A DNA stretch of 38,930 bases from a virus: positions 1-38,930 of IMG/VR virus record IMGVR_UViG_3300018421_000074. The stretch is one strand, 5' to 3'. The notes under the pieces were generated by a model. That model searched no databases. It worked only from the letters and a program-made list of their open reading frames with translations, and was not told the origin of the DNA. Positions 1 through 38,930 of the stretch are shown here, piece by piece. The position numbers were made by a program, and so were the translations under genes. The first letter of the stretch is position 1. The number at the start of each line of letters is the position of its first letter.

Positions 1-26
1 AATCCACTTCTACAAACGTAAGAACT

Positions 27-584
27 ATGGCATCGGGTTTGGGATTGTTTATGGGAAACTGCTCTGGTCACGGACTGGGTTCAGGTTCATCGCATCATCC
101 AGGACTAGGTGGAGGTACTCTTCCTAACTGTCCACACATTCCTTTAGATACTAGAATCAAACCAGTTGATGTAAAAGCTATGGATGCTGTTACATTATGG
201 CCTCCAATAGCACAACTTCCATTGGGAGTTGCTAAAGCAGCTGCTGCAAGAGTCGTAGTTAATGGTAAAATACCAATGGTGGACCAGGATATCCTTACTC
301 CTCATCCTACGCCCACACAACACACTACCACCTCTACAGGTGATAAATGTCTCATTACATTAAATTCACCTGCTTTCTGGTGTACTAAAGGTATTGCTGG
401 TGGCAGAGAAGCACCTACAGGTCATGGTAGAAAAGTTTTTGCTACTGCTAAAACTGTGTTTATTGGAGGAGTTAGAGTCGCTAAATTTGGAGACAAGTTA
501 GGTGATGGTTCGACTGCATTCCCTTGCAATTCTGTTGTAACTGGATGTAGTATTAATGTTTTTGTTGAAATGTCAGGAGGTTAA
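27..584 (+). CDS. PAAR-domain baseplate spike-tip protein (gp5.4-like)
   Basis: PAAR proteins form a small metal-stabilised cone on the tip of the contractile-tail spike (gp5.4 on gp5 in T4). The 185-residue product is rich in Gly, His and Cys. The N-terminal 40 residues have a His/Cys/Gly segment (NCSGHGLGSGSSHHPG). The C-terminal half has the PAAR-type pattern: GDKCLITLNSPAFWC, then GHGRKVF, FIGGVRVAKFGDKLGDG and a Cys-containing end (PCNSVVTGCSIN). It sits immediately upstream of baseplate genes, as expected. It is longer than the roughly 100 residues of T4 gp5.4. The frame stays open to the left edge (eight sense codons before this ATG) and no ribosome binding site precedes the ATG, so the true start may lie outside the window. 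The next gene's AGGAGG overlaps its last codons. Family assignment is good; which residues bind metal is not established. Confidence 0.8.
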   Translation: MASGLGLFMGNCSGHGLGSGSSHHPGLGGGTLPNCPHIPLDTRIKPVDVKAMDAVTLWPPIAQLPLGVAKAAAARVVVNGKIPMVDQDILTPHPTPTQHTTTSTGDKCLITLNSPAFWCTKGIAGGREAPTGHGRKVFATAKTVFIGGVRVAKFGDKLGDGSTAFPCNSVVTGCSINVFVEMSGG

Positions 585-586
585 TT

Positions 587-736
587 ATGGCAACACGCAG
601 TAAGTCCCTTAGTGGAAAAGTTCAAATTGAGTCCAAACCTAAAAAGACGAGGCAGGGGTCGGGACAGCATACCAAGTATGCAGCATCTTCTCGAAATGGT
701 GCTCGTAAGCGTTATCGTGGTCAAGGAAAGGGTTGA
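587..736 (+). CDS. small basic protein, T4-like cyanophage type (49 aa)
   Basis: A 49-codon frame (MATRSKSLSGKVQ... to RKRYRGQGKG) starts 2 nt after the PAAR stop. It is preceded by a perfect AGGAGG at 576-581 with 5 nt spacing, the best ribosome binding site in the window. The product is very rich in Lys, Arg, Gly, Ser and Gln, with almost no hydrophobic or acidic residues, so it is probably disordered and able to bind nucleic acid or an acidic partner. From memory, similar short basic proteins lie next to gp5/gp25 in T4-like cyanophage genomes and are annotated as hypothetical; that has not been verified here. Function is unknown. Packaging into the virion or a role as a baseplate assembly cofactor are guesses from location only. 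Confidence 0.8.
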   Translation: MATRSKSLSGKVQIESKPKKTRQGSGQHTKYAASSRNGARKRYRGQGKG

Positions 737-744
737 CCAATCGC

Positions 745-752
745 CATAAATA
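745..752 (+). promoter_or_regulatory. T4-type late promoter (CATAAATA)
   Basis: CATAAATA differs from the T4 late consensus TATAAATA by the first base. It lies in the short gap after the 49-aa gene, 21 nt before the gp25 ATG. The same variant occurs before gp8. In T4 such octamers are read by host RNA polymerase carrying the phage sigma factor gp55, which needs no -35 element. It would drive gp25, gp6 and the giant gene. Confidence 0.65.
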
Positions 753-773
753 GTACGATAGTGCTCAAATGAA

Positions 774-1193
774 ATGGCGTTAAAGCAAATTTCTGGTAAA
801 AATTTAAAGAGGTCTAAAAGTTTTAAGGACTTCAATATTTCGTTTGCCAGAAATTTGTTTACGGACGATGTATCTTCAGTCACAAATGAAAGTTCTATAA
901 AACAATCAATTAAGAATTTAATCTTAACTGTTCCTGGTGAAAAACCATTTCAACCTTTGATTGGGTCAAGAGTCTATGAACTTCTATTTGAACCACTAGA
1001 CGCTTTTACAGTTGACGCAATCCAAGACGAGATAATAAATACAATTACTCAGTATGAAAAACGGGTTGAGTTAACGAATGTTTCTGTAACTCCCATATAC
1101 GAAAATAATAAACTCAACGTATCTGTTGAATATCAAGTTGTTGGAGTTCCTGTGATAGAAGAAATTACATTTGTCTTACAAAAATTAGGATAA
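774..1193 (+). CDS. 25: baseplate wedge protein gp25
   Basis: gp25 is the small sheath-initiating wedge subunit at the inner baseplate ring of contractile tails; in T4 it joins gp6 and gp53. The 139-residue product is close to the 132 residues of T4 gp25. It carries the GPW/gp25 signature: the first half has DFNISFARN and SIKQSIKNLILTVPGEKPFQP, a Gly/Pro-rich turn, then GSRVYELLFEPLD, and the second half is a beta-rich segment ending in ITFVLQKLG. The ATG at 774 has no clear ribosome binding site. A competing ATG at 769 in another frame stops after four codons. The stop overlaps the gp6 start (TAATG), which suggests translational coupling. The assignment rests on motif, size and the following gp6. 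The old label lysozyme for this family reflects no catalytic activity visible here. Confidence 0.92.
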   Translation: MALKQISGKNLKRSKSFKDFNISFARNLFTDDVSSVTNESSIKQSIKNLILTVPGEKPFQPLIGSRVYELLFEPLDAFTVDAIQDEIINTITQYEKRVELTNVSVTPIYENNKLNVSVEYQVVGVPVIEEITFVLQKLG

Positions 1194-3229
1194 TGCAACC
1201 AAATAATCTAACAGCACTCGATTTTGAGGATATCAAATCTTCAATTAAGTCGTACCTGAGAACACGAACGGAGTTCACAGATTACGACTTTGACGGTTCT
1301 GCATTATCGTATCTTATTGATACCCTAGCATACAATACCTACTATACCTCGTTTAATGCCAACATGGCGTTGAATGAGGCATTTTTGCCATCTTCAAGTG
1401 TTAGAGACAATATTGTAAAGATTGCAAAACTTTTAAACTATACGCCCAAGTCCATTATATGCTCAAAAGCATGTTTGCAGTTATCTGTTCAAACTGTATT
1501 AAATAATGGATTTTATCCATCATCAGTCACTTTAAATAAAGGTCCTGTAGCAACTGGTGGTAATTATGTTTGGAATCTTGTTGAAGATACTAACGTAGAG
1601 GTAAATCCTTCCACTGGAGTTGCGTTATTTGATAATCTTGAAATTTATGAAGGCACCTTAATCGACTATAGTTATCTGGTTAATACGTTTGCAAAACAAA
1701 AATACATCATCCAATCCGAAAACGCAGACATTTCTACCCTCACTGTTAGAGTAAAACCAAACGAAACGGCAACCACTTCGGATTTATATTCCAGAGTGGA
1801 AAATATTACAAATTTAGAAGAAGATACTAGAGTTTATTTCATATCAGAAACGGATGATATGAGATATCAGATTAGATTTGGTGATGATAGTATTGGAAGA
1901 TCTGTTAAAGATGGTGAGGTAATCAATCTTCGTTATATGGTTACTAGTGGAGCAGAAGCAAATGGAGTACAAACATTTGCATTTATTGGCACTATTAGAG
2001 ATAGTAATGGAGCAACATATTCTCCAAGTATTGTAGATACTACTGTAAAAGCAAAATCCCAGTTAGGTGATTCTGCAGAATCTGTTGAGTCCATCAAATA
2101 CTATGCACCAAGATATTATTCTGCACAATATAGAGCAGTAACTGCTCAAGATTATGAGGTAATTACAAAAAATATTTACGACAACGCTGCAGCAGTTGTT
2201 GCATATGGTGGAGATTCATTAAATCCCCCTGTATACGGAAAGGTGTACGTCGTTATTAAAACTAAAACTGGTTCAAATCTTAATGACCAAACTAAGAAAA
2301 ATCTTTCTTCGCAGTTAAGAAAGTATGCAATGGCGTCAATTGATGCTGTTATTACAGACCCTGATGATATTTACATCAATCCAAGAATTTATGTAAACTA
2401 TGATACTGGATGTGGATCAAATACATCTCAAATTAAGTCTGATATATCTAATGCAATTGTGGATTGGGGCACTCAAACTAAAATTAATAATTTCAATTCA
2501 TCGTTTAGCACACAGTCATTTGAAAGAGCAATTGAATTATCCAATAAGTGTATTACCGATGTTGCAACTCAGATTAGTCTTCTGAAGTATATTAATCCAA
2601 ATACAAATCAAACTAACACATATTGTATTTCAACTGGTTCGCAAATTTATAATAGTGCTCCCTCTCAGGATGCTGGTGATAGTACTGAGTGTAAAAAAGA
2701 ACCTGTAATCCTTTCAGGACCCTTCAGAACAGCAGATAGACCTGGAATTGATCAACAGTTTGAAGATGATGGTTATGGCAATCTGAGGTCGTTTTACAAC
2801 ACAGGTAACCGAAAAATTTATACAAATGAATCTGCTGGTACAGTAAATTATACTACTGGCGAAATTTGTTTTGGACCCATTAACATTATTGGTACTGGTG
2901 GAAATATTGCTGATGCAGATTCAATTAGTGTTAGTGACACTACAACTGGAGTTGGTGAAGTTATTGACCCAGATAATCTTCCAACAGGACTACAAATTCC
3001 CGTTCTTATTATTCCATCAAACAGTTCTGTAATTCCAGCAACAACACCTGGAACGATTATCAATGTCATTAGTCCAGAGATTTCAGTTACACCTATTGGA
3101 ACTCAGTTCCCATCGACAATCCCACTAAATAGTTTGACACCAGCAGTGTTTAACGTAACTCCAGAACTTTTGGATATACCTACTATAGACAACTCTGGTT
3201 CACTCAATACATCCTCCTGTTTTACGTAG
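1193..3229 (+). CDS. 6: baseplate wedge protein gp6
   Basis: gp6 forms the continuous inner ring of the T4-type baseplate and binds gp25, gp7 and gp53. At 678 residues it is close to T4 gp6 (660). The N-terminal region (about residues 8-90) has the family pattern: LDFEDIKSSIKSYLRT, FDGSALSYLIDTLAYNTYY, MALNEAFLPSS and a helical VRDNIVKIAKLLNYTP. The central part carries SRVENI, RYQIRFGDDSIGR and the J-like baseplate section with APRYYSAQYRAVTAQDYE (about residues 300-320) and GGDSLNPPVYGKVYV. The last roughly 200 residues are Thr/Pro/Ile-rich and low in complexity, ending in a Ser/Thr tail. The start overlaps the gp25 stop by 1 nt, and the giant gene follows after 4 nt with no separate promoter. 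Identification is strong from the N-terminal and central blocks plus synteny. Confidence 0.92.
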   Translation: MQPNNLTALDFEDIKSSIKSYLRTRTEFTDYDFDGSALSYLIDTLAYNTYYTSFNANMALNEAFLPSSSVRDNIVKIAKLLNYTPKSIICSKACLQLSVQTVLNNGFYPSSVTLNKGPVATGGNYVWNLVEDTNVEVNPSTGVALFDNLEIYEGTLIDYSYLVNTFAKQKYIIQSENADISTLTVRVKPNETATTSDLYSRVENITNLEEDTRVYFISETDDMRYQIRFGDDSIGRSVKDGEVINLRYMVTSGAEANGVQTFAFIGTIRDSNGATYSPSIVDTTVKAKSQLGDSAESVESIKYYAPRYYSAQYRAVTAQDYEVITKNIYDNAAAVVAYGGDSLNPPVYGKVYVVIKTKTGSNLNDQTKKNLSSQLRKYAMASIDAVITDPDDIYINPRIYVNYDTGCGSNTSQIKSDISNAIVDWGTQTKINNFNSSFSTQSFERAIELSNKCITDVATQISLLKYINPNTNQTNTYCISTGSQIYNSAPSQDAGDSTECKKEPVILSGPFRTADRPGIDQQFEDDGYGNLRSFYNTGNRKIYTNESAGTVNYTTGEICFGPINIIGTGGNIADADSISVSDTTTGVGEVIDPDNLPTGLQIPVLIIPSNSSVIPATTPGTIINVISPEISVTPIGTQFPSTIPLNSLTPAVFNVTPELLDIPTIDNSGSLNTSSCFT

Positions 3230-3233
3230 TTAG

Positions 3234-6200
3234 ATGAATATCAATAAGGTCTCTCAAGCAGTTTCAAATCAACTCCCAGACTTTATTTCTTCGGAGTATG
3301 AACTGTTTTCAAAGTTTATTGAATATTACTACAAATCCCAAGAAAAGACAGGACTGGGACAAAATATTCTTAACAACTTTTTAGAATATCTTGATATCGA
3401 TGAATTGGATATCAAGATTCTCGATGGAGAAACTATCTTAGTTGAAGATATTGATACAAAGTCGTCTACAATATCGGTACAAAGTGTAGAAAAGTTTTTA
3501 ACTGAAAATGGTTCTATCCTCATTGGCGATGAAGTAATTTTTTATGAAAAGACTGCTTCGGCACCAAACATTGCGTTTAGTCCTGGTATTTCCAATGAGC
3601 AAGTTCAATTAAAAACAATTGAACTTCAGAGTCCTCTTAGTATTTTTGATGGAACTACTAGAGAGTTTTCACTTTTAAGTCAGGATAGACCAATTGCTCC
3701 ACCTTCTGCGAAGCATTTAGTCGTTAGAGTTTATGGTGAGTATTTGGTTCCAGACACCGATTATCAAGTTTCTGGAAATAGCATTGTCTTTACCACTGCA
3801 CCAAGACAAGCATTAACTTCTGATAGTGCAGATGAAACTAGCATTCAGTTTTACAGTGGATTTTTAGAATCTGAAATTGCACTTCTTAATGATATCTCTG
3901 CATCTTTTGGAGATGGTCAAACTGAATTTAAAGTAACTCTTAGCGGAGAAAAGTTTGTACCTGAAGTCGATGAGTATATTTTAGCATACTACGATAAGAG
4001 ACTTTTAATTCCAAAACAAGATTTTGTCTTTGACAAAGATCTTATTATTTTTAGGAGCTTTGTTCCTTTAAAGGGAAGGAAATTAGATTTATTCTACATT
4101 GAAGCACCTATCCCCTCATTTGGTTCTGGTGCTTCTGCTTATGCAAGAGTAAATGACTCTGGTCAAGTCTCTTCTATCGCTATTAATGAGTCTGGGAAGA
4201 ACTATAGATTTGAATATCCACCTTCAATTACTATTGACTCTCAAAGCGGTGGTAGTGGTGCTGCAGCAATTGCACTTATCAATGGCGTAAAAAATCTTCA
4301 ATTGCTAACTGGTGGTGTAGGATACAGCGACGCAAATCCCCCAATTGTAAAAATTGAATCTCCAACTACGGAGGGTTCTACACCTGCCTCCATAAAAGCA
4401 ACTGTTGAAAATGGTAGTGTAACAAAATTAACCTTAGAAAGTTCTGGTAGTGGTTACACTTTTGTTCCACGAATCACATTTCAACAACCTGGTGGTGCTG
4501 TTGTAGAACCTCCAACTGTTGTAAATGGTTCTATCTCTGGCACACTTACTGTATCTAGTGGCGGTATTGGTTATACTACTGCACCAGCAATTTATATCGA
4601 TGAACCAACAGGTGAAAATGGAATTAAGGCAAATTTGAGAGCAAATTTGAATTCTGATGGTGAAGTTGTATCTGTAACCGTACTTAATCCTGGTCAAGGA
4701 TATGAAACTGTTCCCAGAGTTAAAATTATTGAACCAACTGGCGCTCAAGTTCTTGAAACTAGAGTTGATGGTGATGGACGAGTAATTGATATTGAAATTT
4801 TAGATGGTGGTTCTGGATATGAAGATATTCCCTCCGTTTATATTATTGATGACCGTGTAAGTAACACAGGACAGTATCTTGGTGGTTCTGGTGCTAAAGC
4901 AGCAGCATCTATTTTTAATGGAAGAATTACTGATATTAATATCACAAGTTTTGGTTCTGGATATAGTCAAGAGTTTCCTCCAAAGGTTGTTATTCAGGCA
5001 CCTCCACAAGCAGCAGCTTCTGTTGATATTGGTATCAATGAAATTACTGGATTTGAAATATTACAATCTGGTACTGGGTACTCTAAAGCACAGTTTTTGA
5101 ATTGTGCTAGAGCAGCAAGTGGTATTACTGGTTATGAAGAGAACGGTAATGTAATTTTTAGTGGAATTACTAGTGCATCTGCAGCAGTCTCAGAGACCCC
5201 AGTAAAGTGTCTTGATGCAGTTTTTGTAAAACGTATACTTGATAAGTACACCCAGCAATTTTTACCCGATGTTCCTGAACTTGATTATAAGGAAATTGAT
5301 GTAAGAACTGCTATCAAGAATATTAAAAGTTTTTATTCTACTAAAGGTACTACTTTTAGTATCGAGTATCTCTTTAAATTATTATATGGTGAAACAGTCA
5401 GTGTTTCATACCCCAAAGACCAAATTATCAAACCATCTGCAGCAACTTGGTCCATCAATACTATCTTGAGAGCCACTCTTGTTAGTGGCGATCCAAGAAA
5501 TATTCAAGATGCTTTGATTCAACAAGATGCTGATATTGCAGATATTAATGTAAAAGATGCTAGTGCTCTAGTTGAAAACTACATTGCAATTAATACTGCA
5601 AATACTACAATTTACGAATTGGTTCTTTCCGAAGAAACAATTCAGGGTTCTTTCATTGTTCCTTATAAGACAAAACTTGCTGAACCACTGGATGAAAATA
5701 CTAGTATTATTACAGTTGACTCGACAATTGGTTGGCCAGAAAGAAACGGTGAATTTGTAATTGCAGATTCTGAAGTTGTTCGATATAAGGAGAAATCGTT
5801 AAACCAGTTTATTGAATGTACTAGAGCAACTACAGGAACAGTTGGTGGAGTAGGTAATTCTAGATCTTGGGATTCTGCTACAGAAATTACCTCTAATTTT
5901 AGAGTTTATTTGAATAAAGGAACCTCTCAAGAGGTTGTGATGAATATCGTTGGTATTGTTGATGCTCAACAAACAACTTTAACTGATACTGGTTCATATT
6001 ATCTGCCTGGTGATAAGTTATCCGTTGCTAAGCTTGGTGGTACTGGTGAACAACCTTTATTGAACACCTGGTTATACAATGTTAAGAAATTGATTGAAGT
6101 TGAAAGTATTACTTTTGGTGGAATTAACGACAGATTTGCGACAGTTACCTGCACAAATAATCATGGTCTTCTTGTTGGAGACCAAGTGACCGTATATGGT

Positions 6201-9200
6201 GCAAATCCAATTCTGTATAATGGAACCTTTTCAGTAACTTCTAGAGATAGTGATACCGTTTTTCAATATCAACTTCCACAAACTGCTTTAGTTGAACCAC
6301 AAGGAAATATTCTTATTTCAGTTGACCTCAATAAAGGTAAGTCAACTGATGATGCAATTGATAATAATATCTCGGTTTATACTACTAACGTACAAAACTC
6401 GTTCTTTAACGATAATCATGTCTATATTGCATCTACAGGTATTCCAAACTATAATGTCGGACCTTTCCCTGGTTCTGCACTTCTTCCTGGAAACCAAAGA
6501 AAATTAAATAGATTTCCACAAACTCCAGTAACAATCTCTACAAAAGATTTAATCAAGCCTGGACCAATTGGTACATGGGTTAATGGCGTTTCAATTTGGT
6601 CGTATAAATCCACTGAAACCAAAACCTTTGGACCAATTGTAGATATTTCTATTTTAAATGGTGGTCAAGATTATGATGCCGCATCCCCACCAAATATCAA
6701 TATTGTTGGTGGCGGGGGTAGTGGAGCTACTGCTGAAGTCGTCGTAAATGGTTCTGTAACAGACATCCAGGTCGAGGAAGGAGGTTCTGGGTACACTTCT
6801 TCTCCTCTGGTTTCTATCGTTGGTGGAGGCGGTTCTGGAGCGTCTGCAACGGCAATCATTACTAAGGGTGTTGTATCTAATGTTTTGATTACCGATGGTG
6901 GTACAGGATACACTTCACAACCAACAATTACAATCGTTGGTGGTGGTGGACAGGGTGCTACTGCAACTGCTTCTGTTCGTGGACCAATTAAGTCAGCAAC
7001 TCTTCTAACTCAAGGAACTTCTTATACTTCAAATCCGACAGTTCGTATTAGTTCTGGATCTGGCGCTGTTGCACAAGCAATCGTCAACAATGGACGTATT
7101 ATTTCAATTGCTACTATTTCTGCTGGTGTTGGATATACAACTGCTCCAGAAGTACAAATTCAAGGTGAGGGATTTGGTGCAAAGGCAAGAGCAATTATTG
7201 ATACAGAAGGTGAAAACGCTGGTAAAGTAACTGGCATTGAAATTTTAAATAGAGGTATTGGATATGTACAAGGTACTACAGTTATCAATCTAACTTCTGT
7301 TGGACAAGATGCTGAATTTAGTGCTAATGTATTTAAGTGGACTTATAACTTACAAGAATCTTCTACATTTGATAATTCTTTAGGTTCTGTTTTTGAGGGT
7401 TATAATAATCAATATGGTGGCGAATATGCACACCTTTCCAATCCACAAAGACTCCGTTATATCTTAGGGGATAATTTATTCCTGAATACAAGTGGTGAAA
7501 TTAAAGAGCAAGAGACTCAATTAGGACACTCTCCTATTATTGGTTGGGCATTTGATGGAACTCCCATTTATGGTCCATATGGTTATCAGGACCCAACAGA
7601 TCAAGCATCCACAATTGTTAGAGTTTCTAGTTCTTATAGAGTAAAGACTAATTTAGTTTACAATGAAGTCTCCAATCCAAATCCTTATAGAATTGAAGGA
7701 CCTTCTCTATCAATAGATCCTGCAGGAACTTATATTGAGGACTATGAGTACACCTTTGCTTTGGGTGATTTAGACCAGTATAATGGACGTTTTTGTAAAA
7801 CGCCAGAATATCCAAATGGTAGATATTGCTATTTTGTAACTATTGATAATACTGAAGATGGCAATCCATTATTCCCCTATATCTTAGGTCCAAGTTTCAA
7901 TTCTGTTGTTGATATTTGGAATCTTTCTAGTGATGCTACACAGCAAAATATTCCCCGTGGCGTTGTTCGTTTCCGTGATCCATATCAGAATGTTGATATT
8001 GATGTAGAAAGAATTCCTAATGCTTCGACAAACTCTCTGTCTCTTGAGAATGGAGACCTATTACTCTTTGAAGTAGAGGATGAAAATAGAGATGGCGTAA
8101 TTAATCAAGAAGAACTTGATGACCCAGATCAAATTTTAGAAGAACCTCCCCTTCAGATTTTTGACTATTTCCCCAAAGTTAGAACTGAATCTAAGGTTGA
8201 TATTGAGGTAGAAACGACCAGTCGATTTGAAAATGCATCAATCACCGACTTTGTTATCGAAAATGCTGGTATCAGTTATCAGGTAAATGATAAATTAATT
8301 TTCGATAACACTGGAACAGGTGGTTCTGGTGCTTCTGCTAGAGTATCTAGAATTAAGGGTGAGAATATCATTTCTTATGGATATGAGTATCTAAATGGCG
8401 AGAACTATGGTGTTCTTAGAACAGAAGAACCTCATAACTTAATTGAAGGCGATACTGTTTTTATTGACTACAATGAAAACATTGAGAATACTAATAAAAC
8501 TTTTGTTGTTCGTCAATTTAAAGGTATTGAAGATATTGTAATTGACCAGAATGGAAGTGGGTATAATGATGATATTCCACCATCAATTATTATTGATGGT
8601 GATGGTGAAAGTGCTGAACTTGAAGCGGTTGTAGATTCTGTAGGTTCCATTAGAAAGGTAAATATTCTGAATTCTGGTAGTGGATATACTGAGAATCCTA
8701 GAGTTATCCTTTCACACCCACAGGTGTTTAAGAAAACCGATTACTTTATTTCTAAAATTGAAAATACAGAAGAATATGTCAAAGTTAATGATGTATTTGT
8801 AAATTCTGATAAAGAATCGTTTATCTGCGGGCAAACTTTAGATGCTGCTGGTAATACAGTTGCATTTGTTGCTAAGTTGTCTGCTGGTGGTGTCAAAGAG
8901 TGGGAAAAAACTCTTGAGTTAACATCTGGACAGTATTATTCAGAATTCCAGAAAATTTACGTTGATAATAATACAGTTTGGGTAGTTGGTATTAATAAAC
9001 CAAATAGTGTTATTTTGGATGCATATAACCCAGATGTTATTGTTGCAAAATATACTCAGGCGAATGATGGTCTGAGTGCAACTTTACAATTCCAAAAAGC
9101 ATATGCTGGTATTTCTGGTGGCACACGTTCGGATAATATTACTAAAATTATTCCATATGGTGAAGATAGAGTAATTATCTTCGGATATACAAATACAAAC

Positions 9201-12200
9201 TCTTCAAATCCTTATGATGGATTTATCGCTGTCTTAGATTCTACTGGCACATTTATTAGTAAGAGAAAAGTTTCCTCGACATCTTTCAGTGAAAAGATCG
9301 TTGATGCAGTTTTAAATTCTGATAATACTTTGTATTTTATCCTAGAAACTGGATTGACTCAGAACTCGGCAGACGTAGATTTTGCACTTGCGAGGGCAAC
9401 TATCAATAATGCTTCGATTACTATTGACTGGATTAAGGAGATAAAGAATTCTGCTTATTCTTTCCTGGATGCAAGTCTCGTAATTGATGAATTTAATGAA
9501 ATGTACGTATCCGCAACCCTTCAATTGAAGAGTGATGATACTACCAGAGACAGTTTCTGGGTAGGTAAGTTTAATGGTTCTGGTGAATCTATTTGGAATT
9601 ACAGATATCTTACACCAGGCAGAGATATTAATCTTGTTGCCAAATCTTCTCTTGATATTTTCAATGATTTGAATATTGTTTTTAGCAGAACAAATAATAC
9701 TAATGATAAGAAAACTGTTGATTCCTTAAAGATTAACTATAAGGGTGAAATTGTAAATCATTCGACTACTAATTTCACTGAAGGTAATGTTGAGGGCATT
9801 ACTGCTTATACTATGGATGTTGATGTTTCTGGTGATGTGTATATCTTTGGTCAGACATCTTGGAATAGAAATGAAGCAATCTATACATTCGATTCAGACT
9901 TATCGGATACAACAGAACACCATACATTAACTACTCTTGGACTTAGTGGTTCAGTTGTTAATGAGAATTCTATTCTGAAAATTTATGGATTCCAAACAGG
10001 TCAATCTACAGTTTGGGAAAATAGTGCAGCAAAGATTGCAGGAACATCTTTAGGTGATGCTCTTGGTGGAGATTTTACTATAGATTTCCTTATCTATAAA
10101 GACGATGCTAATGGATACGCAGAAACTTTAGTAGCAGACCAACAAACTCTCTTTGCTATTGGTGATGCAACCGATACAACTGGTGGTCTTTGGTTATATT
10201 ATAATACCGATGGTACTGCTGATAATGGTAGAATTGAATTGGTTGTTGCAAACGATACCAATTCTATTGCTGGTGCCTCTGCTGCTTTGGGAACAAATAG
10301 TAATTTGTTTGCGAATGATACTTGGCAGTTAATTTCTTTAAAAAAAGAAGGCAATAACTTTAAAGTATATGTAAATGGTATCGAACAAATTAGTGGTAAT
10401 GTTAACGATACATCTTTAGGTTCTAAGGATATTCATATTGGCAATATTCCTGGATTTGCTGGTGCTGGTGGATTTATTGAAGATAATCAAGGTCAATTCT
10501 TTGTAGATTCTCTTAGAATCCGTAACAGAGCAGTTGCTGTAACTGCTCCTAGTGATTTTGGTAATCCACTCACTCTTCCTGTTGCTAGTGCAATTGCTCT
10601 CAACTATACTTGGACAGACACTGATTGGTTTGCTCAACAACATGCAAGATATGACTACATTGATTATGTTGGATTTGGAATCAAGGTTGATAAAAATGCC
10701 GATGCGGTTAGATTAGATACATTTAATTCTAACATCAATACCGATTATGGATTTACTAGAACTTCTGTTTCTGCTGTAACTGGGTCTGCATTGACTCTTA
10801 CATCAACAGGTTATGCCATTGGAGAATCTGGATTACAATCCCTAGATTATAGTGATGCTCCTATCACGATGTCCGAAGGAACAGTTTCTCTTACTTATTC
10901 CAGAGATGTTTGGAGTTCTAGAACATCTACGGTTCCTTCCCCAGGTTCTCAAAAACTTAAAGTAACTGCGAATGTAAGAGATAGATATTATTTCAAGACA
11001 TTTGATATCGTTAAAATTGATAATGTTCAGGAACTGACTATTAATCAGAACTTTGTATTTACTGTTGGTGCAAAACTTGTCCTTAAGAATGGCACAACAT
11101 TTGTAAACAGTGGTTATATTACTAAAGTTGATTATGATAATAATAAAGTCTTTGTTGCAATTAATAACAATAGTTGGGACAATGATTTAAATGTATATGA
11201 ACTTTCCACTGAACAATTCGCTGAGCAAAGCAGCTATGGAGTTACAGGACCTGTTCCAAATGACATTAACGAAATTAATCGTACATTTGCTGAAATAAAC
11301 AATACTACTCCTGGAACATTTGACATCGATCTTGCCAATTTCGATGCTCCAGAAGATATTGGTGGAACTAATAATTTGGATGAGTATGCAAAGTTTAAGA
11401 CCTTTAATGATATTGATTATGCAGTAAGAATTGTTGAGGTTGGGGGTTCTTCTCCTTATTCTCCTGGTTCTGTAATTCAATTAGAATCTGGTCAAATTAC
11501 GTTCAATTCTTCATATACAACTACTCAAATTACTGGATTGACTGGTGTACTTAAGATTGATTTAGTTACAAATCTTTCTAAGATTTTACAAGTTACTGCA
11601 CTTGCTAACAGTGACACGGTATATGTAATCAGCAATACTCTTCATTATCTCCGTGAAGGTGAACAACTTTTCATCGATGGAAATCCATCTCAAACAGTTG
11701 GACTGACCGTTTATGATGAATATGATGGTTCTTTCCCTGTTGATGAAATTATTAGTCCTGTAGAATTTACCTATAAGTTAAATAGCGTTGCAGTTACATC
11801 TCCTGCCACATCTGCCTCCAGCGTGAGTGTATTTGTTAAGTCTCCAACTCTGAAGATGTACTATGGTCACCAGTATCTGTTTGACCTTAGTCACTCGTCT
11901 CTGCTTGGTGGAAATCTTTCATTCTCTAGAGACCCCGTTTATAAACTTGAATATTCTTTCAACTCTATTGAAAGAATTGGCACCCCAGGTGTTACTGGAC
12001 AGGGAGTACCAACTCCTTCTGTAAAACTCAAAGTAACTGAAGATGTAATTACAAATATCTCATATTACTTTGACCCATCTAGAACTGGTGTTGATTCTCC
12101 AATTATTCCAGAAAGTTACTTAGATGTTACTTTCTCTCCTTATGTTGGTACATTCTTGATTACATCGACATCTGGTGGCACAATTACTAGAGGTGATGAT

Positions 12201-15200
12201 ACTTTTAGATTCTTACTTCTGAATCAACCAGAAGATGTTGCTACCATTAGTAATGCATCTTACTCGACAAGTTCTACAAAGGCAGTTGGTTCTATTTCTA
12301 ATATCCGTATTGTAAATCCTGGTGGATTCTACAATAAACTTCCAATTGTTTCTTCTATTCAATCCACTAGAAATATTGAAAGAGTTGAAATTGAAGAACC
12401 TGGAACTGAATATGCGGTTGGTGTTTATGCTGGAGTTCCAATTCAAGGTGACGGTGAAGGTGGTCTTGTCTCAATTACCGTTGCCGATGGTAGTGATGAT
12501 GAAGGTGGACTCATCCCAGGACAAATACAAAAAGTCGTTGTTACAAGTCCTGGTAAAGGATATACTACTGCTTATATCGATATCGAATCAATTAATGGCA
12601 TTCTTGGCGCTGGTCTAACAGGTTCTGGTGCAATCCTCAATGTTGTTATTCCTCCATTTGGTACTGGCGCGTCTCTCTTTACTTTGGGTGAGGAGATTGG
12701 TAAGATTAAGAATCTGAAGAACAACAACTTTGGATTTGATTATACTCATGACTATACACTGAGACCAGAAATTACATTCCCAATTAATGCTCAACTGACA
12801 TCCACAAGTATTCTTGATAGTATTACTGTTACCGATCCTGGTTCTGGATATACTCAAGCACCTTCGGTTGTAATTACTGGTGGTGGTGGTTCTGGTGCAA
12901 TTGCAGAAGCTACTATTAAAAATGGTAGATTGAATACAATTGAAGTTAAGGATCCTGGTTCAGGTTATTCTTCTCAACCAAGTGTTGAATTGAAGTCTTC
13001 TTTCAACTATGTTATTAACCTTGACCTTGGATTACTCCAGTTTGCTTTCCCACATGGTATTCAAAATGGTGCTGAAATTACATTGAATGTAGTTGATACT
13101 GGTGAGGGAGTTGAATTTCCACTAGCATCTGGTGCTGTTGGAAGACTAAATGGCACTACTACATACTATGCAATTTCTGGAACAGAAAATTCTCTGGAAG
13201 ATGACCAACTGAAAATTGCTCTAACTGCAGCGAATGCTGAACTTGGAGATTCTATTAATTTTGTTAATGCTGGAACTGGTCGTCAGCAGGTATTAACAAG
13301 TTCTTTCGGTGCTACTGCTGAAGCAAATGTAATTACATCTACCTTCCTTGAAGGTGAACTTGTATATCAGGGCAACTCTCTCGATGTTGCAACTGCTACT
13401 GCATATGTTTCTACCAACTCTGGTTGGCAGGTTGGTCCTAGAATTCTCAAACTCGTCGATTACGAGGGAACATTTGTTCAGGGCGAAAGAGTAACTGGTG
13501 TTATTTCTAAGTCTTCTGGTATTATCTCAACACTTAAGATTGCTAGAGGTGTTCTTGAAGTTGGACCAATTACCAAAACAACAGGTCAATTTATTGATGA
13601 CGTTGGCAAACCTTCAGAAATTGTTCAGAAGATTCAGGACTCCTACTACTACCAAGACTTCTCCTATGCGGTCAAGTCTGCAGTATCGATTAGTGAATGG
13701 AAAGATATTCTCGTTAGAAATGTTCACCCAGCATCGTTTAAGGTATTTGGTGAATTGTCTATCAGTGATTACACTAATATTCCTAACAAGGACACTTTCT
13801 TTGAACTAACAAAGTCGGTTCAACTTGCAAATGAAGCAATTGTTCCAAATATTCAAAACTTTACTCTGGTTGAACCCGTTTATAGCGAGTTTAATAACAC
13901 TGAGGTTCTGTTCCGCCAGAAGAGACTGACATCTTCAGAAAATATTCTGACTTCAGTTGTTCAACGAATCGATGATATTTCAAATCTGTTTGATGGAGTT
14001 AGAACTGCATTCCCACTGACTGTCAATAATGGCGACCCTGTTATTGCTAATGCTAATCAGTTGATGGTTATTCTTAATGGTGTTGTTCAAACTCCAGAAG
14101 TTGCATTTGAGATTCAAAGTGATTCTATTGTCTTCTCTGAACCTCCAGCACCTCCTGCTAGTGTCAAATATGTAAACGTGGAGATTGAGCAAATTTCTAC
14201 AGTTGATTTGGAATTTACCAGCATCAGCGGCATTGTCCCAAATATGGGTAATGTCCTAACTGGTACTGCATCTGGAGCAAGATTAACCGTAACAAAAGTC
14301 GTTGGTAATACTATTTCTGGTTTCTTTACTGAGGGAACAGCGTTCACTACTAATGAACTTGTGTTGGGCAACACAACTGGTTTTGCAGCAATCTTTACGC
14401 TCCAAACATCGGTAGTTAATAATGGTCTCTTTATCTTTGGTGAAAATATCACTAACTTAGAGGGCAATACTGCTGTTATTGAAGATGTCAACCTCGAAAA
14501 AGGTTCTGAGGCACCTTTAGCAAAACTTCGTTATGGTGTAGGACTTTCTACAACTTCATTTGAAGTTATTAGTTACACTGCAACAGTTGATGAACCTGTC
14601 GCTCCTCCATCCGATGTATTTACAATTGGTGATAATTATCAGATTGGTAGTGAAATTGTTGAGGTAACGGGAATTGTACAGAATAATGATTCTACTACAT
14701 TGACAGTTCTTAGAGGTCAACTTGGAACGAGCGTTCTCTCTCTTCAACAAGAAACTCCTTTCTATGGAACAAATATTACAATTACAAATGATTTAACTTT
14801 AAGTAAGACCACTGGTACATATCAATCAACTCCTGGTCTTTATGATATTGTTCTTGGTGATGTTATTGTTGCAGCTCAATCTGGCGTTGTTGCTAGAATT
14901 ACTTCAACCACACCTTATAGAGACCCAGTAACCGATTCTGTTGTTGAGCAAGTAGAAATTTCTGAAGGTTCTTCTTTCTTTGCTTTACTCTTTGACAGAC
15001 TTTCCTCCGTTACATATCCAAACATTGTTCTTGATGACATTTCGCAATCTCAGATTGCAGTGGTTGATTTTGATGATAATGTAACCGATTTTAATACCAA
15101 GTTCCCAGAAAATGAATTAGTAACAAATTACATTCTTCCATATGATAATGAAAGTGGTGAATTTGTAGATGGTGAATTTATCAAGAACCATAAGATTGAA

Positions 15201-18200
15201 TATGGCAATTCTACTGGTGATTTCTTGTCTTCTGAAGAACTTATCATCAGAAAACTAACTCTTACAAACGCTGATGGCTCTGGATTCTTCTCATCTGGTC
15301 ATATCATTCGTTCTGAAGATACCAAAGCTGAGGTTATTGGTTACAATCAAGCAAGAAAAACTGTTTATCTTGGAAAAATTGGAAGATGCCTTTCTACTGG
15401 AAAAGATGTACATGAATTTACTTTTAATGGAGATGCAAAACTCTCCACAACACAGAAGAAGTTTGGCAATACATCACTGTACCTCGATGGAACGGGAGAT
15501 TACGTAACGGAGTCTTCTTCTACTGATTATGCGATTGGCGCCGATCCATATACACTTGAAATGTGGATTCGTCCAGACGTAGCATCTATTACTGGTACAG
15601 CAACTTTATTTGATATGAGAGTTGGTGCAACTGAAGTTGCAATGAGATTGTATATTGAAAATGCTCAACCTCGCTTTAATGTTAATGGTGTTGATATCAT
15701 TAGTTCCAGCACTAATGTTGCTGAAGATATTTGGTATCATCTTGCAGTAGTTAGAAATACTACTGGGGCAAATGATACTAAGATGTATATTAATGGTGCA
15801 GAAGTTGGAACTGGAACTGATGCAAGTACCTATGTTGCTAAACCAGTCAGCATTGGTGCTGATTATACAAATGCTAATCTGTATGCTGGTTATATTGATG
15901 AATTGAGATTCTCCAATCTTGCTCGTTATACAGCAGCATTTACTGCTCGCAATGGATTATTCCAAGGAGATGTAAATACTAAACTTCTTGTTCACTTTGA
16001 TGGTGAAAATGACCAAACTTACACGGAAGATTGGTCTGGAGCACAAGACTTTACATTTGGTGAACTCTTTAATAATGATGCTATCCTTGCGACTTATAAT
16101 GCAAATAATCAAACTGCTCCAGTTGCAGGATTTACTGGCAATAGTCAGAGATACCTTGATGCTGCAAACTTACTTGAAGGAAACAAAAATTTCATTGCAA
16201 AAGAAGTTGTTTATCTGACCAAGCAGCAGTATCCTTCCCTGGTTATTCCTGGTGGTGATGTAAATTGTGAAGATGATATCCGTGATGTAGTTCAGCAAAT
16301 CTGTGAAGACCTTCGTAATGGTTCCAACAGTCATATGTGGGACGCAGCAGCGATTTATGTTGATAGAACAGTTCCCTCTGCAGTCACCCTCAACCACATT
16401 GAGACTGAAGTTGAAGAAACAATCTGGGCATACAACAAAGTTGGTGATATGATTCCTTATATCATCAATAATGTTCTCTGGACAGTATCTGGTTCTCATG
16501 GAGTAACTCAGTTTACTGATACTACAATTACAGATTCTAACAATACTGTATATACTCAGTTTACTCCAACTGATGCTACTTATGACCCAGCAACAGGTGA
16601 TATGGTTCTGACCATTGGGTCCCACAGTTTGACTACCAATGACCAAATTAAGATTGCTGCTGGTTCTATTGTATTCACATGTGATTCTGATGATAATGCC
16701 ACTCAGCACGCTTATCCACGTACTGATGACCCATTCTATAATAAGGTCATTGGCATCGATGCTGTAGGTGCTACAACTATTACTGTGAACGTTGGTGAGT
16801 CTCCAGAAGATGCTCAGTTTGTACATACGTTTGTTTCTGCAAGTACAAATGCAGTTTCTGTACTCAACTATACAACTGGCGACTGTGCCGACGTTGTATC
16901 CACAGCAGATAACCTCCTGAACATTCTGGTTGACACCCTCGATCAAGCAAGTCAGGTTACTCCTGTTGACCACCTCGGTAGTGTTACTAAGGTTGAACCT
17001 GAAATTGAATATCTCGGTGCTACCGTAGATGATTACTATGAGGTTGACTTTGCAGCAAACTATACCGATGATGCAAATGATGTTCTTTATTCCAATATCA
17101 TTGGTTCTGTTGATAGAAACAGATTCTATGATGCCGCAAACTTAATTCGTGCCAATAGAACTGCAATTGTCGATAAAGCATCATACGATCTCATTCAGAG
17201 ATATCCAGACCTTGCGCTGGACATGCCTAGAAATGAAGATGGTAGTGGTGACGGAACCGATAGATGTAAAGTTGACCTTGGTCTTATCCTCGACTCTATT
17301 GCTACTGACATTGAAGTTGGTGGAAATCTCGATACAGTATCTGCCGCTAAGTTCTACATCGGTGCAAATAATCGTCTTCTTCACATTAGATTGCAAATCT
17401 GGCAGTCTGTATACGCACATACAAGACTTGGTTACTATGCAAAACAAGCAATCACAGGAGACCTTGATGATACCAACACTAATGCATTGATTATCGGTGA
17501 CTGGGGTATTACTAATGACCCTGGTAACTGTGCCAATGTTCAAAGTGCAATTGATACTCTTATTACCAAGTTGAATGATACAATTGCCCCAACTGGTGAT
17601 GATTATAATATTGCTGCTGATAGACTCTATTTCAATAGAGACTTTATCGCAGAGGAAGCAGTAGGTTTACTGGATCAAGAGTTTACTTATACTCTTAATA
17701 ATATTTCTTATAATGCATTCTCGTATCCAGATGGTAGTGCGGGTAGAACTACTTGCATCAGAGACCTCAAGAGTTACATTCTTCCTAGCATCATCTCCGA
17801 TTTACAAACAGGTGGAAACAATAGCACTATTGAAGCAATTGAATTCTATTTGACCGCAAATCTGCAGTTGAACCACATTGAAGAACAACTTTCTGCAACT
17901 ATCTTTGCAATTGAACAACTGAGATTCTTGGGACTCAAGGCAATTCAAAATCAGTTATATGATAGAGGAGTTGGCGTAATTGATCCTCTGTATTCTGCAG
18001 TATACAGTGAAACTCCCGCATATCGTGATGTACTGACCATGACGAACGTTCAGGCAGTTATGGCAAAATATGGTGAGTTAGTTGACATTGCTGTTAATAT
18101 TCTGTCTCCTGCTGGTAAACCAGGTAGATTTGCTTCTCAACAACTTCTCTTCAATAAGAATTACTATAGAGGAGAAATTGCCAATGTCATCGACAGTCAA

Positions 18201-21200
18201 TTCGGTGCTGGTTCTTGGCAGTACAATGACTTTATTGATGGATTGGTTGAAAACCTCTCCCATGACATTATTATCACTGATACTTCTTCTGGAAATACGA
18301 CAGAAGCAAGAAGAATTTCTCTGCAAAGAGAGGGTGTTATCAGCGAACTGCAATTCACTGGTGGCACTGGATACAGAAGCACTCCAACAGTTTCAATTGC
18401 AGCACCTGTATCTGGCACTCAAGCAGCAGCGATTGCTGAACTTGAACCTGATGGTCCTTTGAATATCATTAGTGTTACTGATGGTGGTTCTGGATATACA
18501 TATCCACCCGTAATCACACTTAGTGGCACAAATATTACTCAAGATGGTGCTACAGCAATTCTTACTGGAAATGCGGTAACTTCGATTGTTTATGATGGCA
18601 TTGTTTTTGATGCTGATGATTTTGTTAACTTCGGTGCTGGTACTGAAGCACAAAATAGTGGTGCTGGAACTACTTCTACTGATGGATTCTTAACTGGTAA
18701 TCGCTATGTTAGATTTGGTGCTGCAAATGGCGCTAGACAGTGCGAAACTACAGATTTGAATACTATTAACTCTGACAGATTCCGTGCTTATGTGATTGCT
18801 GGTAATGGTACTAATGGTGGTGATACACCAGAAACTAATGATGATTTAATTCTTGAATATTCTACTGACCTTGGTGCAACTTGGACAACAATTCAAACCT
18901 TAATTGCTGGTTCTAATGCTGCATCGTTTACGACATTAACACCAGTTGTTGCCAATCTTCCTGCTGGCGCAAAAACGTCTCAGACTAGATTTAGAATTAG
19001 ACAGACTCAGTTTGAAAATAACGTAATCTATGATCATTATGGTTTAGCTAGATTTGGTGTTATTGATGACCAAAAACGTTTTGAGGGAGTAATCTCGGTA
19101 TTGTTCTCCGATGCAGAAGAAGAGTTGTCCGCAACACAAGATGCTGAAGCAGACTTCCAAACTCTCAGAGTAGTTCAGACCGTAACTATCACCAATCCTG
19201 GTACTGGTTATGACCCAGCAAATCCACCAACAGTAACATTTGTTGGCGGTAATCCACAAGTTGCTGGTACTTTTACCAATGTTAACGTTGTTCTTGATAC
19301 CCAAAGATTCACCAAGGGAGAAACACTCACATCCAGTGGTGGTGGTACGGCAGAGGTTCTTGAAGATACTGGTAATGCTCTGTATATTGGACCAATTACA
19401 GGAACAGTATTTGCTGATGGTGACTTGTTAACTGGTGGAGATTCTAATGTAACATCTACAATTCCTGTTAGTGGCGTTGGATCTGTATTCGATTACTACG
19501 TTAATGTTGGTAATGTACTGACATTCAACGACGCGAGACTCATTCAGTCTCCAGTTGAATCTGAGTTCTCTACAACTAATTTGTGGACAAACCCAGAAGC
19601 ATTCCAAGTCAACTGGAATTCTAGTGATACAACATGGATTGCTAATAATGCAATTTCTCCAGATAATACACAAACAGCAGAAAAAATTACAGCAGATGCA
19701 ACATCTGCTATCCATACGTTTGATAGAGTATACACACTTGCTCCATTCAACACTTTTGATGACGGTTTAATTAAATTTGATACTGCATTAACTAGTTTTG
19801 ATGAAGGTGCTTCTATTGATGGTGAAAATCAGACATACACAACTTCTGTATTCTTGAAAGCTGGTGAATTTAATCGTGTCAGATTTATTGCTGCACTCGA
19901 TTATGGACAAGCATCTCAACAAAGAGTATTCTTTGATATTGATTTGACCGATGGTTCTACTGGTTCTATTTTCCAAACAGAAGGTGGATTGATTAGTTAT
20001 TCTACTGGAGTCATTCCATTCGGAAATGGTTGGTATAGAGTATATGCTACTATGCAGTTCTCCTTCGGTTTCTCTGACCTTACAACACAAGTTGAAGTTA
20101 GAAATGCTAGTGGAGCACAAATTTATACTGGTGATGGTACTTCGGGTATTTTTGTTTGGGGTGCTAAACTCAATAAGGGTGTCTTTGATGCATATACTGC
20201 TGTTGGCGGTGATATCTTCTACTCTAATTCTGAATACAACATCAAGAATTTTGCTCTGACAATTTTAGAAGATTATATTGAAGCGGCACTTAATGGTGCA
20301 TTAGCATCTCCTTCTGCTAATTCTAATTATGCCTTTGATAATCCCGATTGGAGATTGGAGTATAATACTGACGCAATTCTCACAATTGTTAGGGAGAATA
20401 TTGACTTCTATAGACAACAACTTGACAATAGTATCTACTATGCAGGAGTAACTGTTAATCCTGGCATTACTCTTCCCCCTAAAGAATATGGAATTACATA
20501 TTTACCCACAGGAGTTGGTGGAGGTATTACTACTTCTGATTACTTCTATGGTCTTTACAGCAATAATAACGCTGAAGTTAAGACAGTATTTGAAAATAGA
20601 GCAAAAATTGCCAAGGTCTTCAAGAGATTCCGTATTGATGGTGATATTACTGATGGACCTTTCACTATGGGCGAAGAGGTACAAAAGCAGGGCGATCCTT
20701 CTGTAACTGGTCTTGTTTATGGATTCTTTGAAGATGAAAACTATAAGTATCTCGATGTTGAAGTTACAGCAGGAACCTGGCAAATTCTAGATGTAATCGA
20801 AGGACAGGAGAATACTACAACAGCAGTTCTCAGTGCTATTGAGAATAGACTTCATCTCATTAAACTTATTGGTAATTTTACAGAAGATATTCCTTTCCTT
20901 GGATATACAAATAGCTATACCGCAACTCCTACAGGATTCCTACGTGCTGAGTCTGCAGTTCTTGACAACTCTGGTGGTAAGTTAACAGTTGATACGGATA
21001 CATTAGTTGGAACATATGAGACAACAAGTGTTGTTTACGCTGGAACCACAGAATTATATCTTGAAGTACAGCAATATACTGGATTAGATGTTTCCATTGG
21101 TTCCAGAATTATTTCTGGCGGTTATACCCGTCTGGGTGTTGCTGATGCATCTGGATTTACTGTTGGTAATTATATCTACAGATATATTTCTAGACGTGAC

Positions 21201-22454
21201 ACTTCTAAGCAAGCAATTATCACGGGTGTTGATACTGATAACAATTACATTTACATTTCACCTATTGTTGGCGACTTTATCATTACAGACCCAATTGCAG
21301 ACTTTGGTCCTGCTGGCGGTGGTGCTCTTGCGGTTGCAAATACTACAATTACGACAAAAGTAGTTGTTTCTGGCGGTGCTTATGGTCTTGTTAATGATAT
21401 TCGCACAGTTGGTATTAATAAGCGCCTGTATTTGACTAACGTTATTGGAACTTGGTCTGAGTATGACTATGTAATTTCTACTGATGGTTATAAGTCCGTA
21501 ATTCTTGATAAGGTTATCGCACGCGCCCGCGTGAAGAGATCCTTCAGAGGATTTGATGGTTCTCAAACTACATTTGACCTTACTATCAATAATGGCACCG
21601 CATACCTGCCCGATCCTGCAGGTCACATGCTCATCTTTGTCAATGGTATTCTGCAACCTCCTGGTGCTGGCAATGCATACAACGCATTCTCCGATAAAAT
21701 TCAATTTAGCGAACCACCCGATCCTGGTTCAACATTTACTGGATTCTATGTTGGTAAACTGAGACAGTTGGATGATATTTCGTTCGAGTTTGACTCGCTG
21801 CGTCAGTCTTTCAACCTCAAGCGCGATGATGTTTTCTACTCGCTGACTTTGACAGAGGGTGTACAATCTTCTACAATTAGACCTGAAAACAACATTATTG
21901 TTTCACTCAATGGTGTTATTCAGGAACCTGGTGTTGGTTTTGAGATTGTTGGTTCGAGAATTATCTTCTCGGAAATTCCTCGCGTTGGATCTAGTTTTGC
22001 AGCGTTCTCTTACGTTGGTTCTGAAGCAGACGTTGATGCTGCTGAAGTTGTCCCACCAATTGAACCAGGTGATATTATTTCCATTCAGGGTGAAACTGAA
22101 GACCGTGAAGTTGCTGTTATTGAATCTTCCAACTCTTTGATTACGTTCGACTATCTTGGTTCTGTGTTTGGACAAAATGCAGATGCAACCGCGATATTAA
22201 GAACTGGATTTATCGATAAGGTCGTAATTACTGCACCTGGTTCTGGATATGTAAATAGACCTGTTGTTCGTGTTGATTCTATCAGTGGATTTGATGCAAA
22301 CATCAGAGCAATTGTTGGAATCAATGTTGTTGAAGTTACCAATTCTGGTAGTGGATATAAGGCACCAGAGGTTCTTGTCGAATCCGAAGTTCCCGACGAC
22401 TGGACTCCACCCAACCTCGCTGACTATGGCGAAGAGTTGGTTATTTATGATTGA
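3234..22454 (+). CDS. 7: giant gp7-like baseplate wedge protein with multi-domain insertions (6,406 aa)
   Basis: In T4, gp7 (1,032 aa) is the wedge scaffold linking gp6, gp8 and gp10. This frame lies between gp6 and gp8 as T4 gene 7 does, and holds three blocks resembling the gp7 C-terminal region: LPDFISSEYELFSKFIEYYY (residues 14-33), FYSTKGTTFSIEYLFKLLYGE (around 700-720), and YYYQDFSYAVKSAVS plus NVHPASFKVFGE (about 3471-3508). Between and after them, in order: two LNG modules (137-295); GSGY repeats (300-622 and 1136-1350); a YHYH domain (about 1390-1557); an EF-hand-like loop (1616-1627); a propeller-like region (1831-2213); LamG-like (2221-2436); a degenerate cupredoxin-like stretch (about 2870-2957); an LNG module (3586-3656); LamG-like (4058-4244); helical repeats (4309-5010); reelin-like (5143-5278); CBM-like jelly roll (5433-5661); two LNG modules (6107-6263); two GSGY repeats. 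There is no stop or frame break, no signal peptide and no membrane segment. No ribosome binding site is clear; coupling to gp6 is likely. The gp7 identity is an inference from memory of the T4 sequence. Confidence 0.78.
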   Translation: MNINKVSQAVSNQLPDFISSEYELFSKFIEYYYKSQEKTGLGQNILNNFLEYLDIDELDIKILDGETILVEDIDTKSSTISVQSVEKFLTENGSILIGDEVIFYEKTASAPNIAFSPGISNEQVQLKTIELQSPLSIFDGTTREFSLLSQDRPIAPPSAKHLVVRVYGEYLVPDTDYQVSGNSIVFTTAPRQALTSDSADETSIQFYSGFLESEIALLNDISASFGDGQTEFKVTLSGEKFVPEVDEYILAYYDKRLLIPKQDFVFDKDLIIFRSFVPLKGRKLDLFYIEAPIPSFGSGASAYARVNDSGQVSSIAINESGKNYRFEYPPSITIDSQSGGSGAAAIALINGVKNLQLLTGGVGYSDANPPIVKIESPTTEGSTPASIKATVENGSVTKLTLESSGSGYTFVPRITFQQPGGAVVEPPTVVNGSISGTLTVSSGGIGYTTAPAIYIDEPTGENGIKANLRANLNSDGEVVSVTVLNPGQGYETVPRVKIIEPTGAQVLETRVDGDGRVIDIEILDGGSGYEDIPSVYIIDDRVSNTGQYLGGSGAKAAASIFNGRITDINITSFGSGYSQEFPPKVVIQAPPQAAASVDIGINEITGFEILQSGTGYSKAQFLNCARAASGITGYEENGNVIFSGITSASAAVSETPVKCLDAVFVKRILDKYTQQFLPDVPELDYKEIDVRTAIKNIKSFYSTKGTTFSIEYLFKLLYGETVSVSYPKDQIIKPSAATWSINTILRATLVSGDPRNIQDALIQQDADIADINVKDASALVENYIAINTANTTIYELVLSEETIQGSFIVPYKTKLAEPLDENTSIITVDSTIGWPERNGEFVIADSEVVRYKEKSLNQFIECTRATTGTVGGVGNSRSWDSATEITSNFRVYLNKGTSQEVVMNIVGIVDAQQTTLTDTGSYYLPGDKLSVAKLGGTGEQPLLNTWLYNVKKLIEVESITFGGINDRFATVTCTNNHGLLVGDQVTVYGANPILYNGTFSVTSRDSDTVFQYQLPQTALVEPQGNILISVDLNKGKSTDDAIDNNISVYTTNVQNSFFNDNHVYIASTGIPNYNVGPFPGSALLPGNQRKLNRFPQTPVTISTKDLIKPGPIGTWVNGVSIWSYKSTETKTFGPIVDISILNGGQDYDAASPPNINIVGGGGSGATAEVVVNGSVTDIQVEEGGSGYTSSPLVSIVGGGGSGASATAIITKGVVSNVLITDGGTGYTSQPTITIVGGGGQGATATASVRGPIKSATLLTQGTSYTSNPTVRISSGSGAVAQAIVNNGRIISIATISAGVGYTTAPEVQIQGEGFGAKARAIIDTEGENAGKVTGIEILNRGIGYVQGTTVINLTSVGQDAEFSANVFKWTYNLQESSTFDNSLGSVFEGYNNQYGGEYAHLSNPQRLRYILGDNLFLNTSGEIKEQETQLGHSPIIGWAFDGTPIYGPYGYQDPTDQASTIVRVSSSYRVKTNLVYNEVSNPNPYRIEGPSLSIDPAGTYIEDYEYTFALGDLDQYNGRFCKTPEYPNGRYCYFVTIDNTEDGNPLFPYILGPSFNSVVDIWNLSSDATQQNIPRGVVRFRDPYQNVDIDVERIPNASTNSLSLENGDLLLFEVEDENRDGVINQEELDDPDQILEEPPLQIFDYFPKVRTESKVDIEVETTSRFENASITDFVIENAGISYQVNDKLIFDNTGTGGSGASARVSRIKGENIISYGYEYLNGENYGVLRTEEPHNLIEGDTVFIDYNENIENTNKTFVVRQFKGIEDIVIDQNGSGYNDDIPPSIIIDGDGESAELEAVVDSVGSIRKVNILNSGSGYTENPRVILSHPQVFKKTDYFISKIENTEEYVKVNDVFVNSDKESFICGQTLDAAGNTVAFVAKLSAGGVKEWEKTLELTSGQYYSEFQKIYVDNNTVWVVGINKPNSVILDAYNPDVIVAKYTQANDGLSATLQFQKAYAGISGGTRSDNITKIIPYGEDRVIIFGYTNTNSSNPYDGFIAVLDSTGTFISKRKVSSTSFSEKIVDAVLNSDNTLYFILETGLTQNSADVDFALARATINNASITIDWIKEIKNSAYSFLDASLVIDEFNEMYVSATLQLKSDDTTRDSFWVGKFNGSGESIWNYRYLTPGRDINLVAKSSLDIFNDLNIVFSRTNNTNDKKTVDSLKINYKGEIVNHSTTNFTEGNVEGITAYTMDVDVSGDVYIFGQTSWNRNEAIYTFDSDLSDTTEHHTLTTLGLSGSVVNENSILKIYGFQTGQSTVWENSAAKIAGTSLGDALGGDFTIDFLIYKDDANGYAETLVADQQTLFAIGDATDTTGGLWLYYNTDGTADNGRIELVVANDTNSIAGASAALGTNSNLFANDTWQLISLKKEGNNFKVYVNGIEQISGNVNDTSLGSKDIHIGNIPGFAGAGGFIEDNQGQFFVDSLRIRNRAVAVTAPSDFGNPLTLPVASAIALNYTWTDTDWFAQQHARYDYIDYVGFGIKVDKNADAVRLDTFNSNINTDYGFTRTSVSAVTGSALTLTSTGYAIGESGLQSLDYSDAPITMSEGTVSLTYSRDVWSSRTSTVPSPGSQKLKVTANVRDRYYFKTFDIVKIDNVQELTINQNFVFTVGAKLVLKNGTTFVNSGYITKVDYDNNKVFVAINNNSWDNDLNVYELSTEQFAEQSSYGVTGPVPNDINEINRTFAEINNTTPGTFDIDLANFDAPEDIGGTNNLDEYAKFKTFNDIDYAVRIVEVGGSSPYSPGSVIQLESGQITFNSSYTTTQITGLTGVLKIDLVTNLSKILQVTALANSDTVYVISNTLHYLREGEQLFIDGNPSQTVGLTVYDEYDGSFPVDEIISPVEFTYKLNSVAVTSPATSASSVSVFVKSPTLKMYYGHQYLFDLSHSSLLGGNLSFSRDPVYKLEYSFNSIERIGTPGVTGQGVPTPSVKLKVTEDVITNISYYFDPSRTGVDSPIIPESYLDVTFSPYVGTFLITSTSGGTITRGDDTFRFLLLNQPEDVATISNASYSTSSTKAVGSISNIRIVNPGGFYNKLPIVSSIQSTRNIERVEIEEPGTEYAVGVYAGVPIQGDGEGGLVSITVADGSDDEGGLIPGQIQKVVVTSPGKGYTTAYIDIESINGILGAGLTGSGAILNVVIPPFGTGASLFTLGEEIGKIKNLKNNNFGFDYTHDYTLRPEITFPINAQLTSTSILDSITVTDPGSGYTQAPSVVITGGGGSGAIAEATIKNGRLNTIEVKDPGSGYSSQPSVELKSSFNYVINLDLGLLQFAFPHGIQNGAEITLNVVDTGEGVEFPLASGAVGRLNGTTTYYAISGTENSLEDDQLKIALTAANAELGDSINFVNAGTGRQQVLTSSFGATAEANVITSTFLEGELVYQGNSLDVATATAYVSTNSGWQVGPRILKLVDYEGTFVQGERVTGVISKSSGIISTLKIARGVLEVGPITKTTGQFIDDVGKPSEIVQKIQDSYYYQDFSYAVKSAVSISEWKDILVRNVHPASFKVFGELSISDYTNIPNKDTFFELTKSVQLANEAIVPNIQNFTLVEPVYSEFNNTEVLFRQKRLTSSENILTSVVQRIDDISNLFDGVRTAFPLTVNNGDPVIANANQLMVILNGVVQTPEVAFEIQSDSIVFSEPPAPPASVKYVNVEIEQISTVDLEFTSISGIVPNMGNVLTGTASGARLTVTKVVGNTISGFFTEGTAFTTNELVLGNTTGFAAIFTLQTSVVNNGLFIFGENITNLEGNTAVIEDVNLEKGSEAPLAKLRYGVGLSTTSFEVISYTATVDEPVAPPSDVFTIGDNYQIGSEIVEVTGIVQNNDSTTLTVLRGQLGTSVLSLQQETPFYGTNITITNDLTLSKTTGTYQSTPGLYDIVLGDVIVAAQSGVVARITSTTPYRDPVTDSVVEQVEISEGSSFFALLFDRLSSVTYPNIVLDDISQSQIAVVDFDDNVTDFNTKFPENELVTNYILPYDNESGEFVDGEFIKNHKIEYGNSTGDFLSSEELIIRKLTLTNADGSGFFSSGHIIRSEDTKAEVIGYNQARKTVYLGKIGRCLSTGKDVHEFTFNGDAKLSTTQKKFGNTSLYLDGTGDYVTESSSTDYAIGADPYTLEMWIRPDVASITGTATLFDMRVGATEVAMRLYIENAQPRFNVNGVDIISSSTNVAEDIWYHLAVVRNTTGANDTKMYINGAEVGTGTDASTYVAKPVSIGADYTNANLYAGYIDELRFSNLARYTAAFTARNGLFQGDVNTKLLVHFDGENDQTYTEDWSGAQDFTFGELFNNDAILATYNANNQTAPVAGFTGNSQRYLDAANLLEGNKNFIAKEVVYLTKQQYPSLVIPGGDVNCEDDIRDVVQQICEDLRNGSNSHMWDAAAIYVDRTVPSAVTLNHIETEVEETIWAYNKVGDMIPYIINNVLWTVSGSHGVTQFTDTTITDSNNTVYTQFTPTDATYDPATGDMVLTIGSHSLTTNDQIKIAAGSIVFTCDSDDNATQHAYPRTDDPFYNKVIGIDAVGATTITVNVGESPEDAQFVHTFVSASTNAVSVLNYTTGDCADVVSTADNLLNILVDTLDQASQVTPVDHLGSVTKVEPEIEYLGATVDDYYEVDFAANYTDDANDVLYSNIIGSVDRNRFYDAANLIRANRTAIVDKASYDLIQRYPDLALDMPRNEDGSGDGTDRCKVDLGLILDSIATDIEVGGNLDTVSAAKFYIGANNRLLHIRLQIWQSVYAHTRLGYYAKQAITGDLDDTNTNALIIGDWGITNDPGNCANVQSAIDTLITKLNDTIAPTGDDYNIAADRLYFNRDFIAEEAVGLLDQEFTYTLNNISYNAFSYPDGSAGRTTCIRDLKSYILPSIISDLQTGGNNSTIEAIEFYLTANLQLNHIEEQLSATIFAIEQLRFLGLKAIQNQLYDRGVGVIDPLYSAVYSETPAYRDVLTMTNVQAVMAKYGELVDIAVNILSPAGKPGRFASQQLLFNKNYYRGEIANVIDSQFGAGSWQYNDFIDGLVENLSHDIIITDTSSGNTTEARRISLQREGVISELQFTGGTGYRSTPTVSIAAPVSGTQAAAIAELEPDGPLNIISVTDGGSGYTYPPVITLSGTNITQDGATAILTGNAVTSIVYDGIVFDADDFVNFGAGTEAQNSGAGTTSTDGFLTGNRYVRFGAANGARQCETTDLNTINSDRFRAYVIAGNGTNGGDTPETNDDLILEYSTDLGATWTTIQTLIAGSNAASFTTLTPVVANLPAGAKTSQTRFRIRQTQFENNVIYDHYGLARFGVIDDQKRFEGVISVLFSDAEEELSATQDAEADFQTLRVVQTVTITNPGTGYDPANPPTVTFVGGNPQVAGTFTNVNVVLDTQRFTKGETLTSSGGGTAEVLEDTGNALYIGPITGTVFADGDLLTGGDSNVTSTIPVSGVGSVFDYYVNVGNVLTFNDARLIQSPVESEFSTTNLWTNPEAFQVNWNSSDTTWIANNAISPDNTQTAEKITADATSAIHTFDRVYTLAPFNTFDDGLIKFDTALTSFDEGASIDGENQTYTTSVFLKAGEFNRVRFIAALDYGQASQQRVFFDIDLTDGSTGSIFQTEGGLISYSTGVIPFGNGWYRVYATMQFSFGFSDLTTQVEVRNASGAQIYTGDGTSGIFVWGAKLNKGVFDAYTAVGGDIFYSNSEYNIKNFALTILEDYIEAALNGALASPSANSNYAFDNPDWRLEYNTDAILTIVRENIDFYRQQLDNSIYYAGVTVNPGITLPPKEYGITYLPTGVGGGITTSDYFYGLYSNNNAEVKTVFENRAKIAKVFKRFRIDGDITDGPFTMGEEVQKQGDPSVTGLVYGFFEDENYKYLDVEVTAGTWQILDVIEGQENTTTAVLSAIENRLHLIKLIGNFTEDIPFLGYTNSYTATPTGFLRAESAVLDNSGGKLTVDTDTLVGTYETTSVVYAGTTELYLEVQQYTGLDVSIGSRIISGGYTRLGVADASGFTVGNYIYRYISRRDTSKQAIITGVDTDNNYIYISPIVGDFIITDPIADFGPAGGGALAVANTTITTKVVVSGGAYGLVNDIRTVGINKRLYLTNVIGTWSEYDYVISTDGYKSVILDKVIARARVKRSFRGFDGSQTTFDLTINNGTAYLPDPAGHMLIFVNGILQPPGAGNAYNAFSDKIQFSEPPDPGSTFTGFYVGKLRQLDDISFEFDSLRQSFNLKRDDVFYSLTLTEGVQSSTIRPENNIIVSLNGVIQEPGVGFEIVGSRIIFSEIPRVGSSFAAFSYVGSEADVDAAEVVPPIEPGDIISIQGETEDREVAVIESSNSLITFDYLGSVFGQNADATAILRTGFIDKVVITAPGSGYVNRPVVRVDSISGFDANIRAIVGINVVEVTNSGSGYKAPEVLVESEVPDDWTPPNLADYGEELVIYD
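4130..5100 (+). repeat. GSGY beta-repeat cluster A (8 copies) in the giant protein
   Basis: This stretch encodes residues about 300-622 and contains eight imperfect copies of a 35-50-residue unit. The unit is a beta strand, an xxGSGY turn, a Pro-containing strand (xxPxVxI), an optional GGSGAxA linker and a strand ending NG-x-V/I. Visible anchors include TGGVGYSDANPP, ESSGSGYTFVPR, SSGGIGYTTAPA, NPGQGYETVPR, DGGSGYEDIPS and FGSGYSQEFPP. The repeat lies between the first two gp7 landmarks. The regular alternation suggests a beta-solenoid or a string of small beta domains. Confidence 0.8.
6640..7285 (+). repeat. GSGY beta-repeat cluster B (6 copies) in the giant protein
   Basis: This stretch encodes residues about 1136-1350. 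It has the most regular copies of the unit: GGQDYDAASPP, EGGSGYTSSP, DGGTGYTSQP, TQGTSYTSNP, SAGVGYTTAP and NRGIGYVQG. The first three are followed by a near-identical IVGGGG(S/Q)GA(T/S)A linker. At the DNA level the GGTGGTGG-rich linkers are visibly repetitive, which suggests recent duplication or strong constraint compared with cluster A. Confidence 0.82.
16150..18270 (+). repeat. alpha-helical tandem repeats inside the giant protein (3 full, 1 partial)
   Basis: This stretch encodes residues about 4306-5010. Each unit starts with a helix of the form DAAxLxxxNxxFIxxEA, followed by a YP-containing loop, a CxxDIxxxLxxIxxDLxxGGN helix, an AxxFYxxxN helix and an HIExxxxxTIxAI helix. Copies begin near residues 4309 (DAANLLEGNKNFIAKE), 4633 (DAANLIRANRTAIVDK), 4793 (AADRLYFNRDFIAEEA) and 4967 (SQQLLFNKNYYRGEIA, partial). 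Between copies 1 and 2 lies a beta-rich insert. I do not recognise a named family. It is the only clearly helical section in an otherwise beta-rich protein. Confidence 0.72.
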
Positions 22455-22461
22455 TATGTTC

Positions 22462-22469
22462 TATAAATA
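22462..22469 (+). promoter_or_regulatory. T4-type late promoter (TATAAATA)
   Basis: This is an exact match to the T4 late consensus, within CTATAAATAACT. It lies in the 34-nt gap between the giant gene stop and the 408-aa gene, 19 nt before the next ATG. It would start a separate late transcript for the 408-aa and 1,543-aa genes, and so decouple their expression from the 19-kb gene upstream. Confidence 0.82.
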
Positions 22470-22488
22470 ACTAAAAAACTAGCAACAA

Positions 22489-23715
22489 ATGGCTAAACAA
22501 ACTATTGGGTTAGGTGCTGCAGCAAACGACAATACGGGGGATACCCTCCGTATTGGTGGTGATAAGGTTAATGATAACTTTGATGAAATTTACTCCACTA
22601 TTGGTAATGGCAGTACCCTCTTAATTTCAACTAGTAATGCTGCTATTGGTCAGGTTTTAAAATATAATGGAACCAGTTTTCTTCCTGGTGACTTTGGATT
22701 ATTAACAACAGCACTAGACGTTAATGGCAACAATATTACTTCATCCAGTAGTGGTAATATTGTTTTAGACCCAAATGGAACTGGTAGTGTCAATATTGTT
22801 GCTGGTGGCACTACTAGTGTGTTTAATGGTTCAACTGGATCTGTAGATTTCCCATCCAATATCAGTTATAGAAACGAATATGCTGCATTGGGTAATGCTC
22901 CCGCAGCAGGAACATATCCTGGATACTTTTTTACCGTAGACGGTGATGATAATCCATATGTAAATATCAATATCACTGCTGGTGGAGTCGGTGATACTAG
23001 AGCAGCCATTCTTACTCAATATTCGGGTATTAATGCTCTTAATGATGTTGATACAGTAACTGCAGCACCATTAAATAACCAAGTATTAAAGTGGAGTTCT
23101 GCTGATAGTAAGTGGATTCCTGCGGATGACCAATCTGGTCTTACTGAACTAAATCTTTTTGCTACGGTTACTGCTGATACTGGAAGCACTACAGCAGATT
23201 CTGCTGCAGATTCACTTGCAGTTGTTGGTGGTTCTAATATTGGAACTACTATTACAGGTGATACACTAACAATCGATTTTACTGGAACTGTAACATCAAC
23301 TTTCTCTGGTCTCACTGATACTGACTTATCAGGATTAACTCAGGGCGATAGTCTTTTTTATAATGGCAATAATTGGGTTAGAACTGCAAGTCCTCTTACT
23401 TGGTGGGAACTTGGTGCTAATGGTTCCACGGACTTTACATTTAGTGGACCTGGATTCCCAAATACTGCAAATGATCCAACTCTTTATGTGCATAGAGGGT
23501 TCACTTATGCATTCGATAATAGTGCAAATGGTGCAAACCATCCATTTAGAATTCAAGAGACAACTGGTTTAAGTGGTAATCCATATACATCGGGTCAGTC
23601 TGGAAATGGAACATCGGTTCTTTATTGGACGGTTCCTATGGATGCACCGACAACTTTATATTATCAATGTACTGTTCATGCTGCCATGAATGGAACCATC
23701 ATCGTTGTAAGCTGA
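22489..23715 (+). CDS. baseplate/fibre protein with gp10-type N-terminus and cupredoxin-like C-terminus
   Basis: The first 40 residues (AKQTIGLGAAANDNTGDTLR, then GGDKVNDNFDEIYSTIG) match the N-terminal anchor pattern of T4 gp10 and, less closely, gp9, which attach to the baseplate wedge. The 408-residue product then has Gly/Ser/Thr/Asn-rich fibre-like sequence, with LNDVDTVTAAPLNNQVLKW at about 185-203. Residues about 330-408 form a cupredoxin-like segment: LYVHRGFTYAFDNSANG, NHPFRI with His351, then LYYQCTVHAAMNGTIIVV with Cys394, His397 and Met400. That His/Cys/His/Met set is the type-1 copper pattern, but with C-x2-H-x2-M spacing instead of the C-x2-H-x4-M of plastocyanin. It follows a perfect late promoter, without a clear ribosome binding site. 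The next gene starts 12 nt after its stop. It is probably a short fibre or adaptor at the wedge; copper binding is inferred. Confidence 0.7.
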   Translation: MAKQTIGLGAAANDNTGDTLRIGGDKVNDNFDEIYSTIGNGSTLLISTSNAAIGQVLKYNGTSFLPGDFGLLTTALDVNGNNITSSSSGNIVLDPNGTGSVNIVAGGTTSVFNGSTGSVDFPSNISYRNEYAALGNAPAAGTYPGYFFTVDGDDNPYVNINITAGGVGDTRAAILTQYSGINALNDVDTVTAAPLNNQVLKWSSADSKWIPADDQSGLTELNLFATVTADTGSTTADSAADSLAVVGGSNIGTTITGDTLTIDFTGTVTSTFSGLTDTDLSGLTQGDSLFYNGNNWVRTASPLTWWELGANGSTDFTFSGPGFPNTANDPTLYVHRGFTYAFDNSANGANHPFRIQETTGLSGNPYTSGQSGNGTSVLYWTVPMDAPTTLYYQCTVHAAMNGTIIVVS

Positions 23716-23727
23716 GGATAGCAATAA

Positions 23728-26700
23728 ATGGCAAGAACAGTTCCTGGTTCTGGCGCAGTTATTAAGCCAATTTTTGATACCGTATTTGGTGTACGTGCTG
23801 TAGAAATTGTCAATTCTGGAAGTGGTTATGATTCTTCGGACCCTCCAAGACTGACGATTACTGGTTGCGGTATTCCAGAAGAAGAGGCATTATTATATCC
23901 TATTATTGACGATGTTTCTGGTAAAATTATTCACGTTAGAGTTCTGGAAAGAGGGCGTGGGTATGACCCGTTGCGTTTGCAAATTATTCCAAACGCAGAA
24001 TCTTTAGGAGTTATCGATTCATTTGACATTAATAGAATTTGGCAAAATCATCCAAACTCTCAAACAACTGGAGAGTTTGAGGTTGATTCTGAAGGTAATC
24101 TTGTAGACAGATTGCGTATTGTAAGTGATAATGACCCCAAACCCTCGGATATTATTCAAGAGAGGCAAGGTGGACCTGGTGGAATTTTAGATAGAAGTTT
24201 TGACCAAACATTCATTTATAGGGGAGGTAAGCAAGTCCCCTTTGGTGAAAATAGACAATTTCAAAAGAATAAAGTACTTGGTATCATGGCCAATGGTGTG
24301 CTTTTGCATACTCCAGAATGGGGTTCTGAGGCAGGTGCAGCTCCAGTTGGATTTGAATTAGATTCCGTTGCAAATAGTCATGTAAAAAGAGCAGACCCGT
24401 ATGACGGCGTGATTGATAATAATTCCTATTATTATCAATCATCTAAATTAATCGAACACTTTAAGTTGCGTCATGGAACTTTAGACTGGGGATTGCATAA
24501 AGTATTTGTTTGGAATATTAAAACAGAAGTAGATAATATTCTGGTTGATATATCGAATCTTGATGAATCTCTTGGCGCTGTTCAAGTGGGAAGGACACTG
24601 ATTAAAGTCGGTGGGCAATCTTCTGCCGAAGTAGTTAAAATTATTAGAAATCAATTCAATCAGATTACGCAACTGTATCTTAGAAATGTTTCTGGAACTT
24701 TTGAAGAAGATGACGAAATTCTGGGTTCAAATGGATTTACATTTGTAATATCTGAAGAACCAAGAACGTTTACTAATGGAATTTTCTATATCGACTTTGG
24801 TCCTGAGGCGGCAGAGTTTGGACCTTTTATTCCTGGTGAATATTACTTTGCCCCAGAAAATATTCAAGTAAAAAAGAATTACGTAATTGTTTGGAATCAG
24901 TCGGACATTTCAAATCGACCTAGTTCTAATTTCTTGAATGGGCACCCGATGCAATTCAGCACCACTCAAGATGGTATTCTTAATTCGGGAGATTTGTATC
25001 TGAATAGCACAGGTGAGTCTAATGCTCTTGCAGTGGATTATGAAAATCCATTCAATGCAGTCTTTATCATGAATGAAGATGAAACGAATAGGATTTATTA
25101 TTACTGCCAATATCACAGATATATGTCTGGATATGAAGGGCATGAAGGATACATGGTCCTTGATACTACTCCAGATAATGACCCAACACCAAATAACTAT
25201 TACATTGGAGAATATTATAAGGGCGCAGTTACCATTGAACCAGATGATATTCTTAGTGAATATAATGGAGCGTTATCTAGAACTTTTATCACCGATGGTG
25301 GCAGTGGTACTGGTACTAGTGGATTTAATATTGGACGACATGTAAGATTTGGTAACGCTAACGGTCAGAGATATATTAGACTTACTTTAGACCTTAGAAA
25401 TGTATTTACCCTTGACATTGAAGTTATCAGGGGTAATAGTTCTAATGGTGGTGAACAACCAGATTTTAATGAAGACCTTAGAATTTTCTTCTCTGGCACT
25501 GTTTATGGTTCTAGTGTCGTTGCTCCATATTGGGATACCAGCTTTACCACACTAAAAACTACTACTGTCAGCATTCCTCCCGATAGTAGAAGGGAAAATC
25601 AAGTAGTCTATATTTACCAAGCAACTAGTAGTGGGTCTGTTTTTGACCACTATGGTGTTAAGTCTATTACATATGGTGGTGGTGATGACGACTTTTCCCG
25701 ACATCCTGATGGACACTCTAAAATTCTTGGCATGTCCTTTGATGGTTATCCCATCTACGGTCCGTATGGATACTTTGGGGAAAATAATGCTATACGGAAA
25801 GCAGTTCCGTCTTATAGATTTAAAGTTGGTTCTGAAATTGATGGTGCTAGACCAGAAGTTATTACTGCAGAAACTATTACATACACAGTAACAACTTCTG
25901 GAGGAAAGTTCTTATATGATGGTTCAGTAACAAATTTCTTAAATCTTAAGAGAGGTAAAACATATATTTTCAATCAGGACGATTCTTCTAATGACGGAAA
26001 TATATTATTATTTTCTGACGATGAAGATGGGTGGCATCCAACACAAGATGTTGGTGATGTTGGCAATTTGGAGTATCTTTTTAGACATCCAAACTTAAAA
26101 TTCTATTTGAATGGTTCTGAAGTCACATATGACAATTATGTTGATAACTTTACTACTTCTACAACTAGAGAACTTAGGTTTGAGGTTGCATCTGATGTTC
26201 CTAGATTGTTATACACATATTCATATGCAAACGCACAATATGGTGTAAGAAGTATTCAAGATGGATACTTGATGGGTCATTTATATCAGGATTATATTTT
26301 TGATGAGGCGGTTGGGGATTTAGATCCTCATAATGGTGCGTATGTCGTTACTCCAGAATATCCGAACGGAACATATGCATACTTCTTAACGGAAGATGAT
26401 AGCGGCAATCCTTTATTCCCCTATTGTTTTGGACCACAACTTTTCGGTGCTCCATTGTTTGAAGGAGACACTGTTCCTGAACTTATTTCAGAGTTCCCAT
26501 CTGGTGCCGAAGGAAACGTCATTCTTAATGAAAATGGAGAGGTCTCCTATATTAAGATGACGAAGAATGGGGACGGTTATTTTACTCCCGCAACAGCACA
26601 AGTTTTGGGTGGTGAAGGTTCTGGAGCAGAAATTGTACCAGTCGTTCAAACTGTTACAGGATTAACAATATTGAATGAAGGTAGGAGTTTTGCCACTCCA

Positions 26701-28359
26701 CCAACACTTATTTTTGAAGGTGGCGGTGGGCAAGGAGCTCAAGGTGCAGCTGAGATTAATAATCTAGGAAAAATTAATAGAATTGATATTATCGATCAAG
26801 GAGATTTTTATCAAGAACCACCATACATTTATATAACTGGCGGCGGAGGAATTGGAGCAAAAGCAGTTGCTAGAGTAGACCAGGGTAAAGTTGTCGATAT
26901 TGAAGTTGTGGACCCTGGAAATGGATATGTCAATCCTCCAAATATTATCTTCACAAAACTCGTAAACTTAAAGAGAAAAAATAGAGCAAGACAAGCATTT
27001 AACTCGGAGATTCAGTACCTAACTGGATTAGTTAAGGACGTAGCAGCTGCAGATGATACCATTTATGTAGATTCGACAGATGCTTTCCCTGGGTCTGGTG
27101 AGTTTATCATTAATAATGAAATTGTTTCGTACACTGGAAAGAGCACTGGTAGATTTACGGGTCTTACAAGAGGTACAAATTTCAATTATGACCAAAGAGT
27201 TATTTTAGATGCTACTCAGAATGTTGCTGGTGTATCTACGTATCAATTTAACGTTGGTGATAGAGTATTAAGAAGAGTTGAGAGTGCAAATAATAAAGTC
27301 GCAAAAGTATATGATTGGAACCCTAATACCAGAGAATTGTTTGTTACATTTGAAATTGATGAACTGGCATTCATTGATGCTGGTATTGCATCTACTGAGG
27401 ACGCTATTGTTCAATTTGATGCGGGTATTGCCGAAACTGCTGGAAGCGGATTTAATCCCCACACTGTCATTACTTCGGAAGGAGATGAGATTGCATTATT
27501 GCAAGCAACTGGAATTACAATTTTAGAAAACAGAGCATTTGAAGATATTGCCGAAAATGATGGTGCGGGTGATGGAATTCCTGACCTCGATAATACTGGT
27601 ACTGGATATGATGGACAAATCAATCTTGATGGCGGCATTTATAGTTCTCTGTATGGTATTGAGGAAACTCAAGGTGGTCAAAATACCACCCTGTTCCAAG
27701 TTGGCGATAGTATCTTAGATGCTACTCCATATCCAGAGCAAAAATATGCAAATATTACTGCTGCTGGTGGATTATCAGAAGGTGTCGAGCACGTTGCTTT
27801 AGTTACAATTACCTTAGATAAAACAGTTGGTAATAATGCCAATTATGGAGTAAATGAAATTGTTACAGGAGAAATTTCTGGAGTTAGAGGAACCGTAGTT
27901 TCTTGGGATTCTCAATCTGGAGTATTAGTCGTTAAGGATGTTGTTCCGTATAACACAGGTAATGTTAATGTTGGAGTAAATGGATATTTGTATGAATTCT
28001 CATCTACAGGCACAGTCGTAGATATTGTAGTTCAGGAATCTGGAACAAACTATTCAGCATTACCAACAATTACTATTGAGAATATTGGGGATATTCAAGC
28101 AACTGCTGTTCCTGTTATGACGACTGCTGGTGACCAGATATCATCCTTGACTATCACTAATGGTGGTTATGGATATGTGCAAGAGGTTACTACTGGAGTT
28201 CTTCATCCTACTATTGATTTTACTAACGACCCAAGCGATACAACTGGCGCGGGAGCGGCGGCATATGCAATTTTGGGTGGAGAAAAATTAGTAGGAAATG
28301 CTGGCGCATCTTATCGCATTAAGAGTGTCTCTTATCAGACAGTTGTACAAACCTCATAA
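23728..28359 (+). CDS. YHYH-domain virion structural protein with cupredoxin-like and reelin-like modules (1,543 aa)
   Basis: This is probably a peripheral baseplate or fibre protein. In order: two GSGY repeats (residues about 28-80); a region with no recognised family (90-360); a cupredoxin-like domain (about 378-480) with His406, Cys460, His463 and Met466 in NGHPMQF and YYYCQYHRYMSG; a reelin-like beta sandwich (about 527-650; RYIRLTLDL, VIRGNSSNGGEQPD, FDHYGVKSI); a YHYH domain (about 662-905; FDGYPIYGPYGY, then TPEYPNGTYAYF and GNPLFPYCFG) interrupted at about 715-850 by a second, ligand-less cupredoxin-like unit; four GSGY repeats (about 945-1075); an IYVDSTDAFPGSGEF module (about 1110); further beta-rich sequence; and two final GSGY repeats. 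AGGA at 23715-23718 lies 9 nt before the ATG, a usable ribosome binding site that overlaps the preceding stop. The stop overlaps a late promoter. There is no signal peptide or membrane segment. Confidence 0.72.
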   Translation: MARTVPGSGAVIKPIFDTVFGVRAVEIVNSGSGYDSSDPPRLTITGCGIPEEEALLYPIIDDVSGKIIHVRVLERGRGYDPLRLQIIPNAESLGVIDSFDINRIWQNHPNSQTTGEFEVDSEGNLVDRLRIVSDNDPKPSDIIQERQGGPGGILDRSFDQTFIYRGGKQVPFGENRQFQKNKVLGIMANGVLLHTPEWGSEAGAAPVGFELDSVANSHVKRADPYDGVIDNNSYYYQSSKLIEHFKLRHGTLDWGLHKVFVWNIKTEVDNILVDISNLDESLGAVQVGRTLIKVGGQSSAEVVKIIRNQFNQITQLYLRNVSGTFEEDDEILGSNGFTFVISEEPRTFTNGIFYIDFGPEAAEFGPFIPGEYYFAPENIQVKKNYVIVWNQSDISNRPSSNFLNGHPMQFSTTQDGILNSGDLYLNSTGESNALAVDYENPFNAVFIMNEDETNRIYYYCQYHRYMSGYEGHEGYMVLDTTPDNDPTPNNYYIGEYYKGAVTIEPDDILSEYNGALSRTFITDGGSGTGTSGFNIGRHVRFGNANGQRYIRLTLDLRNVFTLDIEVIRGNSSNGGEQPDFNEDLRIFFSGTVYGSSVVAPYWDTSFTTLKTTTVSIPPDSRRENQVVYIYQATSSGSVFDHYGVKSITYGGGDDDFSRHPDGHSKILGMSFDGYPIYGPYGYFGENNAIRKAVPSYRFKVGSEIDGARPEVITAETITYTVTTSGGKFLYDGSVTNFLNLKRGKTYIFNQDDSSNDGNILLFSDDEDGWHPTQDVGDVGNLEYLFRHPNLKFYLNGSEVTYDNYVDNFTTSTTRELRFEVASDVPRLLYTYSYANAQYGVRSIQDGYLMGHLYQDYIFDEAVGDLDPHNGAYVVTPEYPNGTYAYFLTEDDSGNPLFPYCFGPQLFGAPLFEGDTVPELISEFPSGAEGNVILNENGEVSYIKMTKNGDGYFTPATAQVLGGEGSGAEIVPVVQTVTGLTILNEGRSFATPPTLIFEGGGGQGAQGAAEINNLGKINRIDIIDQGDFYQEPPYIYITGGGGIGAKAVARVDQGKVVDIEVVDPGNGYVNPPNIIFTKLVNLKRKNRARQAFNSEIQYLTGLVKDVAAADDTIYVDSTDAFPGSGEFIINNEIVSYTGKSTGRFTGLTRGTNFNYDQRVILDATQNVAGVSTYQFNVGDRVLRRVESANNKVAKVYDWNPNTRELFVTFEIDELAFIDAGIASTEDAIVQFDAGIAETAGSGFNPHTVITSEGDEIALLQATGITILENRAFEDIAENDGAGDGIPDLDNTGTGYDGQINLDGGIYSSLYGIEETQGGQNTTLFQVGDSILDATPYPEQKYANITAAGGLSEGVEHVALVTITLDKTVGNNANYGVNEIVTGEISGVRGTVVSWDSQSGVLVVKDVVPYNTGNVNVGVNGYLYEFSSTGTVVDIVVQESGTNYSALPTITIENIGDIQATAVPVMTTAGDQISSLTITNGGYGYVQEVTTGVLHPTIDFTNDPSDTTGAGAAAYAILGGEKLVGNAGASYRIKSVSYQTVVQTS

Positions 28360-28362
28360 ATA
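28355..28362 (+). promoter_or_regulatory. T4-type late promoter (CATAAATA) overlapping a stop codon
   Basis: CATAAATA has one mismatch to the late consensus and is the same variant as the one before gp25. Its ATAA section contains the TAA stop of the 1,543-aa gene (28357-28359). It is 31 nt upstream of the gp8 ATG, so an RNA starting about 10 nt downstream would have a short leader. It would drive gp8, the DUF4815-type gene and the two small genes up to the terminator at 37808. Confidence 0.65.
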
Positions 28363-28393
28363 GACAAGTAGAGGAACATTGTATCCATAGGAA

Positions 28394-29926
28394 ATGGCAG
28401 CTTTACTTACTGATCAATTTAGAATTTTTTCTGCGAAAAAATTTATCAAGTCTTTGGAGGGTCCTGATGCCAACCAAAGTGATGCAGACGCAGGTGAAAA
28501 TCGAGACAGAGTTTATCTGTTTATTGGAAGACCTCAGTCATGGGACAACGAAAATTCTCCACCTCAGGCGGTAGATTCGTTCTCTCAATTTTCTGATGCA
28601 TACGATGATATGGTTTCTTTGAAGCGAGTACTCGCTTCTGATACTATTCAAGTTGTTCGTAGAATTGACTGGGTATCTCCAGAACAAACTACGGGTGGAC
28701 TTGGTTTTACCTATGACATGTATCGTCATGATTATTCTCCTAGTAAGACTGCTTCTTCTGGTGCAACTAAACTGTATGATTCTGACTTTTACGTCGTAAA
28801 CTCTCAGTATCAAGTATATAAGTGCATTTACAACGGAACATCACCTTCCGACCCCAATGGTAAACCCTCTACTGTAGAACCAACGGGCACATCGACTGCT
28901 ATTATTACAACGGGTGATGGATATCGTTGGAAGTACATGTATACAATCCCAGTTGCAAGTGTTCTTAAGTTTTTCTCTGGTGATTATATGCCAGTGTTTA
29001 CTAATGATGCAGTAAGAACAAATGCTGTCGCTGGGGAAATTGACACCGTTGTTATTAACGGTTCTGGTTCTGGTTATAATAATGGAACTTATGATAACGT
29101 CTCCATCAATGGAGATGGTACTGGTGGTAGATTATCCATTGTTGTTGATGGTGGTAAAATTATTTCTGCTACCGTTACATCTGGCGGAACAGGATACACT
29201 TTCGGAAAAGTTAGTGTAGAGAATATTACTGGAATTGGCACAGGAACTGGTGCTCAAGTTGATGTTATTATTCCTCCTCCTGGTGGTCATGGTTCTGACC
29301 CAGTTGTTGAAATGGGCGCGTTCCGAGTTATGATTAATGCTAAACTTTCTTATGATGAAGGTGCAGGTGACTTTCCTATTGATAACGACTACCGTCGTAT
29401 TGGTCTCATTACAAATCCTCTTAAATTTGGTACTGAAGAACTTATTTCTGATTTGACAGTTTCCGCTGCTAAAGCAGTTATTTTCCCACCAACTTTCCAA
29501 GGAAATTATTCCCCAGACGAAATTATTACACAAACTCGTGTTATTGGTGGACAAAACATTACTGCTCGTGCTCGTGTAATTTCTTGGAATCCAACAACAA
29601 AGGTTCTTAAGTATTATCAAAACGCGATTGACGGTATCTTCCCAGAAGTTACTGGTACTCAAAATGAATTTGATGGTTCTAACGTTATCAGTGGTGCTAC
29701 TTCTGGTGCTGCTGGACAACCAGATGTGAACTTCCCTGCAGTTCCAAACACATCGTCTAGAACTATTAACAATACTGAGTACGACTTGGGTATGAGATTT
29801 ACTTCTGGATATGCAAAACCAGAAATTAAATCAAATAGCGGTGACGTTGTTTATATAGATAATAGAAGAGCAATTAGTCGTGCAAACGACCAAGTAGAAG
29901 ACATCAAAATCGTAATCGAGTTCTAA
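28394..29926 (+). CDS. 8: baseplate wedge protein gp8
   Basis: In T4, gp8 is a dimeric wedge protein that binds gp7 and gp10. The 510-residue product has the T4 gp8 landmarks in order: DRVYLFIGRPQSW (38-50), VVRRIDW (about 87-93), GDGYRWKYMYTIP (174-186), RRIGLITNPL (334-343), and a C-terminal VVYIDNRRAISRANDQVEDI ending IVIEF, which resembles the T4 end with its MEN-R...DQTEEI pattern. It is about 175 residues longer than T4 gp8 (334). Much of the extra length is an insert at about 212-300 with two GSGY repeats (GSGSGYNNG, GGTGYTFG) and a stretch at about 345-470 with GSNVISGATSGA. The ATG follows AGGA by only 1 nt, so that is unlikely to be the working ribosome binding site. The stop overlaps the next start (TAATG). 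Confidence 0.87.
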   Translation: MAALLTDQFRIFSAKKFIKSLEGPDANQSDADAGENRDRVYLFIGRPQSWDNENSPPQAVDSFSQFSDAYDDMVSLKRVLASDTIQVVRRIDWVSPEQTTGGLGFTYDMYRHDYSPSKTASSGATKLYDSDFYVVNSQYQVYKCIYNGTSPSDPNGKPSTVEPTGTSTAIITTGDGYRWKYMYTIPVASVLKFFSGDYMPVFTNDAVRTNAVAGEIDTVVINGSGSGYNNGTYDNVSINGDGTGGRLSIVVDGGKIISATVTSGGTGYTFGKVSVENITGIGTGTGAQVDVIIPPPGGHGSDPVVEMGAFRVMINAKLSYDEGAGDFPIDNDYRRIGLITNPLKFGTEELISDLTVSAAKAVIFPPTFQGNYSPDEIITQTRVIGGQNITARARVISWNPTTKVLKYYQNAIDGIFPEVTGTQNEFDGSNVISGATSGAAGQPDVNFPAVPNTSSRTINNTEYDLGMRFTSGYAKPEIKSNSGDVVYIDNRRAISRANDQVEDIKIVIEF

Positions 29927-32900
29927 TGGCACAAAATACCAATCTCAACGTTTCCCCTTACTACGACGACTTCGATAAGGCGAAAAACTTTTATCGAGTG
30001 CTGTTTCGTCCTGGTTTCCCTATTCAGGCAAGGGAACTCACCACGATGCAAAGCATCATGCAGAATCAGGTCGAGAGCGTAGGTTCTCACCTGTTTAAAG
30101 ATGGTGCGATGGTCATCCCAGGTCAAGTAGGCTATGACCTGAGTGTTGATGCTATCATGCTCCAAGCAAATTTCTTGGGTGCTACCGTTGAAGATTATAG
30201 AACTCAGTTAAATGGTAAGATTATTGAAGGTCTTACTTCTGGTATTAAGGCAAAAGTCTTGTACAGTATTTCAGAATCTGATTCTGAAAAAGGTTACATC
30301 ACTTTATATGTTAAGTATATTGAGTCTGGGGGAGAAGAAAATACTCAGACAACATTTAGTAATAACGAGCAATTAGTTACCAATCAAGAGATTACTTTTG
30401 GTACGTCTTTGATTGAGATTGGGTCTCCATTTGCACAACTGCTTCCAACCTCTGCGATTCAGGTTGGTTCTGTTGCATATGTTCAGGAGGGTGTGTACTT
30501 CATTAGAGGTTTCTTTGTTGATGTTCCTTATCAATACATTCTTTTAGACCAATACGGCACAAATCCTCAATATAGAATTGGTCTAGATATTCTTGAATCT
30601 ATTGTTACACCTGAAGATGACTCAACACTCAATGATAACGCTGCAGGCACATCTAATTATGCTGCTCCTGGTTCTCACAGATTCAAAATCAGCACAAGAT
30701 TAACTAAAAAACTATTAACTGATGACGCTGATAAAGATTTTATTGAATTGCTTCGTATCAATGGAAACAGAGTAGAAAATCTTGTTGATAGAAGTGCATA
30801 TAATGAACTTGAAAGGACAATGGCAACCAGAACTTATGAAGAGTCTGGTGATTATGTTGTTCAGGATTTCCAAATCACCATGAGGGAAAACCTTGATGAT
30901 GGATTTAACAATGGTGTATATCAACTTAATGAAATTACCAGTGGTGGTGTAGCTGCTCAGGAAAGACTCTATTCGATTGAGATTGGTCCTGGTGCGGCAT
31001 ATGTCAGAGGATATCGTACTAAAACTCTTTCTCCAACATATGTTGATTTGGAGAAACCCAGAGAAACTAATGCCGCACAAAATGCGATTATTCCGTTTGA
31101 ACTTGGGAACTTTAGTATTGTAGAAAATATTTACGGATTCCCCAATTTTTCTGGCACGTCTATTAGTAGTGCATACCAGACTTTAGAATTGCGTGATGGA
31201 TTTACAGCAACTCCTGGAGTTGCTGGCGGTAGTATTATTGGTTATGCTAGAGCAGCGTCTCTGGAGTTTTATCAAAATCCAGATAATGCATTCGGAAATA
31301 CTGACGATCAATATAAACTGAACGTCTTTGATGTTCAAATGTTCACTGTAATGGAATTATCTAGCAGTGTTACGATTTCTGCAGGTTCCATTATCAAAGG
31401 TGCTTCTTCTGGTGCAACTGGACTAGTTGTTGATGCAGAATCTGCTGATGACCATATTCAGGTATATCATGTCACAGGTGCATTTGAAGATGGTGAAATG
31501 GTATCTGTTGATGGTATTAATCTTGATACCATTGAAAAAGTATATAACTACAAGTATTCTGATGTAAGGCAAATTGTTACGAGAGACGAATCTACTCAAG
31601 CAATTGAGTTTACATCAGATGTTGTCTTACAGGATGAATTGGTAATTCAAGGTCTATCCTTTACCTACAGTGATACTAGTGCAGATATTGTAACTGTAGA
31701 CACTATTAGTAGTGCAGATGCACTTAGAACTGAAGGTACATATTCTGTTACTACATTTACTACCGATGGTAGTGGTTTTGGTGCCGAGTTCTCCATCGAT
31801 GTTGATGGAACTGGTGCGGCAACCGTTACTGTTGTGAAGGGTGGATTTGATTATATTGTAGATGAAACTATTACCGTTGCTGATTCGCAACTCGGCAGCG
31901 GTGGTGCTGCTAGTTTGACCTTTGATGTTGCATCTGTTGGACAAACTATTACTGGACTGAATTCTAATTTCTCTGCAGACCTTAGACCTGGAGATAGAAT
32001 TTATTTCAGTAAAACCGAATATGTTGATGTTGACTATGTAACTCCAACCAATTTAACTGGAACTGGAACGAACGTCATCTTTAATTATCCTGCTCAAATT
32101 GTAAGAGTTACCGAACCCCCATCAAATGCTCCTACTCCTGGAGATTACAATACTTTAGTTAGATACAGAGGTCAATTATCTGGCAATAACGATAACTCAG
32201 ATTTGCTGAGTGCAATGCCAAAACCATACATCAAGAGTATTTCTGACGAGTCTATGACTGTTAGAAGAACTTTCGATGGACAGACGGTATCTGCAAACTC
32301 CGTTTCTATCACTCTTCCTGAAAACGAACAATTTGCAGCAATTTCAAATGTAAATTACACATTTACTGTGCTCGGTGGTTCAAATGTTGACTATCCAGTT
32401 GGTAGCATTCTTCCAATTGAAACTGCTGATACAGGTGCTTTAGGATATACTAGTTTTACTTCTTCCGATAGAACTACTATTCAGATTAACAATCTGACGA
32501 GTATCACTTCCATCAAAGTGACTGCGACAATTTCCAAAAACGTCACTCAGAGAAAAACAAAATCTTCTCAAGAGATGTTTGTCCTGAAGGTTAATAAGTC
32601 TATCAAGAATTTAGACAAGCAAAATTATAATCTCTCATATTTAAATATCTATGGTACTAGAATTGAGGATAGAGAAATTTCTCTTGGACTTAAGGATGCA
32701 TACCAACTACACGCAGTCTATGAGTCTTTAGATGATAGTGACCCCGTAATTCCTTCTGTCACTTTGGTAGAACCCAAATTCTTCGCAGTTGGAACTATTG
32801 TCACTGGCAAAACTTCTAAATCGCGTGCTAAAGTAGTTGAATTTGCTTCTGGATCTCTCAAGTTATCGGTTATCTACATAAGTGGGCAATTCGCTCTTGG

Positions 32901-35900
32901 TGAAACAATCACAGGTCTTGATAGTAATGGCGAAGAGTTAACTGGTATTATTAACGATGCTGACGGTTCTGTAGTTGCTGGTTCTAAGGTTGTTACCGAT
33001 AGATATTATCTTGAAAGTGCTCAGACAGGATTTATGTATGATTGCTCTAGAATTGTACGTAGAAAAGGAACTGCCACACCTATTAGAAAGTTAAAGGTAG
33101 TCGTTGATTATTATAGTCATTCTGCAACTGGTGATTACTTTGGAGGTCAATCCTATCTTGATACAGATTACGAAGATATTCCCATTTATGATGGCAAATA
33201 TCTTCCAGATTATCTTGATTTCCGCCCTGGTGTTAAGAATCTCTTCTCTGGAGTCGGTAGTGTCGCCTCTCCTGCGTATGTAAATTGCTCTACATTCGAC
33301 TTCAAATCTCGCGTCTTTAACGTTAGTGGCACACCAACTGCAACTGTATTTGATATTCCCAAGTTGGATAGCGATTTCCGCTGTGACTATGATTGGTATC
33401 TAGCAAGAATCGATAAATTATATTTGACTGAAGAAGGCGAGTTCCAAGTTACTAAAGGTAAATCTGCTGAAGAACCTGCTGAACCAGATAATCTTCAGAA
33501 TGCTATGCTTTTAGCAGTTCTCAGACATCAACCATATGGTTTTGACCCTGAGAGAGACGTTACAATTGAAAAGTCTGATAACAGACGCTACACCATGCGT
33601 GATATTGGTAAAATTGAAAAAAGACTTGATAACGTTGAATATTACACTTCTCTCAGTCTTTTAGAAACCGATACATTTGGATTAGATATTACTGATTCTA
33701 CAGGAAATAGTCGTCTTAAGAATGGATTCTTTGTCGATGACTTTACTAATCAATCTAAGTCTGCGTTGAGTCTGGAAGATTTTAGTGCATCTTTAGATTT
33801 TCTTGAGGGTGCTTGTCACCCATCTCATTACACGACAAATGTTTCTCTAACTCTCAATACTACATTGTCGTCCAATATTCAAGAGACTGGTCCTATTATC
33901 ACTCTTCCATACTCAGAATTGTTGATTATCGATCAACCTTATGCATCTCGTGTTGAGAACGTCAACCCATTCAACGTCTTTACCTATATTGGTCGCATTG
34001 ACCTAACTCCAGCGTCGGATGATTGGATTGATACTAGGAGAGTTCCAGCACGGGTTACAAATATTGAAGGTAATTTTGAATCTACACTGCGCGAGCAGGG
34101 TGCTGGAAATGATGGTTTTGCACCTATTCAATGGGGTGCATGGAGAACAACTTGGACTGGTAGAACGAGTAGTAGTAGAACTTTCCGTTCTGGTCGCGGT
34201 TCTAGTTGGGGAAGAGGAAGAGCAGTTGATAGACAAACAACAGTAACAACAACTAGAAGGCAACGTAGAACTGGTATTAGAACTCGGGTTGTTCCTAGAA
34301 TCGATAATGTTTCTCAAGGTGACAGCATTATTGCAACCACCAGCATTCCTTGGATTCGTTCCAGAAATATTCGTTTTGACTGTGCTCGTCTCAAACCAAG
34401 AACAAGTTTCTACGCTTTCTTCGATGGTAAAAAGATTGACGATTACATCACACCAAAACTGATTGAACTTATCAAAGACCCAACTGTTGATAGCAGAACT
34501 AACTCAACACCTTTCGTTGTTGGTGAAACTATTACTGGTTTGACCAGTGGTTGTAAGTTGCTTTGCCTGTCGCCAAATAATTATTATACGTGGAGTCCTT
34601 ATACTGACGAAGAACTTCCTGCGTCATATTCTTCCACAACTAATGTTTTGAATATTAACGTGCTTACCATGGCAAAGCAAGCAGAAGGTAAGTATTATGG
34701 TAATATTCAGGTTGGCGAAATTCTTGAAGGTGAGTCGGGTGCAAGAGCAGTTGTTGCAAATAGAAGACTTATTTCCGACAGATTAGGTCAATATAGAGGA
34801 AGTTTCTTCATTCCCGATCCTAGTAATAATGCCAATCCAAGATGGAGAACTGGTACAAGAACAATTCGTTTAACTACCAATGAAAATGATAGTCGTTTAG
34901 CAGGTGCAGTAGATTCATCTGCTGAAGTTGAATATCAAGCTGCTGGTACTTTAAACACCCTTAGAGAAAATATTCTTGCTGTTCGTAATGCAGACATTGT
35001 ACGCGACACAGTAACCCAGAGAAGAACACGTCGTACTACCAGAACAACTACTCGTCAGGTTGGTTGGTGGGACCCTCTTGCACAATCGTTCCTTATTGAA
35101 GAGGAAGGTGGTGTATATGTTACTTCCGTCAATGTATACTTCAGTGCAAAGGATGATAATATTCCAATTTCCATGCAAATTCGTACAATGGAAAATGGAT
35201 ATCCTACCGCAACTATTCTTCCATTCTCTGATGTAACTATTACACCAGACAACATTCAAACATCTGAAACTGGTGCTATTGCAACTAAGTTTACTTTTGC
35301 CGCACCAGTTTATATTCCTCAGTCTGTTGAACATTGCTTTGTTCTGTTCTCCGACTCCAATGAATATAAAGTATGGATTTCCAGAATGGGTGAGATTGAT
35401 ATTTCTGGAGACAGAACTATCTCGGAGCAACCATATGCGGGTGTTCTGTTCAAGTCTCAGAACGCAACTACTTGGACTGCCGACCAGTATGAAGATATGA
35501 AGTTCCAGCTTTATAGAGCAGAATTTGATACTACTACAACATCCACCATTGTTCTTAACAATGCAGAACTTGATTTAGGTAATAATGGTCAACTCAGGTT
35601 GTTAAATGATCCAATTGAAACATTTAAACCAGAACTGCAGTTGGTTTTAAACTCCACAACTGCTAATTTCACAATTGGTGCTAGAGTTTATCAAAAAACT
35701 ACCTTAGCAGAAGGTACAATTATCGACTTTACAGAAAGTGCTGGTGGAAATATATTGACAATTAATGATATTTCTGGAGTCTGGCAACAAGGTTCTGACA
35801 CTGGTGGTGTAATTACTAACAGAGTTGTATCTTCTAAGACGATTGCAACAATGGTTGTTACTGGTGCTAGCGGCGACTTTATTGTTGGAGAAACAATTAC

Positions 35901-37356
35901 TGGTAATAGTGCAAATGCTCCTACAGCAGAAGTTATTACTTGGGATAGTGGGACTAATACACTGACACTCCGTTATGTTTCTACCAACTTCACTCCTAGT
36001 ACAGAAACTATTAATGGTGATGAATCTAGTGTAAACGCAACTGTTTCTACTATTACATATTCTGGTGATGCAACTGAAGGTTCTCCCTTAGATGTAAGTG
36101 ACATTTTTGTAAGCACTTCGCCAACATATACCAGTGGGCAAAGAAAGATTAGAATCAGGCATCAAAATCATGGTATGCATGATGTTGATAATAACGTTGT
36201 TATTAGTGGTGCTAAGTCGGAAGTTGGTGATACATATCTAACATCTTCAATTTCTGCATCCGATACTTCCATTTCTGTTAATGATGCACTTGCATTCCAT
36301 ACTAGAATCAATGGCGGTAATGTTGGCACATCGAATACTGGTTTTATTAAGATTGGAAATGAAATTATTTCTTACTCTGGAATTAGTGGAGATGGAAAAA
36401 CAATCACGGTATATGAAAGAGGTGTTGGTTCTACGACAGCTGTTGCTCACGCAGATGAGTCTGTAGTTGAATGTTATAACTTGGATGGTATTCCTTTGAC
36501 AGAGATTAATAAAACTCATGCTGGTATTACCACTCCAACACTTGATAGTTACGATATTCCTACAACATCTATCGCAACTCTTGGCATTAATTCTGGTGGT
36601 GATAATGTAGTTGCAACGCAAAATATTCAATTTGAAATTCTTGCTCCACAATTACAAACACTTGTTATGCCCAAGACTTCAGTTCAGGCAAGAGTTAATA
36701 CGGTATCTGGCACATCGATTAATGATGGAGAGACTGTAACACAAAATTCGTTTGTGAACGATGGGTTGTTCTCTGACATTCTGTTGTCTGATGATAATTA
36801 TTTTGAGTCTCCAAGACTGATTTGCTCTAAAGCAAATGAAGATGCCGAGTTGAATGGTGCGAAGTCTTTCCGATTGGACATTGCTTTATCCAGTGAAATT
36901 TCTACGTTATCACCAATTTTCGATACCGATAGAATGTCTATTACAACTATCAGTAATAGGATTAACAATCCAGCAAATCCAAATACTGCATTATTAGCAA
37001 CAGGTGACGCACACGATGCTGTTTACATCAGTAAAGTTGCAACGTTGACAAATCCATCATCTTCTATTAAATTGTTATTTGCGGGATTCCGCCCACCCAA
37101 TACATTCATTAAACCTCTATATAGAGTGTTACCAAAAGGTTCTACTGAATCGATTGAGTCTCTCGGTTTTGAATATTTCCCAACAGCGGATGCATCAATT
37201 CCAGGAACAAGTGATTTGGAAGAATATTTTGATTATGAATATGAAGTATCTGGATTAGATTTCACACAATATCAAATCAAGATTCTGTTTGTATCTGCCA
37301 ATCAGGCATATACACCAATTATCAAGGACCTCCGTGCAATTGCTCTTGCAGTATAA
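29926..37356 (+). CDS. DUF4815-type large virion structural protein (2,476 aa)
   Basis: The N-terminal section (NVSPYYDDFDKAKNFYRVLF, RPGFPIQARELTTMQSIMQ, then HLFKDGAMVIPG, residues 8-66) matches what I recall of DUF4815 proteins in T4-like cyanophages, described as virion structural proteins. Later landmarks: VYFIRGFFVDV (about 190-200); AAYVRGYRTKT (about 360); several repeats of the form GETITG-SGA (for example about 960-1010, 1525 and 1985); an Arg/Ser-rich segment (about 1405-1459); IPWIRSRNIRFDCARLKP (about 1473-1490); WWDPLAQSFLIEEEGGVYVT (1714-1733) followed by a beta-rich VNVYFSAKDDNIPISMQIR block; and an IKIGNEIISYSG module (about 2142). The start overlaps the gp8 stop and the end overlaps the next start, so it is likely coupled to both. 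By position it replaces T4 genes 9-11; it is probably a peripheral baseplate protein that carries fibres. No catalytic motif is seen. Confidence 0.78.
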   Translation: MAQNTNLNVSPYYDDFDKAKNFYRVLFRPGFPIQARELTTMQSIMQNQVESVGSHLFKDGAMVIPGQVGYDLSVDAIMLQANFLGATVEDYRTQLNGKIIEGLTSGIKAKVLYSISESDSEKGYITLYVKYIESGGEENTQTTFSNNEQLVTNQEITFGTSLIEIGSPFAQLLPTSAIQVGSVAYVQEGVYFIRGFFVDVPYQYILLDQYGTNPQYRIGLDILESIVTPEDDSTLNDNAAGTSNYAAPGSHRFKISTRLTKKLLTDDADKDFIELLRINGNRVENLVDRSAYNELERTMATRTYEESGDYVVQDFQITMRENLDDGFNNGVYQLNEITSGGVAAQERLYSIEIGPGAAYVRGYRTKTLSPTYVDLEKPRETNAAQNAIIPFELGNFSIVENIYGFPNFSGTSISSAYQTLELRDGFTATPGVAGGSIIGYARAASLEFYQNPDNAFGNTDDQYKLNVFDVQMFTVMELSSSVTISAGSIIKGASSGATGLVVDAESADDHIQVYHVTGAFEDGEMVSVDGINLDTIEKVYNYKYSDVRQIVTRDESTQAIEFTSDVVLQDELVIQGLSFTYSDTSADIVTVDTISSADALRTEGTYSVTTFTTDGSGFGAEFSIDVDGTGAATVTVVKGGFDYIVDETITVADSQLGSGGAASLTFDVASVGQTITGLNSNFSADLRPGDRIYFSKTEYVDVDYVTPTNLTGTGTNVIFNYPAQIVRVTEPPSNAPTPGDYNTLVRYRGQLSGNNDNSDLLSAMPKPYIKSISDESMTVRRTFDGQTVSANSVSITLPENEQFAAISNVNYTFTVLGGSNVDYPVGSILPIETADTGALGYTSFTSSDRTTIQINNLTSITSIKVTATISKNVTQRKTKSSQEMFVLKVNKSIKNLDKQNYNLSYLNIYGTRIEDREISLGLKDAYQLHAVYESLDDSDPVIPSVTLVEPKFFAVGTIVTGKTSKSRAKVVEFASGSLKLSVIYISGQFALGETITGLDSNGEELTGIINDADGSVVAGSKVVTDRYYLESAQTGFMYDCSRIVRRKGTATPIRKLKVVVDYYSHSATGDYFGGQSYLDTDYEDIPIYDGKYLPDYLDFRPGVKNLFSGVGSVASPAYVNCSTFDFKSRVFNVSGTPTATVFDIPKLDSDFRCDYDWYLARIDKLYLTEEGEFQVTKGKSAEEPAEPDNLQNAMLLAVLRHQPYGFDPERDVTIEKSDNRRYTMRDIGKIEKRLDNVEYYTSLSLLETDTFGLDITDSTGNSRLKNGFFVDDFTNQSKSALSLEDFSASLDFLEGACHPSHYTTNVSLTLNTTLSSNIQETGPIITLPYSELLIIDQPYASRVENVNPFNVFTYIGRIDLTPASDDWIDTRRVPARVTNIEGNFESTLREQGAGNDGFAPIQWGAWRTTWTGRTSSSRTFRSGRGSSWGRGRAVDRQTTVTTTRRQRRTGIRTRVVPRIDNVSQGDSIIATTSIPWIRSRNIRFDCARLKPRTSFYAFFDGKKIDDYITPKLIELIKDPTVDSRTNSTPFVVGETITGLTSGCKLLCLSPNNYYTWSPYTDEELPASYSSTTNVLNINVLTMAKQAEGKYYGNIQVGEILEGESGARAVVANRRLISDRLGQYRGSFFIPDPSNNANPRWRTGTRTIRLTTNENDSRLAGAVDSSAEVEYQAAGTLNTLRENILAVRNADIVRDTVTQRRTRRTTRTTTRQVGWWDPLAQSFLIEEEGGVYVTSVNVYFSAKDDNIPISMQIRTMENGYPTATILPFSDVTITPDNIQTSETGAIATKFTFAAPVYIPQSVEHCFVLFSDSNEYKVWISRMGEIDISGDRTISEQPYAGVLFKSQNATTWTADQYEDMKFQLYRAEFDTTTTSTIVLNNAELDLGNNGQLRLLNDPIETFKPELQLVLNSTTANFTIGARVYQKTTLAEGTIIDFTESAGGNILTINDISGVWQQGSDTGGVITNRVVSSKTIATMVVTGASGDFIVGETITGNSANAPTAEVITWDSGTNTLTLRYVSTNFTPSTETINGDESSVNATVSTITYSGDATEGSPLDVSDIFVSTSPTYTSGQRKIRIRHQNHGMHDVDNNVVISGAKSEVGDTYLTSSISASDTSISVNDALAFHTRINGGNVGTSNTGFIKIGNEIISYSGISGDGKTITVYERGVGSTTAVAHADESVVECYNLDGIPLTEINKTHAGITTPTLDSYDIPTTSIATLGINSGGDNVVATQNIQFEILAPQLQTLVMPKTSVQARVNTVSGTSINDGETVTQNSFVNDGLFSDILLSDDNYFESPRLICSKANEDAELNGAKSFRLDIALSSEISTLSPIFDTDRMSITTISNRINNPANPNTALLATGDAHDAVYISKVATLTNPSSSIKLLFAGFRPPNTFIKPLYRVLPKGSTESIESLGFEYFPTADASIPGTSDLEEYFDYEYEVSGLDFTQYQIKILFVSANQAYTPIIKDLRAIALAV

Positions 37357-37586
37357 TGAAACAACCAGTTGAAGGACATGACAGTTGGTATCGAAACTCT
37401 TCAGGGAGTTTCGATAACTCTAATAAAAGTGAATATGAAAAATATATGTCTGCCTACAAAGCTAGACAACAAGAGCAAGAACAAAAAGAGGCTTTACAAA
37501 AAGATGTTTCTCAGTTAAAATCTGAGATGAGTGATATTAAGTCTCTCTTACTAACGTTAGTACAAAATCAAGAAAAAACATCATGA
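37356..37586 (+). CDS. small coiled-coil protein (76 aa)
   Basis: The product begins MKQPVEGHDSWYRNSSGSFDN, followed by SEYEKYMSAYKARQQ. From about residue 37 to the end it is a single amphipathic helix rich in Gln, Glu and Lys (EALQKDVSQLKSEMSDIKSL). Short proteins with a V-E-G-H...R...SG-x-x-N start and a coiled-coil end are, from memory, common and uncharacterised in T4-like marine phages. Its start overlaps the DUF4815-type stop (TAATG) and its stop overlaps the next start (ATGA), so all three are probably translated together. Function is unknown; a trimeric or dimeric linker or an assembly chaperone are the plausible options. Confidence 0.72.
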   Translation: MKQPVEGHDSWYRNSSGSFDNSNKSEYEKYMSAYKARQQEQEQKEALQKDVSQLKSEMSDIKSLLLTLVQNQEKTS

Positions 37587-37801
37587 CAATTGAAAAAGTT
37601 TCTCAAGAAGAAATGCTCGCCCAATTTCAAGAGCGTCTTCAAAATATTGTAAGTGAAAATCAAAAACTTGCAGCAAAGATTAAAGAAAATGAAGTGACCG
37701 CTTTGAAACTTCAAGGTGCGATTGAAACACTTCAATATTATGGTGCTGGCGGTGAAGAAGAAACCGCATCTCATCCTCCAGATGAGGAAGTAGCGGAATA
37801 A
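37583..37801 (+). CDS. small coiled-coil protein with acidic tail (72 aa)
   Basis: Residues about 5-50 form an amphipathic helix with heptad-like hydrophobics (MLAQFQERLQNIVSENQKL, AALKLQGAIETLQ type). This is followed by a YYGAGGEEE turn and an acidic, probably disordered tail (HPPDEEVAE). The start codon overlaps the stop of the previous gene in ATGA. A strong terminator starts 7 nt after the stop, so this is the last gene of its transcript. It may pair with the preceding coiled-coil protein. No family function is known to me. Confidence 0.72.
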   Translation: MTIEKVSQEEMLAQFQERLQNIVSENQKLAAKIKENEVTALKLQGAIETLQYYGAGGEEETASHPPDEEVAE

Positions 37802-37807
37802 TTACTT

Positions 37808-37831
37808 GAGGGACGAAAGTCCCTCTTTTTT
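37808..37831 (+). terminator. rho-independent terminator
   Basis: A perfect 7-bp stem GAGGGAC / GTCCCTC is closed by a GAAA tetraloop (C-GAAA-G, a very stable GNRA loop) and followed directly by six T residues. It lies 7 nt after the stop of the 72-aa gene and ends 6 nt before the next late promoter. It is the only convincing intrinsic terminator in the window. Confidence 0.93.
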
Positions 37832-37837
37832 ATTGCA

Positions 37838-37845
37838 TATAAATA
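37838..37845 (+). promoter_or_regulatory. T4-type late promoter (TATAAATA)
   Basis: This is an exact consensus octamer, within GCATATAAATAACTTGG. It lies between the terminator and the fibre gene, 32 nt before the ATG. Together with the terminator it insulates the fibre gene from the gp8 transcript and gives it its own late transcription unit. Confidence 0.85.
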
Positions 37846-37877
37846 ACTTGGAAGCGTAATCTCTCACCTTTTCGGGA

Positions 37878-38930
37878 ATGGCAAATAGAATTCAGTTAAG
37901 ACGTGGCTCGGCTACGCAGTGGAGTAATGCAAACCCAACTCTAGCTCAAGGCGAGTTGGGAATCGAACTTGATACAGGTCGTATCAAAATCGGTGATGGT
38001 GTTACTGCATGGAACTCATTAAGGTATGAGAGACCAATTGAATCTGTGTCGGCAACTGCTAACACATTAGTTCAACGTGATGCCGATGGAAATTTTTCTG
38101 CAGGAACAATTACCGCTTCAATTATTGGTAATGCGTCCACTGCAACGAGATTATCTTCAACCAGACAGATTCAGTTAGCGCAAGACGTTACTGGTTCTGG
38201 TGTTTTTGATGGTTCTTCTAACCTGACAATTAATACCGTTCTTGGATTGGTTGCTTCACTACCCCACTATGATGGCACCGATACCTCTAGTGGCACATAT
38301 ACAAAAGTTGTAGTTGATTCTAAAGGTAGAATTACCAATGCTTCAAATCCAACAACTATTCAAGAGTATGGTCTTGATGGGACAGTTGTTGGACAATCTG
38401 CTCAACCATACGATAATGACTTAACATCTATTACCAATCTTGCTGATGGTTCCGCTGGTTTCGGTTTGATTACCAGAACTTCTACAGGTAATATTACAGT
38501 TAGAGATATTGTATCTGCTTCTAACTTACGCATTCTCGTTGATAATGGTGATGGTATTAATGGCAATCCTGAAATTGATTTAGCAAATACTACAGTTGTT
38601 CCCGACCCAACAACATATTCTCAGGGTCTTTATAACACAGAAAGTCTTACATCTGTAACTTCTACTGGTCCAAATGGAGAACCAGTAGGTACTGAGACTG
38701 TCAATGCTGTTAAATTTACTGTTGATAAGTACGGTCGTCTTCAAAGTGCTACAAATGTGCCCATTGCTACTGCTCGTGAGGGTAGTAAGTATGCTACATA
38801 CAATGCTGGGGCAACTTATTCCCGATATGACATCATCGAAGAAGGTGGTAACGTCTATCAAGCCATTCAAGATATTCTTGCGGGCGCTGGTGCCCCAGCT
38901 CATACTGATAGCAGCGATACTGGAGGATGG
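37878..38930 (+). CDS. tail-fibre protein, N-terminal 351 residues (runs off the right edge)
   Basis: The frame is open from the ATG at 37878 to the last base (351 codons, no stop), so the gene is partial at its 3' end. Residues 2-49 (ANRIQLRRGSATQWSNANP, LAQGELGIELDTGRIKIGDG, then TAWNSL) are the N-terminal module common in phage fibres and similar to the N-terminus of the Bordetella phage tropism protein Mtd. Next comes fibre-type repeat sequence: NTLVQRDADGNFSAGTI, and QDVTGSGVFDGSSNLTINT, which recurs in T4-like fibres. Residues about 302-345 (YATYNAGATYSRYDIIEEGG, NVYQAIQDI, then APAHTD and W) resemble a short aromatic carbohydrate-binding module of the CBM5/12 type. Only a weak ribosome binding site is present (CGGGA just before the ATG). 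It has its own late promoter. It probably contacts the host cell surface. Confidence 0.83.
   Translation, partial: MANRIQLRRGSATQWSNANPTLAQGELGIELDTGRIKIGDGVTAWNSLRYERPIESVSATANTLVQRDADGNFSAGTITASIIGNASTATRLSSTRQIQLAQDVTGSGVFDGSSNLTINTVLGLVASLPHYDGTDTSSGTYTKVVVDSKGRITNASNPTTIQEYGLDGTVVGQSAQPYDNDLTSITNLADGSAGFGLITRTSTGNITVRDIVSASNLRILVDNGDGINGNPEIDLANTTVVPDPTTYSQGLYNTESLTSVTSTGPNGEPVGTETVNAVKFTVDKYGRLQSATNVPIATAREGSKYATYNAGATYSRYDIIEEGGNVYQAIQDILAGAGAPAHTDSSDTGGW

Follow-up and report, generated by a model that had tools for sequence, protein, structure and literature searches.

A 6,406-residue cyanophage protein as a very probable gp7 ortholog with its core split by long inserts

In T4 and related machines, the baseplate wedge is built by a (gp6)2-gp7 trimer (PMC6300606, PMC10457771). 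T4 gp7 (PDB 5IV5, 5HX2) has 1,032 residues and its gene follows gp6. Much smaller is gp17 of XM1 (242 aa), an ortholog of T4 gp7 that forms a core bundle with gp6-like subunits and in which six tail spikes are held by loop 80–106 and another six by the C-terminus (PMC10457771). A compact gp7 family (PF23786) is represented by Salmonella phage SKML-39, Moby and pf16. Very long gp7s are on record from cyanophages, among them P-SSM2 (AY939844), S-SM2 (GU071095) and S-RIM50, in which R290704_094 (KU594605, 6,405 aa) is named baseplate wedge initiator gp7. Together with gp10 and gp12, gp7 has been described as so divergent that these proteins form up to nine clusters (Sullivan 2010, PMC3037559). 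The giant gp7 analysed here is not a new discovery, as public records already carry the gp7 label for orthologs just as large, and our literature search found no paper describing giant cyanophage gp7s as such. What is new is a test of homology, a series of sizes spanning 284–8,573 aa and the correction of inconsistent gene names.

The DNA analysed, referred to as the window, is a virus record of 38,930 bases with all main genes on the plus strand (Table 1). The giant gene lies immediately 3′ of gp25–gp6, a feature of gp7 orthologs of T4-like phages. An earlier note on this DNA, made from the sequence alone, had placed the gene between gp6 and gp8 as in T4; it does follow gp6, but two genes (408 and 1,543 aa) precede gp8. 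The note's reading of a single intact, stop-free frame of 6,406 residues was confirmed, and its three putative gp7 blocks were found in the translation at the positions it gave: residues 14–33 (LPDFISSEYELFSKFIEYYY), 700–720 (FYSTKGTTFSIEYLFKLLYGE) and 3471–3508 (YYYQDFSYAVKSAVSISEWKDILVRNVHPASFKVFGEL). An assembly artefact or false ORF was ruled out by S-RIM50, where the gene recurs with one residue fewer at the same position after gp25–gp6, and by dN/dS that is low throughout. The S-RIM50 protein has all the core blocks and modules of the window protein, with an identity of 68–94% per 200 residues and ordinary divergence only. Compared with this gene, dN/dS is 0.08–0.19 in the inserts and lower in core blocks 2 and 3, values that are rough with dS near 1; judged by these rough values, the inserts are under purifying selection. 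At the far end of the window, the protein with an Mtd N-terminal domain is a possible receptor-binding protein.

Table 1. Genes of the window and segments of the giant gene, with approximate residues marked by ~
Feature	Position	Strand	Remarks
PAAR-type protein	27-584	+	
gp25	774-1193	+	
gp6	1193-3229	+	
Giant gene, very probably gp7, 6,406 aa, ~692 kDa	3234-22454	+	
Core block 1, residues 1-57 (predicted gp6-gp7 core-bundle helix)	3234-3404	+	82 bits (the non-T4 profile itself contains the window sequence); hhalign
Insert 1, residues 58-658	3405-5207	+	GxGY motif run at 361-613
Core block 2 and following conserved region, residues 659-811	5208-5666	+	hhalign, profile; dN/dS 0.035 (rough)
Insert 2, residues 812-3446	5667-13571	+	ends conserved; middle (~1900-2700) variable; GxGY runs
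YHYH domain (PF14240), residues 1386-1539, within insert 2	7389-7850	+	E 1.6e-32
Core block 3, residues 3447-3520	13572-13793	+	110 bits; hhalign to T4 862-895; dN/dS 0.026 (rough)
C-terminal extension, residues 3521-6406	13794-22451	+	modules gained/lost ~3900-5400
Laminin-G/concanavalin-like domain (PF13385), residues 4085-4231	15486-15926	+	E 4e-20
Repeated modules without assigned fold, residues ~4302-5000	16137-18233	+	self matches
Reelin subrepeat-B-like stretch, residues 5160-5263	18711-19022	+	region absent from Syn19, P-SSM7
Conserved C-terminal region, residues 5789-6406	20598-22451	+	
gp9/gp10 N-terminal-domain protein, 408 aa	22489-23715	+	
1,543-aa protein	23728-28359	+	relatives named baseplate wedge initiator; without gp7 core; YHYH and GxGY modules in common with gp7
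gp8	28394-29926	+	
2,476-aa DUF4815 protein	29926-37356	+	
Mtd N-terminal domain (PF18454) protein	37878-38930	+	contig ends inside gene

The assignment to gp7 was examined block by block. One profile per block was built from cyanophage and bridging phages with every T4-type sequence left out, and five T4-type gp7s (T4, RB49, LPCS28, F86 and P19) were searched with it, the noise level being set by 2,000 shuffled proteins. In each of the five, the block 2 profile scored 24–27 bits at the homologous position (T4 729–759; best shuffle 6.5), and its hhalign comparison with T4-type gp7 gave a probability of 95.6 and an E-value of 1.2e-8. The block 3 profile reached 7.3–12.5 bits at one homologous place, again in five of five (T4 862–889). 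Because the T4 score alone (7.3 bits) is not above noise (best shuffle 7.8), the strength of block 3 lies in the agreement of the five T4-type gp7s and in its hhalign match to the T4-type family (E 4.8e-5). Block 1 aligned with T4 644–691 at E 0.0085, which is weak and near noise alone, yet it lies inside the bridging alignment described below. By block profiles, hhalign and the bridging family, the blocks therefore align with gp7 in the same order as in T4, and their T4 counterparts (~644–691, 728–763 and 862–895) lie close together in the C-terminal part of the protein, as the earlier note had stated. The T4 protein differs in that ~640 residues precede block 1 and large inserts are lacking. 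In addition, the T4-type Pfam models PF21427, PF21428 and PF21456 (domains V, VI and helical) gave no match at E <= 0.1 in the window protein and none at E <= 1 in compact gp7s. The compact-family model PF23786 does reach the window protein, with 28 bits (cut-off 27) when residues 1–800 were scanned and 24.2 bits when residues 1–3000 were scanned; a phmmer search of residues 1–800 against the PDB gave no match. By sequence, the window protein is classed as a gp7 but not as a member of the T4-type gp7 subfamily.

The bridge between the two groups is a compact gp7 family from viral contigs (e.g., a 481-aa protein, L111), in which all three blocks lie near each other. Its profile was aligned by hhalign with the T4-type family over T4 640–914 (E 4.6e-17), and the window clade matched the compact family at residues 656–955 (E 4.2e-20) and 3250–3543 (E 1.2e-18). 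The first of these stretches aligns across the domain V region between blocks 2 and 3, with insert 2 starting within or just after it. Among all PDB sequences, the best matches to the compact profile were gp7 of KP1 (E 9e-13) and of T4 (E 6.4e-9), with a tail sheath protein third (E 0.024). L111 was modelled without templates in AlphaFold2 (mean pLDDT 56) and the model was compared with 350,542 chains by Foldseek; the only matches at E <= 0.001 were T4-type gp7s (T4, KP1); VIA Z values were 10.4, 10.2 and 7.4 for T4-type gp7s and 5.5 for the next chain. These matches have an rmsd of ~19 Å, so that separate local parts match and not a single rigid fit. The apparent fold match is that of the modelled compact relative. 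Together, the profiles, the bridging family and the predicted fold of the compact relative support the identification of a gp7 with a split core, and we regard the giant protein as almost certainly a gp7 ortholog.

A side observation concerns the GxGY module (positions ~190–310 of the compact gp7 profile), which is similar to domain I of gp18, the tail sheath protein: PF22639 matched Moby at 3.6e-5 (below the cut-off), PDB sheath chains matched at E 0.02–0.3, and a 663-aa T4 ORF that is probably gp18 matched at E 6.9e-5 (T4 98800–99009).

Gp7s with mapped block positions form a graded series in length: SKML-39 (284 aa), Moby (503), pf16 (523), Cr30 (767), Melnitz (896), phiN3 (1,006), T4 (1,032), DLP6 (1,288), S-CRM01 (1,454), MA10 (1,942), S-PM2 (3,048), S-CAM9 (3,884), S-SM2 (4,156), S-CAM7 (4,314), P-SSM2 (5,195), S-ShM2 (6,198), S-RIM50 (6,405), the window protein (6,406), Syn19 (6,483), S-SZBM1 (6,619), P-SSM7 (7,124) and P-RSM6 (8,573). 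The last of these (L105, 7908–33629) is the largest in the series. At the short end, SKML-39, Moby and pf16 have the same three blocks with almost no inserts. The 128 complete gp7s from viral contigs with all blocks are nearly all of 481–1,618 aa, a consequence of queries biased towards short proteins. P-SSM2 and S-SM2 have the same three blocks at the same gene position, and resemble the window protein in a large insert 2, a C-terminal extension and a match to the YHYH region; they differ in that blocks 1 and 2 are only ~100 residues apart, the tail consists mostly of other modules and gp8 directly follows the gene. PHROG 701 spans the window protein end to end, and at least 80% of its first 2,833 residues are covered by a single place in each of 283 phage records.

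In the window protein, 602 residues separate blocks 1 and 2, 2,689 separate blocks 2 and 3, and 2,887 follow block 3. The two large expansions in the earlier note (~2,700 and ~2,900 residues) thus stand, and a third of ~600 residues between blocks 1 and 2 had been missed. The proposal that a T4-like gp7 has taken in these residues holds in part: inserts and tail enlarge the cyanophage core, but T4 is also enlarged, ahead of block 1. The ~640 residues found there are absent from the window protein, where block 1 begins at residue 1. Block 1 is likewise the starting point of compact gp7s (284 to ~520 aa), so the simplest reading is that a small core was enlarged on two separate occasions, in T4 by the residues in front and in the cyanophages by inserts and a tail. 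The sites of enlargement in the giant protein are of the same kind as the spike-holding sites of XM1 gp17 (internal loops and C-terminus), a likeness by description only. One record, ACG-2014b C61 (L268, KJ019040; 20001–37065), has a gp7 of 3,544 aa followed directly by a shortened DUF4815-type gene. It was set aside as a natural variant without the C-terminal half, being probably an assembly deletion, since the gp9-like, 1,543-aa and gp8 genes are also missing and the record is ~17.7 kb short.

The inserts are modular and unevenly conserved. Compared with S-RIM50, Syn19, P-SSM7, S-ShM2 and P-RSM6, conservation is high at residues 800–1900, 2800–3600 and 5800–6406 and low at 2000–2700 and ~3900–5800, where modules are gained and lost. 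A single cyanophage record can hold relatives of the repeated modules at as many as ten places, some of them annotated as tail fibre, and a phmmer search of residues 4000–5100 against the PDB gave no match. A Pfam Phycobilisome match in the repeats was judged spurious, as no stretch passes alone. An AlphaFold2 model of residues 5789–6406 (mean pLDDT 53.5, confident only at about residues 6–84 and 150–308 of the piece) gave no reliable Foldseek match; endosialidases were the top hits at a probability of ~0.1 and were not trusted.

On this basis, the giant protein is probably the gp7 ortholog of a T4-like cyanophage (Kyanoviridae) with its core seated in the wedge with gp6 and its inserts projecting as module-bearing arms. 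Residues 1–57, 659–811 and 3447–3520 would fold together as does the T4 gp7 core, and this core would pair with two gp6 chains to form the (gp6)2-gp7 scaffold of each wedge. The ~600 and 2,690 looped-out residues and the 2,890 trailing residues would project from the wedge as strings of mostly beta-rich modules, and their lectin-like and fibre-like modules and fibre contacts may serve adhesion or fibre attachment. The chances that the inserts have this projecting, adhesive or fibre-attaching role seem to us about even. Our inference is that the inserts form arms along the edge of the baseplate and either bear fibres or take their place; an external skirt or fibre array on the wedge, as the earlier note proposed, is plausible. 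The figure of ~38,000 residues added by six copies was overstated, as 38,436 is the total of six copies, which exceeds that of six copies of T4 gp7 by ~32,200.

A different use of the inserts, which we consider possible though doubtful, is as internal scaffolding that glues neighbouring wedges and the large baseplate proteins (the 1,543-aa protein, gp8 and the 2,476-aa protein) rather than as arms in contact with the host. The good conservation of the core-flanking parts and the last 600 residues, unlike typical receptor-binding tips, fits such scaffolding, as do the GxGY modules common to the giant gp7, the 1,543-aa protein and gp8. Against it, modules are gained and lost at ~3900–5400, the middle of insert 2 varies, and the protein carries lectin-like modules and modules common to proteins annotated as tail fibre.

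An ortholog of the giant protein is present in virions. In CsCl-purified virions of S-SZBM1, protein S-SZBM1_208 (6,619 aa) was detected by 71 peptides with 13.5% coverage and an emPAI of 0.41 (PMC9146016 Table 1); it has all three blocks and is 47% identical to the window protein over the first 2,200 residues. In S-CREM2, ORF122 (5,814 bases, in a 75 kb region), a possible counterpart by its gp6–gp8 neighbourhood, was detected by 91 unique peptides (PMC10665884). A gp7 with a normal core whose chain is cleaved post-translationally to give several virion proteins, the core and separate fibres, is improbable: the S-SZBM1 peptides are listed under a single entry that represents the complete 724-kDa product, although chain length is beyond the reach of bottom-up data, and cleavage between the blocks would split the gp7 core.

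Consistent with the gp7 assignment, no other gene encoding a complete gp7, the outcome that would have spoken against it, was seen in the window, which is a phage fragment, or in eight complete cyanophage genomes. Within the window, a second gp7 was ruled out, as no core block was found in gp6, the 408-aa and 1,543-aa proteins, gp8, the 2,476-aa protein or the Mtd N-terminal domain protein. In the eight genomes, core positions 5–202 and 277–418 of the compact profile match the giant ORF only, and other ORFs match only positions ~140–320, mainly the GxGY module at ~190–310. Record names had pointed elsewhere, with a 573-aa protein of S-ShM2 called gp7 and S-SZBM1_205 (615 aa) and the S-RIM50 neighbour called wedge initiator, but that one of these or the 1,543-aa neighbour is the true gp7 and the giant an unrelated structural protein is extremely unlikely and is refuted at the sequence level, since none of these proteins has the core blocks. 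Such labels seem to arise from the YHYH and GxGY modules that these proteins have in common with the giant gp7s. The small proteins so labelled (L106 21440–23161 and L269 6260–8107) are without the gp7 core. The names of the smaller S-ShM2 and S-SZBM1 proteins are corrected accordingly.

With lengths from 284 to 8,573 aa, gp7 clearly exemplifies a protein whose core is fixed but whose insertion sites are highly elastic. Few marine viruses are as abundant as the T4-like cyanophages, and how these phages hold and contact their hosts is poorly known. The genes g10, g11, g12, g34, g35, g37 and wac are not present in all of them (2010 review, PMC2984593), and the Pfam models GP11 and Gp10_C were undetected in the eight complete cyanophage genomes, where diverged versions are possible. 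The inserts may take over part of the outer baseplate formed by gp10, gp11 and gp12 in T4. A stronger version, which we put forward tentatively and consider rather unlikely, is that cyanophage gp7 itself constitutes much of the outer baseplate and host-contact apparatus, with exchangeable adhesin and fibre modules replacing separate gp10, gp11 and gp12. If true, this would help account for the apparent lack of several tail-fibre and outer-baseplate genes of the T4 type in these phages. With the giant protein established as a gp7 and the openings in its core mapped, the missing outer baseplate has a concrete, testable place.
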